Of a stretch of 64,000 nucleotides of DNA, positions 1 to 64,000 are shown one piece after another. The position numbers were made by a program, and so were the translations under genes. The notes under the pieces are model-generated. The model was given only the letters and a program-made list of their open reading frames with translations. It was not told the origin of the DNA and did not search any database. The stretch is from Porphyrobacter sp. ULC335 (GTDB taxonomy: Bacteria > Pseudomonadota > Alphaproteobacteria > Sphingomonadales > Sphingomonadaceae), in assembly GCF_025917005.1 (NCBI RefSeq), contig NZ_CP078091.1:1922001-1986000 (forward strand). Direction: 5' to 3'. Numbering within the stretch: position 1 is the first letter of the stretch; every line of letters starts with the position of its first letter.

Positions 1-2
1 AC

Positions 3-695
3 CAGCTCATCTCGCTCGGCATCAATGATGGCGCCTTGGCGTGGGACGAAAGCGGATCGAACACCCAGTCGGGCGTGTTCGGCGTGGCTGCGCCCGCTGC
101 CGGGCAGGGCACCATTGTCGCCGGGTATTCGAGCGGCGAGCTGTCCGCCTATCGCTACGAGAACGGCCGTACGTTGTGGTCGGATGCGCTGGCGCGCACC
201 AATATCTCGACCACGGTCGGCACCATCACCGATATCGACGCCGATCCGATCATCGATTCGGGCCGCGTCTATGCTCTGGGTCAGGGCGGGCGCATGGCCG
301 CCTATGAACTGGTTACCGGCCAGCGCATCTGGGAACTGAACCTTGCCGGCATCTCGACCCCGGCGATTGCGGGCGAGTGGATCTTCACCCTGACCGATGA
401 CGCGCGCCTGCTCGCCATCGCCCGCTCGTCGGGCCGGGTGCGCTGGATCACGCAGCTGCAACGCTTCAAGGACGAGGAAGACAAGAAGGGCCCGATCTTC
501 TGGACCGGCCCGGTGCTAGCGGGCGGCCAGCTGTGGGTGGCAAGCTCGCGCGGGGAAGTGTGGAAGATCAGCGCTGGCGAAGGCTCTGCCTCGCTGTTTG
601 CCGATGTCGGCCAGCCGGTCAGCCTCCCGCCGGTGGTGGCTGATGGCTACCTCTACCTGTTGGATGACAGCGGCACGATCCACGCCTGGAAATAG
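3..695 (+). CDS. bamB: Outer membrane protein assembly factor BamB (5' end outside window)
   Basis: The visible 230 residues are a PQQ-type beta-propeller. Repeated blades of the form V-x-A-L-x-x-x-T-G-x-x-x-W recur, including the 'ELVTGQRIWEL', 'RSSGRVRWI' and 'AWK' ends. BamB is a periplasmic lipoprotein that scaffolds the BAM complex, which inserts beta-barrels into the outer membrane. The reading frame is open from base 3, so the signal peptide and first blades lie upstream of the window. A perfect inverted repeat and an 11-bp-period array follow the stop codon. The family call is firm; a generic PQQ-binding-like propeller protein is the only alternative. Confidence 0.85.
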   Translation, partial: QLISLGINDGALAWDESGSNTQSGVFGVAAPAAGQGTIVAGYSSGELSAYRYENGRTLWSDALARTNISTTVGTITDIDADPIIDSGRVYALGQGGRMAAYELVTGQRIWELNLAGISTPAIAGEWIFTLTDDARLLAIARSSGRVRWITQLQRFKDEEDKKGPIFWTGPVLAGGQLWVASSRGEVWKISAGEGSASLFADVGQPVSLPPVVADGYLYLLDDSGTIHAWK

Positions 696-700
696 GTTCC

Positions 701-739
701 AACAGGGGTTTTGCGCCAGACCGGCCCCAGACCCCTGTT
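701..739 (+). terminator. Inverted repeat after bamB
   Basis: AACAGGGGT (701-709) is repeated perfectly inverted as ACCCCTGTT (731-739), with a 21-nt loop, six bases after the bamB stop. No T-tract follows. The right arm is part of the C-rich array at 716-771. It is probably a transcription terminator or mRNA 3'-end hairpin. Confidence 0.45.
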
Positions 740-771
740 AGACCCCGCCCCGCCCCCCTCCAGACCCCGCC
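716..771 (+). repeat. 11-bp-period AGACCCC array, copy 1
   Basis: AGACC cores begin at 718, 729, 740 and 762, so spacings are 11, 11 and 22 bp, with one degenerate unit. The minus strand has successive G-runs of four or more (GGGGTCTGG...GGGGTCTAA). The same kind of array recurs near 16560 and 61200. It lies between bamB and the next plus-strand gene. No parS-like palindrome follows this copy. Confidence 0.7.
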
Positions 772-833
772 TTGCGCGGTTTTGGCGGCGGTTTTCCGGG
801 CTGTTAACCCTTATGCTGTAGGGCGATGCGGCC

Positions 834-2258
834 ATGACTGCGCCGTCCTCGCCCTCTCCAAATGCACAAACCCCGTCGCCCGCGCGCCTGCCGGTCAGCG
901 ACGTTTCGACCGGCGTGGGGCTGGCGGGACTGGCGGGGCTGTTTGTATGGATTGCTTTCTGCCGATCCTACCCGGAGATCGCCGGTGTGTTCGGTTTGGG
1001 CGGAGGGCTTTCAGGAGAACGGGGCGTTTTGTCCGGCCCCTATGCCGCGCTCGCCGCGATGCTGTTCACCGCCCTGCCGATGGCCCTGTGGTCGGTGTTG
1101 GTCGACAAGGTGCACCTGCGCCCCTCGACCGGAATCGACTGGTCCCTGAAGCGTCCGCTGGCCGAGGTGCTGCCGGTATCGGTCATCAAATTGGTCGGAT
1201 TGTGGGCGACCTGGGCGCTGCTGGCGGCGTTCTACGCGCTGGGGCGGTGGTACTGGGCGGGCAATTACCTGTTCGCGATGGAGGTGCTGACCATCGCCGT
1301 GCTGCCGCTCGTAACCCTCTCGGTTCCCTATGTAATCTGGCTTGACCGCTATCTGGTCGAGCCGCGCGACGGGTGCTTCCACTTCGGAGCATTCGTGGTC
1401 GGCGGCGGGGTCATCGGGCGCGAGCAATGGGACGGCGCGGCCATCGCCAAGCACTGGCGGGCATGGGCGATCAAGGGCTTCTTCGGGGCCTTCATGATCT
1501 CGATCCTGCCCCCCGGTTTTGCTCAGGTGGTCGAGGCAAACCCGGCGCAACTCTTTGCCAATCCAGTCGATTTTGTGATGCTGCTGGTGACGCTGCTGTT
1601 CCTGATCGACGTCCAGATCGGCACTGTGGGCTACCTGCTCACCCTGCGCCCGCTGGATTCGCACATCCGTTCGGGCAACCCCTTCCTTGCCGGATGGCTC
1701 GCCGCGCTGCTGTGCTATCCGCCCTTCGTGTGGGGGATTATCGGGCCCAACGACCAGATCCTCAGCTATGAATACGGCACGCCGGGCTGGGCGCACTGGT
1801 TTGCCGGGAACGATACGCTGCTGTGGGGCTGGGGCGGGCTTCTGGTTGTTCTTACAGGGGTTTACGCCTGGGCGACGGTGGTGTTCGGGATCCGCTTTTC
1901 GAACCTCACCTACCGCGGTGTGCTGACCCACGGGCCGTATCGCTTCACCCGGCACCCGGCCTATCTGTCGAAGAACCTGTTCTGGTGGGCCTCGGTCCTG
2001 CCCTTTCTGGTCACGAGCGGATCGTGGCTGGATGCTGTGCGAAACAGCATTTTCCTACTGGTGGTGGGCGGCATATACTACTGGCGCGCACGGACCGAAG
2101 AGGCGCATCTGCTGGCCGAGGACCCGAAATACCGCGAATATCATGCGTGGATGGAGCAGCACGGGCTGATCACCGCACCGATCGCGCGGCTGACGCGGCG
2201 GCTCGGCGGGAACAGCGCCTCCCGCTCCGGAGAGGCACAGGCAGTCCCCGCCGAGTAG
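834..2258 (+). CDS. Integral membrane methyltransferase, ICMT/PEMT-like
   Basis: This 474-residue polytopic membrane protein has about ten hydrophobic segments. Its last third carries the isoprenylcysteine carboxyl methyltransferase/phospholipid methyltransferase signature: 'GPYRFTRHPAYLSKNLFWW' at roughly residue 365, then 'RTEEAHLLAEDPKYREY'. In the family these residues bind S-adenosylmethionine and lie at the membrane face. The N-terminal ~300 residues are extra membrane segments not found in the short (~200 aa) relatives. The substrate cannot be read from sequence; lipids or small hydrophobic molecules are the usual targets. The ATG at 834 follows a weak purine stretch. No operon partner is evident. 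Confidence 0.7.
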   Translation: MTAPSSPSPNAQTPSPARLPVSDVSTGVGLAGLAGLFVWIAFCRSYPEIAGVFGLGGGLSGERGVLSGPYAALAAMLFTALPMALWSVLVDKVHLRPSTGIDWSLKRPLAEVLPVSVIKLVGLWATWALLAAFYALGRWYWAGNYLFAMEVLTIAVLPLVTLSVPYVIWLDRYLVEPRDGCFHFGAFVVGGGVIGREQWDGAAIAKHWRAWAIKGFFGAFMISILPPGFAQVVEANPAQLFANPVDFVMLLVTLLFLIDVQIGTVGYLLTLRPLDSHIRSGNPFLAGWLAALLCYPPFVWGIIGPNDQILSYEYGTPGWAHWFAGNDTLLWGWGGLLVVLTGVYAWATVVFGIRFSNLTYRGVLTHGPYRFTRHPAYLSKNLFWWASVLPFLVTSGSWLDAVRNSIFLLVVGGIYYWRARTEEAHLLAEDPKYREYHAWMEQHGLITAPIARLTRRLGGNSASRSGEAQAVPAE

Positions 2259-2260
2259 GA

Positions 2261-2563
2261 TTACATCACCGGCAATCCTTCATCGGTGTGGAACTTCAGC
2301 GCCTCGATCACCTTGAAATCGAGCCCCGCGATTGCCGCACCGAAAGCGGCCATGTGGGGCGTGGCAAAATGCGCGGCGAGGGCCGCTTCGTCCTGCCACT
2401 TTTCGACGATGTGGAGGGTGCCGGGCTGGAGGACATCCTGCGTGAAAGCGTAGGCGATGCAGCCTTCCTCGGCATTCGACGCCGCGACCATGTCGGCAAT
2501 CGCCGCCTTCGCCGCGTCCATTGCGCTTTCGCCGACTTGTGCTTTGGCCAATACGATCAGCAT
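2261..2563 (-). CDS. ABM-domain protein, putative quinol monooxygenase (YgiN-like)
   Basis: These 100 residues form a single antibiotic-biosynthesis-monooxygenase (ABM) ferredoxin-like domain. They start 'MLIVLAKAQVGE' and contain the hallmarks 'EEGCIAYAFTQD' and 'LHIVEKWQDEAALAAHFATPHM'. Relatives such as E. coli YgiN act as cofactor-free oxygenases on quinols and usually work as cytosolic dimers; some members have no known activity. The gene is 15 bp downstream of gshA on the same strand, so it is probably co-transcribed with it, which fits a role in redox or quinone stress. The fold is certain; the reaction is inferred. Confidence 0.8.
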   Translation of the reverse strand: MLIVLAKAQVGESAMDAAKAAIADMVAASNAEEGCIAYAFTQDVLQPGTLHIVEKWQDEAALAAHFATPHMAAFGAAIAGLDFKVIEALKFHTDEGLPVM

Positions 2564-2578
2564 TTTAGCGCCCCCTCC

Positions 2579-3949
2579 TCAGAATGATTGTTCGTAGACG
2601 CGGGAGATATCCCCGTTCCACTCGCCGTGATAGGCGTCGAGCAGGCGCTGCGCCGGAACCTTGCCGCTGGCGACGATCTCGTCGAGCGTTTCGAGGTAGC
2701 CGGTTTCGTTGTCGCCGCTGGCATTGAGCCGGCCGCGTGCGGCAAGCCCGCCATGCGCGATCTTCAGCGCCTCGCGTCCGATATCGCGCAAGGTGCCGCC
2801 GCCGGGGACGGGCGCGTCGAGCGCCAGCTTCGGCGCGGCCGAACGCAGCGCCTCGCGTTCTTCCATCGTCCAGCCCTTGACCAGATCCCACGCCGCATCG
2901 AGCGCGGTCTGGTCATAGAGCAGCCCCACCCAGAAGGCGGGCAGCGCACAGATCCGGCTCCACGGCCCGCCATCGGCTCCGCGCATTTCGAGGAAGCTCT
3001 TCAGCCGCACCTCGGGGAAGGCGGTCGAAAGGTGGTCCCACCAGTCGCTCTGCGTCGGGCGTTCGCCGGGGAGAACCGACAGCTTGCCGTCGAGGAAGTC
3101 GCGGAACGAAAGCCCCGCAGCGTCGATATATTTCCCGTCGCGGAAGACGAAATACATCGGCACATCAAGCATATAACGCGCCCAGCGCTCGTAACCGAAG
3201 CCGTCTTCGAAGACGAAGGGCAGCATCCCGGTGCGGTGCGGATCGGTATCCGACCAGATATGCGAACGGTAGGACAGGAACCCGTTGGGCTTGCCCTCGG
3301 TGAAGGGCGAATTGGCAAACAGCGCCGTCGCCAGCGGTTGCAGCGCGAGGCCGACGCGGAATTTCTTCACCATGTCGGCTTCGGACTGGTAGTCGAGATT
3401 GACCTGGATCGTGCAGGTGCGCAGCATCATGTCGAGACCCATGGTGCCGACGCGCGGCATGTGCCGCAGCATGATGTCATAGCGGCCCTTGGGCATGATC
3501 GGCAGCTCTTCGCGGGTCTTGTCGGGCCACATGCCGAGGCCGAGGTAGCCCACACCGCACTTCTCGCCGACCTGCTTGACCTGCTGGAGATGTCGCCCGG
3601 TTTCGGCGCAGGTCTGGTGCAGGTTTTCCAGCGGCGCGCCCGACAGTTCGAGCTGTCCCGCCGGTTCGAGGCTCACCGCGCCATCGCTGCCCTTCAGCGC
3701 GATAACGTTGCCGCCTTCCACGACCGGCTCCCAGCCGAACTGTTCGAGCCCGCCCAACAGATCGCGGATGCCGCAGGGCTCGTCATAGGACGGGGCGCGG
3801 TGGTCCTTGGTCTTGTAGACCAGCTTCTCGTGTTCGGTGCCGATGCGCCAGCGCTCGGGCGGCTTTTCGCCGCCGATCATCGGCACGACCAGTTGGTCTA
3901 GGCTTTCGATCACCGGATCGTCGGCGGTGGATGCTTCGCGTGTGCTCAT
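2579..3949 (-). CDS. gshA: Glutamate-cysteine ligase, plant/alphaproteobacterial type
   Basis: This 456-residue enzyme catalyses the ATP-dependent joining of glutamate and cysteine, the first and rate-limiting step of cytosolic glutathione synthesis. The N-terminal 'RWRIGTEHEKLVY' supplies acidic metal-binding residues. 'SLEPAGQLELSGAPL' at about residue 95, 'MTRTCTIQVNLDY'-like metal/substrate strands and 'GPWSRICALPAFWVGLLYD' are typical of the GCS2-plant subfamily found in alphaproteobacteria rather than the E. coli-type enzyme. Length matches the family (~455 aa). It is the first gene of a probable two-gene unit with the downstream ABM protein. Confidence 0.93.
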   Translation of the reverse strand: MSTREASTADDPVIESLDQLVVPMIGGEKPPERWRIGTEHEKLVYKTKDHRAPSYDEPCGIRDLLGGLEQFGWEPVVEGGNVIALKGSDGAVSLEPAGQLELSGAPLENLHQTCAETGRHLQQVKQVGEKCGVGYLGLGMWPDKTREELPIMPKGRYDIMLRHMPRVGTMGLDMMLRTCTIQVNLDYQSEADMVKKFRVGLALQPLATALFANSPFTEGKPNGFLSYRSHIWSDTDPHRTGMLPFVFEDGFGYERWARYMLDVPMYFVFRDGKYIDAAGLSFRDFLDGKLSVLPGERPTQSDWWDHLSTAFPEVRLKSFLEMRGADGGPWSRICALPAFWVGLLYDQTALDAAWDLVKGWTMEEREALRSAAPKLALDAPVPGGGTLRDIGREALKIAHGGLAARGRLNASGDNETGYLETLDEIVASGKVPAQRLLDAYHGEWNGDISRVYEQSF

Positions 3950-4067
3950 CGAAGAGGCCCTCTCTGGCCGGTTGCTTTAGAAAACGGGTTTGCCGGTGGG
4001 AAGGCAAATTCGCGTTTGCTGGGGTCAAGCCGAATTGTCTTGCTGCAAATTGGACCGGTGCAGCGCG

Positions 4068-4814
4068 CTACCAGTCGCCCGATATCGCCATCCACGCAGC
4101 GAGGGCAGCGATGGCGGCGGTCTCCCCGCGCAGGATGCGGGGGCCAAGGGTGATAGGGCGCGCCTGCGGGTGCGCGCGGATCGCGGCGCGCTCGGCATCG
4201 TCGAAGCCGCCTTCGGGACCGGTGAGGATTGCGGCGGGGGAGCCCTTGCTGGCGGCGAATGCCTGCGCCGCAGGCTCGCCCCCGTTCTCGTCGGCAAAGA
4301 ACAGGGCGCGGTCTTCAGGCCAACCCGCCAGCAGCGCATCGAGTTTCACCGGCTCGTTCAGCTCCGGCAGCGCGGTGCGGGCGCATTGCTCGGCGGCTTC
4401 AGTGGTGATGGCGCGCGCGCGTTCGAGGTTGAGCTTGTCCGCCACGCAGCGGCGGGTGATCAGCGGCTGGATGCGCGCGGTGCCGAGTTCGGTCGCTTTT
4501 TCCAGGATCAGGTCGAAGCGGTCCTTCTTGAGCAGGGCGGGGCACAGCCACAGATCCGGCACAGCCTCACGCGGGCGGAGCAGTTCTGCAATTTCGACCA
4601 CCACGTCGCGCTTGCCCACATCGCTGACCCGTGCCGCCCACTCGCCCGTTACGTCGTCGCACAAAATCACAACGTCGCCGGGAGCGACGCGCATCACGCG
4701 GGCGAGGTAGTGCGCCGGGTTGCCCTCGATCCGCACAGCCAGCCCTGCCGAGAGGACATCGGCGACGAACAGGCGCGGGGCGCTTTTCGGGGGCCAGGCG
4801 GGGGTGGCAGGCAT
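4068..4814 (-). CDS. rsmE: 16S rRNA (uracil(1498)-N3)-methyltransferase RsmE
   Basis: This 248-residue SPOUT-class methyltransferase methylates N3 of U1498 in the decoding region of 16S rRNA, using SAM. It has an N-terminal PUA-like domain ('RLFVADVLSAG...HYLARVMRVAPGDVVILCD'). The C-terminal trefoil-knot motifs are 'QPLITRRCV', 'ILTGPEGGFDDAERAAI' and 'LGPRILRGETAAIAAL', which form the SAM pocket. Length fits the family. The next gene starts divergently 40 bp away. Confident call. Confidence 0.95.
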   Translation of the reverse strand: MPATPAWPPKSAPRLFVADVLSAGLAVRIEGNPAHYLARVMRVAPGDVVILCDDVTGEWAARVSDVGKRDVVVEIAELLRPREAVPDLWLCPALLKKDRFDLILEKATELGTARIQPLITRRCVADKLNLERARAITTEAAEQCARTALPELNEPVKLDALLAGWPEDRALFFADENGGEPAAQAFAASKGSPAAILTGPEGGFDDAERAAIRAHPQARPITLGPRILRGETAAIAALAAWMAISGDW

Positions 4815-4853
4815 GGCTTTGCACTAGGCGCGTCCGCCGCTAGGGAGCAAGCC

Positions 4854-5240
4854 ATGTCCGCGCGAACCGCACAATTCCTGATCGCCGCCGTGTTCCTGAT
4901 CCTTGGCGGCTGGTGCCTGTTGGGGCCTGCCAGCGTGATCGAACTCGCCTTTACCGAAAGCTACCGCGACAGCAGCTTCATCAACCGCTTCACCATTGCC
5001 TGCTTCGGCGCGCAGGCGGTGCTGTTCGGGCTGATGGCGCTCGTCACGCGGTGGAGCGCGCGCAGCTTTGCGGTGTTTGGCGTGCTGCTGCTGCCGTTCT
5101 TCGGCTTCAATTACTGGTTTCACTACGAGGTGCCGGTGCTGACCAGCATCGGGATGCTCGACTTTGCCGGAAACGTGACGATGCTGGGGCTGGCGATCAT
5201 GGGCTGGCGTGCGGCCAGGACGGCGGAGCAAGCGGGATGA
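4854..5240 (+). CDS. Small four-helix membrane protein of unknown function
   Basis: This 128-residue protein has four predicted membrane helices (roughly residues 7-27, 45-65, 72-90 and 103-120) and no signature I recognise. The ATG at 4854 has a GGGAG ribosome site seven bases upstream. Its stop overlaps the ubiA start in an ATGA arrangement, so the two are translationally coupled. Linkage to ubiA could suggest a role in the membrane quinone pathway, but that is positional inference only. Confidence 0.7.
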   Translation: MSARTAQFLIAAVFLILGGWCLLGPASVIELAFTESYRDSSFINRFTIACFGAQAVLFGLMALVTRWSARSFAVFGVLLLPFFGFNYWFHYEVPVLTSIGMLDFAGNVTMLGLAIMGWRAARTAEQAG

Positions 5241-6139
5241 GCGAACAGATCGTCCCCGATAGCGAACACCGTGGTGTCGTAGCGCGGCTGCCGCAGCTCC
5301 CGCGCGATCTGGCGCTGCTGGCGCGGTTCGACCGGCCGATTGGCTGGTGGCTGCTGTTCTGGCCCTGTGTGTTCGGCGTGTGGCTGGCGGGGGCGGGGTG
5401 GCAGTTCGCGCTGCTCGGCTGGCTGCTGCTCGGCTCTATCGCGATGCGCGGGGCGGGATGCGTTTACAACGACATCGTCGATGCCGATCTCGACCGGCAA
5501 GTGGTGCGCACCGCGTTGCGGCCTGTGGCGAGCGGGCGCGTCTCGAAAAAACTGGCGTGGGGCTGGTTGCTGGCGTTGTGCCTCGTCGGCCTCGTGGTTC
5601 TGCTGCAACTGCGCTGGCAGGCGCAGCTGGTGGCGCTTGGCAGCCTTGCCCTTGTTGCCGCCTATCCCTTCATGAAGCGCATCACCTGGTGGCCGCAGGC
5701 GTGGCTGGGGATGGTGTTCAACTGGGGGCTGCTGGTCGGCTGGAGCGAGCTGCGCTGGGACAACTGGGATGCGCTCGGCTGCGTCTATGCCGGCTGCATC
5801 GCCTGGGTGATCGGATACGACACGATCTACGCCCTGCAAGACCGCGAGGATGATGCGATGGTCGGCATCCGGTCATCGGCGCTGGCGATGGGGTCGCGGG
5901 TGAGGGCGGGGATCGGCGGGTTCTACGCTGCGGCGATCGGTCTTTGGGCGCTGGGGTTCTGGCTCTACCGCCCCGATCCGCTGGTGCTGTTGGCGCTGCT
6001 GCCGGTGGCGGGGCATCTGGCGTGGCAGGTGGCGACGCTGGATGCGGAGGATCCCGCCAATCCGCTCGCCCGCTTCCGGTCGAACCGCTGGGCGGGCGCG
6101 CTGATGGCGGCGGCGTGCTTTGTGGTCGGGAACGCCTGA
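5237..6139 (+). CDS. ubiA: 4-hydroxybenzoate polyprenyltransferase UbiA
   Basis: This 300-residue integral membrane prenyltransferase attaches the polyprenyl tail to 4-hydroxybenzoate in ubiquinone synthesis. Both Mg2+/diphosphate-binding Asp motifs are present. The first is 'NDIVDADLDRQVVRT' (about residues 77-91), followed by 'RPVASGRVS'; the second is 'YDTIYALQDREDD' (about 194-206). About eight to nine hydrophobic helices surround them, as in the UbiA superfamily. The start is fixed by the ATGA overlap with the upstream gene. The next gene begins one base after the stop codon, so the three form one unit. Confidence 0.92.
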   Translation: MSEQIVPDSEHRGVVARLPQLPRDLALLARFDRPIGWWLLFWPCVFGVWLAGAGWQFALLGWLLLGSIAMRGAGCVYNDIVDADLDRQVVRTALRPVASGRVSKKLAWGWLLALCLVGLVVLLQLRWQAQLVALGSLALVAAYPFMKRITWWPQAWLGMVFNWGLLVGWSELRWDNWDALGCVYAGCIAWVIGYDTIYALQDREDDAMVGIRSSALAMGSRVRAGIGGFYAAAIGLWALGFWLYRPDPLVLLALLPVAGHLAWQVATLDAEDPANPLARFRSNRWAGALMAAACFVVGNA

Positions 6140-6140
6140 C

Positions 6141-6770
6141 ATGTGCAACCTCTACCGCATGACGAAGCCGGCCAGCGAGGTCGCGGCGTGGTTCGCGGCG
6201 GTCGAGCAGGCAGGCGGCGCGAACTTCGCGGCGGAGGTCTACCCGGGCTACACCGGGCTGGTGGTGGCCGAAGGGGCGGTCAAGGCGATGACCTGGGGCT
6301 TCCCGCTGGTGCTGAAAGGCGCGAAGGGCCAGCCATTGAAGCCCAAGCCGGTCAACAATGCCCGGACCGACAAGCTGGATACCGGCTTCTGGCGCCATGC
6401 CTTCCATAACCGCCGCTGCCTGATCCCGCTGACCGCCTGGGCCGAGGCGCAGGGGCCGAAGGGGCGGATGACCCGCACATGGCTCTCGCTCCCCGACAGT
6501 GAATTGTTCGCCTGCGCCGGAGTATGGCGGGAGAGCGACGAATTCGGTCCCGCCTACTCGATGGTGATGACCGACAGCGCCGGGAGCGCTGCCGAGAATG
6601 TACACAGCCGGATGCCGGTACTGCTCGCCTTGGACGATTATTCGCGGTGGGTGTCGGGGTCACCCGATGAGGCGAAGAGCCTGTGCAAGCCGTGGAATGG
6701 CGCCGTAATGATCGACCGCACCGATGATCCTTGGGTGAAGGGAGCGGCTAGCCAAAAAGGCTTGCTTTGA
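6141..6770 (+). CDS. SRAP-family abasic-site DNA-protein crosslink protein (YedK/HMCES-like)
   Basis: The start at 6141 is set by the family's need for Cys2, exposed after Met removal, which bonds to abasic sites in single-stranded DNA and shields them. The protein begins 'MCNLYRMTKP'. The active-site residues are visible: Cys2, Asn73 ('VNNARTD'), Glu102 ('AWAEAQ') and His155 ('NVHSRMPVLL'). The 209-residue length is normal. It follows ubiA by one base and probably shares its transcript. I see no LexA box immediately upstream because the gene abuts ubiA, so SOS control is unsupported here. Confidence 0.88.
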   Translation: MCNLYRMTKPASEVAAWFAAVEQAGGANFAAEVYPGYTGLVVAEGAVKAMTWGFPLVLKGAKGQPLKPKPVNNARTDKLDTGFWRHAFHNRRCLIPLTAWAEAQGPKGRMTRTWLSLPDSELFACAGVWRESDEFGPAYSMVMTDSAGSAAENVHSRMPVLLALDDYSRWVSGSPDEAKSLCKPWNGAVMIDRTDDPWVKGAASQKGLL

Positions 6771-6831
6771 TCACGCTTGCCAATGGCGGGCGGAGACGGG
6801 CCGAACATCGGTTCGCGCGGCATTGGTTCGT

Positions 6832-7215
6832 TCATTTCGCCGCCACTGCATAGCTCACGATCTCGAACTCGATCCCGTCCCAGTCGAAGAAATAGAACCG
6901 CTTCCCCGGTTCGTAATCGGCGTGGTTGAAGGGGATCAGACCCGCGTCCTTGACCACCGCCTCGGCCGCGTCGAGATCGTCGACCACTAACCCGACATGG
7001 TTGAGCGGCTGTCCCTTGGTGAAGCGCGGGACCGGGCTGGAGTGGGTGTAGACCGCGATGTAATCGTGTTCCCCGCCCACATGGATCGTCCATCCGCCCA
7101 GCTGTGACGGGCCGCGCCAGCGTTCGTGCCAGCCGCAGAGTTGCTGCAACAGGCGTGCAGAGCGATCGGGATCACTGACCGTGATGTTGATGTGTTCGAG
7201 TGTGCCGTTCGGCAT
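6832..7215 (-). CDS. VOC-family (glyoxalase/dioxygenase fold) protein, likely SoxR target
   Basis: This 127-residue protein has two beta-alpha-beta-beta-beta modules of the vicinal-oxygen-chelate fold. It opens 'LEHINITVSDPDRSARLLQQL'; the second half has 'LNHVGLVVDDLDAAEAVV' and 'YFFDWDGIEFEIVSY'. His and Glu at the expected metal positions (HINITV, NHVGLV, EFEIV) suggest a metal enzyme of glyoxalase, dioxygenase or resistance type. The start at 7215 is preferred over an upstream in-frame one because AAGGAA lies seven bases before it. It is divergent from soxR with a SoxR box between them, so induction by redox-cycling agents is likely. The substrate is unknown. Confidence 0.78.
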   Translation of the reverse strand: MPNGTLEHINITVSDPDRSARLLQQLCGWHERWRGPSQLGGWTIHVGGEHDYIAVYTHSSPVPRFTKGQPLNHVGLVVDDLDAAEAVVKDAGLIPFNHADYEPGKRFYFFDWDGIEFEIVSYAVAAK

Positions 7216-7289
7216 GTTCAGTTCCTTTCGCAAGTTGATGATCCGCCGCGTTCAGGCGGTGCGAATCAATCGACTTGCCCTAGATGCAA

Positions 7290-7307
7290 TCTCAACCTAA
7301 CTTGAGG
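7290..7307. promoter_or_regulatory. SoxR binding site (sox box)
   Basis: TCTCAACCTAACTTGAGG matches the enteric soxS operator (CCTCAAGTTAACTTGAGG) at 15 of 18 positions and is a near-palindrome. On the minus strand TTGACC (7312-7307) fits a -35 element. A 19-20 bp spacer across the box then leads to a weak CATCTA/ATCTAG -10, the overlong spacing typical of MerR-family promoters. On the plus strand TTGCCC...TAACTT can serve soxR. Confidence 0.8.
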
Positions 7308-7336
7308 TCAAGCTTTATCGGAACATCCCTCTCGTC

Positions 7337-7792
7337 ATGCCCGCCCGTCGCCTCAAACCATCCGACCTTCTCTCCATCGGCGAGATTGCGCGCCGCACCG
7401 GCCTCAGCGTCTCGGCGATCCGCTATTACGAGGACAAGCGCCTGATCGAGCCGGTGCGCACCGGCGGCAATCAGCGGCGGTTCTTGCGGTCCGACATCCG
7501 CCGCCTCAGCTTCATCCTGATCGCCCAGCGGCTCGGCCTGTCGCTCGGCGAGATCGAGGCGGAGCTGGCGAGGCTCCCGCAGGGCCGCACGCCCACCACC
7601 CGCGATTGGGAGGCGATCAGCGCCGCGATCCGTGCACGGCTTGATGCCCAGATTGCCGATCTCACCCGCACCCGCGAACGGCTGGACGGGTGCATCGGTT
7701 GCGGCTGCCTCAGCCTCTCGCATTGCGCGATCTGGAACCCGCAGGACCGGCTGGGTGAAGAAGGGCCGGGCGCGCGCAAGCTGATCGGCTGA
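7337..7792 (+). CDS. soxR: Redox-sensitive transcriptional activator SoxR
   Basis: This 151-residue MerR-family regulator has an N-terminal winged helix ('LSIGEIARRTGLSVSAIRYYEDKRLI', residues 12-37), a dimerisation helix and the diagnostic [2Fe-2S] ligands Cys119, Cys122, Cys124 and Cys130 (CIGCGCLSLSHC). Oxidation of the cluster by redox-active compounds switches on target promoters. No soxS is present, as is normal outside enterics. The divergent VOC-fold gene shares the SoxR box and is the obvious direct target. A perfect hairpin follows the stop. Confidence 0.96.
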   Translation: MPARRLKPSDLLSIGEIARRTGLSVSAIRYYEDKRLIEPVRTGGNQRRFLRSDIRRLSFILIAQRLGLSLGEIEAELARLPQGRTPTTRDWEAISAAIRARLDAQIADLTRTRERLDGCIGCGCLSLSHCAIWNPQDRLGEEGPGARKLIG

Positions 7793-7799
7793 ACGCGCA

Positions 7800-7821
7800 G
7801 GTCGAGCGATCCTGCTCGACC
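7800..7821 (+). terminator. Hairpin after soxR
   Basis: GGTCGAGC (7800-7807) pairs perfectly with GCTCGACC (7814-7821) around a six-base loop, eight bases past the soxR stop. No T-tract follows, so it may be a weak or Rho-assisted terminator. Confidence 0.5.
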
Positions 7822-7947
7822 CGCCAAGTGCTGACCGCAGCCGACCAACGGCATGGGCGTCGATCAAGGACGTGTATTACTCCACCAATACGCCTTTAAC
7901 GCTTACCCCGCGCCGTTAAGATGCAGTCGACTTAACAGGGGACTTCC

Positions 7948-8847
7948 ATGCTCGAACTTAGCGGCGTCAGCCATGTCTATCCCAACGGCACCCACGCGCT
8001 CGACAATGTGACGCTATCGATCCCCAAGGGGATGTTCGGGCTGCTCGGCCCCAATGGTGCGGGCAAATCGACCCTCATGCGCACCATCGCCTCGCTTCAG
8101 GCGCCCACGGCCGGAACGATCCGCTTCGGCGATATCGACGTGCTGGCGCAGCCTGACCGTCTGCGCCGCACGCTGGGTTATCTGCCGCAGGATTTCGGCG
8201 TCTATCCGCGCGTGTCGGCTTACCAGATGCTCGATCACATGGCGGTGCTGAAGGGCGTCAACAACGGCTCCGAACGCAAGGTCATGGTCGAACACCTGCT
8301 CAACCAGACCAACCTGTGGAGCGTGCGCGGCAAGGCGATTGCAGGCTTTTCGGGCGGGATGCGCCAGCGGTTCGGCATTGCGCAGGCGCTGATCGGCGAA
8401 CCTGAACTCATCATCGTCGATGAACCCACCGCCGGGCTCGACCCCGAAGAACGCAACCGCTTCCTCAACCTGCTCGCCGGGATTGGCGAGAATGTTGTGG
8501 TGATCCTGTCCACCCATATCGTCGATGATGTGGCCGATCTGTGCCCGCGCATGGCGGTGCTGGCAGGTGGCAAGGTGCGGCTGGAAGGCGCACCGCATGA
8601 TCTGATCGCCTCCACCCAAGGGCGCGTGTGGCAGCGCACCGTGCCGCACACCGATCTGGCCGCGATGCAGGCCGCGCATGAGGTGATCTCGCACCGCTTC
8701 TTTGCGGGCGACATTGTGGTGCATGTGCTCAGCGATACGCAGCCCGAAGGCTTCACTCCGGTCAGCGGGGGGCTGGAGGATGTCTACTTCGCCACCCTTG
8801 CCGAAACCCGCCGCACGCCCGCTCCCGCCGCCGCGCAAGCCGCGTAA
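7948..8847 (+). CDS. ABC-2 type transporter ATP-binding protein
   Basis: This 299-residue nucleotide-binding subunit has a Walker A 'GPNGAGKSTLMR' (about residue 34), Q-loop 'LPQDFGVYP', signature 'FSGGMRQRFGIAQAL', Walker B 'LIIVDEPTAGLDP' and switch His 'LSTHIVDDV'. The C-terminal ~70 residues are the variable tail common in ABC-2 exporters. It is 12 bp upstream of, and pairs with, the large permease/aminopeptidase fusion. The partner's substrate is unknown, so direction and cargo are not assigned. Confidence 0.92.
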   Translation: MLELSGVSHVYPNGTHALDNVTLSIPKGMFGLLGPNGAGKSTLMRTIASLQAPTAGTIRFGDIDVLAQPDRLRRTLGYLPQDFGVYPRVSAYQMLDHMAVLKGVNNGSERKVMVEHLLNQTNLWSVRGKAIAGFSGGMRQRFGIAQALIGEPELIIVDEPTAGLDPEERNRFLNLLAGIGENVVVILSTHIVDDVADLCPRMAVLAGGKVRLEGAPHDLIASTQGRVWQRTVPHTDLAAMQAAHEVISHRFFAGDIVVHVLSDTQPEGFTPVSGGLEDVYFATLAETRRTPAPAAAQAA

Positions 8848-8859
8848 GGGGCCCCGGAC

Positions 8860-11800
8860 ATGCTGACCGCCAGCCTCGCCGCGTTCGAAATCCGCTACCA
8901 GCTCCGCAATCCGGTGTTCTGGGTCTCGGTCGCCATCTTCCTGCTGCTCGGCTTCGGACTTTCCGCCAGTGACAATGTCAGCTTCGGCACGCCCGGATCG
9001 GTGCATGAAAACTCGCCCTATGCCGTCACCTTCGCGCTGGCATTGCTGGGCATGTTCTATCTGTTCGTCATCACGTCATTCGTCGCCAACGCCGTGGTGC
9101 GCGATGATGTGACGGGCTTTGGCCCGATTATCCGGGCGACGCCTGTGGGCCGCACGCAGTTTCTGGCGGGGCGATTCCTTGGCGGTCTGACCATTGCGAT
9201 CCTCGGCTACATGGCCGTGCCGCTCGGCATTGCGCTGGGCACGATTATGCCGTGGGTCGATCCTGAGACCGTGGGACCGGGCGGCTTTGCGACCTATGCC
9301 TGGCCGTTCCTGGTGATTGCCATTCCCAACCTGATTCTGTCGTCGGCCCTGTTGTTCAGTCTGGCGACGCTCACCCGCTCCATGCTGGCGAGCTATATCG
9401 GCGTGCTGGTGCTGGTGATGGGCTATCTCGCGACGAGCATCGTGCTGTCGGCCGATCCGTCCTATCAGGACGCGATTGCCCGCTACGAGCCGATGGGCAC
9501 TGGCGCGATTGCCGAGGTGTCGCGGTATTGGACCGCGGCAGAGATGAACACGCGCCTGATCCCGCTGGAAGGCAACCTGGCCTTCAACCGCGCCTTCGTG
9601 CTCGGCCTGTCGGCGCTGTTCCTTGGACTTTCCTGGGCGCGCTTCAGCATGACCGAGCGTGCGCCGTCGCGCTGGCGGCAGCGGCGGCTGGCCAAGCAGG
9701 CGATAAAGGCCGCGAAGGCCGGCAGCATCGCGCCGCGCATGCTGACCGCTCCCGTCGAACGCAGCTTCGGCTTCGGCCATGCGCTCGCCAGCTTCCGGGT
9801 GCGGGTTAAGACCGAGGTGCTGCTGGTGGTCAAGAGCCCCGGCCTGATCGTGCTGCTGCTGCTTTCGCTCGGCTTTGCGACGCTCAACCTGGTCTTTTCG
9901 CAGACCATGTTCGGCACGGCGTCCTACCCGCTGACCGCCAATGTCGTCGACACGGTGAGCGGCAGCGTGACCCTGTTCGCGTTGATCGTGGCCGTTTTCT
10001 ATGGCGGCGAGCTGGTCTGGCGCGAGCGTGATGTGAAGATGGCCGAGATCATCGATGCAACGCCGGTCCCGGCGTGGACGATGTTCGTGCCGAAGATTCT
10101 TGCGATCTTCACCGTGCTGCTGGCGATGTCGCTGACCGGGATGGCGGCGGGTGTCGTCTACCAGCTCGCAAAGGGCGCGCCGAGCATCGATTTCGGGCTG
10201 TACTTCATCTCCTACGTGATGCCGCAGAGCATCGATCTGCTGCTGCTGGCGGTGCTGGCGGTGTTTTTCCAGGTGCTGAGCCCCAACAAATATCTCGGCT
10301 GGGGGCTGATGCTGGTGTGGTTTGTCAGCCGCATCTTCATGTCGAACCTCGGCTATACCAACGTGCTCTATTCGTTCGGCGGTGGGCCGGGTGAGCCGCT
10401 GAGCGACATGAACGGCACCGGCGGCTTCTGGGTCGGGGGGCTGATCGCGCGCGCCTATTGGGGCTGCTTTGGCGTGCTGCTGCTGGTGTTCGCGCACTGG
10501 GCCTGGCCGCGCGGCACGGTGGTTGCGGTGGTGCCGCGGCTCAAGGGCATCGGGCAGCGTATGACGCTCGCATCGGGCGGGGTCGCGGTCGCGGCGGTGG
10601 CGGGCATGATCGGCACCGGCCTCGTGATCCACCACAACATCAAGGAATTGAACCGCTTCGAAACCTCCGACGAGGCCGAGGAATGGGCCGCCGATTACGA
10701 GCGGAAATATCTCAAGTATGAAAGCCTGCCGCGCCCGGTGGTGACTGATGTTGCCTTCGACGTCGCGATCTACCCTGACGACCGCCGCATGGAGGTGAAG
10801 GGCCATTACGACCTGCGCAACGACAGCGGTGTGCCGATCACCGAACTGCACGTGCGGCAGGGTGACGACTCCGTGGCTTTCAGCCGCCTCGATATCGCGG
10901 GCGCCAGCCTTGCAAACCACGACAAGCGGCTCGCCTATCGCATCTACCGCTTTGCGACACCGCTGGCGCTCGGGGCGACGACGCGGCTCGATTTCACCTC
11001 TCAGGTGTGGCGGCGCGGCTTTGCCAATCGCGAGGCGGCGACCGATCTTGTCGACAATGGCACCTTCGTGAACAACAGGGTGTTCGCGCCGATCATCGGC
11101 ATGGACCAGCGCGGATTGTTGGAGGATCGCACGGTGCGGCGGCGGCAGGGGCTGCCTGATGAACTGCGCATGCCGCGGCTTGAGGATACCTCTGCTCAGG
11201 GCGACAGTTACGTCCGCTCGGACTGGGTCAATTCGCGCATCACCATCAGCACGGCGGCCGATCAAGTGCCGATCGCGCCGGGCAACAAGATTTCGGACGA
11301 GGTCAAGGGCGGCCGCCGCGTCGCGGTGTTCCAGAGCCCGGCGCCAATCCTCAATTTCTTCTCGGTGCAATCGGCCCGCTATGCCGTGGCCGAGGAGCAG
11401 GCTGGCGATGTGCTGTTGTCGGTCTATCACGACCCGCGCCACGCCTGGAACGTGCCCGCGATGCTTAAGGCGATGAAGACCAGCCTCGGCTATTACGAGC
11501 GCAATTTCGGGCCCTACCAGTTCGGCTATGCGCGGATCATCGAGTTTCCGGGCTATGCCGACTTCGCGCAGGCCTTTGCCGGGACGATGCCCTATTCGGA
11601 AAGCATGGGCTTTGCTGCCGACGTGCGCGATCCGGAGTCGATCGACTATGTCTCCTACATCACCGCGCATGAATTCGGTCACCAATACTGGGCGCATCAG
11701 GTGATCGGCGCGGATATGCAGGGATCGACGCTGCTGTCGGAAACGCTGGCGCAGTATTCGGCGCTGATGGTGATGAAGCAGCTCTATGGCGAGGACAAGA

Positions 11801-12456
11801 TCCGCCGCTTCCTCAAGTTCGAGCTGGATCGGTATCTTGACGGCCGCAAGGGCGATCCCTTGCCCGAACAGCCGCTCTACCGGGTCGAAAACCAGCAGCA
11901 CATCCATTACCGCAAGGGCAGTCTGGTCATGTATCTCCTCCAGCACCGTCTGGGCGAAGATGCGGTCAACCGCGCGCTGGCAAGGCTGATCGCGCGCTAC
12001 AAGTTCAAACCCGCGCCCTATCCGCGCAGCCTCGATCTGATCGCCGAACTGCGCAAGGAGGCCAAGACGCCCGAAGATCAGGCGCTGATCACCGACCTGT
12101 TCGAAAAGATCACGATCTATGATCTGAAGGCCAAGGAAGCGGTCAGCACCAAGCGGGCCGATGGCAAGTGGGTGACCCGCATCACCATCGAAGCGGGCAA
12201 GTTTACCGCTGACGGCAAGGGCAATGAACGCCCGGCCAGCCTTGCGGAGCGTATCGAGGTCGGCGTCTTCACCGACCGTCCCGGCTCCGGCGCGTTCGAC
12301 AAGGCGGCGGTGCTGTCGATGCGGCGCTCGCCGATCCGGGCGGGCAAGCAGGTGGTGGAAGTGGTGACGGCGAAGAAGCCCGCCTTTGCCGGGGTCGATC
12401 CCTACAACTTCTACATCGACCGGGATTCGGAAGATAACCTCGTCCCCGTGACCTGA
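8860..12456 (+). CDS. ABC-2 permease fused to M1-family aminopeptidase domain
   Basis: This 1198-residue fusion has residues 1 to about 590 with roughly twelve membrane helices in two ABC-2 permease-like halves; the second half opens near residue 325 with 'LVVKSPGLIVLLLLSL'. A linker of about 80 residues follows. The C-terminal ~500 residues are an M1 gluzincin domain with zinc motif His937-Glu-Phe-Gly-His941 and the third ligand Glu961 in 'LLSETLAQYSA'. The protease part is predicted on one face of the membrane after the last helix. Related fusions annotated as ABC permease/M1 aminopeptidase occur in Sphingomonadales and Bacteroidetes. The canonical GAMEN exopeptidase motif is replaced by 'FAGTMPYSESMGF', so peptide specificity may differ. 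With the ATPase it forms a complete transporter. Role unknown. Confidence 0.88.
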   Translation: MLTASLAAFEIRYQLRNPVFWVSVAIFLLLGFGLSASDNVSFGTPGSVHENSPYAVTFALALLGMFYLFVITSFVANAVVRDDVTGFGPIIRATPVGRTQFLAGRFLGGLTIAILGYMAVPLGIALGTIMPWVDPETVGPGGFATYAWPFLVIAIPNLILSSALLFSLATLTRSMLASYIGVLVLVMGYLATSIVLSADPSYQDAIARYEPMGTGAIAEVSRYWTAAEMNTRLIPLEGNLAFNRAFVLGLSALFLGLSWARFSMTERAPSRWRQRRLAKQAIKAAKAGSIAPRMLTAPVERSFGFGHALASFRVRVKTEVLLVVKSPGLIVLLLLSLGFATLNLVFSQTMFGTASYPLTANVVDTVSGSVTLFALIVAVFYGGELVWRERDVKMAEIIDATPVPAWTMFVPKILAIFTVLLAMSLTGMAAGVVYQLAKGAPSIDFGLYFISYVMPQSIDLLLLAVLAVFFQVLSPNKYLGWGLMLVWFVSRIFMSNLGYTNVLYSFGGGPGEPLSDMNGTGGFWVGGLIARAYWGCFGVLLLVFAHWAWPRGTVVAVVPRLKGIGQRMTLASGGVAVAAVAGMIGTGLVIHHNIKELNRFETSDEAEEWAADYERKYLKYESLPRPVVTDVAFDVAIYPDDRRMEVKGHYDLRNDSGVPITELHVRQGDDSVAFSRLDIAGASLANHDKRLAYRIYRFATPLALGATTRLDFTSQVWRRGFANREAATDLVDNGTFVNNRVFAPIIGMDQRGLLEDRTVRRRQGLPDELRMPRLEDTSAQGDSYVRSDWVNSRITISTAADQVPIAPGNKISDEVKGGRRVAVFQSPAPILNFFSVQSARYAVAEEQAGDVLLSVYHDPRHAWNVPAMLKAMKTSLGYYERNFGPYQFGYARIIEFPGYADFAQAFAGTMPYSESMGFAADVRDPESIDYVSYITAHEFGHQYWAHQVIGADMQGSTLLSETLAQYSALMVMKQLYGEDKIRRFLKFELDRYLDGRKGDPLPEQPLYRVENQQHIHYRKGSLVMYLLQHRLGEDAVNRALARLIARYKFKPAPYPRSLDLIAELRKEAKTPEDQALITDLFEKITIYDLKAKEAVSTKRADGKWVTRITIEAGKFTADGKGNERPASLAERIEVGVFTDRPGSGAFDKAAVLSMRRSPIRAGKQVVEVVTAKKPAFAGVDPYNFYIDRDSEDNLVPVT

Positions 12457-12475
12457 TTTCCCCTTCTTTCCCTTT

Positions 12476-12590
12476 CCCCTTGCGGGAGGGGGTTGGGGGG
12501 AGGGGGCTCTACGCCAGCGGCTCATCTGTTCTTGTAATGAAACGAGGCCTTACGGCCTCGCCCCCTCCCCCAGCCCCTCCCGCAAGGGGA
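12476..12590. repeat. Long imperfect inverted repeat with internal hairpin
   Basis: The left arm at about 12476-12506 (CCCCTTGCGGGAGGGGG...) and the right arm at about 12561-12590 (CCCCCTCCCCCAGCCCCTCC...) are near-perfect reverse complements around a 54-nt centre. The centre holds a second, perfect hairpin CGAGGCC-TTAC-GGCCTCG (12543-12560). It lies between two convergent genes. It looks like a dispersed palindromic (MITE/REP-type) element acting as a bidirectional terminator. Confidence 0.65.
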
Positions 12591-12605
12591 GGGGAGGCGC
12601 TTGGC

Positions 12606-13145
12606 CTAACCTTCGGGGCCGAGGTCCGGGTCGAGGTCTCGGGGCCGCGCGAAGTGGACGAGCTCGGCGCAATAGCGCTTGAGCTCGCTCCAATGCGCGA
12701 TGTCGCATTCGAGGACGGCGTAGGCGGCGGTCGGGAATTTCACGACTGCTTCCTTGAACAGCGCGTTCTCCTTGCCCGGCGCGACCAGTTCCAGCAGCAC
12801 GTCCTGTAGACCGGGATTGTGGCCCGAAATCAGGATGGTCTTCGCCTCGTCATCGCCGCTACCGGCATGGGCCTCGATCGTCTCGACGATGGTGTCGAAA
12901 CTGGCGAGATAGAGCCGCTGGTCATAAATCGGCGTGACATCGGGCAGCGCGCTGTCGAGCGTCAGCTTCACCCGCACCGCAGGCGATGCCAGCACCTTGT
13001 CCCACTTTACCCCGTGGTCGCGGATATGCTTGCCGATCAGCTCGGCACCCTTGCGCCCGCGCGCGTTCAGCCCGCGGTCGAAATCGCGCTGGCTGGTATC
13101 GTCCCAATCGGACTTGGCGTGGCGCAGGAGGCCGAGAATCTTCAT
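12606..13145 (-). CDS. sixA: Histidine phosphatase family protein, SixA-like
   Basis: This 179-residue member of the histidine phosphatase superfamily has the catalytic 'LLRHAKSDW' at residues 6-14 (RHA replaces the common RHG, as in SixA). The second active-site His is in 'ILISGHNPGLQDVLLEL'. SixA enzymes remove phosphate from phosphohistidine in phosphorelay or PTS proteins; that activity is family-based inference here. Its start overlaps the end of the upstream helicase gene by four bases, so they are one operon. Confidence 0.82.
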   Translation of the reverse strand: MKILGLLRHAKSDWDDTSQRDFDRGLNARGRKGAELIGKHIRDHGVKWDKVLASPAVRVKLTLDSALPDVTPIYDQRLYLASFDTIVETIEAHAGSGDDEAKTILISGHNPGLQDVLLELVAPGKENALFKEAVVKFPTAAYAVLECDIAHWSELKRYCAELVHFARPRDLDPDLGPEG

Positions 13146-15904
13146 GGCTGCAAGGCTCCCTTGGCATCGTCCGATACCGGCTGCTCCGCGCTGCCCACAA
13201 CACCAGCGGCGACGCGTTGTAAAGCCTCATCGAGCGTTACGCGCAGCACCGGCGTGCCGGGAGGGAAGGCGCTGAGCAGGCGCGAGGGGAAGGCGGGGGA
13301 GAGCATGATGAAATGTCCGGCATCGTCCTTGCTGCGGATCAGGCGGCCAAACGCCTGCGCCAGCTTGGCGCGGATGATGCGGTCGTCATAGGCAGAACCG
13401 CCGCCTGCCAGCCTGCGCGCCTTGTGCAGGATATCGGGGCGCGGCCAGGGCACCTGTTCCAGCACCACGCAGCGCAGGGAATGGCCCGGCACGTCCACCC
13501 CGTCACGCAGCGCGTCGGTGCCGATCAGGCTGGCGCGCGGATCATCGCGGAAGATGTCGACCAGCGTGCCGGTGTCGATCGGATCGACGTGCTGGGCATA
13601 GACCGGCAGGCCCGCCCGGGCGAGGCGGTCGGCAATCCGGCCATGCACCGCGCGCAGCCGCCGGATCGCGGTGAACAGCCCCAGCACGCCCCCGCCGCTC
13701 GCCTCGATAATCCGCGCATAGGCGCCCGACAGCGCAGGCAGATCGCCCTTGGTAACGTCGGTGACGATCAGCACCTCGGCGCGAGCGGCATAGTCGAAGG
13801 GACTTTCCGCCGCGGAGAGCAGCGGCGCGGTTTCGATATGCGCCGCGCCCGAACGCTGGATGGCGCTGGCCCACACGTCATCGCTGGGGGTGCGGTCGGT
13901 CAGGGTCGCGCTGGTCAGCAGCACGCCATGCGCGGGCTCCAGCACCACGCGGGCGAAGGGCTTCATCGGATCGAGCCAGCGGCGGTGGATCGCCACATCG
14001 AACTCGCGCGCGTCCGAACGGTCGACTGCCAGCCAGTCGACGAAATCAGGATCGGCTGGCCCGCCGAGCCGCACGAGCAGCGCCTCCCATGCCGCGATCA
14101 GATCTATCCGCCATGCAAGCGAAAACCGCGCCCCTTCGATCCGCGCGCGGCCCTGTGCGTCGAGCCAGTCTGGCGGCTCGGCAAGGATGGCCTCCAGCCT
14201 CCCGCCCAGCCGGATCAGCGGCACCCTGATAGAGGCGAGCGCCTCGGCAGCGGCGCTGGCGGCTTCGATCACTTCGCCGGGCAGGCCCGCCGCCTCGGTC
14301 TCGATTCCGTAGCCCGCGTCGATCCCCCCGCTTTCGTCGCGGGCATAGGTGGCGGTGCGCACGGCTGCGAGCAGGGCTTCGACGGGGCCGAAGGGGGCGT
14401 TTTCGCCGAGGCGCTGAAGCCAGCCATCAGACGGGAGCAACTGTCCGGCCTTGCAGGCGGCCGCGATGGCTTCCGCGCCCGCTTCGTCATAGCTGGCGAT
14501 GTCGGCAAGCCGCGCCGAAAGCCCCCGGCGGCGGCCGCGCGATTCCTTTTCCGGGCCGATGATCCAGCGCCGCAGCTCGATCGTTTCCTGCCCGCTGAGC
14601 GTGGCGGCAAAGGTGGAATCCGCCGCGTCGAACACATGGTGGCCTTCGTCGAAGATCAGCCGTGTCGGGCGCTGGTTCGGGTCGCGCGCCCGCGCCGCAT
14701 TGACCATCACCAGCGCGTGATTGGCGATCACCAGATCGGCCTGCGCGCTATCCCGCGCCGCGCGCTCGATGAAGCACTTCCGGTAATGCGGGCAGCCGGC
14801 ATAGATGCACTCGCCGCGCTGGTCGGTGAGCGCTGCGATCCCGCGCTTGCGAAACAGCGTGCCGAGCCAGCCCGGCAGATCGCCGCCGATCATGTCGCCA
14901 TCGCGAGTATAGGCCCCCCAGCGCGCGACCAACTGCGCAAGGATCGCCGCACGCCCCGCAAAGCCGCCTTGCAGCGCATCTTCCAGATTGAGCAGGCAGA
15001 GGTAATTCTCGCGGCCCTTGCGCACCACCACCGGGGGCGAGCCATCGGCGCGGCGGGCGGGCCATGCGCGGCGGCTTTCGGCGCGCAGCTGGCGTTGCAG
15101 GTTCTTGGTGAAAGTCGAAACCCACACCGTGCCGCCTGACCCTGCCGCCCATAGCGAGGCAGGCGCAAGGTAGCCCAGCGTCTTGCCGATCCCGGTTCCC
15201 GCCTGCGCCAGCGCCAGATGCGGGCGGCCTTCGCGGTGGCGGGGGGCGAAGATGCGCGCCACATCCTGCGCAAAGGCGCGCTGGCCTTCACGCTGCTCCG
15301 CGCCTTCGCCGGTCAGGCGGGCGAGCTGATCGCGCACGGCTTCGGGTGCGAGTTCGATCTGGCGCGGGGCGGGGCGCTCGCCGGTTTCCTCCCATTCGGG
15401 CAGCTTCGCGAACAGCCAGCGTTCGGCCTTTTCGGGCTTGGCGATATGGGCGCGCAGCACCTGCGCCCAGGGCCAGCGCAGGCGTTCCAGCGACTGCACC
15501 GCGCTCCACGCGCCCTCACGCTCGAACCATTCGGGATCCTGGCATGCCGCAATCAGGGCGCCCGCCGCGCGCTGGAGCATGTCCGGCACGGCCGCGTCAT
15601 TCTCTGGCGGGGGTAGCCCCAGCGCTTCTGCCAGCCCGCGCGGGGTCGGCACGCAGAAGCGCGCGGGGTGGATGAAGGCGAAGGCCTCCAGCAGATCGAG
15701 CCCCGACAGGTCGGGATAGCCCAACCGGCTCGCCACCAGCGGCGCGTTGATCATCAGCACCGGCGTATCGGCGGCGGCCATGATCGCATCGCCCTTGGAC
15801 ACCGCGTTGGTGGTGCCGTTCGCGGCGCGCAGCCAGTGCCCCCCGTGGCTGGCGTGCAGCGCGGGGAGGGGCAGGGGATCGGGCAGGGTGTCGGGCGAGG
15901 TCAC
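13142..15904 (-). CDS. DinG/XPD-like ATP-dependent DNA helicase with Fe-S cluster
   Basis: This superfamily 2 helicase of about 920 residues has Walker A 'AQAGTGIGKTLGYLAPA' and the DEAH-type box 'LIFDEGHHVFDAAD'. Between them are four cysteines ('ENYLCLLNLEDAL', 'ECIYAGCPHYRKCF') in the arrangement that binds the 4Fe-4S cluster of DinG/XPD enzymes. C-terminal motif VI is 'KLAQAFGRLIRSKDDAGH'. Members unwind 5'-tailed duplexes, R-loops or G-quadruplexes. I chose GTG at 15904 because the family's N-terminal sequence (PALHASHGG...) begins just after it; an ATG at 15781 would cut into it. A role resolving the G-rich arrays in this window is only speculation. Confidence 0.85.
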   Translation of the reverse strand: MTSPDTLPDPLPLPALHASHGGHWLRAANGTTNAVSKGDAIMAAADTPVLMINAPLVASRLGYPDLSGLDLLEAFAFIHPARFCVPTPRGLAEALGLPPPENDAAVPDMLQRAAGALIAACQDPEWFEREGAWSAVQSLERLRWPWAQVLRAHIAKPEKAERWLFAKLPEWEETGERPAPRQIELAPEAVRDQLARLTGEGAEQREGQRAFAQDVARIFAPRHREGRPHLALAQAGTGIGKTLGYLAPASLWAAGSGGTVWVSTFTKNLQRQLRAESRRAWPARRADGSPPVVVRKGRENYLCLLNLEDALQGGFAGRAAILAQLVARWGAYTRDGDMIGGDLPGWLGTLFRKRGIAALTDQRGECIYAGCPHYRKCFIERAARDSAQADLVIANHALVMVNAARARDPNQRPTRLIFDEGHHVFDAADSTFAATLSGQETIELRRWIIGPEKESRGRRRGLSARLADIASYDEAGAEAIAAACKAGQLLPSDGWLQRLGENAPFGPVEALLAAVRTATYARDESGGIDAGYGIETEAAGLPGEVIEAASAAAEALASIRVPLIRLGGRLEAILAEPPDWLDAQGRARIEGARFSLAWRIDLIAAWEALLVRLGGPADPDFVDWLAVDRSDAREFDVAIHRRWLDPMKPFARVVLEPAHGVLLTSATLTDRTPSDDVWASAIQRSGAAHIETAPLLSAAESPFDYAARAEVLIVTDVTKGDLPALSGAYARIIEASGGGVLGLFTAIRRLRAVHGRIADRLARAGLPVYAQHVDPIDTGTLVDIFRDDPRASLIGTDALRDGVDVPGHSLRCVVLEQVPWPRPDILHKARRLAGGGSAYDDRIIRAKLAQAFGRLIRSKDDAGHFIMLSPAFPSRLLSAFPPGTPVLRVTLDEALQRVAAGVVGSAEQPVSDDAKGALQP

Positions 15905-15998
15905 GCAGCCAAGGATGGGGTCTGGGCAACCCAAAGTAAACGATTGGCTGGCAATACTCTGCACGAATGACCGAGTATTCGACAGGCGGAGGACGGTG

Positions 15999-16523
15999 AT
16001 GAGTTTCGGCAAGAAGGGCGTCGTGCCCGGCCAGAGTGGCGCCATGTCGCCGACCGTCCGCGTTGCGGGGCCAAGGCCCGCCGCGCCCATTCGCCCCGCT
16101 GCGCCAGACCCCCATGCTGCGCAGCGCGAAGCCTTCCTCGCCGCAGAACGCGCGCGCCGGGCTTCCTCCGGAGAGGAGCAGGAGCAGATGAACATACCCT
16201 ATCCGCGTCGGCAGGCACCGTCGGGCGGGTATGGCCTGTTCGGCGATCCGGCAAAGCGGACGCTGATGCTCGCTTATGTGTATTGGTATTTCTGCTCGCC
16301 GCTGGGGGTCCACCGGTTTTATTGCGGGGCGAAGGAGACCGGCTACTACCAGATGGCGCTGTTCCTCGGCGGGTTGGCGATCATGCTGATCTGGCCGCCG
16401 CTCGGATTGTTGTCGCTGGGGGCGTGGTTCGTATGGATCATTGTCGACCTGTTCCTGATCCCTGGCCTGATGCGGCGCTTCAAGGCGGAGCACCGGCCGG
16501 ACTACGGCGAAGTCTTCGCCTGA
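15999..16523 (+). CDS. TM2 domain-containing membrane protein
   Basis: This 174-residue protein has an Ala/Pro-rich cytosolic N-terminus (residues 1-75) and a C-terminal TM2 domain: 'LMLAYVYWYFCSPLGVHRFYCG' followed by 'GYYQMALFLGGLAI' and a second helix with 'WFVWIIVDLFLIPG'. TM2 proteins carry the 'G-x-HRFY-x-G' signature between two helices and have no settled function. The ATG at 15999 has GGAGG upstream. It is divergent from the helicase gene. A short hairpin and the second 11-bp array follow its stop. Confidence 0.85.
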   Translation: MSFGKKGVVPGQSGAMSPTVRVAGPRPAAPIRPAAPDPHAAQREAFLAAERARRASSGEEQEQMNIPYPRRQAPSGGYGLFGDPAKRTLMLAYVYWYFCSPLGVHRFYCGAKETGYYQMALFLGGLAIMLIWPPLGLLSLGAWFVWIIVDLFLIPGLMRRFKAEHRPDYGEVFA

Positions 16524-16541
16524 CGCGCGAGGAGGTGTTGC

Positions 16542-16624
16542 CAGCCCGGTTCTGGCCTTCTCCAGACCGGCTCCAGACCCCTTCTAGACCCCCTCTAGAC
16601 CCCCCTTAGACCCCCTCCAGCCGC
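16542..16624 (+). repeat. 11-bp-period CTAGACCCC array, copy 2
   Basis: AGACC/AGCC cores start at 16564, 16575, 16586, 16597, 16608 and 16619, exactly 11 bp apart. A diverged unit precedes them, and CCGGTTCTGG/CCAGACCGG (16546-16570) can pair as a hairpin after the TM2 gene. The minus strand reads G4-6 runs separated by TCTAA, TCTAGA and TCTAGAA, a textbook G-quadruplex motif. CTAG occurs twice here although it is usually scarce in proteobacterial DNA. Confidence 0.8.
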
Positions 16625-16636
16625 GCATCGGGGCAA

Positions 16637-16652
16637 TGTTTCACGTGGAACC
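16637..16652. other. parS-like ParB binding site
   Basis: TGTTTCACGTGGAACC matches the chromosomal parS consensus TGTTNCACGTGAAACA, read on the opposite strand as TGTTTCACGTGNAACA, at all but the last base. It begins 18 bp after the last unit of the 11-bp array. It is intergenic, upstream of lysS. ParB clamps load at such sites for chromosome segregation. Copy number and position relative to the origin are unknown from this window. Confidence 0.7.
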
Positions 16653-16746
16653 GAAGGTCGGCAAAGCAGAAACAGGCAAAGCGGCTTGACCTGCGCGGCC
16701 ATTGACGCTTGCAAGCCCGCTTTGCTTGCCTAATAGCCGGGCCGCT

Positions 16747-18363
16747 ATGACGATAACCCAAGATGCCCTCATCGCCGCTGCGCAGAACTCCAAGGCCTGG
16801 CCGTTTCAGGAGGCGCAGCGCCTTGCCAAGCGGCTGCCTGAAGGCAAGCCGGGCGGTGTGCTGTTCGAAACCGGCTATGGCCCCTCGGGCCTGCCGCATA
16901 TCGGGACATTTCAAGAGGTTCTGCGCACCTCGCTGGTGCGGCGGGCCTATGAGGCGCTGACCGGTCAACCGACCCGGCTGGTGGCGTTCAGCGACGACAT
17001 GGACGGGCTGCGCAAGGTGCCCGACAATGTGCCGAACCGCGACATGCTGGCGCAGCACATGGGTAAGCCGTTAAGCCGGATACCCAATCCTTTCGGCACG
17101 CCCTACGAAAGCTTCGCCGCGCATAACAACGCCATGCTGCGCGCGTTCCTCGACCAGTTCGGGTTCGAGTATGAATTCGTCAGCTCCTCCGATTGTTACA
17201 ACGGCGGCAAGTTCGATGCGGCGCTGAAGGGCGTGTTGGCGAACTTCGGCGCGATCCTCGACATCATGCTGCCGACCCTGGGCGAGGAGCGTCGCCGCAC
17301 CTACTCCCCCGTCATGCCGGTCAGCCCGACGACCGGCGCGGTGTTGCAGGTGCCGGTCGAAGTCGTTGATCCAGCTGCAGGAATCATTCGCTTCACCGAC
17401 GAGGACGGCAGCGTCGTCGAACAATCCGCCTTGGGCGGCATGGCCAAGTGCCAGTGGAAGGTCGACTGGGCGATGCGCTGGGTGGCGCTGGGCGTCGATT
17501 ATGAGATGTACGGCAAGGACCTGACCGATAGCGGCATCCAGTCGGGCAAGATCGCCCGCGTGCTCGGTGGGAACAAGCCCGAAGGCCTGATCTACGAGCT
17601 GTTCCTGGATGCCAAGGGCGAGAAGATCTCCAAGTCGAAGGGCAATGGCCTGTCGATCGAGGACTGGCTGCAATATGGCAGCGAAGAAAGCCTCGGCTTC
17701 TACATCTTCGCCAATCCCAAGAGCGCCAAGCAGCTTCACGCCGGGGTCATCCCCAAGGCGGTGGACGATTACTGGCAGTTCCGCGCGGCGATTCCGGGTC
17801 AGGACATCGACAAGCGGCTCGGCAATCCGGTGTGGCATCTGCTGCGCGCGAACGAGAGCCATGCGGGGGCCGGGGCCCCGGGCGAGGGCGAAACGCTGCC
17901 CGTGCCGTTCAGCCTGCTGCTGAACCTTGTCGGCGTGCTCGGCGCGGGCGCAACGCGCGAGGCGGTGTGGTCCTATCTCGGCAATTATGTCCCCGATGCC
18001 GATCCCGCTGTGCACCCGGCGCTCGATACGCTGGTGGGCAAGGCGCTCGCCTATAACCGCGATTTCGTCGCCCCGACGCTCGCCAAGCGCGCGCCTGCCG
18101 GGGGCGAAGTTGGTGCACTCCAGGCGCTCGACGCGGCGCTTGCTGAAGCTGATCCCGCCACCAGTGCCGAAGACCTTCAGACCATCGTCTACGAAATCGG
18201 CAAGATCGAGGAATTCGGGTTCGAGAGCCTGCGGGACTGGTTCAAGGCGCTCTACGAAACCCTGCTCGGCAGCGAGCAAGGCCCGCGCATGGGCAGCTTC
18301 ATCGCGCTCTACGGCATCGCGCCGACCCGCACGTTGATTGCCGAGGCGCTGGCGAAAGCGTAA
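16747..18363 (+). CDS. lysS: Lysyl-tRNA synthetase, class I
   Basis: This 538-residue enzyme charges tRNA-Lys with lysine. It is the class I (archaeal-type) LysRS usual in alphaproteobacteria. The HIGH-like motif is 'GPSGLPHIGTFQE' (about residues 43-55) and the KMSKS-like motif 'KISKSKGNG' (about 295-303). The C-terminal alpha-helical domain binds the anticodon. The ATG at 16747 begins 'MTITQDALIAAAQNSKAWPF', in line with the family. It lies downstream of the parS-like site and immediately upstream of a DUF1003 gene. Confidence 0.95.
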   Translation: MTITQDALIAAAQNSKAWPFQEAQRLAKRLPEGKPGGVLFETGYGPSGLPHIGTFQEVLRTSLVRRAYEALTGQPTRLVAFSDDMDGLRKVPDNVPNRDMLAQHMGKPLSRIPNPFGTPYESFAAHNNAMLRAFLDQFGFEYEFVSSSDCYNGGKFDAALKGVLANFGAILDIMLPTLGEERRRTYSPVMPVSPTTGAVLQVPVEVVDPAAGIIRFTDEDGSVVEQSALGGMAKCQWKVDWAMRWVALGVDYEMYGKDLTDSGIQSGKIARVLGGNKPEGLIYELFLDAKGEKISKSKGNGLSIEDWLQYGSEESLGFYIFANPKSAKQLHAGVIPKAVDDYWQFRAAIPGQDIDKRLGNPVWHLLRANESHAGAGAPGEGETLPVPFSLLLNLVGVLGAGATREAVWSYLGNYVPDADPAVHPALDTLVGKALAYNRDFVAPTLAKRAPAGGEVGALQALDAALAEADPATSAEDLQTIVYEIGKIEEFGFESLRDWFKALYETLLGSEQGPRMGSFIALYGIAPTRTLIAEALAKA

Positions 18364-18371
18364 GACATGGC

Positions 18372-18905
18372 ATGATCCGCGACGTCGATCCGCATAAGCT
18401 CGCCCGCGACCTTCTGGGCCGCGAATTCGATGATCTCGAGGCGGACGAACAGCGCGTGCTGAAGCGGGTGGCTTCGGGCAGCTTCACCGGCCGCGATGCC
18501 GATGAACTGGCGCAAGGCCACGAGACATGGAGCGACCGGCTGGCCGACCGCGTTGCCGAAATCGGGGGGAGTTGGGGCTTCATCATCGGCTTCGGCGTGG
18601 TGCTGGTGGTGTGGACGACGCTCAACAGCGGTGTGCTGGAGCTGATGGGGGTGCGGCCGTTCGATGCCTATCCCTTCATCTTCCTCAACCTGATCCTCTC
18701 GATGCTCGCCGCGGTGCAGGCGCCGATCATTCTCATGAGCCAGAACCGGCAGGCGCGCAAAGACCGCATCACTGCGCGCCACGATTATGAAGTAAACCTG
18801 CGCACCCAGCTGGAAATCCTGCGCCTTGCGCACCGGGTCGAGAAGCTGGCGAGGGCGGCGCATCTGGAGCGCAATGAAGCAAGGCACACCCCGCCCGAGG
18901 CCTGA
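18372..18905 (+). CDS. DUF1003 membrane protein
   Basis: This 177-residue protein matches the DUF1003 family. 'SWGFIIGFGVVLVVWTTLNS' and 'FDAYPFIFLNLILSMLAAVQAPIILMSQNRQ' form two membrane helices with the conserved 'YPFIFLNL-x-LS' and 'QAPIILMSQNRQ' motifs. A charged helix 'DRITARHDYEVNLRTQLEI' follows. Function is unknown for the family. It starts nine bases after lysS and is likely co-transcribed with it. Confidence 0.85.
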   Translation: MIRDVDPHKLARDLLGREFDDLEADEQRVLKRVASGSFTGRDADELAQGHETWSDRLADRVAEIGGSWGFIIGFGVVLVVWTTLNSGVLELMGVRPFDAYPFIFLNLILSMLAAVQAPIILMSQNRQARKDRITARHDYEVNLRTQLEILRLAHRVEKLARAAHLERNEARHTPPEA

Positions 18906-18911
18906 ACGGGC

Positions 18912-19580
18912 CTAGCGCCATTCGCGGGTGCGATACCACTTGGTGATGACATATTTCGCGCCGCGTTCCACCGGCAGACCCGCGTGGAGCGTCGCTTCGT
19001 TGGGCCGCCCATCGGGCAGGGCATTGTTCCACAACAGCAGCACGCCGGGCTTTGGTTCGATCTCCAGCCCGAGCAGCGTGAAGGCGGTCGCGCCGCCGGC
19101 TTCGACCGTGTTGCAATAGGCCATCGCCGTCCAGCTACGCTGTCCGCCGCGCGCTTCCTCCTGCGGCCAGTAGCCTTCGGTCACGTAGAACCAGTCATTA
19201 TGCGGCTTGAATTGCTGTCCCGGCAGGTAGCGCTGGCCCTGCACCGGCTCGCCGATGGCCGCGTCCACGCCCAGCAGCGCGTCGATCCGCTGCGAAATGC
19301 CCGCCACAAAGGGATCGTGCGGATCAAGATCGCCCGAATAGGAGGTGCGGAACCCGCTCTCGTAATCGAGTTCATGCAGCGCCGAAGGCCGCGCCACCGC
19401 ATCGATCATTGCGCACAGGCCGGTGCATTCCGCTTCGGAGAGAAAGCCGCCCACGGCGAAGAGCTCAATCCGATCGTCCTGCACGCGGTAGATATCCGCA
19501 TTGGCTTCCAGCCGGGCACGCACCGCCGCGCCGATGTGGGCCAGCGCTTGCCTGTCAGGTACGGGGTCGGTCGCAGTCAT
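18912..19580 (-). CDS. 2-oxoglutarate/Fe(II) dioxygenase, prolyl 4-hydroxylase-like
   Basis: This 222-residue protein has a P4Hc-type jelly-roll. The iron ligands are His-x-Asp in 'FKPHNDWFYV' and the distal His in 'EATLHAGLPVERGAKYVITKWYR'; a Lys later in that segment is the expected 2-oxoglutarate contact. The N-terminal ~70 residues are a helical extension. Relatives hydroxylate prolines in proteins or free substrates; the target here is unknown. The start 'MTATDPVPD' at 19580 is preferred to the longer frame, whose extra residues are Arg/Gly-rich. It is convergent with the DUF1003 gene, with six bases between them. Confidence 0.85.
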   Translation of the reverse strand: MTATDPVPDRQALAHIGAAVRARLEANADIYRVQDDRIELFAVGGFLSEAECTGLCAMIDAVARPSALHELDYESGFRTSYSGDLDPHDPFVAGISQRIDALLGVDAAIGEPVQGQRYLPGQQFKPHNDWFYVTEGYWPQEEARGGQRSWTAMAYCNTVEAGGATAFTLLGLEIEPKPGVLLLWNNALPDGRPNEATLHAGLPVERGAKYVITKWYRTREWR

Positions 19581-19688
19581 GAGTAGCCCACGATTACCCA
19601 GCCGGCCCTTGCGTGCAAGCGGTCCCATTGCGCCGCTCTACAGCAGTGCTAGGCTCAGGCTATCAGGGGATCACGGGAGGGACAGACA

Positions 19689-20246
19689 ATGAGCCTTAAC
19701 GCCAAGACCAAATATTCCGGCTTCGCGATGCTTTTGCATTGGCTGATCGCGGTGCTTGTGATCGTGCAATGGCAGATCAGCTCCACAGCCGAAGCTGCGC
19801 CGACCCGCGAAGCAGGCGGCGCCATCATGGCCAACCACTTCGCGCTGGGCCTGGTGATCTTCGCGGTCGTCGCAGTCCGGCTGGTGTGGCGGCTGGTCAA
19901 TCCGCCGCCCCCGCCCATGGCAAGCCATGCGGGGTGGGAGCGCACCTTGTCGCGGATCGTCCACCTCAGCTTCTATGCGCTGCTGCTGGTCATGCCGGTT
20001 GCAGGCTGGATCGCGATGTCATCATTCGGAGAGCCGATCAGCGTGTGGGGCCTGTTCCAGCTGCCTGCCCTGCCGGTGCCGCAGAACCCGGCGCTGGGCG
20101 AACAGATCTTCGAACTTCATGGTGCCTCCGGCATCGCCTTGCTGGTGCTGGCCGCCTTCCATGCCCTTGCTGCGCTCAAGCACACGATCATCGACAAGGA
20201 CGGCACGCTGTTCCGGATGCTGCCCTTCGGCAGGGCGCAGTGCTGA
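19689..20246 (+). CDS. Cytochrome b561
   Basis: This 185-residue four-helix di-haem membrane cytochrome has His in 'FAMLLHWLIAVLV' (helix 1), 'ANHFALGLVIF' (helix 2) and 'FELHGASGIALLVLAAFHALAALKH' (helix 4), giving the haem ligands of the bacterial CybB family. It likely oxidises quinol or passes electrons to superoxide or a periplasmic partner. A GGGAGG site lies upstream of the ATG. A strong bidirectional terminator follows. Confidence 0.9.
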   Translation: MSLNAKTKYSGFAMLLHWLIAVLVIVQWQISSTAEAAPTREAGGAIMANHFALGLVIFAVVAVRLVWRLVNPPPPPMASHAGWERTLSRIVHLSFYALLLVMPVAGWIAMSSFGEPISVWGLFQLPALPVPQNPALGEQIFELHGASGIALLVLAAFHALAALKHTIIDKDGTLFRMLPFGRAQC

Positions 20247-20261
20247 GACCAAGTCGGCACG

Positions 20262-20304
20262 AAAAAAGCCCCGCCGGATCGCTCCGACGGGGCTTTCTCT
20301 TCTT
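20262..20304. terminator. Bidirectional intrinsic terminator
   Basis: AAAAAAGCCCCGCCGG pairs with CCGACGGGGCTTT around GATCGCT. A-rich on the left and TTTCTCTTCTT on the right give U-tracts for both the cytochrome b561 gene and the convergent RcnB-like gene. Confidence 0.88.
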
Positions 20305-20312
20305 GTGGAGAC

Positions 20313-21608
20313 CTACCAGAAGAAGTCGTGAATCACATCTACGACCTCACCGGTGTAGATATCGACCAGCACGACATCGTCATAATACCTAACCCACTGG
20401 TACGGGCCATAGGCCGGGGGCAGGCGGTAGGCGAAGGGGTCGTTGATAAAGAAGCGCGGCTGGAAGAACAGGCTGTCGAGGAAGAACCCGATATCCAGGC
20501 GGCTGTAACGGTGGCTGCGGAACGGCGCATAGTAGGGGCCGGGCCGGAACGCGAAGTGGTTGCTGCGACGATAATCGAACCAGTTGTAGTTCCGGTCGCG
20601 GTGCCAGCCACGGTTCCAGCGGCGGAAGTCCCGGTTGTCCCAGCCCGGACGGCCGTTCCAGCCGTGGCGCCAGTCATCACGCCGCCAGCCGCGGCGGTCA
20701 TCGCGCCAGCCGTCGCGGCGGTCGCCCCGCCACTCGTCCCGGCGTCCGTCGCGCCAGCCATCACGGCGGTCGTCGATGCGGCGCGCATCGCGGGCGACGT
20801 CACCAACGCGCTCGCCGAAACCACCGCCGCGACCATCGCGGCGTTCGCCCCGCCAGTCATCGCGGCGACCATCGACGCGATCGGCCCTGCGATCACCACG
20901 GTCCTCGATGCGGTCGGCGCGGCGGTCGCCGCGGTCCTCCACACGGTCGGCACGCCGGTCACCGCGATCCTCGATACGGTCGGCCTGACGGTCGGTCCGG
21001 CGGTCGACCCGGTCGGCTGCGGCATCGCGGCCGCGCCAGTCGAGCCGGTCAGCGCGGACATCCCCGCGCCGTTCGACACGGTCGGCCTGCTGCTCGCTAC
21101 GACGGTCAATCTGCCCGGCGCGCTGTTCACCGCGGCGGTCAACGCGTTCGGCGCGCTGCTCGCTGCGACGGTCAATCTGGTCGGCGCGGACGTCGCCGCG
21201 GCGCTCGGCGCGCTGGGCGGCCTGCGTGCGGGCGAGCACTTCACCGCCGAAGCCGCGCGGTGCAGGGCGAGCCGGCCGGGCTTCTGCCTGAGTCGCGACA
21301 GGGGCGCCGCGGCGCTGTCCGTCAACACGCTCGTACGGAGCCGCAGCAGGTGCTGCTACAGCGCGTTCAGCGCGGGGAGCGGCGGGCCTTTCCCGGCGGG
21401 GGGCAGCGACGCGTTCGGCACGCGGCTGGACGAATTCGGCGCGAGCAGGGGCGCTGCGGTTTTCGGCGCGCGGGGCGACCCGCATGGGTGCCGGTTCCGA
21501 AACGTCCGGCTGGTAATCGGGCGTGGGCTGTGCCGCGGCGGGTGCGGCGAAGGCCAGGGCTGCGGCAAGCGCTGCGAGCGAACCACCCCGTGCAAAGAAG
21601 GTCATCAT
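20313..21608 (-). CDS. RcnB-family periplasmic protein with Arg/Asp-rich 11-residue repeats
   Basis: This 431-residue protein has a signal peptide ('LAALAAALAFAAPAAAQ', cleavage near residue 27). A long Arg/Asp/Glu-rich low-complexity region spans about residues 60-310. The C-terminal RcnB-like domain ends 'PYQWVRYYDDVVLVDIYTGEVVDVI'. In the repeat region, 'RRADRVEDRGD'-type units recur every 11 residues. RcnB proteins are periplasmic and linked to Ni/Co homeostasis in E. coli, but most homologues are uncharacterised. The start has GGAGG eight bases upstream. The low-complexity part is several times longer than in typical members. Confidence 0.8.
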   Translation of the reverse strand: MMTFFARGGSLAALAAALAFAAPAAAQPTPDYQPDVSEPAPMRVAPRAENRSAPARAEFVQPRAERVAAPRRERPAAPRAERAVAAPAAAPYERVDGQRRGAPVATQAEARPARPAPRGFGGEVLARTQAAQRAERRGDVRADQIDRRSEQRAERVDRRGEQRAGQIDRRSEQQADRVERRGDVRADRLDWRGRDAAADRVDRRTDRQADRIEDRGDRRADRVEDRGDRRADRIEDRGDRRADRVDGRRDDWRGERRDGRGGGFGERVGDVARDARRIDDRRDGWRDGRRDEWRGDRRDGWRDDRRGWRRDDWRHGWNGRPGWDNRDFRRWNRGWHRDRNYNWFDYRRSNHFAFRPGPYYAPFRSHRYSRLDIGFFLDSLFFQPRFFINDPFAYRLPPAYGPYQWVRYYDDVVLVDIYTGEVVDVIHDFFW

Positions 21609-21703
21609 TGTAACTGCCTCCGGTATCGCCAGCCCACCACAGGCCTGTTGAGATGATCCCGACTACGCGTCACAGACTGTCGCAGCGATGAACCGGCTTG
21701 TCG

Positions 21704-21735
21704 ATGTTCATAAAAATTGGGCCTGACATGAACAT
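21704..21735. promoter_or_regulatory. Perfect 8-bp inverted repeat upstream of flavin-binding gene
   Basis: ATGTTCAT (21704-21711) and ATGAACAT (21728-21735) are exact inverted copies 16 bp apart in a comparatively AT-rich patch between divergent genes. It could be an operator for either gene or an RNA hairpin. No regulator is identified. Confidence 0.4.
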
Positions 21736-21783
21736 TTCTGCTCCTGCTTGACGGGTGAGGGTTTGCCGCCAAAGGCCTGACCG

Positions 21784-22374
21784 ATGATCGAAACGCTTGA
21801 AGATGTGCTCACCGATTGCCGCAACCGGCTGATTCGCGCGCCGCGTGATCGCAAGGCGCCGATGCACACGCCGGTGATCGTGACCGGTGATGTCGATGCG
21901 CGGGTGATGGTGCTGCGCGAATTCGATAGCACCGCTTGGCGGCTGCGGTTCCACACAGATTCGCGCGCGCCCAAAGCACAGGTGATCGACGCTGATCCGC
22001 GGGTGGCGGTGCTGTTCTATGATAAGGGCGCAAAAGTGCAGATCCGCGCGCGCGGTGTTGGCGAGATCCTGCGCGATGGGGAGCAAGTCGATAGGGCTTG
22101 GGCGGCCAGCACCAATTTTGCGCGTCGCTGCTATCTGGGCGAGGGGCCGGGTGCGGGTTCGGATTCGCCGACGTCAGGCCTGCCACCCGAGTTCGAGGGC
22201 GTGGAGCCCGACGACGCGCAATTGATCCCCGCGCGCGAGAATTTCGCCCTGCTGCGGATTACGCTGACCGCGTTCGACTGGCTCTACCTCGCGCATACCG
22301 GCCATGTGCGGGCGCAGTTTGCGCGCGGCGATGCTGAGCGCGCGGATTGGCAGGGGCGCTGGGTCTCGCCCTGA
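21784..22374 (+). CDS. Pyridoxamine 5'-phosphate oxidase-fold FMN-binding protein
   Basis: This 196-residue protein has the split-barrel flavin fold. 'RVMVLREFDSTAWRLRFHTDSRAPKAQVIDADPRVAVLFYDKGAKVQIRARG' has the order of strands and the 'HTD-R-x-K' phosphate-binding run of the Alr4036/PNPOx-like family. The C-terminus 'FALLRITLTAFDWLYLAHTGHVRAQF' closes the barrel. The true PdxH C-terminal signature is absent, so it is not a confirmed vitamin B6 oxidase; it may bind FMN or F420-type cofactors or haem. It is flanked by an inverted repeat upstream. Confidence 0.75.
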   Translation: MIETLEDVLTDCRNRLIRAPRDRKAPMHTPVIVTGDVDARVMVLREFDSTAWRLRFHTDSRAPKAQVIDADPRVAVLFYDKGAKVQIRARGVGEILRDGEQVDRAWAASTNFARRCYLGEGPGAGSDSPTSGLPPEFEGVEPDDAQLIPARENFALLRITLTAFDWLYLAHTGHVRAQFARGDAERADWQGRWVSP

Positions 22375-22382
22375 GCGGGTGC

Positions 22383-23039
22383 TCAGGCGGCCGAGGCCAC
22401 GTGTGACGGCGTGGGCGCGGGCAGCAGCATCACTTCTTCGATCTCGCTTGCCGGAACGATGTGATCCATGCCCTTGGCCAGCGCCGCATCAAGCGCGCGC
22501 CGGGCCCGGGTGTTCAGTCCGAAATCGCTATCGCCGAAACGGTCTGCGGCGACCCCGAAGCTGGCAGTAAGCCGTGCATCACTGCCAAGGTGCGGAAGGC
22601 GCAGATTGGCGAGCGAACGGCGCAGCCGGTCAGCCACGTGCACCGCTGAGCGCTCGTCGGCGCCCGGAATGATGATGGTGAAGCCTTCGCCCTCTGCCAG
22701 CGCCATGCTGTCGCCCCGGCGCAGGCCAGCCCGCATCACCGCTGCAACATGCTCTCGCACTTGGTTGTTGGTGTCGGCATTCCAGACCGAGCGGAAGGCG
22801 GCGAGCTGGTCGATCCGGCCATGCAGCACAGCGTGCGAAACCGCACGCCGCGCATTGCGCCGCGCAGCCAGATCGACCGCCTCTGCCAGATTTTCGGCCT
22901 TCATCAGATCGCGCAGCGGATTGAGCCGCGGGTCAAGCCGCCGATTGGCGCGGATGTGTCCGGCCCATGCACCGGCCGCAATGCAGGCCGCGCACAGCAA
23001 CGTGGCCAGCTCCAGCGGCACTTCAATCCCCGTGATCAC
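22383..23039 (-). CDS. Membrane-anchored GGDEF-like protein with degenerate motif
   Basis: The protein is about 218 residues: one N-terminal hydrophobic helix ('LELATLLCAACIAAGAWAGH') and a diguanylate-cyclase-fold domain. In it 'DQLAAFRSVWNADTNNQVREHVAAVMRAGLRRGDSMALAEGEGFTII' is cut short here as 'RRGDSMALAEGEGFTII'. The catalytic GGDEF sequence is replaced by EGEGF, so c-di-GMP synthesis is doubtful and a GTP- or c-di-GMP-sensing role is possible. The GTG at 23039 is preferred because AAGGGG lies just upstream; a TTG at 23117 would add 26 residues with no clear ribosome site. It is convergent with the flavin-fold gene. Confidence 0.7.
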   Translation of the reverse strand: MITGIEVPLELATLLCAACIAAGAWAGHIRANRRLDPRLNPLRDLMKAENLAEAVDLAARRNARRAVSHAVLHGRIDQLAAFRSVWNADTNNQVREHVAAVMRAGLRRGDSMALAEGEGFTIIIPGADERSAVHVADRLRRSLANLRLPHLGSDARLTASFGVAADRFGDSDFGLNTRARRALDAALAKGMDHIVPASEIEEVMLLPAPTPSHVASAA

Positions 23040-23174
23040 GCCCCGTTGCCCCTTATCGACATTTCGCGTCGTTAAGTAGAGTGACCTACGGGTGATTAAA
23101 GCGTGGTTAAATTGCAAGATCGAACGGACGGCGGCGGTCCATGGCCAAGAAGGCCTTTCCCGCCGCCCGCCGGA

Positions 23175-24848
<1,674 letters not shown>

Positions 24849-24968
24849 CGGTTCAGTCCTTCGGGATCGAAAATTCAGGTGGGGAGGTTTGGCTGCGCAG
24901 ATAGGGAAGGGGATGGCCAAGGGCAAGCGGCTAGACTTGGGACCGCCCGACCGATAGCACCTTGCGCC

Positions 24969-26387
24969 ATGAACCGCACCATGACCGCGCTTGTCGCACT
25001 CGTTCTCGCCGTCCCCGCGCTCGCTACCACGCCCGCGCCGCCGCCTACGCTGGAGCAGGCGGCTGATCGTGCGCTGAGCACCGATATGCACGCATGGGAT
25101 TTCGTCGAAGGAATCACCACAGAGGTCGGCCCGCGACAGGCCGGGACCGAGGCCGAGGCGCGCGGCCGCGCCTGGGCGGCGCAGTGGCTGAAGCAACGCG
25201 GCTTCCAGAACGTTGCCGTCGAACCGTTCATGATGGACACCTGGGTGCCCGGCGACATCGCCCGCGCCCGCGTCACCGCGCCCTTCGCACAGGATCTGGA
25301 GGTGCTCCCGCTCGGCAATTCCGGTGCGACGCCTGCGGGCGGGATCGAGGGCGAGGTGGTGTTCTTCCGCACGGTCGACGATCTGCGCGCCGCCCCCGCG
25401 GGGAGCCTGACGGGCAAGTTCGCCTATATCAGCCACCAGATGCGCCCGGCGCAGGACGGATCGCATTATGGCTTTGCCGGACCGGTGCGCTGGGTCGGCC
25501 CCGGCCTTGCGGCGAGCAAGGGCGCGGTGGGTGTCGTCATCAAATCGGTGGGCACCGATCACCACCGCAACCCCCACACGGGCGGCACCAGTTTCCCGGC
25601 TGGCATCGATCCGATCCCTGCGGGCGCGCTGAGCCTGCCTGATGCCGAGAACCTTGAACGGATGTTCGCGCGCGCGGCGGGGCGTCCGGTCACGCTGAAG
25701 CTCGAAATGAACCCGCGCCAGCTCGGCAAGACCGAAAGCGGCAATGTGGTGGGCGAGATCGTCGGGCGCAATCCGTCACTTCCGCCGGTGCTGCTGGCTT
25801 GCCACATCGACAGCTGGTGGAACTCGCCCGGTGCCTTCGACGACGGGGCTGGCTGCGCGATCGTGGCCGCTGCCGCCTTGAATGCGGCCAAGGCCGGTCA
25901 GCCTTTGCGCACCATTCGCGTGCTGATGGCTGGCGCCGAAGAGACCGGATTGTGGGGCAGCCAGGCCTATAGCGACGCGCATATCGACGAGGCCATTGCG
26001 GTCGGCATCGAGAGCGATTTCGGCGCGGACCGGGTGTGGCGTTTCGATTCCAACTTCCGCGAAAGCAATCCGGCCCTGCACAAGCGCATTGCAGCCGCCG
26101 TTGCACGCCTTGGCGTATCGAGCGGCACCGAAGTCGCCGGGGGCGGGGCCGATCTCAACATCGTGCGCGACCAGAAAGGCGCGCTGATCGATCTCCAGCA
26201 GGACGGGATGCGTTATTTCGATCTGCACCACACGCCGGATGACACGCTGGACAAGATCGATCTTGTCCAGCTGCGTCAGAACGTGGCGGTATGGACGCAG
26301 GTGGTCGGCATTCTTGCCAACGAGGCAAACTCGATCCTGACTGGCGGTCCAATCCCGTCGGCCCCGCCGATCATGCAGGGCAAGTAG
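24969..26387 (+). CDS. Secreted M28-family zinc peptidase
   Basis: This 472-residue protein has a signal peptide ('MTALVALVLAVPALATTPAP'). It then has a PA-like insert (about residues 110-220) and the M28 catalytic core. 'LLACHIDSWWNSPGAFDDGAGCAIVAAAA' gives His-x-Asp and the bridging Asp, 'LMAGAEETGLWGSQAY' the catalytic Glu pair, 'GIESDFGAD' the next Asp and 'YFDLHHTPDDTLDKID' the final His. Such di-zinc exopeptidases cleave N-terminal residues in the periplasm or outside the cell. It is divergent from ettA and convergent with the chemotaxis operon, nine bases apart. Confidence 0.9.
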   Translation: MNRTMTALVALVLAVPALATTPAPPPTLEQAADRALSTDMHAWDFVEGITTEVGPRQAGTEAEARGRAWAAQWLKQRGFQNVAVEPFMMDTWVPGDIARARVTAPFAQDLEVLPLGNSGATPAGGIEGEVVFFRTVDDLRAAPAGSLTGKFAYISHQMRPAQDGSHYGFAGPVRWVGPGLAASKGAVGVVIKSVGTDHHRNPHTGGTSFPAGIDPIPAGALSLPDAENLERMFARAAGRPVTLKLEMNPRQLGKTESGNVVGEIVGRNPSLPPVLLACHIDSWWNSPGAFDDGAGCAIVAAAALNAAKAGQPLRTIRVLMAGAEETGLWGSQAYSDAHIDEAIAVGIESDFGADRVWRFDSNFRESNPALHKRIAAAVARLGVSSGTEVAGGGADLNIVRDQKGALIDLQQDGMRYFDLHHTPDDTLDKIDLVQLRQNVAVWTQVVGILANEANSILTGGPIPSAPPIMQGK

Positions 26388-26396
26388 CCCCGAAGA

Positions 26397-26699
26397 TCAA
26401 ACCTTGCTTGATGCTTCCAGCGCGAGGCGCAGTTCGCCAAGCCGTATGCCGGCGACTGCCGTGACAGGGTCTGGCGCGGCAAGAACGCTCGCCATCTCGC
26501 GCAGGCTTTGCGCCAGACGGTCGATTTGCTGCAATTGCACCAGATAGCGGCCGGCGACGTCGGCATCGCTGCACAGCGCGATGCCGAAAGTCTCGGCCCC
26601 CTCTGCCAGATCAGACAGCCGGTCTGCAATTCCGCTGAGCAGCGCCGGGGAATGCGGTGCGCCCGCCAGCGGCGGTGTATCGACAAGCGGGCCGTTCAT
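26397..26699 (-). CDS. Small helical protein at the end of the chemotaxis operon, unknown
   Basis: This 100-residue protein is predicted almost wholly alpha-helical after a Pro-rich 17-residue head. No motif is recognised. It starts three bases after cheW ends, so it belongs to the che transcript as its last gene. Position and helical make-up would allow a CheZ-like, CheC-like or adaptor role, but I see no CheZ phosphatase motif and give no function. Confidence 0.6.
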   Translation of the reverse strand: MNGPLVDTPPLAGAPHSPALLSGIADRLSDLAEGAETFGIALCSDADVAGRYLVQLQQIDRLAQSLREMASVLAAPDPVTAVAGIRLGELRLALEASSKV

Positions 26700-26702
26700 C
26701 CG

Positions 26703-27143
26703 TCAGGCCGCCAGCTCGATCGGTTCGTCCGCCATCAGCCGTGCCAGATCGAGCACCATGACCATGTCGTCGCCCAGCGGGGCAATACCTTCGAGGAAGT
26801 GGGTGATCGTTTCATGCCCCATTGCGTCGGGCTGCTGGAGCGTGCCCGCCTCGATCGAGACAATGTCGGCAACATCATGGACAATCAGCCCGCGCATCTG
26901 GCCTTCGTGTTCGATCACGATGATCGGGTTGCGGGGGGTGGCATCGGTCGGCGTCCAGCCGAGCCGTGCGGCAAGGTCGATCACCGGCAGCACCGCGCCG
27001 CGCAGGTTGACGACGCCCGCGACATAGTCGGGCACGCGCGGCAGACGGGTGACGGGCGACCATGCGCGGATTTCGCGCACAGTCATGATGTCGATGCCGA
27101 AGCGCTGGCTGGCGATGCCGAAGGTGATGAGTTCGTGGCGCAT
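26703..27143 (-). CDS. cheW: Chemotaxis coupling protein CheW
   Basis: This 146-residue single CheW domain begins 'LITFGIASQRFGIDIMTVREI'. It contains 'TRLPRVPDYVAGVVNLRGAVLPVIDLAARLG', the conserved NLRG turn that contacts receptor and CheA. It links MCP tips to CheA in the cytoplasmic signalling array. It is next to last in the operon, 22 bases after cheY. Confidence 0.95.
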   Translation of the reverse strand: MRHELITFGIASQRFGIDIMTVREIRAWSPVTRLPRVPDYVAGVVNLRGAVLPVIDLAARLGWTPTDATPRNPIIVIEHEGQMRGLIVHDVADIVSIEAGTLQQPDAMGHETITHFLEGIAPLGDDMVMVLDLARLMADEPIELAA

Positions 27144-27165
27144 GGGTGCGGTTCCTTGGGCGGGA

Positions 27166-27549
27166 TCAGTGGATCACGCGGCGCAGCGCGGCGGTGAGCT
27201 TGTCAGCATCGAACGGCTTGACGATCCAGCCTGTCGCGCCTGCATTGCGGGCGCGCTGCTTTTTCTCGTCGGAGCTTTCGGTCGTCAGCACCAGGATCGG
27301 GCGTTCTGCATGCAGCGCGCTGGTGCGCAATTTCTCGATGAGCCCGAACCCGTCCAGGCGCGGCATGTTGATATCGGTGATGATCACATCGACCTCGTTC
27401 GACGCGAGCCACTCAAGCGCTTCCTGACCGTCCTCGCATTGCTCGACTGCGAAGCCGCGGGACGTCAGGGCGCCAAGCAGCAGCGCGCGCATGGATGCGC
27501 TGTCGTCGACCGTGAGAACACGGATGGTGGCCGGGTTGCTGAATTCCAT
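27166..27549 (-). CDS. cheY: Chemotaxis response regulator CheY
   Basis: This 127-residue lone receiver domain has the acidic pair 'VDDSAS', phospho-acceptor Asp in 'VDVIITDINMPRLDGF', switch Thr in 'ILVLTTESSDEK' and the invariant Lys in 'GWIVKPFDADKL'. Phosphorylated by CheA, it carries the signal to a motor or other effector. I prefer the start at 27549 because GGAG sits six bases upstream; an in-frame ATG at 27561 would add four residues. The effector is unclear since no flagellar gene is in the window. Confidence 0.93.
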   Translation of the reverse strand: MEFSNPATIRVLTVDDSASMRALLLGALTSRGFAVEQCEDGQEALEWLASNEVDVIITDINMPRLDGFGLIEKLRTSALHAERPILVLTTESSDEKKQRARNAGATGWIVKPFDADKLTAALRRVIH

Positions 27550-27567
27550 GATGTGCTCCATTTGGTC

Positions 27568-28137
27568 CTAGAATAGCTCGACCGTCCCAAGTGCCGATTG
27601 CGGCCGCCCCAGTGGTTTCTGCGTAGGAGCGGTCTCTGCCGGCACGAGCCGCGCACGCACCTGCCCGCTGGCAGGACGGAACTGGATCCGGCGCGCCAGT
27701 GTGCCTTCGAGATCCTCGAACACCTTGGGAATGTTCTCGCGTTCGAGGAATTGGCGGGCGAAAGCGGCATTGGCCGTACCGATCGGGCTGAGATCGGGGT
27801 TGAGATTGGCGCCGCCGTAAAGCCGCGCGCGCATCCGGCTCTTGTGCGCGCCCATGCCCAGCATCTCGTTGATCAGCAGCTCCATGAGATAGAGCCCGTA
27901 ATCGCTGTCGAAAGCCTGATTGTGGACATGGGCGGGCGGCTCGGCGAGCAGGAAGTGGTTCATGCCCCCGACCCGCGCGAGCGGATCGAACAGGCAGGTG
28001 GCAACGCAGCTGCCCAGGATGGTGCTCATCTCGACGCGGGGATCGGTGCTGGCTTTGGCCTCGCCCTGCACGATGGTGACGCGGATCGCCTCGGGCAGAG
28101 TGCCGAAGCCGGGGGGAGGCGGGCTCATGGCGGTCAT
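27568..28137 (-). CDS. cheD: Chemoreceptor glutamine deamidase CheD
   Basis: This 189-residue protein deamidates specific glutamines on MCPs to glutamate, making methylation sites. The catalytic Cys is in 'TILGSCVATCLFD' and the His in 'GGMNHFLLAEP'. 'LYGGANL' and 'IGTANAAFARQFLE' are family motifs. Its start overlaps the end of cheB by four bases, showing translational coupling. Confidence 0.94.
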   Translation of the reverse strand: MTAMSPPPPGFGTLPEAIRVTIVQGEAKASTDPRVEMSTILGSCVATCLFDPLARVGGMNHFLLAEPPAHVHNQAFDSDYGLYLMELLINEMLGMGAHKSRMRARLYGGANLNPDLSPIGTANAAFARQFLERENIPKVFEDLEGTLARRIQFRPASGQVRARLVPAETAPTQKPLGRPQSALGTVELF

Positions 28138-29195
28138 GACAGACTGACCTTTGCGAGGGTGAAGATCGCCGGAGCGATCCGTTCGAGCGGGAGCACTTCG
28201 CGCGCGGCGCCCAGCTCGATGGCGGCGCGCGGCATGCCGAAGACGACGCAGCTCGCCTGATCCTGTGCGATGGTGCGCGCGCCGATGCTCGCGAGCTGGG
28301 CCATGCCCTGCGCACCGTCCTGGCCCATGCCGGTCAGCAGGATACCCAGTGCGCGCGCGCCTTGCGCTGCACCGATGGTGGTGGCGAGAGAGGCGAACAG
28401 CCGGTCGACGCTGGGGCGGTGGCCGGACACCGGATCGCCCTCGCGCAGGACACAGCGAAGCCCCAGCGCTCCGGCGTTGGCGACTTGCAGATGGCGGTCA
28501 TTGCCCGGTGCAAGCAGCACCGTGCCCCGTTCCAGGGGCATGTCGCTTTCCGCCAGCATCACCCGCGGGCGCACCGCGCGGTTGAAGGACTGCGCGATCG
28601 CTCCGGCAAAGCAGCCGTTGATGTGCTGTACGATCAGCGTCGGCGGGCAATCCTCGGGAAAATCGGCAAGTACGGTGTGGAGTGCCTCCACCCCGCCGGT
28701 CGATGCACCGATGACGATGATCTCGGGTAGCAAGGCCGAAGCTGGGGCGGCTGCAGGCGCAGCGGCGCGCGGTGCGGGGCGGATGGGATGGGGGGCGAGG
28801 CGCACCTTCGCCGCCTCTCGCACCATGTCCACCAATGCGCCGTCGTCGCTCTCGCCGGGACGCACCCGCAGCTGCGATTTGGCGATGCAGCCGACCGCGC
28901 CGAGTTGCAGGCCCCGCGCGGTCGCGCTCGCCCCCGCCTCGGTCGCGCCGGAAACGAGGATCACCGGGGTGGGGCGCAAGGCCATGATCTTTTCGAGGAA
29001 AGACAGGCCGTCCATTCCCGGCATCTCGATATCAAGCGTGACCACATCGGGATCGAGCGACTTCATCAGCTGGCGCGCTTCTGCGGCATCGGCGGCAGTA
29101 CCGGCAACGGTGATGTCGCTTTCGCGCTCAAGCCGGTGCTGGAGCAGCGCACGCATCAGCGGGCTATCATCGACAATCAGAACCCGGATGCTCAT
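28134..29195 (-). CDS. cheB: Chemotaxis methylesterase/deamidase CheB
   Basis: This 353-residue protein has an N-terminal receiver domain ('VVTLDIEMPGMDGLSFLEKIM' region, phospho-Asp near 56), an Ala/Pro-rich linker and a methylesterase domain. The full catalytic triad is present: Ser165 in 'IVIGASTGGVEA', His191 in 'IVQHINGC' and Asp293 in 'LTGMGQDGAQGM'. It removes methyl groups from MCP glutamates for adaptation when phosphorylated by CheA. It overlaps cheR by four bases and cheD by four bases. A second, catalytically altered paralogue lies at 43267. Confidence 0.96.
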   Translation of the reverse strand: MSIRVLIVDDSPLMRALLQHRLERESDITVAGTAADAAEARQLMKSLDPDVVTLDIEMPGMDGLSFLEKIMALRPTPVILVSGATEAGASATARGLQLGAVGCIAKSQLRVRPGESDDGALVDMVREAAKVRLAPHPIRPAPRAAAPAAAPASALLPEIIVIGASTGGVEALHTVLADFPEDCPPTLIVQHINGCFAGAIAQSFNRAVRPRVMLAESDMPLERGTVLLAPGNDRHLQVANAGALGLRCVLREGDPVSGHRPSVDRLFASLATTIGAAQGARALGILLTGMGQDGAQGMAQLASIGARTIAQDQASCVVFGMPRAAIELGAAREVLPLERIAPAIFTLAKVSLS

Positions 29196-30085
29196 GCCAC
29201 GCCTTTCCGCCGGTAAATTGTTGGCCCGACCGGATCGAGCAGCGCCGTGGCCGGGCCGCTGACACGTTCGGAGTGGCCGATGTAAAGATAGCCGCCGGGC
29301 ACCAACTGGCGGGCGAAACGCTCGACCAGCCGCTCCTTGGTGGGCACGTCGAAATAGATCATCACATTGCGGCAGAAGATCACATCGAACGGGCGCTGCA
29401 TCGGCCAGTCACCCATCAGGTTAAGCTCGCGGAAGCGCACCATCGCCTGCACGGCGGGATCGATGGCAAGACGTGGCTCGCTCTTGCCCTGTTCCGCCAT
29501 GCACCAGATGCGGCGCAGATTGTCCGGCAGGGCTTCCAGCGCACTCGCCGGGTAACTCGCTACTCGTGCACCCGCCAGCGCGTTGACCGAAATGTCGCTG
29601 GCGAGCGCCAGTAGTTTGCTGCGCGCGATCTTGAGACCTGCCGAGCGATCGGGTCCGAGCAGCACCATCAACAGCGTCCAGATTTCCTCGCCTGTCGAAC
29701 ACCCCGCCGACCAGATCCGCACTTCCTCATTCGCCTGTGCGCGGCGCACCAGATCGGGGCGCAAAACGGTTTCGAAGTGATCGAAATGGTGCGGCTCGCG
29801 GTGGAAATAGGTGTGGTTGGTGGTCAGCGCGGCAACCACCTCTGTCATCGTCCGCGCGTCGCCCTGCAATGCGTCGAGAAACGCACCAAAGCTCGTCAGC
29901 CCGCTGCGCCGCACCAGCGGGGCCAGCCGCGAATAGGCGAGCATTTTCTTGCGCTCGGTCAGCACGATCCCTGTTTCGGCATGGATCAGATCGGCGATGC
30001 GGCGGAAGTCGGCCTCGCTGTAGATGGCGGGGCTGACGCCGGGAACCATGCTATCGGCGGCCGCGGTGGCAGATGAGACGTGCAT
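29192..30085 (-). CDS. cheR: Chemotaxis protein methyltransferase CheR
   Basis: This 297-residue SAM-dependent enzyme methylates receptor glutamates. It has an N-terminal helical domain ('RIADLIHAETGIVLTERKKMLAYSRLAPLVR'). Its SAM-binding motif is 'VRIWSAGCSTGEEIWTLLMVL', and 'DVIFCRNVMIYFD' and 'YLYIGHSERVSG' are family signatures. The inserted beta-subdomain that can grip C-terminal receptor pentapeptides is present by length. Two MCPs here end in a matching xWxxF tail. Confidence 0.96.
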   Translation of the reverse strand: MHVSSATAAADSMVPGVSPAIYSEADFRRIADLIHAETGIVLTERKKMLAYSRLAPLVRRSGLTSFGAFLDALQGDARTMTEVVAALTTNHTYFHREPHHFDHFETVLRPDLVRRAQANEEVRIWSAGCSTGEEIWTLLMVLLGPDRSAGLKIARSKLLALASDISVNALAGARVASYPASALEALPDNLRRIWCMAEQGKSEPRLAIDPAVQAMVRFRELNLMGDWPMQRPFDVIFCRNVMIYFDVPTKERLVERFARQLVPGGYLYIGHSERVSGPATALLDPVGPTIYRRKGVA

Positions 30086-30087
30086 GG

Positions 30088-32214
30088 TCAGGCAGCTGCG
30101 GCCAGCGCGGGACTACCGATGGACCGGGCAGCCTTGCTGGCGATGAAGTCGACATCGACGATCAGCGCGACCTTGCCGTTGCCGAGGATCGTCGCCCCCG
30201 CCACAGAATCGATCTGGCGGTAATGCGCGTCGAGCGCCTTGATCACGAATTGGCGTTGATCGGTGATCGTGTCGACCAACAAGGCGGCGCGGCCGTGACC
30301 TTCGGTCTCGACCAGCACCAGCACACCTTCGCACGGATTGCTGACCGCCTTGTTTGCGCCGGTCAGCAATCCGAGCGGCACGATCGGCACAAAGCTTCCC
30401 CGCGCGTTCAGCATTTGCGCGGAGGTCCCCATTCCCTTGACGTCGGCAGGGGTGGGGCGGAGGCTTTCGATCACGTGGGTGAGCGGGATCACCAGCGATT
30501 GGTCGCCGACCTGCACAATCATGCCGTCCGAAATCGCCAGAGTCAGCGGCAGGGCGAGAGAGAAAGTGGTGCCCTTTCCGGGCGTGCTTTCGATGGTGAT
30601 GCGCCCGCCCAGCTCCTTCACGTTTTGCTTGACCACATCCATGCCCACGCCGCGGCCCGAGATGTTCGAGACCTGCGCGGCGGTGGAGAAGCCGGGGGCG
30701 AAGATCAGCTGGTTGATTTCATCGTCCGACAGCAGCGCCTCTGGCGCAACGAGGTCATTGGCGATCGCCTTGGCCAGCACGCGGTCACGGTCGATCCCGC
30801 GCCCGTCGTCGCTGATGCGAATGATGATGCGCCCGGCCTTTTGTTCGGCGGAAAGAGTAAGCGTGCCTTCCGGGTCCTTGCCCGCCGCGCGGCGTTCTTC
30901 CGGCGGTTCGATCCCGTGGTCGACCGCATTGCGGATGAGGTGCGTCATCGGTTCGCTCAGCCGCTCGATCACGGTCTTGTCGAGCTCGGTGGTCTCGCCC
31001 GCGACCTCCAGCTTCACGTGCTTGCCGGTGCTGCTGCCGAGCTCTCGCAGCAGGCGCGGCACGCGCCCGAACACCGAGCTGATCGGCTGCGCGCGGAACG
31101 CCATGGCGTGTTCCTGGATGTCGCGCACCAGCGTCTCGATCAGCGCCAGTTCCTCGATATGGGCGAGGTTCTCGTTGGTGAGGCGCTGGGCGAGCATGGC
31201 CTGCGCGATCACCAGCTCGCCCACGCCGTCGATCAGCATGTCGAGCTTCTTGAGGTCGATCCGGACGGACTGGTTCGCGGCGGGCGGCGCTGCTGCGGGG
31301 TTGGGCGGGGCAGCGGGTCCGCTGGTGCCGGGATCGGACTTGGCAGGGGCTTGCGGCGGCTCACCTCCGATGTGATGTGCCACGGCCGCAGCCGAGGCGA
31401 CCTGCACGGCAACACGCGGCGGCGGCATCGCGCTGTCAGCACCATAGGAAAGCGCGACCTCGTCGCCCACGAAGTCGAAGATTTCCGCCACCGCCTCGCG
31501 GGTGACATTGCCGGGCATCCTGAACGTCCAGCCGAGATAGCCTTCCCCGACAGCCAGGCGTTCAAAAGTCGGGACTGCAGAGAAATCGCAAGCCTCGCAA
31601 GTACCGCCGAGATCGGTAAGTTCGCGCAGCCACAGCAGTGGCTCGCTGCCCTTGGTCATCGCCCCGGCGTGGGGGCGGATATGGACGAGCCAGGTCTCGG
31701 GCACGGCAGGCGCAGGGGCAGGCGCGGCGAGCTCATCAAGCAGCGCGTCGAGATCATCGAAAGCAGGCGCAGGCGTGGGAACGGGCGCAGGCGCCGGCGT
31801 AGGCGTGGGGGCCGGGGCAGGGCTGGCCAAGCCGGCACCGCCTGCCTGTGCGGCCTCAAGCCGTTCGAGCAGGTCGGCATCCTCAGGCGGAGCGGTCCCG
31901 CCGCGCGCCGCTTCGACATGATCGCGCAGGCAATCCAGCGCCTGCAGCAGCAGATCGACCAGCACGGGTTCCACCGGCACCTTGCCCTCGCGGACGTCGG
32001 CAAGCAGGGTTTCGAAGCCGTGGGTGAAGGCTTGCAGCGGCAAGTGGCCGAAAGCCCCTGCGCCGCCCTTGATCGAGTGCACCCCGCGAAAGATCGCATT
32101 GATCGTCTCGCTGTCATGGGTGCCTTCGCGGCAGGCGGCAAGGCCCGCCTCGGTGGCTTCGAGCGCTTCTTCGCATTCGACGAAGAAGATCTGCTGGATG
32201 TCGTCTTCGGTCAT
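30088..32214 (-). CDS. cheA: Chemotaxis histidine kinase CheA
   Basis: This 708-residue kinase has the complete domain order. The P1 Hpt domain carries phospho-His in 'FRGVHSIKGGAGAFG' (about residue 48). An Ala/Pro linker leads to a P2-like region ('WLVHIRPHAGAMTKGSEPLLWLREL'-type strands, about residues 175-260). P3 dimerisation is 'IDLKKLDMLIDGVGELVIAQA'. The P4 ATPase has N-box 'HLIRNAVDHGIE', G1 'DDGRGID' and G2 'GRGVGMDVVK'. The P5 CheW-like tail contains 'NARGSFVPIVPLGLL'. It phosphorylates CheY and CheB. Its start overlaps the STAS gene by four bases. Confidence 0.96.
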   Translation of the reverse strand: MTEDDIQQIFFVECEEALEATEAGLAACREGTHDSETINAIFRGVHSIKGGAGAFGHLPLQAFTHGFETLLADVREGKVPVEPVLVDLLLQALDCLRDHVEAARGGTAPPEDADLLERLEAAQAGGAGLASPAPAPTPTPAPAPVPTPAPAFDDLDALLDELAAPAPAPAVPETWLVHIRPHAGAMTKGSEPLLWLRELTDLGGTCEACDFSAVPTFERLAVGEGYLGWTFRMPGNVTREAVAEIFDFVGDEVALSYGADSAMPPPRVAVQVASAAAVAHHIGGEPPQAPAKSDPGTSGPAAPPNPAAAPPAANQSVRIDLKKLDMLIDGVGELVIAQAMLAQRLTNENLAHIEELALIETLVRDIQEHAMAFRAQPISSVFGRVPRLLRELGSSTGKHVKLEVAGETTELDKTVIERLSEPMTHLIRNAVDHGIEPPEERRAAGKDPEGTLTLSAEQKAGRIIIRISDDGRGIDRDRVLAKAIANDLVAPEALLSDDEINQLIFAPGFSTAAQVSNISGRGVGMDVVKQNVKELGGRITIESTPGKGTTFSLALPLTLAISDGMIVQVGDQSLVIPLTHVIESLRPTPADVKGMGTSAQMLNARGSFVPIVPLGLLTGANKAVSNPCEGVLVLVETEGHGRAALLVDTITDQRQFVIKALDAHYRQIDSVAGATILGNGKVALIVDVDFIASKAARSIGSPALAAAA

Positions 32215-32468
32215 GCCGCCACTCCTTCCAGCACCACATGTTCAAGCCGGGTGAGATGCAGCGCCGCGGTAAAGGCAGCGCTAGGCTCGCGGATCGCGAT
32301 CCCGCCTTCGCTGCGCGCGGCCGATACCAGCAATTGCAGCATCGCCTGACCGATCCGCTCGACGCGGGCAGCATCAACGACAAGCGGCGCCGGCCCGAGC
32401 GATTCCGCGAATTCAGGATAAAGCGCCGCGGCGGCGCCCCGGTCGCAGACGGGGGGAAGGGTGATCAT
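32211..32468 (-). CDS. Small STAS-domain protein
   Basis: This 85-residue protein has the STAS/anti-sigma-antagonist pattern: 'LPPVCDRGAAAALYPEFAESL', then 'LVVDAARVERIGQAMLQLLVSAAR', then 'AAFTAALHLTRLEHVV'. The usual phosphorylatable Ser after the Asp strand is replaced by Arg/Ile ('VERIGQ'), so regulation by a kinase is uncertain. STAS proteins next to cheA occur in many che operons with no settled role. It overlaps cheA by four bases. Confidence 0.75.
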   Translation of the reverse strand: MITLPPVCDRGAAAALYPEFAESLGPAPLVVDAARVERIGQAMLQLLVSAARSEGGIAIREPSAAFTAALHLTRLEHVVLEGVAA

Positions 32469-32517
32469 CGGGGCGGACCTTTTGCAGGCAGAAAGCAGGC
32501 GGGCGGCGTTGGCGGTA

Positions 32518-33999
32518 TCAGAACTCGCTCCAGTCGTCCTCGTCGAAGGCGGTTGTGAGGGCTGGTGCGGGTTTGCGGGCGAGGTTGCCGGTGACTGGCG
32601 GCGGTGCGGGCTGTGCGGGCTGTGCGGGCTTGCGGGGTGCGGGGGCCATGCGCGCGGCTGGAGCCGGAGCCGGTGTGCGGGCGGGGATGGGGGCGACGAA
32701 GCTTGCAGGTGCTGCCTGTCCTGCGCCGCTCACCCGGAACTGGGCGACCAGCTCGCTGAGGCGCTGGGCTTCGGAGGACAGGCTGCGGGTGGCGGCGGTC
32801 GATTGTTCGACCATCGCTGCGTTTTGCTGGGTCATGCGGTCGATGGTGCCGACCGCAACGTTCACCTGCTCGAGGTTGCTGGCCTGCGCGGTGGTGGTCT
32901 CGGCGATCGCGCCGACCTGCTCGGTGACCGATCCGACCTGCGCGACGATCTCGGCGAGCAGCGTGCCGGTCTCGCCGACCAGGCTCACTCCGTCGCCGAC
33001 ATGGGCGGTGGACTTGTCGATCAGGGCCTTGATGTCGCGCGCGGCCTCGGCAGAGCGCTGGGCGAGGGCGCGGACCTCGTTGGCGACCACGGCAAAGCCC
33101 TTGCCCGCCTCGCCGGCGCGCGCGGCTTCGACGCCGGCGTTGAGCGCGAGCAGGTTGGTCTGGAAGGCGATGCCGTCGATTACGTCGATGATCTGGGTGA
33201 TCTCGCGCGCGGAGTGCTCGATCGCGCCCATTGCGGCGACGGCCTTGCCGACCACGGCCCCGCCCTCGGTGGCGCGGGTGTGGGTCTTGGCGATGGCGGT
33301 CTTGGCGGCGATGGCGTTGTCGGCGGACTGGCGGGTGAGGCTGACGGTGGTGCCGACCGACGCGGCGGTCTCTTCGAGGCTGGCGGCCTGTTGTTCGTTG
33401 CGCAGGGCGAGGTCTTCGGACGCGGCGCGGATTTCGTCGGAACTGGTGCGCACGCCGCTGGCGGTGGAGCGCACCGCACCGATCATCGCCTCAAGCTTGC
33501 CGACTGAGGCGTTGAAGGCATCCTGCAACCGCTGATGCTCGCCCGGCGGCATGCCGATGATCCGGTGAGTCAGATCACCCTCGGCAAGGCGGTCCAACGC
33601 ACCGGAGAGAGTCTCGACGAGTTGTTCGGCCTGTCCAGTTGCTGTCTGGCTCTGCTCGGCAGTCTCGCGGAAAACGCTCATCGCCACGCTCATTCTACCG
33701 ACGCAGTCCGTATGGTCGGCATGGGGAAATGGCGTGATCAAATCGCCTGCAGCCAGCGCTTCCATGCGCACGACCGTGTCCACATAGGGGGCACAAATCA
33801 GCTCCTTGGCAACGACCATCATCACAAACGCACCGAGCGATGTGGCAAGCGTCAGGAGGACAGCGCCCAGATGACCGGTTGCACCTTGCATGACCAGCAC
33901 AGCGGTCAGCAGGTTCACCATTCCCAGCGCCCCGGTCGCCGCGATCAGCAGTGTGAACTTGCGACGGATCGGTGCATGCTTCTTGAACCAGCTAATCAT
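32518..33999 (-). CDS. Methyl-accepting chemotaxis protein with xWxxF tail (MCP-1)
   Basis: This 493-residue receptor has two closely spaced membrane helices (about residues 14-35 and 42-62), almost no periplasmic loop, a HAMP domain and a long signalling hairpin. The tip is '[36 protein letters not shown]', cut here to '[19 protein letters not shown]'. Lack of a sensor loop suggests it senses membrane state, internal cues or a partner. The last five residues DWSEF fit the xWxxF tether that recruits CheR and CheB. The last ~365 residues are almost identical to those of the MCP at 41131. It is 49 bases upstream of the STAS gene. Confidence 0.93.
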
Positions 34000-34090
34000 G
34001 AGTCTGCCCTTCGGGATTTTTCAGAAGTCGCTTTATGTCGTCGGGTTAAAGAGGTCTTGTCGCGGGAATTAGGAGCAATCCCCTAGCGGC

Positions 34091-35869
34091 TCATGCGGCA
34101 AGGATGCTGCGTCCGTGCCGATCTCCGGGCATGATGACCGCGCGAAGATGATCGTCTTCGCCAATCGATCCATCTCCGATCCGGAACCCCGCAAAGGTCG
34201 CTGCCAACTGCCTCGCCTCGTGGTTAAGGTTCTTGGTTGCGGCGTTGGTTTCTTCGACCATCGCGGCGTTCTGCTGGGTCATCTTGTCCATCGCGCCGAT
34301 GGTTTCGTTGACCTTGCGCAGCGCGACGCTCTGTTCGCTGACCGCTTCGGCGATCGTGGTAACCGCCTCGGTTACCTCACCGACCCGGGCGATGATGGTT
34401 TGCAGCGCCGAGCCGGTTTCATTGACCAGCGAGACGCCGGTCTGGACATGTCCGTTCACAGCATCGACGCGCTTCTTGATCTCGCTCGCGGCTTCGGTCG
34501 CGCGCATCGACAGGGCACGCACTTCGGAGGCGACCACCGAGAAGCCTTTACCAGCCTCGCCAGCGCGCGCCGCTTCGACCCCTGCGTTCAGCGCGAGCAA
34601 GTTGGTCTGGAAGGCGATGGTGTCGATCATCGCGGTAATTTCAGAAATCTCGACGGACGCAGTTTCTATCTGGCCCATCGCCTGGATGGCGCGGCCCACC
34701 ACTTCGCCGCCGTTTGTCGCCTCATCTCGCGCATCCTGCATCGATCCGCTGACACCCACCGCGAGACCCGCGTTCGCTTCGATATTCGCGGTGAGGCTCG
34801 CCATCGTGCTCGATGAAAGTTGCAGGCGTGCGGCCTGATCCTCGCTGCGGCTGGCCAGATCGGTCATCGCGTGTTCGATCTCGCCCGAGGTCAGGTTGAT
34901 CGAGCCGATGCTTTCATTGACCGCGCCCATCGCCTGACACAATCGCTCCATCGCGCCGTTGAAGTCGCTGGCGAGTGACTGGAACGCGGGCGGCATATCG
35001 GTCAGACGCACGGTCAGGTCGGAATGGGCGACCGCCGAAAGGTGCTGGCCGATCCGCGCCACTGCGTCCTCACGCTCGGCAACCGCGCGCTGGCGCTCGA
35101 TGGCGGCGTCGCGGAACACCAGCATCGCCTGCGCCATTGCGCCCAGTTCGTCGGCGCGCTCGGTGCCGGGAATGGCGATGTCGTTCGCGCCCTGCGACAG
35201 ATCCGTCACAGCCTTCGTGAGCGCGACGATGGGCTGCGCGATGGACCGGGTCAGCCCGCGCGCCAGCACGAGCGCCAGTCCGATGAGGATGGCAGAACCA
35301 AGGCCAAGGGCAATCCACGCCAGCATGATGACACTGGCCTGCCGTTCACTTTCCGCTGCGATGGCGGCGTGCTGGGCATCGCGGATTTCGCGCAAGGGGT
35401 TGACGGCATCGCTGACCAGCACCCGCTTGCCCGCCATGCGGATCGCCGCCTGCGCCGCATCGCGCTGCCCCGATTTGACCACGGCGACATATTTGTCGCC
35501 CCAGTCACGCCGCCACTTGAGCGTTTCCGCACGCGACACCCGCACCAGTTCCTGCAATGCCGGAACAGTCAGGATTTCCTCAAGTTCGCGCGAGGCTTTG
35601 TCGTAATCGTCGCGGCCTTCGTAATAGGATTTGAGATAGCTTTGATCTGCCGTCACCAGAAAGCCGCGAAGCTGGCTGTTCTGGCGCAGCAATGCGGTTT
35701 CCAGCGCTAGCACATCGGCGAGGATTTCCTGGCTCTGCGTGTTACGCGCCGTGACCGAGGAGATCATCGCCAGGCTGACCCCGCAGGCAATCATCACGGC
35801 CGCAGCCACCACGTTGAGAACCACGAAGGCAAAGCCGAGGCGGCGCGGAATATTCATGCGGTCAAGCAC
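34091..35869 (-). CDS. Methyl-accepting chemotaxis protein with four-helix periplasmic sensor (MCP-2)
   Basis: This 592-residue receptor has an N-terminal helix, a periplasmic helical sensor of about 150 residues resembling CHASE3/4HB ('[19 protein letters not shown]'), a second helix near residue 185, a HAMP domain and a signalling hairpin with '[19 protein letters not shown]'. It ends without the xWxxF pentapeptide, unlike its neighbours. The GTG start at 35869 is backed by GAGAGGAA upstream; an ATG four codons later is possible. It begins only 42 bases after the TonB-dependent receptor gene. Confidence 0.92.
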
Positions 35870-35911
35870 GGATCAGGATTCCTCTCGTCGAGAATTGCGG
35901 TGGCGAAGCGA

Positions 35912-38413
35912 TCAGAATGCGTAGCGCAGCGAAGCCGTGACGGTGCGGCCGTTCATCACCTGGGCATTGGTGATCCCGGAGGCGGGAATGGCCGGCGCCT
36001 GGATGGCCACGAAGGCCAGTTCGTCAAAGACGTTAAACGCGTTGAGCGCGACGGTCAGGCCATCGGTCGGGCGGTACTGCACGAAGGGGCTGACCAGAAC
36101 ATAGCCGGGCTGCACAAGCTGATTGACGTCCTGGGCAAAGCTTTCCGTCGTGCCATTGATAACAGCGCCGACAGTCACCTTGTCCAAAGCCACTTCAGGG
36201 CGTGCAAAGAAGGCAAAATCGGGGATATGGCGGGGGGTTAGCCCGTCGAAAGCGGGGTCGATCGCATCCTTGTCGATGCTCGCATCGGTGTAAGTCGCGC
36301 CGACCACTATTGCGAACGGGCCCTTGCGCCATTCGCCTTCGAATTCCACGCCCTTGGCGCTGTAGGTGCGGTTGACCGGGGCGACAAAGGCCTGACCGCT
36401 GGCATTGGCTGTAATCTGGAAATTGCGCTCGTCGGTCGAGGCCCAGAAACCGGTGAGGAAGGCGGACAGGCCATCCTTGCGGAACTTCACGCCGACTTCG
36501 GCCTGCTTGACGATCGAAACCGTAACACCGGGATCGCGCGGCATTCCGGTAAGCGGGTTGAGTGTCTCGGTACCGATCGCATTCTCCGCGCTCGCGCGCC
36601 CGCCGCGGCTGTAGCGGGCAAAGGCCGAAAGGCTGTCGGCAAAGCGGTAGTTCAGCCCGGCCGAGTAGGAGAGATAGTCGTAATCGTAATCAACAGGTGC
36701 GGGGCGGGTCAGCGGCAGCACGGCGACGCGGCTTTCCGCGACCGAGACCTGCCCGTCTCCATTGACGTCGAAAGGCACCGTGCCAACGCGACCATCGCCG
36801 AAATTGGCCGAGAACACCTGCCCGTTCACATTGCCTCTGTCCCAGCGGATCGAGGCACCGATCGCAAGCTTGCCGATCTGGTAATTGACCGAGCCATAGG
36901 GCGCGAGAATGTCGTAATCGACGTCGTAGCGGTTGTGGTAGATGCCGAAGGGCAGGCCCACCGCGAAGCCATAGGCAAGCGTGCCGCTATCCGTCACCGG
37001 AACGCCGGTCGCAGTGGTGATGTTGACCGGCGCGTTGCGCCCGCCGCCGGCAAGGTCCTGCAAAGTGCTGGTGAAGTTCCAGAACATCCGCACGTCCTGC
37101 CGCGAGTTGTAAACGCCCGCCGTGGTGGTCAGCTTGCCTTCGCCCACATCCCAGACACGGCTGGCGCGCAGGTCATTGGTGACGTTGTCGAGGCTTTCGA
37201 GATCGGCATAAATCCGCGCCGACAGCGCAAGCAGCCTTGCATCGGTGATGGCCTGACCGTTGAGCGGTCCCGCGGCGTAGCTGAGCCGTGCACCCGGCCC
37301 GCCAAAGGCCGAGAAGAACGGCGCAGGGGCGGTCAGGAACGGTGTGTTGTCGTTATATGCGCCGCTGATGTCGGAGAAGCGGAAGCGGTTGGTCACCGTC
37401 CATCCGGCCACATCAAACTGGGCTTCCAGCCCGATCGACTTGACCTGCGCGGCCAGCCCGTCGCGGGTGTCGAGCACGGTGCGGTTATTGTTGCGGTCAA
37501 CCTCGGCATAGCTGGAGGTCAACGGCGAAGCGTAGCCCTGCTCGCGAATGTCGTAGCCGGGGAGGAAGCCGAATTCAGGATTGGCATTGGTGCCGCTGAC
37601 AGTGATCGGCTGGTTACCGTAATTGGGCTGCTGATCGTCCAGATACTTGCCGTAGAACCGGATGTAGCCGCCTTCGAATTCCTTGGTGATATTGGCCTTG
37701 ATTTGGCCGCCCTTGAAGCCGTTGTAGCCGATGTCGCGGGGCCCCTCGCCGGTGCGGTAAAAGCCGCCAACATGGAAGCGCCAGCCATCGCCAAGCGGGC
37801 TGCCATAGGCAAAGTCGATGCGCTTCAGGTCGAAGCCGACGCCGGTCGATACCTGCATCATGCCGCCCTCGGTCTCGCCGGTGCGGGAGATGAAGTTGAT
37901 GAGCCCGCCGGGCGAGTTGGAAGCGAACGTCGAGGCCGAACCGCCGCGGATCGCCTGCACCTGCGAAAGGGTAAGGTCAGCGCGCAGGAACTGGTCGATC
38001 CCGGCAAACTGGATGTCGCCGAACTCGAGCACCGGCAGGCCATCTTCCTGAAGCTGCAGGAATTTCGATCCCTCTGCCGCCAGCGGCAACCCGCGGATGG
38101 TGATTGCCGAGAAGCCGTCGATGTCGGAGGTTTCCGAGCGGACACCGGGGATGTTCTGCATGATCCCGGCAATCGAGCTGACCGACAGCTGGGCAAGGTC
38201 CTCATCGTCAAGCACACTTGCTGAAATCGCGGAATCCAGCAGGTCGCGGCCCTTGGCGACGCCGGTCGTGAAGGTCTTTGCAGCCGGAGCAGGCGCGGGC
38301 GCTTGGGCCTCACCCCCCTGATCGGATTTGGCAGCGGCATCGTCCCCTGCATAGGCGGGCACGGCGGCGGTGGAAGCAAGCAGGGCGACAGTAAAAACGG
38401 TGCGAGCGCGCAT
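35912..38413 (-). CDS. TonB-dependent outer membrane receptor heading the chemotaxis operon
   Basis: This 833-residue protein has a signal peptide ('VFTVALLASTAAVPAYAGD'), a plug domain ('SVSSIAGIMQNIPGVRSE', 'ITIRGLPLAAEG', 'IRGGSASTFASNSPGGLINFIS') and a 22-strand beta-barrel. It ends in Phe ('VTASLRYAF') for BAM recognition. It imports a ligand across the outer membrane using TonB energy; the ligand is unknown. It is 42 bases upstream of MCP-2 on the same strand with no terminator between, so the receptor is probably co-transcribed with the che genes. I see no Fur box by eye. Confidence 0.92.
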   Translation of the reverse strand: MRARTVFTVALLASTAAVPAYAGDDAAAKSDQGGEAQAPAPAPAAKTFTTGVAKGRDLLDSAISASVLDDEDLAQLSVSSIAGIMQNIPGVRSETSDIDGFSAITIRGLPLAAEGSKFLQLQEDGLPVLEFGDIQFAGIDQFLRADLTLSQVQAIRGGSASTFASNSPGGLINFISRTGETEGGMMQVSTGVGFDLKRIDFAYGSPLGDGWRFHVGGFYRTGEGPRDIGYNGFKGGQIKANITKEFEGGYIRFYGKYLDDQQPNYGNQPITVSGTNANPEFGFLPGYDIREQGYASPLTSSYAEVDRNNNRTVLDTRDGLAAQVKSIGLEAQFDVAGWTVTNRFRFSDISGAYNDNTPFLTAPAPFFSAFGGPGARLSYAAGPLNGQAITDARLLALSARIYADLESLDNVTNDLRASRVWDVGEGKLTTTAGVYNSRQDVRMFWNFTSTLQDLAGGGRNAPVNITTATGVPVTDSGTLAYGFAVGLPFGIYHNRYDVDYDILAPYGSVNYQIGKLAIGASIRWDRGNVNGQVFSANFGDGRVGTVPFDVNGDGQVSVAESRVAVLPLTRPAPVDYDYDYLSYSAGLNYRFADSLSAFARYSRGGRASAENAIGTETLNPLTGMPRDPGVTVSIVKQAEVGVKFRKDGLSAFLTGFWASTDERNFQITANASGQAFVAPVNRTYSAKGVEFEGEWRKGPFAIVVGATYTDASIDKDAIDPAFDGLTPRHIPDFAFFARPEVALDKVTVGAVINGTTESFAQDVNQLVQPGYVLVSPFVQYRPTDGLTVALNAFNVFDELAFVAIQAPAIPASGITNAQVMNGRTVTASLRYAF

Positions 38414-38620
38414 GCGTCTAAAACTCCGGTTTCATGGGAAAAGTGATGAGCGTGGCAATAGGGCCGGACGCTTTAACCATGCCGTTTTGGCCGGATCGGT
38501 AATGCTACGTGGCAGAAGGTTGCCGCCTGTTCTGCGCGATTTCCCTTAGTTCTCCGTGTGATAACGTTGTCGCTCACCCGCTAACCTGCACCCTCTTTTG
38601 AGTGACCTAAGGCGGCGTGT

Positions 38621-39736
38621 TTGACCCTTCTTTTTCATCCCGATGATCTTGCTGTTTCCCCGCATGAGCCCGCGCGTACGCAACACCGCGCAGTGCATCA
38701 GCTGATGATCGAAGCGCGCAAAGCCGAAGACTTCGGCAAACCCCGCGCGGCTGCGTTGATGCAGGCACTGGCACGCGTGTTGCCTCACACAGGCGCGGTT
38801 TACGCTGTGATCGAGCACTGGCCGGGCGACCTTGCTTCGGACGGCGTGATTTTCCGGCTGAATGCAGGCTTGCACGCGCTTGCCCTGTCCGGACAAGGAG
38901 GCGCGCTTGGACGGCTTTATGGCGCGGGTGACTTACCTGCGCCCGCGCAGCTTGATGATGCGCTGGCGTACATGCTGGACAGCCATGCTTCCGATCTCCT
39001 CGGCTGGCTCGCGCATCCGACCCAGACCAACGAAGTCGCCCGGGTTGCCGGACTGGTGGCTGCGCTGCTCGAACTGGGGAGAAACCGTTCGCTGCCCTGC
39101 GAGGTGCTGGAGCTGGGCGCGAGTGCCGGTCTCAATCTCAATTTTCCGCATTATGCTGTACGTCTCGGCGGCTGTAATGTCTGCGCCCCGTCGAGCGCGG
39201 TGACCTTGACCCCGGGCTGGCGCGGGAAAGATGTGCCTGGCGGGCCGCTGGTCATCACGCAGGCGCGCGGCGTCGATCTCCATCCGCTCGATGTTTCAGA
39301 TGATGCGCATCGCCATAACCTCAAGGCCTATGTCTGGCCCGGCGAGGCCGCCCGCGCGGCCCGGCTCGACGCGGCCATCGGGATCGCCTTGCGCCATCCC
39401 CCGAAAGTGGCAACGGGCCTTGCGAGCGAATGGCTCGCGCGCCAGCTTGCCGTTCCGCAAGCGGCGGGCGTGCGACGGGTCGTGTTCCACTCGATGGTTT
39501 TGCAATATGCCGACGCGGCCGAGCGGGCTGCGATTGATGCTGCCTTTGCCGACGCGGGCCGACGTGACGACCCCGATCGTCCCCTCGCACGGGTCAGCAT
39601 CGAATGGCGCCCTGACCGCAAAGCGGTGGAGCTGCGGATTGCGCAGTGGGATGGCGGCGCGCAGCAGGGCGAGGCGCGGCTCGCGGCGATCTGCCACCCC
39701 TATGGCGAATGGATCGAGTGGCGCGGGCTCACCTGA
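38621..39736 (+). CDS. DUF2332 family protein
   Basis: This 371-residue protein matches DUF2332: 'HWPGDLASDGVIFRLNAGLHALALSG', 'FLSAD'-region helices, 'LELGASAGLNLNF' (a methyltransferase-like glycine loop) and 'VVFHSMVLQYADAAERAAI'. The 'E-x-G-A-S-A-G-L' loop suggests nucleotide or SAM binding, but the family is uncharacterised. The TTG at 38621 is the first start in frame and is uncertain; an ATG at 38705 would remove conserved residues. It is divergent from the TonB receptor, with 207 bp between them. Confidence 0.75.
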   Translation: MTLLFHPDDLAVSPHEPARTQHRAVHQLMIEARKAEDFGKPRAAALMQALARVLPHTGAVYAVIEHWPGDLASDGVIFRLNAGLHALALSGQGGALGRLYGAGDLPAPAQLDDALAYMLDSHASDLLGWLAHPTQTNEVARVAGLVAALLELGRNRSLPCEVLELGASAGLNLNFPHYAVRLGGCNVCAPSSAVTLTPGWRGKDVPGGPLVITQARGVDLHPLDVSDDAHRHNLKAYVWPGEAARAARLDAAIGIALRHPPKVATGLASEWLARQLAVPQAAGVRRVVFHSMVLQYADAAERAAIDAAFADAGRRDDPDRPLARVSIEWRPDRKAVELRIAQWDGGAQQGEARLAAICHPYGEWIEWRGLT

Positions 39737-39750
39737 GCGCGCGTTTGCGA

Positions 39751-41022
39751 TCAGGCCCGCGCTTGGCTGCGGTAGGCGCTGAGGAACACCAGTTCGCGCA
39801 GTTGGGAATCTTCGGGGAGGTCGAGCCCGGACAAATCGGCAATGCTGACGATCCGCTCGTCGTCATTGCCTTGGGCAAGAGCGATGCGGTGCGGCAGGAT
39901 GCGCTCGCCCGATTCCAGCGAGTAAAAGGCCTGCACCACCGGCCGCATCGGATCTTTGCGATCCTCGTCGATCACCATCGCCAGCTTGCGGCTGCTCAGC
40001 ACCACAAAGGCGCCGACCGGGTAGAATCCGACGGTTTCGATGAACTGGCGCAGGATGTCTTCGTCGAAGGCGCCTTTCTGTGCGCGCATTGCCTCCACGG
40101 CGGCGGCCGGATCAAGCTTGGGGATCTTGTCGGTGCCGGCCATCAGGAATTCGAAGGTGTCGCAAATGGCGGCCATGCGGGCGACGACCGGGATGTCGGT
40201 TCCTGCAAGGCGCTTGGGATAGCCCCGGCCGTCCATCCGCTCGTGGTGGAGGAGGCAGCCGTCAAGCACCAGCTGCGGCAGGCCGCCGTCGTTCTCAAGC
40301 GCACGGTGGCCCAGAAGGACATGGCTTTGCCAGACGCGCTCATCAAGATTGCGATAATTGCCGCCGGGCGGATCGCCAGCGACCGGCAGATAGATCACGC
40401 CGATGTCCAGCAGCAGTCCCGCGAGCCCGCAATTGTGGATGTCCTGCGCGGGCAGTTTCATGCGGTCCGCCAGCGCCACCATCAACGCGCTGACCGACAG
40501 GGCATGGCGGAAAATCTGCTCGTTCTTGAGCTTGCACCGCATGAGCCCGCTGAAGGCCTGCGGGTTGCGCCGGACCGAGGCGAGAATATCGCTGACAACC
40601 GGCTCCACCTTGCGCACATCAAGCGCCTTGCCCAGCCGTGCGGCGATAAAGGCCTTGTTGAGCTTCTCCCTTGCCTGATCGGCAATCGCGGCGGCGCTTT
40701 CGAGTTCCTGCGTCATCGAGACCGGCTGCGTGGCTGACTGCTGCACTGCACTGCGCTGCCTGATGCTCTTGATCCGCGACGTTGCGGGTGAGTCCGGTTG
40801 CGGTGCCGCGGGTGCCTTCGTATGGGCGGGCGAGGACATGTCCTTGCCCTTCGCCGTGTCGATCACGACCGCGCGCAAGCGGCTCTCCTTGATCGCGGCG
40901 AGCTTTTCCGTGTCCTCGATCAGGAACTTTGCTTTCCAGAACGGATGGTCGAACCAACCGCCCTCGAACTTGTGGACGAACATGCCCAACTGAAGTTCGG
41001 AAACTGCGATCTGCTTCAACAT
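39751..41022 (-). CDS. HD-GYP domain protein with DUF3391 N-terminus and altered HD motif
   Basis: This 423-residue protein has DUF3391 (residues 1-62, 'MLKQIAVSELQLGMFVHKFEGGW') and a C-terminal HD-GYP domain. The domain keeps 'HHERMDGRGYPKRLAGTDIP' and 'ARMAAICDTFEFL'. The HDIGK motif reads LDIGV, losing the metal-binding His. HD-GYP enzymes hydrolyse c-di-GMP with a di- or tri-iron centre, so activity may be lost or weakened, leaving a binding or effector role. The start at 41022 matches the family N-terminus. It lies between chemotaxis receptors and may link taxis to c-di-GMP. Confidence 0.88.
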   Translation of the reverse strand: MLKQIAVSELQLGMFVHKFEGGWFDHPFWKAKFLIEDTEKLAAIKESRLRAVVIDTAKGKDMSSPAHTKAPAAPQPDSPATSRIKSIRQRSAVQQSATQPVSMTQELESAAAIADQAREKLNKAFIAARLGKALDVRKVEPVVSDILASVRRNPQAFSGLMRCKLKNEQIFRHALSVSALMVALADRMKLPAQDIHNCGLAGLLLDIGVIYLPVAGDPPGGNYRNLDERVWQSHVLLGHRALENDGGLPQLVLDGCLLHHERMDGRGYPKRLAGTDIPVVARMAAICDTFEFLMAGTDKIPKLDPAAAVEAMRAQKGAFDEDILRQFIETVGFYPVGAFVVLSSRKLAMVIDEDRKDPMRPVVQAFYSLESGERILPHRIALAQGNDDERIVSIADLSGLDLPEDSQLRELVFLSAYRSQARA

Positions 41023-41130
41023 GGAGTTTGCCCTACTTCCGGGGATTGCGTTCGGGTTTTTAGAGATTTGTTCTTTGCAATTGGCTGGCACGGTCCCCGG
41101 CAAATTACCTAGCTACGGGCAAGGGGCTGA

Positions 41131-43035
41131 TCAGAATTCGCTCCAGTCGTCCTCGTCTAAGTCGGTTGTGAGGGCTGGTGCGGGTTTGCGGGCGAGGTTG
41201 CCGGTGACTGGCGGCGGTGCGGGCTGTGCGGGCTGTGCGGGCTTGCGGGGGGCGGGGGCTATGCGCGCGGCTGGAGCCGGAGCGCGGGCGGGTGCGGGTG
41301 CGACGTAGCTTGCAGGTGCTGCCTGTTCTGCGCCGCTCACCCGGAACTGGGCGACCAGCTCGCTGAGACGCTGCGCCTCGGAGGACAGGCTGCGGGTCGC
41401 AGCGGTGGATTGTTCGACCATGGCAGCGTTCTGCTGGGTCATGCGGTCGATGGTGCCGACTGCGACGTTCACCTGCTCGAGGTTGCTGGCCTGCGCGGCG
41501 GTGGTCTCGGCGATCGCGCCGACCTGCTCGGTGACCGATCCGACCTGCGCGACGATCTCGGCGAGCAGCGTGCCGGTCTCGCCGACAAGGCTCACCCCGT
41601 CGCCGACATGGGCGGTGGACTTGTCGATCAGCGCCTTGATGTCGCGCGCGGCCTCGGCAGAGCGCTGGGCGAGGGCGCGGACCTCGTTGGCGACCACGGC
41701 AAAGCCCTTGCCCGCCTCGCCGGCACGCGCTGCTTCGACACCTGCGTTAAGCGCGAGCAGGTTGGTCTGGAACGCGATGCCGTCGATCACGTCGATGATC
41801 TGGGTGATCTCGCGCGCGGAGTGCTCGATCGCGCCCATTGCGGCGACCGCCTTGCCGACCACGGCCCCGCCTTCGGTGGCGCGGGTGTGGGTCTTGGCGA
41901 TGGCGGTCTTGGCGGCGATGGCGTTGTCGGCGGACTGGCGGGTGAGGCTGACGGTGGTTCCGACCGATGCGGCGGTCTCTTCAAGGCTGGCGGCCTGCTG
42001 TTCGTTGCGCAGGGCGAGGTCTTCGGATGCGGCGCGGATCTCGTCGGAACTGGTGCGCACGCCGCTGGCGGTGGAGCGCACCGCACCGATCATCGCCTCA
42101 AGCTTGCCGACCGAGGTGTTGAACGCATCCTGCAACCGCTGATGCTCGCCCGGCGGCATGCCGCTGATCCGGTGAGTCAGATCACCCTCGGCAAGGCGGT
42201 CCAGCGCGCCGGAGAGAGTTTCGACAACTTCACCCTGTTCCTCAGAACGCGCCTTGTCCGATTTGAGCGCGGCGCGGAATGTCTCGATCGCGCGGCTCAT
42301 CGTGCCGATCTCGTCCTCGCGGTGGATCGTGGTCACCCCTGCATCATGGTCGCCCGCGGCCATGTCGTGCATGGTTTCGGCGGTGATGTAGATCGGCCAG
42401 AGCACCTTGCGCCGGAACGCAAGGTAAGCGCCTGCCAGAACACCCAGCACGAGCAGCACGGCCACAAAGCCACCGGCAATCACCAGCATCTGGATGACTG
42501 CATTCTGTTCCTTTGCCGCAGCCGTCAGGCTTTCGCTTTGCGCCACCAGATCGCCATTGGCGCTGCGGTGCGCGCGATAGATCAGCAGAAGCCTGCGATG
42601 CGAGGCTTTCATGGCCGGTTCGTCCCAGCGCTTGGCGGCGGGTTTCAGTGAGGTGTTGATCTCGTCCCAGAAGGCCTTGCTGGTCTCCTGCGCATACTTG
42701 TCCAGATCCGCCTTGAGCTTGTCTGAAAGCGGTCTCTGCGCCCAGCGGCGTTCGGCTGCCCAGTACTCCTCTTCCAGCTTCCTCAGACGCTCCTCGTTGA
42801 TGGCATAGGCATCCCGGTGGATCGCCATGATGCTGGCGTTGCTGAAGGCTTCGACGAGAAACATCGGCGGGGGCAGAATATCGGCGCGGAAATCGGAGAG
42901 CATTTCCTCCTCGTTATCGAGCGCGCCGCCATTCCGTATCTGGTTCATTCCGATGCCCGCGGCCAGCAGGATTGCCGCCACGAACCCGCCGAGCGTCATT
43001 GCGCCGACCCGCGAATATCTCTCGATCGTCATCAT
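41131..43035 (-). CDS. Methyl-accepting chemotaxis protein with 4HB-like sensor and xWxxF tail (MCP-3)
   Basis: This 634-residue receptor has helix 1 (about residues 12-30), a ~160-residue periplasmic helical bundle rich in Glu/Arg/Trp, helix 2 (about 198-220), a HAMP domain and a signalling hairpin. From '[15 protein letters not shown]' onward it is almost identical to MCP-1 at protein and DNA level, including the C-terminal DWSEF. The Met at 43035 is preferred over the longer frame because it precedes the membrane helix directly. It probably uses the CheA/CheW of the neighbouring operon. Confidence 0.93.
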
Positions 43036-43156
43036 GCTTTGCCCTGTTGGGCCCGCGGACCTGCGCCGACACGGGCGAATTACAGGGTCCGGCTTACATG
43101 CGGTTCTGGTAAGGTGTTTTTGCCATGCGCCTATGCGCAAGCCCCTAAGCGAAGCG

Positions 43157-43172
43157 CGCGAATTTGTTCGCG
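43157..43172. promoter_or_regulatory. Palindrome in MCP-3/cheB-like divergent region
   Basis: CGCGAA-TTTG-TTCGCG is a perfect six-base inverted repeat between the divergent MCP-3 and CheB-like genes. It may be an operator; no regulator is identified. Confidence 0.35.
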
Positions 43173-43217
43173 GCTCGCACGCTAACGCAGCCGTTCAAAG
43201 CGCGCCGAAAGGTGTGC

Positions 43218-43235
43218 CCGGCCAGCAGCGGCCGG
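43218..43235 (+). promoter_or_regulatory. GC-rich hairpin in 5' region of cheB-like gene
   Basis: CCGGCC-AGCAGC-GGCCGG is a perfect hairpin 31 bp before the start of the CheB-like gene. If transcribed it would fold strongly in the leader. No T-tract follows. Confidence 0.35.
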
Positions 43236-43266
43236 TTCAGGATCGAAAGCGAGAGGCTGAGCGAAC

Positions 43267-44301
43267 ATGGCCAATGTGAGAGTACTGGTAGTCGACGATT
43301 CCGCAGCAATGCGTGCATTGTTCTGCGACATCCTCGACAATGCCAAGGGCGTGGATGTGTGCGGCACGGCCAAGAACGCCGATGAAGCACGCGACCAGCT
43401 CGACAAGCTGAAACCCGACGTGCTGACGCTTGATGTCGAGATGCCGGGCATGAGCGGGATGGAGTTCCTCGAAGAGGTGATGACGACCCGGCCGATGCCG
43501 GTCATCATGCTCTCCAGTATCACCCAGGCCGGAACCGGCACCGCGCGGCGCGCGATCGAGCTGGGGGCGGTGCATTGTTTTCCCAAGCCGCTCCACACTT
43601 CGCGCGAGGAGTTTGATGCGACCGTGCGGCAGCTGGGCGATATCGTTCTGAAGGCCGCCGCGGGAGAGTTGCAGCCCGGCGGCGAGAGCGCAGGGGCAGG
43701 CTCGGGCGGCGGCGCGCGCTATCGCAGCGATGGGCGGATCGTCGCGCTCGCTTGCGGGGCCGCGGGGATCGAGACTGCACGGCAGGTGCTGGCTGCCTAT
43801 GATGCGGCTTGCCCGCCCACGATCGTGCTGTTCGATGCCGAACCTGCAGCAGTCGAGAACGCAGTGCGCGCGATGCGTCATTCGCTCCCCTGCCAGTTGG
43901 GCGATGCGGTCGACGGCGTGACGCTGGAGCCGGGCAAGGTCTGGCTCGCGCACGACCCGACTCGCCACGTTATCGTCGAGCCGGGCGAGCCGCCGCGCCT
44001 GCGACTGGTCGAGCGCGATCCGGTCAATGGCTGTCGCCCCTCTGCCGACCTGTTGTTCGGCTCGCTCGCGCGCACCGGACTTCCAGCACTTGGCGGTCTG
44101 CTGACCGGCAGCGGCACGGATGGTGTGCGCGGCCTTGGCATCCTTTCCGAGACCAAGGGCAAGGTGTTCGTGCAGCGTCCGGCCGACTACGCCCCCCGTG
44201 ACCGCTATGATGCTGTACGTGCGCAAGGCCTTGATCTTGCCGATCTGCGGCAAGAGGCTGTCCCCGATTGGATTTTGGAGGCGACCAACGCGGATAGTTA
44301 A
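43267..44301 (+). CDS. CheB paralogue with lost methylesterase active site (pseudo-CheB)
   Basis: This 344-residue protein has an intact receiver domain: 'VLVVDDSAAMRALF', phospho-Asp in 'DVLTLDVEMPGMSGMEFLEEV', 'VIMLSS' and 'HCFPKP'. A Gly-rich linker and a CheB_methylest-like domain follow. Aligned with the CheB at 28134, the catalytic GAST motif is ACGA (Gly164 in place of Ser), the 'QHI' His is Asp ('LFDAE'), and only the final Asp ('LTGSGTDGVRG') remains. It should lack esterase activity and may act as a receiver, decoy or phosphate sink on the pentapeptide-bearing MCPs. It is divergent from MCP-3. Confidence 0.85.
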   Translation: MANVRVLVVDDSAAMRALFCDILDNAKGVDVCGTAKNADEARDQLDKLKPDVLTLDVEMPGMSGMEFLEEVMTTRPMPVIMLSSITQAGTGTARRAIELGAVHCFPKPLHTSREEFDATVRQLGDIVLKAAAGELQPGGESAGAGSGGGARYRSDGRIVALACGAAGIETARQVLAAYDAACPPTIVLFDAEPAAVENAVRAMRHSLPCQLGDAVDGVTLEPGKVWLAHDPTRHVIVEPGEPPRLRLVERDPVNGCRPSADLLFGSLARTGLPALGGLLTGSGTDGVRGLGILSETKGKVFVQRPADYAPRDRYDAVRAQGLDLADLRQEAVPDWILEATNADS

Positions 44302-44405
44302 TTTGGGGTTAGTCGCATAAAACCACCGTATCGGGCGCTTTTTTGCCTTTGCCTGACTAACATGTTGGGATAGGGCAGCCCTTCAAGATTTGAGGGGGAA
44401 TCGAC

Positions 44406-47400
44406 ATGGTCGAAGTGCGTTCGCGTAAGCCTGCTGCTGGTAAGGTTGTTTCATTTGGCAAGCTGGCGGCTTCGGGGCTTTTGAGCTCCACGGCGCTTCT
44501 CCCGGCGATCAGCGCAGTCGCTGCGGCCGGTCTGATGCTCGCGCCGGGTGCAGCCCATGCGCAGGATCTCGGCGCGGGTGGCGCGGGCGGCGGCGGCGGC
44601 GGTGCGGGCGGCGTTTCAAGTTCGACGGGTGCCGGTGGCCCGGGTGCCGGTGGCGTAGCTGCCGGAGCGGGCGGCGGAGGAGGTGGCGCTGGTAGCCCAG
44701 CTGGCGCGGGCGGCGCCGGCGAAGGTGGAGCGGCCGGCGGTGCGGGCGGCGTTGGCAACTTTTCCGGCCCCGGCCAGAACGGCCAGAATGCGACCACACC
44801 AAATGGCGGTGGTGGTGGTGGTGGTGGCGCCACATTCACGCGTTCCAACACCTTCAATGCCACCGTTTCTGAAACGAACTTTACAACCAATTGGTCGGGC
44901 GGCGGTAACGGCGGCGCGGGCGATGGGTCAGGATCGGGCGGCGGCGGCGGGGCCGGGGGTGCGCGCCGCCTCACGTTCAATGCGGTCTATAACCTTGGCC
45001 TTTCTGGCACTACGAATATCCGAGGCGGCGCTGGTGGCAATGGTGGCGCTGGTGGCGCGACAGGAAATGGCGGCAATGGCGGCGATGCTGGACCCGGCAT
45101 GCTCCTGATCCAAACCAGCACCACGAACACGGGCGCAGGCTTGTTGGTGAGGGGCGGTGCGGGCGGAAATGGCGGCGCCGGAGTCGTTGCAGGTTTTGGC
45201 GGTAACGGCGGCGCTGGCGCGATCCAAATCGGCGGCACGCTCAACAACGCCGGCACCCTTATTGGTGGCAATGGCGGCGCAGGTTCGGTCGCGGGCCGGG
45301 GCGGCGTTGGTCTGATCGGCACAAACATCACGCTCAACAATACGGGCACCATTATCGGTGGCCAGTCGGGCGACTTTTCGTCGCGTGCGCCCGCGATTCG
45401 CTTTGCGGGCACGAACACCGTTAATGCCATCGGCATCACGATCGGCGGTATCGACATCGCTTCGGGTACGACGACCTTCAACCCCGGCGCGGGCTTCTTC
45501 AGCATCGACAGCCTGTCGGGCTTCGGTGATCTTCAGGTCACCTCGGGCACGCTGATCATCGGCAATTCCAGCGCGCCTCCGACGGCTTTCAGTGGCGCGA
45601 TCTCGGGCAATGCCAACCTGCTCAAGACCAGCAGCAGCACGCAGGTGCTGCTCGGCGACAACACCTACACCGGGACCACCACCATCGATGGCGGTTTCCT
45701 CGTTCTGTACGACGGCAGCCTTGCCGGACCGGTCATCAACAACGCCGGCTTCTCGGTCGGCGGTGTCACCGGTAGCCGCCTGTTCGGCGATCTGACCAAC
45801 AATAGCTTTGCCGAGATTTTCGGTCAGGTTGATGGCGCGGTTCAGAACAATGGCCGGATCACCACTCTCGGCAACAGCACCTATCTCGGGACGGTCACGC
45901 AGGCTGTCGGCGGGCAGTTCGAACTCAACAACTTTGACGTCAGCATGGGCGCACTTGCGGGCGGCGGCACAGTGCAGCTGGGTTCGGGGACGCTGACAAT
46001 CGGCACGACGAGCGGCGCGACCGGCTTCTCGGGCCAGATTTCGGGCAGCGGCGGCGTGACCAAGGTTGGTGACAGCACGCAGGTCTTCGTCGGCGACCAG
46101 ACCTATACGGGGCTCACCCAGATTGATGGCGGCTTTCTCGTGGTGGCGGGCGGCAGCCTTGCCGGATCGGTGCTCAACAATTCGCGCTTCATCCTCGATG
46201 GTCGCGTGTTCGGTGACTTCACCAACAACAACATTGCGGAAATCGATGGCCGGGTTGACGGGAACACCGTCAACAATGGCCGCGTTATTCTGCTCGACGA
46301 CAGCACCTTTGTCGGATCGTTCACGCAGAGCATTTCGGGCTCCAGCCTCGAACTCAACGATTTCGATGCCAGCGTCGGCGGCCTTGGCGGCGGCGGCACC
46401 GTGCAACTGGGCGCGGGCACGCTGACGATCAACAACGACAGCGGCGCGATCGGCTTCTTCGGCCAGATTTCGGGCAGCGGCGGGGTCATCAAGGAGGGCG
46501 CCGGCACGCAGGTCTTCGCCGGTGCGCAGACCTATACCGGCCTCACCGAAGTGCGGGGCGGCAATCTGGTCCTGTTCGGCGGCAGCCTTGCCGGATCGGT
46601 CCTGAACAACGCGACCTTTACCATGGACGGTGGCAGCCGCGTGTTCGGTGGCCTCACCAATAATGGTCTGGCACTGCTTTCCGGCCGGATCGATGGCGCA
46701 ATCTTCAACAACGCAACGATCGAGAGCATCGGGGACAGCGTCTTTATCGACCGCTTCACCCAGGCCGCGGGTGCGACCTTCGACCTCGATGGCTTTGACG
46801 CGACCCTTGGCAGCCTCGACGGCGCTGGCTCGATCCTGCTCGGGTTGGGCAACCTGACAATCGGCACCGACAACACGTCTTCGGCCTTCAGTGGCACGAT
46901 TGCGGGCGGCGGTGACCTGATCAAGATGGGTACCGGCACCTTCACGCTGTCCGGCGTGAACTCCTCTTCCGGCGTGACGCAGGTGGACGAAGGCACGATG
47001 GTGCTGGCTGCCAGCGGGCAGATTTCAGGTCTTGTCCGCAACAACGCCACCTTCATCAATGCGGGGGCCGTCAATGGCGGGTTCCTGAACTCCGGCAACC
47101 TTACTTCGACCGGTACGATCCTTGGCGGGCTTACCCAGTTTACTGGCACCAATGCGATCGTCTCCGGCGTCCTTAACGGCGCAATCAACAGCGGCGGCAC
47201 GCTGATCGTCAACGGCGATCTGTCGAGCGACGGCTTCCTCACCAACAGCGGCAGCGGCTCTGTGCAGGTGCTGGCTGGGACGCGTTGGACGGGCCTGACC
47301 GGCATCGACAACACCAGCACCGTCAATCCCGGCTTTACCGTCGCAGGCGAGTTGGTGAACGTCGGCACCATCACCAACCGCGCCGGTGCGACATTCAACA

Positions 47401-50400
47401 TCGCCGGCAGCGGCATCGTGAGCACGAGCTTCCTCACCAACCACGGTACGATGCTCAACAACGGCAGCCTCACCGCCGACATCTTGAATACGGGCACGAT
47501 CACGAACGCGGGCAGCTTGTCGAGTGACTTCGTCAATGACGGCACCCTGATTTCGACCGGCTTCTTCACCGGTGCGCTCGCCAATAATGCGGGTGGCACT
47601 GCCAACCTTGCGGGTGTGTTCGACGGTTTCATTGTCAACTCGGGGACGGTGACGCTCACCGGAACCACCACTGGCATCATGGGCTTTGATCAGACCGGCA
47701 CGGGTATCTTCAACCTCGCCGGATTTGACACCACGATCGGCCGCCTTTCGGGCGCCGGTCAGGTGCAGCTGGGCTCGGCGACGCTGACCACTGGCGGCAG
47801 CAACGCCTCTAGCACCTTTAGCGGCGTGATCTCGGGCTCGGGCGCATTGACCAAGGTGGGCAGCGGCACGCTGACCCTGAATGGAGCGAACACCTTCACA
47901 GGCCTGACCACCGTTTCAGACGGTGGACTGCTCCTTGATTCCGCTGGTACACTGGCGGGTGCGGTCCTTAACAATGCAATCTTCCTCAACGCAGGCACGG
48001 TAAACGGCCTGGTCACCAATAATGGTGATTTGGGCTCGGCGGGGACCCTCGATGGAGGTCTGATCAACAATGCGGGCGCAACGGCCAGCCTTGCTGGTAC
48101 TGTAAACGGCGGGATCACCAACGCTGGCACCGTCCGCGTTATCGGCCCGCTGACCGCCAGCGGGGCCTTCAATCAGACCAGCACCGGCAGCTTGCGTTTG
48201 CAAGGCTTTGCGGCCTCGCTCGGCAGCCTTGCCGGAGCAGGCACAGTCACCCTGGGCGGCGGCGCGCTGACCACCGGGACAGACAACACCTCGACCACCT
48301 TCGGCGGTGTGATCTCCGGTGCGGGCACCCTGACCAAGGTCGGCACCGGCACCTTCACGCTGACCGGCGTGAACACCTATACCGGAACGACCTTCGTCAA
48401 CGCCGGTACGCTGGCGCTTGCTGCGAGCGGCGTGATTGCCGGTCCGGTGCGCAATGCTGCGATCTTCACCAATGCTGGCACGGTCAATGGATCGTTGCAG
48501 ACCTTCGGCACGGCAACCAACTCCGGCACGATCAATGGGGACGTGCGCGCGGAAACCGGGGGCACCTTCACCAATCAGGTGGGCGGCACGGTCAACGGCA
48601 ACGGATTCAGCTTTGCCACGCTTAGCAATGCGGGCACGTGGAATGGTGCCTTCGTTATCAATGGCGGTGGAACGATCACCAACACCGGTGTGTGGAGCAA
48701 CGGGTCGGCCAACTCCTCGCTCATCACCAACGGGCTGTTCGACAACTCGGGCACATTGAGCGGGCTCGCAGTCAGTCTGAACGGGACGAACGCGCGGCTG
48801 ATAAACCGCGCGGGCGGGACTATCGCGCTCAACGCAGGGCAAGCGCTGTTCATCTCGAGCGGCGCCCAAGTCACCAACGCTGGCGCGATCACTGCAACCG
48901 TGGGCAACTCGGGCACCTTTATCTCGACCGGGACGGTCAACGGATTGCTGTCCAATCAGGCGGGCACCGCGATCGCCCAGCTGGCCGGTGTGATGAACGG
49001 TAACATCAACAACGCCGGTACTATCACGCTGACCGGCACCACCACGGGGATCGGCATCCTCGAACAGACTACGTCCGGTGTGTTCAACCTTGGCGGGTTC
49101 AACACCACGATCGGCGTGCTGTCGGGTGCGGGCCAGATGAACCTGGGTGCTGGCACCCTCACTACGGGTCGCGATGCGGTCAATTCGCAGTTCAGCGGTG
49201 TGATTGGCGGCACCGGCGGCCTTGTGAAGGTCGGCACTGGCGGCCTCGTTCTGACCGGCACCAACACCTACACCGGCGGCACAACGATCAGTGGCGGTGT
49301 GTTGCAGCTGGGCGGTGGCGGGACCACGGGTTCGATCATCGGTCCGGTGATCAACAACGGCACGTTGTTGGTGAACCGTTCCGATGCCTACACCTTTGCC
49401 GGCAACATCAGCGGCACAGGGATGTTCGTGCAGGATGGCACCGGTACCACCACGCTGACCGGGACCAACACCTACAGCGGCGGCACTCTGATCAGCCGCG
49501 GGCGTCTGGTGGGCAACACCACTTCGCTGCAGGGCGCGATCCAGAACAACGCAGCGCTCGAATTCGCGCAAACCACGGCCGGCACTTACGCCGGATCGAT
49601 TGCGGGTGCGGGCCTGTTCGACAAGACCGGCGTTGGGCTGCTGACGCTCACGGGCAACAGCAGCGGCTTCACCGGCGGCACCTTCGTTCGCGGCGGCGAG
49701 CTGCGCGTGAACGGCAACCTGTCGCGTTCGGTTGTCACGGTGCAGACGGGCACGACCCTGTCGGGCACCGGCGTGATCGGCGGTCTGATCGCACAAAGCG
49801 GCAGCACGGTTGCACCCGGCACCAGCCCGGGCACGCTCAACGTCAATGGCAACGTCACGCTCCAGGCGGGCAGCACGGTGCAGTTCGAAGTCAGTGCCAC
49901 TGGCCCCTCCGACCGGATCCTCGCGACCGGCACGGCGGCGCTTGGCGGTACGGCCGCGCTCACCAACCTCGGCGGCACCTACGCCTTCAATAGCGAGATC
50001 GTGCTGTTGCAGGCTGATGGCGGGCGCACCGGGACCTTCAGCGCCACCACCGGCACGGCCGGGTTCGGCATCCTTTACCGGCCCGAACTGGTCTACACCG
50101 CCAACCAGGTCCGTCTGCGCATGGCAGCCAACACGCTTGGCAACATCGTCGGCAACACGGCGCTTACCGCCAACCAGCGTTCGGTGGTGAACCGCATCGA
50201 TGGCGCGGTGGCCGCGGGTTACAACCCGCAACCGCTGTTCAACATCTATGCCCTGCCGACCGCGCAGCTGCCGGGTGCCTTCGACCAGCTCTCGGGCGAG
50301 GTCTATGCGACCGCGGCCGGCGTCGGGATCGAGCAGGAGCGTCTGCTGCGTGAAGCGGTGCTGGGCCGTGCTGCCTCGGCGGCGATGGCGGCACGCACGA

Positions 50401-51245
50401 CGCCCGGTGCGGGTTCGGGCGTGGGCGCCTGGGGCCAGCTGTTCGGCGGTTGGGGCGATGGCGATAGCGACGGCAATGCCGCCGCCTTCGACACCGACCG
50501 TATGGGCTTCGTCACCGGCCTTGATTACGGCAAGGCGAACGAGAACGGCAGCTGGCGCGCGGGTGTGTTCGGGATGCAGATCCAGAGCGATGTCACCATC
50601 GACGCACGCGGATCGGCGAGCGAGGTCGAGCAGTCGGGTGCTGGTGCTTACGCATCGCTCACCACCGGCGGGTTCGGCGTGACGCTGGGCGGTTATCTGA
50701 CCGAGGTTGATCTGCGGGCCTTCCGCAACATCAACCTGCCCGGCTTTGCCGAGACCAATGTCGGCGTGACCGAGGGCAAGGGGCGTCAGGCCTTTGCCGA
50801 GCTGTCCTACACGATCGAGGCCGGCAAGGCGCTGATCCGTCCCTTCGTGGCCGGTTCGATCGGCACCTTCAAGCTGGATGGTCTGCGCGAGACAGGCGGC
50901 GCTGCGGCGCTTGATGTCGCCCGCCAGAGCTACTCGACCGGCACGGTGACCGGCGGGATCGACGGATCGGTCAAGGTCGGCAAGGTCCTGCGTCTGGGCG
51001 GTTCGCTCGGTGCGCGTGCCCAGCTGGGCGACCGCGATCCGCAGGCCCTGATCGCGCTGGCCGCCGCTCCGCAGCAGGCCTTCGCCATCGACGCCGCGCA
51101 GCTCGACGAAGTGGCCTTCGCCGGACGCTTCGACGCCGTGCTGGAACTGGAGGAGAACCTCATGATCTCGGTCGGATACACCGGCCTGATCGGCTCCACC
51201 CAAACCGACCACGGCGCTCGCGCAACGGTACAAGTGCGGTTCTAA
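44406..51245 (+). CDS. Giant type V autotransporter with Gly-rich head and beta-strand repeats
   Basis: This 2279-residue protein has an extended signal peptide (about residues 1-56, ending 'AAHAQ'). A PGRS-like Gly/Ala/Asn-rich region runs to about residue 310. A long beta-helical passenger follows, with nine autotransporter-associated strand repeats of the type 'LTKVGTGTFTLTGVNTYTG', and a C-terminal translocator barrel (from about residue 2000, 'GAWGQLFGGWGDGDSDG') ends in Phe ('ATVQVRF'). The first four repeats are spaced 438, 429 and 432 bp apart. No protease or adhesin signature is visible. It likely forms a surface fibre for adhesion or aggregation. It has its own upstream gap and a strong terminator. 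Confidence 0.93.
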   Translation: MVEVRSRKPAAGKVVSFGKLAASGLLSSTALLPAISAVAAAGLMLAPGAAHAQDLGAGGAGGGGGGAGGVSSSTGAGGPGAGGVAAGAGGGGGGAGSPAGAGGAGEGGAAGGAGGVGNFSGPGQNGQNATTPNGGGGGGGGATFTRSNTFNATVSETNFTTNWSGGGNGGAGDGSGSGGGGGAGGARRLTFNAVYNLGLSGTTNIRGGAGGNGGAGGATGNGGNGGDAGPGMLLIQTSTTNTGAGLLVRGGAGGNGGAGVVAGFGGNGGAGAIQIGGTLNNAGTLIGGNGGAGSVAGRGGVGLIGTNITLNNTGTIIGGQSGDFSSRAPAIRFAGTNTVNAIGITIGGIDIASGTTTFNPGAGFFSIDSLSGFGDLQVTSGTLIIGNSSAPPTAFSGAISGNANLLKTSSSTQVLLGDNTYTGTTTIDGGFLVLYDGSLAGPVINNAGFSVGGVTGSRLFGDLTNNSFAEIFGQVDGAVQNNGRITTLGNSTYLGTVTQAVGGQFELNNFDVSMGALAGGGTVQLGSGTLTIGTTSGATGFSGQISGSGGVTKVGDSTQVFVGDQTYTGLTQIDGGFLVVAGGSLAGSVLNNSRFILDGRVFGDFTNNNIAEIDGRVDGNTVNNGRVILLDDSTFVGSFTQSISGSSLELNDFDASVGGLGGGGTVQLGAGTLTINNDSGAIGFFGQISGSGGVIKEGAGTQVFAGAQTYTGLTEVRGGNLVLFGGSLAGSVLNNATFTMDGGSRVFGGLTNNGLALLSGRIDGAIFNNATIESIGDSVFIDRFTQAAGATFDLDGFDATLGSLDGAGSILLGLGNLTIGTDNTSSAFSGTIAGGGDLIKMGTGTFTLSGVNSSSGVTQVDEGTMVLAASGQISGLVRNNATFINAGAVNGGFLNSGNLTSTGTILGGLTQFTGTNAIVSGVLNGAINSGGTLIVNGDLSSDGFLTNSGSGSVQVLAGTRWTGLTGIDNTSTVNPGFTVAGELVNVGTITNRAGATFNIAGSGIVSTSFLTNHGTMLNNGSLTADILNTGTITNAGSLSSDFVNDGTLISTGFFTGALANNAGGTANLAGVFDGFIVNSGTVTLTGTTTGIMGFDQTGTGIFNLAGFDTTIGRLSGAGQVQLGSATLTTGGSNASSTFSGVISGSGALTKVGSGTLTLNGANTFTGLTTVSDGGLLLDSAGTLAGAVLNNAIFLNAGTVNGLVTNNGDLGSAGTLDGGLINNAGATASLAGTVNGGITNAGTVRVIGPLTASGAFNQTSTGSLRLQGFAASLGSLAGAGTVTLGGGALTTGTDNTSTTFGGVISGAGTLTKVGTGTFTLTGVNTYTGTTFVNAGTLALAASGVIAGPVRNAAIFTNAGTVNGSLQTFGTATNSGTINGDVRAETGGTFTNQVGGTVNGNGFSFATLSNAGTWNGAFVINGGGTITNTGVWSNGSANSSLITNGLFDNSGTLSGLAVSLNGTNARLINRAGGTIALNAGQALFISSGAQVTNAGAITATVGNSGTFISTGTVNGLLSNQAGTAIAQLAGVMNGNINNAGTITLTGTTTGIGILEQTTSGVFNLGGFNTTIGVLSGAGQMNLGAGTLTTGRDAVNSQFSGVIGGTGGLVKVGTGGLVLTGTNTYTGGTTISGGVLQLGGGGTTGSIIGPVINNGTLLVNRSDAYTFAGNISGTGMFVQDGTGTTTLTGTNTYSGGTLISRGRLVGNTTSLQGAIQNNAALEFAQTTAGTYAGSIAGAGLFDKTGVGLLTLTGNSSGFTGGTFVRGGELRVNGNLSRSVVTVQTGTTLSGTGVIGGLIAQSGSTVAPGTSPGTLNVNGNVTLQAGSTVQFEVSATGPSDRILATGTAALGGTAALTNLGGTYAFNSEIVLLQADGGRTGTFSATTGTAGFGILYRPELVYTANQVRLRMAANTLGNIVGNTALTANQRSVVNRIDGAVAAGYNPQPLFNIYALPTAQLPGAFDQLSGEVYATAAGVGIEQERLLREAVLGRAASAAMAARTTPGAGSGVGAWGQLFGGWGDGDSDGNAAAFDTDRMGFVTGLDYGKANENGSWRAGVFGMQIQSDVTIDARGSASEVEQSGAGAYASLTTGGFGVTLGGYLTEVDLRAFRNINLPGFAETNVGVTEGKGRQAFAELSYTIEAGKALIRPFVAGSIGTFKLDGLRETGGAAALDVARQSYSTGTVTGGIDGSVKVGKVLRLGGSLGARAQLGDRDPQALIALAAAPQQAFAIDAAQLDEVAFAGRFDAVLELEENLMISVGYTGLIGSTQTDHGARATVQVRF

Positions 51246-51269
51246 AGCGCCTCATTGCCACACAAACAC

Positions 51270-51302
51270 AAGCCCGCTCTTGCCCATGGCAAGGGCGGGC
51301 TT
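51270..51302 (+). terminator. Terminator after autotransporter
   Basis: AAGCCCGC...CTTGCC pairs with GGCAAG...GCGGGCTT in a 14-plus-bp stem with a short AT loop, 25 bases after the stop. The flanks are A-rich on the left and TT only on the right. Confidence 0.8.
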
Positions 51303-51386
51303 CGTGTATCCGGAGACTAGCATTTCAGCCGCTTGGGAAACGCGCCGGTTGCGATAGTCTCTCTTCCGGATCGGAGGGGAGAGGCC

Positions 51387-52208
51387 ATGACAGGATCACT
51401 TGCAGGCAAGGCGGCGCTGGTTACGGGTGCAGGGCGCGGTCAGGGGCGTGCGTTCGCGCTCGCGCTGGCCGAGGCGGGCGCGGATGTCGCGATCTGCGAT
51501 GTCGGTGCGGCGGCTGTCGAAACCGTCGGCTATGCGCTCGGCGGATCGCTCGGTGAAGTCGCGCAGGCGATCGAAGCGCAGGGTCGCAAGGCAGTGGCGA
51601 TGGCCTGTGACGTGCGCGATCAATCGCAGATCGATGCCTTCATGGCCGCGACGCTTGAGGCCTTCGGGCGGATCGATATCGTGATCAACAATGCCGGGAT
51701 CCTGACGGGCGGACGCCCTGCGCACGAGCTTGATGACGCGATGTGGACGACCATGATCGACGTCAACCTGACCGGCGCCTGGCGCATGGCGCGCGCGGCG
51801 GTGCCGCATATGATCGCGCAGCAGCAGGGCGGGCGGATCGTCAACATCGCCTCGGTCGCGGGGCATGTCGGGACGCCCGGCTATGCCCATTACTGCGCCT
51901 CGAAGCACGGCTTGATGGGCCTGACGCGGGCGATGGCGGGCGAGCTTGCGCCGCACGGGATCACCGTCAACGCGCTGTGCCCGGGATTGGTCGATACCCC
52001 GATGGTGGCCCATGCCACGGACGAAGTCGCCGCTGCCCGGGGGCTCAGCGTCGACGAGGCTTACGAGCTCCAGCTGACCCCGCATCTTATCAAGGAGAAG
52101 ATCAGTTCCGAGCAATCGGCGGCGGCAGTCATGTATCTGGTGAGCGAGGCAGCGCGGGTGGTGACGGGGTCAGCTCTGACGATCGACGCCGGGTGGTCGG
52201 CCGTCTGA
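51387..52208 (+). CDS. SDR-family NAD(P)-dependent oxidoreductase
   Basis: This 273-residue Rossmann-fold enzyme has the cofactor loop 'VTGAGRGQGRAFA' (TGxxxGxG), 'DVRDQ' adenine contact, 'NNAGIL' and the active-site 'YCASK', with upstream Ser in 'NIASVAGH'. The C-terminus 'VTGSALTIDAGWSAV' is typical of classical SDRs. The inserted 'ETVGYALGGSLGEVAQAIEA' resembles mycofactocin/carveol-type SDRs. The substrate is not predictable. The start at 51387 has GGAGGGGAGAGG upstream. Confidence 0.9.
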   Translation: MTGSLAGKAALVTGAGRGQGRAFALALAEAGADVAICDVGAAAVETVGYALGGSLGEVAQAIEAQGRKAVAMACDVRDQSQIDAFMAATLEAFGRIDIVINNAGILTGGRPAHELDDAMWTTMIDVNLTGAWRMARAAVPHMIAQQQGGRIVNIASVAGHVGTPGYAHYCASKHGLMGLTRAMAGELAPHGITVNALCPGLVDTPMVAHATDEVAAARGLSVDEAYELQLTPHLIKEKISSEQSAAAVMYLVSEAARVVTGSALTIDAGWSAV

Positions 52209-52288
52209 ACGGCCGTCCGCGCTTGCTTTCGCGGGGCGGAAGGCGGACAACGGGACACGCAAACCCCTCTTATCAGAAGCAGCAAGTC

Positions 52289-52993
52289 ATGGCAGCGGAC
52301 AGCGCCCATCCCGATGATCCGCATTATGTCCACCGCACCGGCTGGCTGCGGGCAGCGGTACTGGGTGCCAATGACGGGATCATCTCGGTTGCCTCGCTGA
52401 TTATCGGAGTGGCGGCCGCAACGCCTGAGCCGGAGGCAGTCATGATCGCCGGGATTGCCGCGCTGATGGCGGGGGCGATGTCGATGGCAGCGGGCGAGTA
52501 TATCTCGGTTTCGAGCCAGGCAGATTCCGAGCGCGCCGATATCCGCCGCGAGCGCGAAGCACTCACCGAAACACCTGCCGCCGAAGAGGCCGAGCTGGCC
52601 GGCATCTACCGCGCGCGCGGCCTGAGCGCAGAGACTGCCGCTGCCGTGGCGCGTGAACTGACCGCGCTTGATCCCTTGGCCGCGCATGTGCGCGATGAAC
52701 TCGGCCTCTCGGAGCATCTTGCGGCGCGGCCGTTGCAGGCGGCTTTGGCGTCTGGCGTTACCTTCAGCGCCGCTGCGGCGGTGCCACTGGTTGCGGCGTG
52801 GCTGGCCCCGGCGGCGGCCATCATTGTCACGGTGGTCGCCGTGTCGATCCTTGCTCTCGCGATCCTCGGCGCGCTCGGAGCGAAGGCAGGCGCGGCGCCG
52901 ATGGTCCCGGCCGTCGCGCGGGTGGTCGGTTGGGGGGTGTTCGCCATGGCTGTCACCGCCGCCGTCGGGCGGCTGTTCGGGGTGAGCGTCTGA
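52289..52993 (+). CDS. VIT1/CCC1-family membrane protein
   Basis: This 234-residue protein has five membrane helices. It opens 'GWLRAAVLGANDGIISVASLIIGVAAA', then 'AGAMSMAAGEYISVSSQADSERADI', the hallmark of the vacuolar iron transporter family. These are the helices that form the Fe2+/Mn2+ path, with conserved Asp, Met and Glu. A charged cytosolic helix pair (about residues 75-140) binds metal in plant VIT1. It probably exports or sequesters Fe2+ or Mn2+. It follows the SDR gene by 80 bp. Confidence 0.9.
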   Translation: MAADSAHPDDPHYVHRTGWLRAAVLGANDGIISVASLIIGVAAATPEPEAVMIAGIAALMAGAMSMAAGEYISVSSQADSERADIRREREALTETPAAEEAELAGIYRARGLSAETAAAVARELTALDPLAAHVRDELGLSEHLAARPLQAALASGVTFSAAAAVPLVAAWLAPAAAIIVTVVAVSILALAILGALGAKAGAAPMVPAVARVVGWGVFAMAVTAAVGRLFGVSV

Positions 52994-53038
52994 TCGATCC
53001 GGGGGGCCGCCGGGCAGGGCGCAGGCGAGGCAATGGCC

Positions 53039-53707
53039 CTACTGCCGCTTGCCGGTCGCGCCTGACTGGCGCGCCGCGCGTGCCAATGCCGTCAATCGTG
53101 CCTTGCTCGCCGCCGGCCCCGATAGGGCCGCCACCAGTTCGACGGTGCGGGTGGTGCCGCGCAGGTAATTGACCGTGACGCGCCGGACATAGTGACCGAG
53201 TTCGGGCGCATAATCCCATTCGCGCTGTTCGAGCAGGCGCATGGTCGTCGGGGAGTAGCGATCGCACTTGACCGGGATCGTATCGTAAGTGCCCGCCTTG
53301 ACAGTGTAGGCTTTGAGCTTGCCGGCCTTGCAGACCCATAGGCTGACAGAGCGCCGGACCGGCGACTGGGCATTTGCCTTGGTTTCGGTCACGACCCGGA
53401 AGCGCGCCGATTTGCCCTTGCCGATCGGCCACAGGGCGTCGGGCTTGCCGTGCACCTCGCGCCGGCCGGTGGAGCGCCCGTTGCGCCATTCCAAGACGGG
53501 AACGACGAAGTTGCGACTGCGCTGGTAGCTCGTACCGCCAAGGCCCGCCCAGGTCATCGTCGCGCCCTCGGCATTGATCACCCGTTCAACCCGGCCATCC
53601 GAAAAGACGAAGGCATCACCCGGCTCGTAATCGGGCAGAGGGACCGGCGCGGCAAAGGCAGCGGCGGCGGCAACGGACAGCGATGCCGCGGCGATATGTC
53701 CCGCCAT
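53039..53707 (-). CDS. Exported protein of unknown function paired with subtilase
   Basis: This 222-residue protein has a signal peptide ('HIAAASLSVAAAAAFAAP'). Its mainly beta middle contains 'PDYEPGDAFVFSDGRVERVINAEG' and 'WVCKAGKLKAYTVKAGTYDTIPVKCDRY', where two Cys could form a disulfide. The basic C-terminus is Ala/Arg-rich. No family is recognised. Its ATG overlaps the stop of the upstream subtilase (TGATG), so the two are translationally coupled and probably act together, for example as inhibitor, chaperone or substrate of the protease. That link is inferred from position. Confidence 0.7.
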   Translation of the reverse strand: MAGHIAAASLSVAAAAAFAAPVPLPDYEPGDAFVFSDGRVERVINAEGATMTWAGLGGTSYQRSRNFVVPVLEWRNGRSTGRREVHGKPDALWPIGKGKSARFRVVTETKANAQSPVRRSVSLWVCKAGKLKAYTVKAGTYDTIPVKCDRYSPTTMRLLEQREWDYAPELGHYVRRVTVNYLRGTTRTVELVAALSGPAASKARLTALARAARQSGATGKRQ

Positions 53708-55338
53708 CACTGATCGGCTCCGACGAGGCCCGCACCATAAATGGGATCGCGCCCGCGCGCGCCGAGATCCCGCGCTTCGGTCTCAAGCGCGCGGATCACG
53801 CGCCGGGCTGCGGCGGGATCGGGCTTGGTCATCTGGCTGGCGAGCCTTGCTGCGACAACCGGTGCGGCAAAGGAGGTGCCGGTTGCATCGCGCAGAAGGC
53901 CTTTGGCGTCGATCGCGGCAACGGCTACGCCGCGGGCCGAAAAGTCGACGTGCTCGCCGCGGTTGGCGTAGCGATAGACCCGGTTCTGCGCGTCAACCGC
54001 AGTGACGCCAACGACATTGTCATAGGCGCCGGGGAATACTGGCGGTGCGGCGGGACCATCATTTCCCGCTGCCGCCACGATCACATGGCCACGCTTGTTG
54101 ATGCGCGCGATTGCACCGGCCACGGTCGGGTTTCGCGGGCCGGACAGGCTGATGTTGATCACCGGCACGCCCTGCGCAGCCAGCCAGTCCAGCGCCTTGA
54201 TCAGCGCAAGGCTCGATCCCGCCGTCTCGCGCGGGCCGGCAAAGATATCGGCGACGAACAGCTTCGTGCGCGCTGCCGGATTGGCTTTGGTTCCGGCCAT
54301 CAGGTGCGCGACCGCCGTCCCATGCAAGCGGGGCTCGGCGGCCTTGCTGTTGAAGGCCCGCTGGCTCAGAGTGACATGCTTGAAATAGGCCAGGTCGGTG
54401 GCGATCCCGGTATCGATCAGGCCGATCTGGCACCCGCAGGCGATCCGCTGCGGGGGGCTGCCCTGCTTGCTGCGCTTGGTCTGTACCGCAGAACTGTCGA
54501 ACAGGTGGTTATAACCGATGGTGTCGGGATCGGCGATCGCTTCAAGCGCGTCGAGCGCGGCTTGATCGCTCATCTGGGCGGGGCCGCGCAGCAGCAAGAG
54601 CGTGCCGTCGACCGATGCGAGGCGGGTGCTCTCGACGACGGTGAAGCCGCCGGTCTTGAGTTCAGCCAAATCGCCACTGGTCAGATCAAGCGCGATGAAC
54701 TCGCCGCGTCGATAGCGGAAACCGTCGCCATCGGTGTCAATACGGTCGCGCTCGTCGAGTGCGGCGCGTTCGGCCTCGGTCTCGCCGCTGGTAAGCAGCC
54801 ATTGGCCGGGGTCATCGTCGAGATCATCGCCGCCGTCGTCTGTGTCACCGCGATCGTCGGTGATGTCGTCATTGCCGCCGCCATCATCGTCTCCGCCGGC
54901 TGTGCCGCCATCATCGTCATCACCGTCGTTGCCGCCGGCTGCGCCGTCGTCATCGTCGCCGCCAGCAGCCCCGTCATCATCATTACCGCCAGCAGCGCCG
55001 TCGTCGTCATCGCCGCCGCCTGCTCCGCCGTCATCGCCGCCGTCGCCACCTGCGCCGTCGTCATCTCCGGCATCGTCGCCGCCCCCCGGATCGTCATCAC
55101 CCCCCGGATCGTCATCACCCAAGTCATCGCCGCCAGGATCGTCGTCGCCTAGATCGTCGCCGTCGGGGTCGCCCTCACCAGGGTCCTGATCGTCAGGGTC
55201 ACCGCCATCGTCGTCGTCATCGTCATCATCATCGCCACCCGCATCCTGCGCTGCGAGCGGGACCGGCCACGCCATAATGATGGTGCCGCCCACCATACCC
55301 AGCATCAGCAGATATGCGACGATGATCCTGATCTGCAT
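53707..55338 (-). CDS. S8 subtilisin-like serine protease with long Asp/Gly tract
   Basis: This 543-residue protein has an N-terminal signal/anchor ('IVAYLLMLGMVGGTIIMAW'). About 130 residues consist almost only of Asp, Gly, Ala, Asn and Pro (residues 33-165). A propeptide-like region and the subtilase domain follow. The catalytic triad is Asp ~308 ('GLIDTGIA'), His ~339 ('RLHGTAVAHL') and Ser ~489 ('GTSFAAP'); Asn of the oxyanion hole is in 'VAAAGNDGP'. The acidic tract could bind Ca2+ or act as an extended linker. It is co-translated with the next gene and divergent from an ECF sigma factor. Confidence 0.9.
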   Translation of the reverse strand: MQIRIIVAYLLMLGMVGGTIIMAWPVPLAAQDAGGDDDDDDDDDGGDPDDQDPGEGDPDGDDLGDDDPGGDDLGDDDPGGDDDPGGGDDAGDDDGAGGDGGDDGGAGGGDDDDGAAGGNDDDGAAGGDDDDGAAGGNDGDDDDGGTAGGDDDGGGNDDITDDRGDTDDGGDDLDDDPGQWLLTSGETEAERAALDERDRIDTDGDGFRYRRGEFIALDLTSGDLAELKTGGFTVVESTRLASVDGTLLLLRGPAQMSDQAALDALEAIADPDTIGYNHLFDSSAVQTKRSKQGSPPQRIACGCQIGLIDTGIATDLAYFKHVTLSQRAFNSKAAEPRLHGTAVAHLMAGTKANPAARTKLFVADIFAGPRETAGSSLALIKALDWLAAQGVPVINISLSGPRNPTVAGAIARINKRGHVIVAAAGNDGPAAPPVFPGAYDNVVGVTAVDAQNRVYRYANRGEHVDFSARGVAVAAIDAKGLLRDATGTSFAAPVVAARLASQMTKPDPAAARRVIRALETEARDLGARGRDPIYGAGLVGADQ

Positions 55339-55447
55339 CGATTGTCCCCAAAGCCCCCGCCAAATAAAGCCGGAAGCGGTCTTTCGTTCCTATTCTTCTT
55401 AGATACGAAACTGACTGTTCTTTTATTCCGCTGACCTGTCTATGGAC

Positions 55448-55473
55448 GGAATGTTTCCACTCGCTGAACCGTT
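55448..55473 (+). promoter_or_regulatory. Possible EcfG/ECF-type promoter upstream of sigma factor
   Basis: GGAAT-N17-CGTT (GGAAT at 55448, CGTT at 55470) resembles the alphaproteobacterial ECF consensus GGAAC-N16/17-CGTT with one mismatch. The -10 lies only six bases before the ATG, implying a leaderless transcript, which keeps confidence low. Confidence 0.3.
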
Positions 55474-55479
55474 GGTCTC

Positions 55480-56001
55480 ATGAACCGCCCGATGACTCCG
55501 GACGAAACGACAAGGCAGGCGCTGATCGCGCTGATCCCGCGCCTGCGCCGTTTCGCCCGGGTGCTGACGGGGTCGATCGCCGATGCGGACGATGTCGTCC
55601 AGGCGAGCCTGGAGAAAGCGATGCTGAATTTGAACCAATGGCAGCCCGGAACCCGGCTTGATGCCTGGGTGTTCCGGATTGCCCGTAACCACTGGGTTGA
55701 TGACCGGCGCCGGGCGCATAACCGGATGGGCCACGATGATATCGGCGAGATGCTCGATCTGGCTGGCGATGATGGTGTGGCGGTGGTCGAAGCCAGCGCC
55801 GAGGCGCGAATGGTGCGTGCCGCAGTGGACGGCTTGCCGCCCGAACAGCGCGATGTGGTCGCGCTGGTGATGCTCGAGGAGCTGAGCTATCGCGAGGCGG
55901 CCGATTTGCTCGGCTTGCCGATCGGCACGGTAATGAGCCGCCTGTCGCGCGCCAAGGCGGCGTTGGCGAAACGCATGACCGAGGAAAGGGCAGTTCAATG
56001 A
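55480..56001 (+). CDS. ECF-family RNA polymerase sigma factor
   Basis: This 173-residue protein has region 2 ('LTGSIADADDVVQASLEKAMLNLNQW...DAWVFRIARNHWVDDRRR', binding core polymerase and the -10) and region 4 ('LPPEQRDVVALVMLEELSYREAADLLGLPIGTVMSRLSRAKAAL', a helix-turn-helix for the -35). There is no region 3. It overlaps the following anti-sigma gene by four bases. The divergent subtilase operon and nearby envelope genes are candidate targets. Confidence 0.93.
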   Translation: MNRPMTPDETTRQALIALIPRLRRFARVLTGSIADADDVVQASLEKAMLNLNQWQPGTRLDAWVFRIARNHWVDDRRRAHNRMGHDDIGEMLDLAGDDGVAVVEASAEARMVRAAVDGLPPEQRDVVALVMLEELSYREAADLLGLPIGTVMSRLSRAKAALAKRMTEERAVQ

Positions 56002-56798
56002 GCCAGTCCTTCACCGATGCCCAGCTTGCTGCGTTCCTCGACGGGACGCTTGAGGACGAGACGCTGATCGATGCGATCGAGGCGGCGATCAATGCCGATC
56101 CGGCGCTGGCCGCAAGAGCCGAGGGGCTGGCCGCAGCCGAGCCAGCCGGATCGGCCGTGCGCGATGCCTATGCCCCGGTGCTCGCAGCGCCGGTGCCGGA
56201 ACGCCTGGTCGCGGCGGTCACAGCGCGCGAGGCTCCCGATGTTGCGCAGGTGGTCGATCTGGCCGCTGCGCGCGCTGCCCAGCCGCGCAGCTTGCCGACG
56301 CCTGCCAATGATGCCGGACATGGCAGCTGGCGCTGGCCGCAATTCGGCGCGATGGCCGCCAGCCTTGCGCTGGGCGTGATGATCGGCGGTCCGCTTCTGA
56401 CAGGCAACGGCGGGAAGGCCACGGGCGGCGGCGAACTGGTGCTGGCCAGCGCCGATCTCGACGCGATGCTCGCCACTGCGCCGAGCGGGCAGAAGGTTGA
56501 TCTCGCCGCACTCGGGCAAGGTGAAGTGGTCCTGACCTTCCGCAATGCCGACGGCGAACTATGCCGTCAGTTCACGATCGCGGCGCCCGCGGGCGCGACC
56601 AGCGATGCGCTCGCCTGCACGGGCGGCACGGATGCCGGTTGGCAGATCGAGGCCTATGGTCGCCGCGCCGCACCGGCGGGCGAGATGAAGCTGGCCGGCG
56701 GTGATGCCGCTCCAGCAGTCGTCGCGGCAGTCGATGCGATGATCGACAGCGATCCGCTGATCGGCGCGGACGAACTGGCCGAACTCGGCAAAAAGTAA
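55998..56798 (+). CDS. Membrane anti-sigma factor
   Basis: This 266-residue protein has a short N-terminal helical cytosolic part ('FTDAQLAAFLDGTLEDETLIDAIEAAINADPAL'), one membrane helix near residue 115-135 ('FGAMAASLALGVMIGGPLL') and a ~130-residue periplasmic domain. The HxxxCxxC zinc motif of ZAS anti-sigmas is absent. Four-base overlap with the ECF sigma gene is the strongest support. The periplasmic part probably senses an envelope signal. Confidence 0.8.
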   Translation: MSQSFTDAQLAAFLDGTLEDETLIDAIEAAINADPALAARAEGLAAAEPAGSAVRDAYAPVLAAPVPERLVAAVTAREAPDVAQVVDLAAARAAQPRSLPTPANDAGHGSWRWPQFGAMAASLALGVMIGGPLLTGNGGKATGGGELVLASADLDAMLATAPSGQKVDLAALGQGEVVLTFRNADGELCRQFTIAAPAGATSDALACTGGTDAGWQIEAYGRRAAPAGEMKLAGGDAAPAVVAAVDAMIDSDPLIGADELAELGKK

Positions 56799-56812
56799 GG
56801 GGCTGATCCAAC

Positions 56813-56852
56813 AAAAAAGCCCGGGCAGGTCGCCAGACCGCCCGGGCTTTTC
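56813..56852. terminator. Bidirectional intrinsic terminator
   Basis: AAAAAAGCCCGGGC pairs with GCCCGGGCTTTT, with an inner AGGTCGCCAGACCG loop. A and T tracts on both sides serve the anti-sigma gene and the convergent porin gene. Confidence 0.9.
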
Positions 56853-56872
56853 GTGTTCGATGGCAGGGGTCG

Positions 56873-57943
56873 TCAGATCGTGAACTGTATCTCGAGCACG
56901 CTGGCAAAGCCCTCGTCCACTGCAAACAGGAAGCGTTCTTCGCGGAACGAGACCACATCGGCGCGGATTTCGATATTGGGATGCAGGCGGTAGAAACCGC
57001 CGACGCCGATGAGGCGATTCTCGCGGTCCGATGAGCGGGTCATCGCCACGCTTCCCGCAACGCCCCAGCCGGGCGTGATCCAGCCCACCCCGCCGTTCAC
57101 TTCCCACTGGTCGAACCCGCGGTCCAGCCGGTTGGAATCGCCGCGATCGACATAGGCCGCGCCGATCCGCAAGGACCCGCGCCGCGCCTCTGCGCCGACG
57201 CTCCAGCTGTTGAGATCGGCGCGAGTGGTCAGCGGGTCGGCCTGTCCCGTGGCATAGCCGCCGCTCGCGCCCAGAATCCAGTCACCGACGGGCTTCTGGT
57301 ATTGCACGCCAAATTCGAAGGCATCGTTCACCTCGATCCGCTCGCGCGAGTCCACTGCGGCGGGATTGCGGCGCACCTTGGGCGAGTAGGATACGCCCCC
57401 GCGCAGGCCCTCGACCGGAGGCGAGAGGTAGATCACCTTGAAGGCATCTTGCGTATCAAGCGCGCGCAGCAGCGCCTGGGTACCGGCGTAGCGCGAGAAT
57501 TCACCGCGCACCTGACCGAGCGCCACCAGCGGAGCGGCAAAGGCGAGGGTGTCGGCGGGGCCGTCCTGAAGCCCCACTTCGACGCGTCCATAATCGCTTG
57601 CGACAAAGCCGTAGATTTCGCCTGCTTCGAGCACTTCGGAGGCACGGCGGCGGCTGTTCTGTTCGGCATTTACCCCGATGATGATCCCGCCGGGCGAGGT
57701 CCACTGCGCGTTGATCCGCGCGAAGAGATCAACCTTGGCATCGGGGGAATCGGTCGCCGGATCGTTGTCGTCAAACACCGCCGCCTGGGATGCAGCACCG
57801 CCGGTCAGGCGAATGTCGAAGCCCTGCCACTGCACCTCGAGCCGGGGCAGAGCCTCGTCAGCCTGCGCCGCCGAGGACATGGCGATCATCGCGCCGAGCA
57901 GGGTGGTGCGCCCAAGGCCGCGGATCGCTGTTGTTGTCTTCAT
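56873..57943 (-). CDS. Porin, Gram-negative type
   Basis: This 356-residue protein has a signal peptide ('TTLLGAMIAMSSAAQADE'). An acidic stretch 'DDNDPATDSPDAKVDLFARINAQW' is followed by amphipathic strands typical of Porin_4/OmpC-like trimeric porins ('YGRVEVGLQDGPAD', 'GVSYSPKVRR', 'FEFGVQYQKP', 'VGAEARRGSLRIGAAY'), and the end is 'VLEIQFTI'. The start at 57943 has AAGG upstream. It likely allows diffusion of small solutes. A 15-bp inverted repeat lies in its AT-rich promoter region. Confidence 0.82.
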   Translation of the reverse strand: MKTTTAIRGLGRTTLLGAMIAMSSAAQADEALPRLEVQWQGFDIRLTGGAASQAAVFDDNDPATDSPDAKVDLFARINAQWTSPGGIIIGVNAEQNSRRRASEVLEAGEIYGFVASDYGRVEVGLQDGPADTLAFAAPLVALGQVRGEFSRYAGTQALLRALDTQDAFKVIYLSPPVEGLRGGVSYSPKVRRNPAAVDSRERIEVNDAFEFGVQYQKPVGDWILGASGGYATGQADPLTTRADLNSWSVGAEARRGSLRIGAAYVDRGDSNRLDRGFDQWEVNGGVGWITPGWGVAGSVAMTRSSDRENRLIGVGGFYRLHPNIEIRADVVSFREERFLFAVDEGFASVLEIQFTI

Positions 57944-57986
57944 CGTTAAACCTTCAATTAGCGGCCGAAGGGCCAAGTTTTGCATA

Positions 57987-58001
57987 TAACAATCTATGTT
58001 A
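57987..58001. promoter_or_regulatory. Inverted repeat in porin promoter region
   Basis: TAACA-ATCTA-TGTTA is a perfect five-base inverted repeat inside the most AT-rich stretch (57977-58020) of the 391-bp gap between divergent porin and barrel genes. It may be an operator. The rest of the gap (58020-58330) shows no gene or conserved RNA I can support. Confidence 0.35.
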
Positions 58002-58334
58002 AGTTTTGTGCCATCATTGTGAAAGGTCGGCGCGCGCTCTGATGCGTCCGATAGGCCCGCCATTGCTGCTACGAAGGCAGCCGACGCTATCGTCGAACGT
58101 CAGCCACGACCGCATCATCGCCCATCGTCCGCGTGGCGGAGAATTATCCTTGATGATCGCTGCGGCACGGCAGGGCTCCTGTCGCAAGGCTGACCTCTGC
58201 GAACGTGCGGCGGCCTTCGACTATTCCCGATCACGGCAAAAAAGATGTCTTTGCAGGCAGTGGGAATAAGCCCCCTGTCAGCCCCGTTTGCTTCACGAAC
58301 CGGCGCAATCGCCGGACCGCAACAGGAGCTTTCG

Positions 58335-59342
58335 GTGACCTCTTCCAAACAAATAATTCCCAGACTGATGCAGGCGCTGGCGCTTGGCATCCCGGCGTTC
58401 TGCTTCGCCGGCGCCGCGCTGGCCGAGACGGGCCAGAGTGATGAGCCCGAACAGGGCAGCGGCATCGATGCCGACGAAAACGAAGCACAGGCCAAGGCCA
58501 AGGATGGCACGGACGGCTCGGCCTGGCGGCTCGAGCCGGGCCTCAGGCTCACCATGCGCGGCATTACCGCGCGCACCACCGCGCCGGGCGAAGACGAGGT
58601 GATTGATGGCAATGCGATCGCGCTGGTCGCCGCGCCCTCGCTGATGCTGACCCGAGACGATGTCACGGTGACGCTTCGCAATGCCACCACGCGGCTCGAA
58701 TTCGAGGATCCGGGCCGCGCCGATCGTTGGCAGAACGCCGCACGGCTCAGCGTCAACTACGATCTGTCGGATGCGACCCGCGTGACCGCCTTTGGCGAGC
58801 GCAGCGACAATATCCTTGCTGCCGAATTCACATCGACCGACGAATGGGAGTTCGGCGGCGAGCTGATGCATAGTCTCGACGCGGCCAACCGGGTCCAGAT
58901 CGGCGCGAGCTGGCGGGAGCGCAGCTATGATGACGCCGCCGGTTCCAAGGGGGATGGTATCCGGGTCGATGGCGAATATCGCTACCGCTTCGGCGCCAAC
59001 CACTTTGCCTTCCTGCGCGGCCGTTACGACGAAATCAATTCCGCCGAGGCCCGCCGCGATCTGTCGCGCTGGCTGGCCGAAGCCAGTTACCAGCGCCCGC
59101 TTGCGGCCGATCTCAGGCTGCGCGGCGAATTGAGCTACCAGAAGCTCGACTTCACCGGCCGTCCGGTGGCGGGCGGGGGCACGCGTCAGGACGATCTGTT
59201 CTGGCCGGAGCTGACCTTGATCTGGAGCCCGGGCGCGTGGCGCATCGCGGGCGAGGCGCGCTACATTGTTCGCAATTCCACCGATCCGGCATTCGACCGC
59301 TCTGGTTATCGCTTCGAAGTGGAGGTGAGCCATGCGTTCTGA
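58335..59342 (+). CDS. Small outer-membrane beta-barrel protein of the polymer locus
   Basis: This 335-residue protein has a signal peptide ('MQALALGIPAFCFAGAALAE'), an acidic linker (about residues 32-60) and alternating amphipathic strands ('VTVTLRNATTRLEFEDP', 'RLSVNYDLSDATRVTAFGERS', 'YRYRFGANHFAFLRGRYD'), ending in Phe ('FEVEVSHAF'). No named family is certain; DUF560-like and autotransporter-like barrels look similar. The GTG at 58335 is chosen for AGGAG seven bases upstream. The gene overlaps the following 7TM gene by 11 bases, so it starts a coupled operon. Confidence 0.7.
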   Translation: MTSSKQIIPRLMQALALGIPAFCFAGAALAETGQSDEPEQGSGIDADENEAQAKAKDGTDGSAWRLEPGLRLTMRGITARTTAPGEDEVIDGNAIALVAAPSLMLTRDDVTVTLRNATTRLEFEDPGRADRWQNAARLSVNYDLSDATRVTAFGERSDNILAAEFTSTDEWEFGGELMHSLDAANRVQIGASWRERSYDDAAGSKGDGIRVDGEYRYRFGANHFAFLRGRYDEINSAEARRDLSRWLAEASYQRPLAADLRLRGELSYQKLDFTGRPVAGGGTRQDDLFWPELTLIWSPGAWRIAGEARYIVRNSTDPAFDRSGYRFEVEVSHAF

Positions 59343-60099
59343 CGATCTCCACCTGCCGGGCGACATCGCATTGCTGCGTACCGCCTATGCTCTGGCCGCA
59401 GCGCTGGTCGCGACCTTCGGCGCGGTTGTCTGGACGCTGTTCGACCGGTCCGACAACATCATCACCGATGCCGTTATCGCCATGTTCGGCGATCCCTCAC
59501 GCCCTTGGGATCTGCCCGGACTGCATCTGCTGCTGGTGATGCCGATGGGGGCCTGCGTGGTGGTGTTCGTGCGGTCTGTGCTGGGGTGGAAGACCTTTGG
59601 CCTGTTCACCCCGATGCTGCTGGCGCTGGCCTATCTTCAATCCGGACCGATTGCCGGGCCGGTGATTTCGACCACCGCGATCCTGATCGGCATGGCCGCC
59701 GTGCCGTTCCTGAAGCTGCTCAACCTCTCGCGCGTGGGATTTCTCGGCACGCTCATCGCGATCGTGGTCTCCGCGCTCGGCGGGATGGCGCTGGAGTTCC
59801 ATCAACCTGCGCTGGTCAGTGCGTTTCCGGTGGTGGTCACGGCGCTGATTGTCGAGCGGTGGTGGAATGCCTTTGAAGCCGATGGCCCGAAAAAGGCGCT
59901 GCGCATGACGGCGACCACGCTTGCCGTCGCGCTCGCTATCCAAGCCCTTGTCGCCGCTCCGCCGGTGGTAAGCCTCGCCGCCGAGCGCCCGCTTGCGCTG
60001 CCGCTGGTGTGCATCGTGCTGATGATCCTGCTGGGCCGATATCAGGGCCTGCGCCTGTCCGAAATTGCGCGTTTCCGCGCTGCTGCCAAGGGAGCCTGA
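59332..60099 (+). CDS. 7TM-domain membrane protein (of the 7TM/inactive-transglutaminase class), stand-alone
   Basis: This 255-residue protein has seven hydrophobic helices with the family's 'VFVRSVLGWKTFGLFTPMLLALAYLQSGPIAGPVI' region (cut: 'GWKTFGLFTPMLLALAY') and 'LLNLSRVGFLGTLIAIVVS'. In the known family the 7TM part is usually fused to an inactive periplasmic transglutaminase domain and sits beside a RimK-like ATP-grasp gene. Here the transglutaminase part is absent and an outer membrane barrel gene overlaps its start. It is one base upstream of the ATP-grasp gene. Confidence 0.82.
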   Translation: MRSDDLHLPGDIALLRTAYALAAALVATFGAVVWTLFDRSDNIITDAVIAMFGDPSRPWDLPGLHLLLVMPMGACVVVFVRSVLGWKTFGLFTPMLLALAYLQSGPIAGPVISTTAILIGMAAVPFLKLLNLSRVGFLGTLIAIVVSALGGMALEFHQPALVSAFPVVVTALIVERWWNAFEADGPKKALRMTATTLAVALAIQALVAAPPVVSLAAERPLALPLVCIVLMILLGRYQGLRLSEIARFRAAAKGA

Positions 60100-60100
60100 C

Positions 60101-61108
60101 ATGACCGTTCTCGGAATGAACCGCCGCAATGCCCTGATCGCCCGGCTCAACCCGCGCGAGGCAATCAAGGGAGTGAACCAGAAGTATGAAACCAAGGAAC
60201 GGCTCGCGCTTTCGGGCGTGCCGGTGCCTCCGACCGTTGCGCTGATCGCCGACGAGGCCGAGGCGGCCGCGTTCGATTATGGCAGCCTGCCCGATGCTTT
60301 CGCCATCAAACCCAATCGCGGGCGCCGCGGGGAAGGGGTGATCCTCGTCGATGGTCGCTTGCCCGCCAGCGAGGGGGGCGGTTGGCGCAAGCTCAATGGC
60401 GAAACCCTGACGGTGCGGATGCTACGTGCGCATGTGACGCGCATTCTTGCCGGGGAGCTTTCGCTGGAAGGCAGCAATTCCGATGCCGCCCTGATCGAGC
60501 CGCTGATCCGCACCCATCCCGCGTTTGCCCGAATGGTTCCCTTCGGCCTTCCCGATATCCGGATCATCTGCCTTGGCGATGTGCCGCTGATGGCGATGAC
60601 ACGCCTGCCGACAGAGGAATCAGGAGGGCGCGCAAATCTGCATCAGGGCGCGGTTGGCGCGGCGATCGATTTCCGTGACGGTTCGATTTTCCGCGCGGTT
60701 CTGGGGCAGGATGAAGTGTGGGATCACCCCTCAACCGAAGTTGCACTGATCGGAGCGCGCCTCCCTTACTGGCGCGAGACGGTACAGGCAGCGCAGCGTT
60801 GCTCGGGCGCGCTGGGGCTGGGCTATGTCGGGGTCGATCTGGTGATCGATGCGACGCGCGGCGTGCAGGTTCTGGAATGCAATGCCTATCCCGGCCTCGA
60901 AATCCAGAACGTCAATGGCGCCGGCCTTGGCGCGCGGGTCGATCGGGTCTTGCGCCAGCAGCGCGAACGGGAGCGGGAGGCGCGCTGGGCGGGGCACCAT
61001 CATCGCTATGCCGGAGTGCGCCCGCTCCGCGATCTGGGTGCAGCACTGCACCGCGGTGCCGGACGCGTGGCCGAGGCGTGGGCCAGCTCGGTGCCGCTTG
61101 CGGCCTGA
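60101..61108 (+). CDS. RimK-like ATP-grasp amino-acid ligase (alpha-L-glutamate ligase-like)
   Basis: This 335-residue enzyme has the ATP-grasp fold: substrate helix 'GVNQKYETKERLALSGVPVPPT', nucleotide-binding 'AIKPNRGRRGEGVILV' (about residues 67-82), 'FGLPDIRIICLGDVPLMAMTRLP' and the metal site 'LECNAYPGLEIQNVNGAG' (about 257-274). Relatives join glutamate or similar acids to a peptide or other amine. The C-terminal ~60 residues are Arg/His-rich. The ATG at 60101 has GGGAG upstream. Its coupling to a 7TM protein suggests a modified envelope component as product. Confidence 0.88.
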   Translation: MTVLGMNRRNALIARLNPREAIKGVNQKYETKERLALSGVPVPPTVALIADEAEAAAFDYGSLPDAFAIKPNRGRRGEGVILVDGRLPASEGGGWRKLNGETLTVRMLRAHVTRILAGELSLEGSNSDAALIEPLIRTHPAFARMVPFGLPDIRIICLGDVPLMAMTRLPTEESGGRANLHQGAVGAAIDFRDGSIFRAVLGQDEVWDHPSTEVALIGARLPYWRETVQAAQRCSGALGLGYVGVDLVIDATRGVQVLECNAYPGLEIQNVNGAGLGARVDRVLRQQREREREARWAGHHHRYAGVRPLRDLGAALHRGAGRVAEAWASSVPLAA

Positions 61109-61157
61109 TCGCCGACGTTTCTGAAAGCCCGGGTGCCTGGGGGACCGCGGGCGGGGG

Positions 61158-61252
61158 CTGGCGGGTGCCAGACCTCGCCTTGTTCGTCCCCCTGACCCCT
61201 CCTTGACCCCTTCTAGACCCCGCTTAGCCTCGCCTAGGCCCCCTCTAGGTCG
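61158..61252 (+). repeat. 11-bp-period TAGACCCC array, copy 3
   Basis: A hairpin CTGGC-GGGT-GCCAG (61158-61171) is followed by cores at 61193, 61204, 61215, 61226, 61236 and 61247, which are 11, 11, 11, 10 and 11 bp apart. The last units have drifted (AGCCT, AGGCC, AGGTC). The minus strand has GGGG-TCTAGAA-GGGG-TCAAGGA-GGGG-TCA-GGGGG, again a G-quadruplex motif. Confidence 0.75.
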
Positions 61253-61264
61253 GCGTTGTTCCGA

Positions 61265-61280
61265 GGTTTCACGGGAAACA
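61265..61280. other. parS-like palindrome
   Basis: GGTTTCACGGGAAACA differs from TGTTTCACGTGAAACA at two positions and keeps the GTTTC/GAAAC inverted arms. It begins 18 bp after the last array unit, the same offset as the site at 16637. It is a weaker ParB candidate because the central CACGTG is CACGGG. Confidence 0.5.
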
Positions 61281-61413
61281 TTTTCTCAAGCCGGGCGGGA
61301 ATAAGCACCTCTTGTGAACCGTTAACCAGATGCCAGCCGGATCGACCCGTCCGGTTGGCATCGGTCCCGCCACGGGTCGGCGGCGGGCCTCCCCTCACGC
61401 TCAGGAGAAGCCC

Positions 61414-63135
61414 GTGCATGCCACGACGACCCCCCGTGTGCTCCGCCTTGCTGGAGCCAGCCACACCCTGCGGATGCCGGCCATGAAGCGCGCCGATGCC
61501 GCGATCCTTGTCGCGATGATCGCCTGGTCCACCGCCTTCGCGCTGGCAAGCTTCCACCACGAGCCCGGTGCCCGCCCTGCGGATTGGCGCGAATGGCTGA
61601 TTGCTGCGGTTTTGCACGCACCTTTCCTCGCAATTCTTTCGTTCCTTTTTTTCGGCCTGATCGAGCGTTTCGACTATTTCCGGATCGCTGCACGCCCCCC
61701 GCGTCCTGGCAAGCTTCCTCTCCGAACGCCCAAGGTTTGTGCGCAATTGCCGATGTTTAATGAGGATGCCGTGGCTGAGCGGGTGATCGCTGCGGCCTGC
61801 GCGCTCGATTGGCCGCGCGATGCGCTGGAAGTGCAGGTGCTCGATGATTCCACCGATCCCGAAACTTGCCGCCGGGTGCGGGCCTTCTGCGAGGAGATCG
61901 CCGTGCGTACCGGGGTCGATTGCCGCTGGGTCCATCGTACCGACCGGCAAGGCTATAAGGCCGGCGCACTGGAAGCGGGGCGGCATCAGACGAATGCGGA
62001 ATACTTTGCGATCTTCGACGCCGACTTCGTCCCCCCGACCGACTTTCTGACCCGCGCAATCCCGCATTTCTACGACATAACCGGGCGTCCGTTCGCCGAC
62101 CTTGCGGTTGTGCAGGCGCAGTGGGGGCACCTCAATGATACCGAGAGCTTCCTGACCTGTGCGCAGGCCTTGTGGGTGGACGATCACCACACTCTGCAAA
62201 AGACCTGGCGCAGCGGGGTGATTGGGTTCGTCAACTTCACCGGCACCGCCGGGGTGTGGCGCGGCCGGGCGATCGAGGCCGCGGGCGGCTGGCGCGCGGC
62301 AAGCCTCGTCGAGGATTGCGAGCTCAGTATCCGCGCACTGTTCGCCGGATACCGCACGCGCTTCGTCGGCACTATCGTTGCGCCCGCAGAGCTGCCCTCC
62401 ACCATCGCCGCCTACCGCTCGCAGCAGAAGCGCTGGACGCAGGGTTGGGCTCAACTCCAGCGGCTGCATATGCCGACCCTGCTAATGCGATACCCCGCAT
62501 CCTTCGCGCGCCGGCTCTACCTTGCCTATTTCGCCGGGATTTCATGGCAGTGGTTCCTGTGGACCATCTGGATCATGGTCCTGCCCTTCCTGATCGCGAG
62601 CGGCATGTGGCTGGGTGCTGTGGCGATGGAATACGCGGTCGCCGCCTATGTTTTCCCGCCGATGTTCTTCGCGGCGTTTGCAGGGACCATCGCCGCCAAC
62701 GAGGCCCGCCCGACCTATGCGCTGCAGGGCCGCAACGGCTGGCGGGCGCGGCTGCTGCGCATTGGCCGAGTGGTACCGTACATGATCCTCAATACCGGCA
62801 TGATGCCGCACCACTTCTGCGCCTTCCTTGAAGGGATGTTGGGGCCGCTCCACGCCGAATTCGTGCGCACCCCCAAAACCGCCTCGACCGGTGCGGCAGG
62901 CGCCGCCGGTGCGGGAAGGGCCCCGCGGCCCAAGACGACGATCAAGGACGCGAGTTACCTCAAGTTCGAGCTGTTCTTCTGTCTGACGCTCGTCGTCTGG
63001 GCCGCATTCTTTGTCCATGCCGGGCAGGTCTTCGCCGCCTTCTGGTCCGTGTGGATTCTCGTCTGCGTGGTCGGCCTCAGAGCCGCGCCATTCCTCAATT
63101 CCATGCGTGCCAAGGAACCTGCCAATGCCTGCTAA
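61414..63135 (+). CDS. Family 2 glycosyltransferase, cellulose/mannan synthase-like (processive)
   Basis: This 573-residue membrane enzyme has two N-terminal helices (about 20-40 and 60-85), a GT2 domain and about five C-terminal helices. Catalytic motifs are present: 'VQVLDDSTDPET' (first Asp), 'AIFDADFVPP' (DxD), 'LVEDCELSIR' (ED base) and 'QQKRWTQGW' (QxxRW). QxxRW marks processive beta-glycan synthases such as CslA mannan synthase and BcsA. No PilZ domain is seen. The GTG at 61414 is chosen for AGGAG six bases upstream. The gene overlaps the next by 11 bases. Confidence 0.9.
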   Translation: MHATTTPRVLRLAGASHTLRMPAMKRADAAILVAMIAWSTAFALASFHHEPGARPADWREWLIAAVLHAPFLAILSFLFFGLIERFDYFRIAARPPRPGKLPLRTPKVCAQLPMFNEDAVAERVIAAACALDWPRDALEVQVLDDSTDPETCRRVRAFCEEIAVRTGVDCRWVHRTDRQGYKAGALEAGRHQTNAEYFAIFDADFVPPTDFLTRAIPHFYDITGRPFADLAVVQAQWGHLNDTESFLTCAQALWVDDHHTLQKTWRSGVIGFVNFTGTAGVWRGRAIEAAGGWRAASLVEDCELSIRALFAGYRTRFVGTIVAPAELPSTIAAYRSQQKRWTQGWAQLQRLHMPTLLMRYPASFARRLYLAYFAGISWQWFLWTIWIMVLPFLIASGMWLGAVAMEYAVAAYVFPPMFFAAFAGTIAANEARPTYALQGRNGWRARLLRIGRVVPYMILNTGMMPHHFCAFLEGMLGPLHAEFVRTPKTASTGAAGAAGAGRAPRPKTTIKDASYLKFELFFCLTLVVWAAFFVHAGQVFAAFWSVWILVCVVGLRAAPFLNSMRAKEPANAC

Positions 63136-64000
63136 TGCCATGATCCGCCTGCTGCTGGGTACCGCACTCGGCGTTGCTCTGGCTGCCACTTCGGCGACCG
63201 CACAGGATGCCGCCGAAGCAGCCGTTGCCGAAGCCCGCCGCGCCGCTGATGCCGGGCGCAATGCCGAGGCCATAGCCCCCTACCGTGAAGCTTTGCGCCA
63301 GGCGGAAGGCGCGCGGCCCGACTGGCGGCTTGAGCTCGCCGAGCAGCTGACGTGGGCGGGGGACCTTGATGCGGCTGTTGCGGAATACCGTCAGGTGATC
63401 GCCAGCGGGCAGGGCGATTTGATGGAGAAGGCGCAGACCGGCTTGGGCCGTGCACTGGCGCGGCGCGGGGAGTATGTTCTCGCGGTTGCAGCTTTCGATG
63501 CCGCGCTGGCGCTCGATCCGTCGGACCGCGAGGCGGCGCTACTGCGCGCGCAGGCCCTGTCCTGGGACAACCGGCAGGCCGAAGCCGAGGCTGCTTATAT
63601 CGCCCTTTTGGCACGCGATCCGGCAGACGAGCGCGCGCTGCTCGGCCTTGCCCGTGTACAAAGCTGGCGCGGACGGCAGCGCGCGGCGCTGGCGACGCTG
63701 GGGCGGCTTCCGGGTGAGCCCGCAGATCCAGTCGAGGCGACCACCATCACCGCCGAAGCCCAGCAATGGCTCGGCCGTCCCGATCGCGCCGCTGCCACGT
63801 TGCGCGCCCGCCTTGGCGCCGTGCCCGACGATTCCCGCGCGCGCTGGCTGCTAGAACGGCTGGCGCGCGATACACGCCACGAAGCGCGCTTCGATGCGCG
63901 GCGCTTCGACCAGTCGGATGGGCTCGATGTGGAACAGTACAATCTCGGCGCGGATTACCGTTTCGCCGGGGGTCGGGGACGGGTCGGGCCGCGGCTGGCC
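63125..64000 (+). CDS. TPR protein of polysaccharide export type (3' end outside window)
   Basis: The frame is open from ATG 63125 to the window edge (292 residues). It has a signal peptide ('LLLGTALGVALAATSATAQD'), then at least five TPR-like helix pairs ('AIAPYREALRQAEGARPDWRLELAEQL', cut: 'WRLELAEQLTWAGDLDAA'; 'ALARRGEYVLAVAAFDAALALDPSD'-type units). Near residue 265 it turns to beta-like sequence ('LDVEQYNLGADYRFAGG'), which suggests a C-terminal barrel as in PgaA/BcsC exporters. AAGGAA lies seven bases upstream. It overlaps the GT2 gene, so it probably exports that enzyme's polymer. Confidence 0.85.
   Translation, partial: MPANAMIRLLLGTALGVALAATSATAQDAAEAAVAEARRAADAGRNAEAIAPYREALRQAEGARPDWRLELAEQLTWAGDLDAAVAEYRQVIASGQGDLMEKAQTGLGRALARRGEYVLAVAAFDAALALDPSDREAALLRAQALSWDNRQAEAEAAYIALLARDPADERALLGLARVQSWRGRQRAALATLGRLPGEPADPVEATTITAEAQQWLGRPDRAAATLRARLGAVPDDSRARWLLERLARDTRHEARFDARRFDQSDGLDVEQYNLGADYRFAGGRGRVGPRLA

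Follow-up and report, generated by a model that had tools for sequence, protein, structure and literature searches.

Why would a bacterium that carries a CheB with a complete catalytic triad also keep a second CheB whose catalytic residues have been replaced? This question is raised by a gene of the window, i.e., the whole 64,000-nucleotide stretch of Porphyrobacter sp. ULC335 DNA analyzed here. An earlier note, made from the sequence alone, had described this gene as a pseudo-CheB (hereafter pCheB) in which the catalytic serine is replaced by glycine and the histidine by aspartate, the phosphorylation residues of the receiver and the final aspartate of the triad being retained. Both parts of this description are borne out by alignment to the canonical CheB of the same window (the companion CheB).

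A CheB paralogue with a broken triad and a complete receiver

The features of pCheB and its companion are listed below; frequencies refer to the 75 pCheB sequences presented in the next section.

43267..44301, forward strand: pseudo-CheB (pCheB), 344 amino acids, ATG start, open throughout to the stop; receiver at residues ~1-112, linker at ~113-152, predicted dead methylesterase domain at ~153-344
43294..43299, forward strand: acidic pair Asp10-Asp11 of the receiver, kept (DD in 75/75)
43432..43434, forward strand: phospho-acceptor Asp56 of the receiver, kept (D in 75/75)
43474..43476, forward strand: Glu70, clade-diagnostic, Lys or Arg in canonical CheB (E in 75/75)
43585..43587, forward strand: Lys107 of the receiver, kept (K in 75/75)
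43756..43758, forward strand: Gly164 replacing the catalytic Ser (Ser165 of the companion CheB); GASTGG becomes ACGAAG...
43834..43836, forward strand: Asp190 replacing the catalytic His (His191 of the companion CheB); VQHI becomes LFDA
44119..44121, forward strand: Asp285, third triad residue, kept (Asp293 of the companion CheB); TGMGQDGA becomes TGSGTDGV (D in 75/75)
28134..29195, reverse strand: canonical CheB, full Ser-His-Asp triad

With Ser83, all the receiver phosphorylation residues are present (D10, D11, D56, S83 and K107), and the Ser-His-Asp triad is incomplete (Gly164, Asp190 and Asp285). pCheB has the two-domain architecture of CheB, an N-terminal receiver followed by a C-terminal CheB_methylest domain, both above the Pfam cut-offs: Response_reg (PF00072) is matched at 75.3 bits and CheB_methylest (PF01339) at 75.3 bits against a cut-off of 24, the corresponding scores of the companion CheB being 83.4 and 185.6 bits. 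pCheB misses the NCBIfam cut-offs for CheB (198.6 vs. 293 bits for NF001965 and 155.6 vs. 342 bits for NF009206), of which the companion passes the former (356.4 bits) and falls narrowly below the latter (332.1 bits). Genome-wide, CheB_methylest is matched four times, by the companion CheB, by pCheB and by two proteins encoded outside the window, and pCheB is the weakest of the four (75.8 bits). Collectively, these sequence features support that pCheB is an esterase-dead CheB with an intact receiver switch. The companion, termed functional in the earlier note, does possess the full triad, from which its activity is presumed.

An AlphaFold model of pCheB (17 sequences) has a mean pLDDT of 84.6 and a pTM of 0.60, with residues 136-149 below 50. 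Its best structural matches are CheB structures, and the predicted model shows the CheB fold: the C-terminal domain matches the CheB esterase domain 1chd with a Z of 27.3 and an rmsd of 2.0 over 191 residues, and the receiver matches 3t8y with a Z of 19.1 and an rmsd of 2.4 over 130 residues. For the whole protein, the rmsd to CheB structures is 10.5 to 10.8, which shows that the domain arrangement either differs from that of CheB or is uncertain. Linker and domain arrangement of the model are of low certainty (pTM 0.60).

A probable old clade of CheB paralogues in Sphingomonadaceae

A first set of 59 CheB-like sequences was obtained by searching 199 genomes of the family and reading the matched regions. 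Sorted solely by their greater resemblance to the window pCheB or to the window CheB, all 24 sequences nearer to pCheB lack at least one triad residue and all 35 nearer to CheB have the three of them. The 24 sequences come from at least 23 of the 199 family genomes, the matches read being the higher-scoring ones. In this alignment of orthologues, which the earlier note had suggested as a check, triad loss is common to every one of the 24 sequences picked by similarity alone, and a strain-specific defect or a sequencing error was rejected since the orthologues share the loss.

Extension to 396 genomes of the order, named genome contigs and further regions raised the set to 235 distinct CheB-like sequences; the triad is incomplete in 75 of them. 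These 75 pCheB are hosted by at least 61 genomes, all in Sphingomonadaceae and spanning 17 genera, plus named contigs. Among the hosts are Novosphingobium nitrogenifigens, N. rosa, N. endophyticum, N. beihaiensis, Chakrabartia godavariana, Sphingobium fluviale and Sphingomonas strains, and two contigs are named to the order Sphingomonadales only. Triad loss in pCheB is far more general than the single gene first described. Within the genus of the window, its occurrence is patchy, at least 20 further genomes having no match at E 1e-60.

In other families of the order, 28 genomes were matched, and the complete triad is present in each of the 10 that were read (L223-L232). Outside the order, 28 of 289 searched genomes were matched, and the 10 loci read (L245-L254) likewise all carry the triad (nine by pattern, L248 by reading). 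No pCheB was thus found in the 20 genomes read of the 56 matched outside the family. At L248 (G636), the full-triad CheB has Arg in place of the receiver Lys. A mirror case of pCheB occurs at L036 (G036), positions 11679-12707, where the receiver set is broken (E, N, D, A, R) in a companion CheB that has the full triad, the receiver of the adjoining pCheB being intact; at this locus, the matches to CheA and CheR are split over frames.

In three trees, the 75 triad-incomplete sequences fill one entire side of a single branch, supported at 99/93 (59 rows), 96 (187 rows) and 100 (95 rows), the far side holding other CheB lineages and other orders. None of the 112 complete-triad rows of the 187-row tree, a FastTree reconstruction omitting 48 of 235 rows (complete-triad CheB of other orders), falls on the pCheB side. 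As the 75 sequences were selected for a broken triad, the finding is the absence of complete-triad rows among them; the triad columns were kept in the alignments, many inner forks are weak, and L201_9306 (G342) sits on a very long branch. Several independent dead copies in place of one clade are not favored, given the single branch side in the three trees. pCheB would thus be an old clade of CheB paralogues in Sphingomonadaceae, which would have arisen by one split from the CheB line, been inherited along with the che operon and turned into a pseudoenzyme.

Within this clade, the triad is broken in different ways. Ser is lost in 33 of the 75 sequences, His in 66, both in 24 and Asp in none. 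A Sphingomonas-type group (n=12) has Asp or Glu at the Ser position and keeps His in 9 members, a Novosphingobium-type group (n=28) retains Ser, its His position being taken by Gln, Asn, Pro or Ser, and the window group (n=12) has lost both. Since the 95-row tree requires at least four changes for Ser and three for His, the clade probably became inactive along more than one route and, as the breakage differs between sublineages, the triad of its ancestor may still have been wholly or partly intact.

The receiver residues follow another pattern. The DDDSK set is complete in all 75 pCheB, the 160 complete-triad sequences having DDDSK (153), EDDSK (6) or ENDAR (1). Position 70 is Glu throughout pCheB, compared with Lys (72) or Arg (23) in the 95 canonical CheB, and Pro106 is present in 75/75 and Phe105 in 71/75 pCheB.

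Could the enzyme have survived through a rebuilt active site, so that pCheB is still an esterase or a deamidase? Asp285 is invariant (75/75), His234 is found in 73/75 sequences and Ser in 42/75, and some residual chemistry is conceivable in the 42 proteins that keep Ser. However, His234 is no novelty, being equally conserved in canonical CheB (95/95), and the other motif residues of the CheB active site are mostly gone: Gly163 is retained in 20%, Thr166 in 23% and Met321 in 5% of pCheB, and Gly320, in the aromatic-Gly-Met-Pro region, in none (0/75), the Gly-Met pair being present in all 160 complete-triad sequences. We regard a rebuilt active site as very improbable.

Constraint on both domains

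pCheB and the companion CheB were compared in ten matched genome pairs using Nei-Gojobori dN/dS; genomes of a single genus recur in five of the pairs, which are not independent of one another, and several dS exceed 1. In all ten, dN/dS is lower for pCheB (0.020-0.124) than for CheB (0.036-0.222). For the receiver, it is lower in nine pairs and higher in genus g25; for the C-terminal domain, it is lower in nine and equal in g71, with values of 0.02-0.12 for pCheB. Both domains of pCheB are under purifying selection in these close pairs. Across the whole clade, in contrast, divergence is faster in pCheB than in CheB (mean distance 0.877 vs. 0.675). Conservation is lower than in CheB for the C-terminal domain (mean top-residue frequency 0.541 vs. 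0.625) and higher for the receiver (0.744 vs. 0.700). Faster clade-wide divergence and a less conserved C-terminal domain would also be compatible with a role that is relaxed or particular to certain lineages. Judged on these sequences, pCheB qualifies as a pseudoenzyme in the sense of a protein whose catalytic residues are lost and whose gene is kept by selection across species.

A simpler reading is that of a decaying duplicate devoid of function. The sequences were collected as open frames, a procedure that disrupted copies would escape, and therefore open frames are not countable as evidence against decay. The loss of the che operon around pCheB in three genomes, described below, would fit such decay; the low dN/dS, the single branch and the invariant clade-specific residues speak against it and leave this reading barely credible. 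A pseudogene was also rejected for the window copy, whose frame is open and whose dN/dS is 0.05-0.10 against five relatives of the genus.

The strong constraint on the receiver, the most constrained part of the protein, would be expected if pCheB were a phosphate sink, i.e., a kinase competitor draining phosphoryl groups from CheA, and hence from CheY and CheB, to end the signal, with a passive C-terminal domain. From sequence, competition for CheA, which the earlier note had envisaged, is possible. Receivers of this kind have been described: CheY6 of Rhodobacter sphaeroides is reported as a phosphate-sink response regulator (PMC2924250), and the CheY-like domains of CheA have been proposed as sinks (PMC10782961). 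Like pCheB as understood here, they are phosphorylatable and their job need not be enzymatic. Unlike them, pCheB has a full and constrained CheB-like C-terminal domain, for which a pure sink would have no use. The CheZ model, whose absence would also suit a sink, has no match in 21 genomes; this is weak evidence for a missing phosphatase, because the CheZ model is also blank in the Caulobacter control and Pfam misses FliM here. In G000 and its relatives, FliM seems divergent, the Pfam FliM model being blank despite a strong FlhA. A non-flagellar system, to which the 0 FliM matches in 13 of 13 genomes of the genus could have pointed, was rejected on account of this FlhA match (E 1.5e-212 in G000). 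Draining phosphate as the sole function of pCheB appears rather unlikely to us, given the constrained C-terminal domain and the persistence of the protein in three genomes without the CheA of its operon.

Association with the che operon

The window carries a che operon and a divergent receptor gene in addition to pCheB and the companion CheB.

26703..27143, reverse strand: CheW, by domain assignment
27166..27561, reverse strand: CheY-like single receiver protein, by domain assignment
27568..28137, reverse strand: CheD, by domain assignment
29192..30085, reverse strand: CheR, by domain assignment
30088..32214, reverse strand: CheA, with Hpt, H-kinase_dim, HATPase_c and CheW domains
41131..43140, reverse strand: MCP (HAMP and MCP signal domain), divergent neighbor of pCheB, tail DWSEF

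CheA (30088..32214) is the presumed kinase for pCheB. As stated in the earlier note, pCheB is divergent from an MCP with an xWxxF tail. By eye, this MCP and that at 32518-33999, both tailed, are near-identical in their signaling half and tail, which suggests recent duplication or gene conversion; in genome G471 (L188), the interval between the two tailed MCPs looks deleted. Further neighbors are a DUF3391 and HD-domain protein at 39751-41103, adjoining the MCP on the strand of the che operon, and a Gly-rich, by eye autotransporter-like ORF of 2279 amino acids at 44406-51245, whose start lies 104 bases beyond pCheB in the same orientation.

The idea that pCheB evolved with its divergent MCP is not specifically supported. 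Taking as neighbor the closest che gene that is upstream or divergent and no more than 1500 bases away, pCheB lies ~3-65 bases after cheW in 30 of the 75 cases, is divergent from cheA in 19 and shows the window arrangement, divergent from an MCP gene, in 18 only. In 3 further cases it follows a CheA-like gene beside an MCP (a protoglobin MCP in the one read with Pfam), in 2 a cheY-like gene, and in 3 no che gene is in range, one of these (G471) being 1746 bases from an MCP. Because cheW, a divergent cheA or a divergent MCP alternate as the nearest che gene, the association of pCheB is with the che operon. The small loci L051, L052 and L053 (G024, G109 and G170) consist of an MCP, a CheA-like protein, pCheB and a 110-amino-acid protein; at L051, the MCP is of the protoglobin type, the CheA-like protein has no Pfam Hpt match, and the 110-amino-acid protein belongs to no Pfam family. 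At L188 (G471), the cheR of the che operon (2746-3738) has an in-frame TAA, and the nearby pCheB is intact.

In the ten counted pCheB genomes of the window's genus, the number of PF01339 matches equals that of PF01739 (CheR) matches plus one, compared with equal numbers in the two counted genomes of the genus without pCheB. The distances of pCheB and CheB are correlated (Mantel r 0.83, 63 pairs, 0 of 2000 permutations as high), from which it follows that the pair has been largely inherited together.

Receptor tails as a possible target

It had also been proposed that pCheB might bind MCP tails. Phosphorylated pCheB could then occupy the DWSEF tails, or the methylation helices, and exclude CheB and CheR, as a natural dominant negative. 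At least one tailed MCP is encoded at 46 of the 49 pCheB loci with an MCP, compared with 39 of 76 other loci; a small number of loci enter this comparison twice, and the 76 are a mixture that includes distant orders and other che clusters. Related operons without a nearby pCheB (e.g., L055, L059, L063 and L064) are tailed too. With such mixed comparison loci and tailed operons lacking a nearby pCheB, no link of co-evolution was drawn between tails and pCheB.

Li et al. (2021; PMC8609364) report that phosphorylation of CheB favors an open form and that, in their model, the tail-binding site, located at the end of helix 5 and in the linker (positions 128, 132, 134, 135 and 138), is offered by open CheB only. 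At the matching positions, the window pCheB has L, A, E, L and G, compared with R, K, R, L and H in the companion CheB; the Salmonella residues at the compared sites are R128, R132, R134 and H138. A basic residue at the 128 equivalent is found in 13 of 75 pCheB vs. 91 of 95 CheB, and at the 134 equivalent in 16 of 75 vs. 51 of 95. Tail binding is weakened as a hypothesis by this loss of most of the modeled basic contacts. The loss is not decisive, the site being plastic (PMC8609364) and not universal among CheB, the Salmonella-type R...H pair being rare in both groups (2/75 pCheB and 5/95 CheB) and the net charge of the wider segment being not lower in pCheB (4.00 vs. 3.65). In addition, an inactive S164A phospho-mimic of Salmonella CheB is reported in the same source to still bind receptors with reduced affinity. 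On balance, the missing contact residues lower the standing of tail competition, which we consider improbable.

Retention of pCheB without its operon

In G381 and G419, no che gene is found within ~9 kb of pCheB, and each genome has one CheA elsewhere. In G382, only a cheW and an MCP stub stand beside pCheB, and no CheA was detected with PF02895. No FlhA match was obtained in G382 and G419. These orphan pCheB retain DD, D, E70, S, F105, P106 and K, and dN/dS between those of G381 and G419 is 0.095. The presence of pCheB in G382 without CheA implies either that the operon was lost recently or that the phosphate donor is a kinase of another type.

A proposed phosphorylation-gated binding protein

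As a pure sink fails to explain the constrained C-terminal domain and the orphan copies, a binding protein is favored. We propose, with about even confidence, that pCheB is phosphorylated by CheA and acts in signaling as a non-enzymatic, phosphorylation-gated binding protein. Beyond the intact receiver, the lost triad and the selection, the steps of this proposal are what we infer. The receiver would take phosphate from the CheA of the operon, and phosphorylation would open the interface between the receiver and the C-terminal domain, as in CheB. The latter domain, devoid of the triad, would be unable to demethylate or deamidate receptors, so that the output would likely be a protein-protein contact. 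pCheB would thereby constitute a second, non-enzymatic phospho-output of the CheA branch, or a brake on it.

A bolder version, which we put forward tentatively and with clearly less than even confidence, is that CheB was converted across the whole clade into a dedicated non-enzymatic phospho-signaling protein whose partner lies outside receptor methylation and which can outlive its own CheA, CheB and CheR and even the flagellum, since G382 and G419 have no FlhA match and no che operon and G381 no operon.

Domain order, receiver residues and fold are common to pCheB and known CheB (Salmonella 1a2o and P. atrosepticum 6ymz). pCheB differs by the absence of the Ser-His-Asp triad and of the Gly-Met of the FGMP region, by Glu instead of Lys or Arg at receiver position 70 and by the loss of most basic tail-contact residues. 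The proposed protein is reminiscent of CheV (PMC12691637), in which a phosphorylatable receiver is joined to a binding, non-catalytic domain; this second domain is CheW-like in CheV, whereas it is CheB-derived in pCheB.

Among the best matches of searches in the open-access literature, which covered neither subscription papers nor preprints, no account of a CheB that is inactive by nature was encountered. A possible counterpart may already have been listed. For Erythrobacter sp. 3-20A1M, Table 2 of PMC9723273 includes an extra 'cheB', F7D01_01705, with the annotation of an ordinary methylesterase. Its tag follows that of cheB (F7D01_01685) by 20 numbers and comes immediately after F7D01_01700 (pilI), which we guess to be the CheW of the operon. 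By tag order, this resembles the cheB...cheW-pCheB order of 30 of the 75 loci.

Significance for chemotaxis in Sphingomonadaceae

CheB is usually treated as an adaptation enzyme; here, an apparently dead and selected CheB stands beside one with a complete triad. Genome annotations can thus overcount methylesterases by one in many Sphingomonadaceae, and models of adaptation in this family would miss a phosphate acceptor or regulator. The clade markers Glu70, Pro106 and the broken triad make pCheB easy to recognize. Binding may be a function of the CheB scaffold in its own right and, if pCheB is indeed a dedicated non-enzymatic protein, che operons would have, in addition to CheY and CheB, a third type of response-regulator output.
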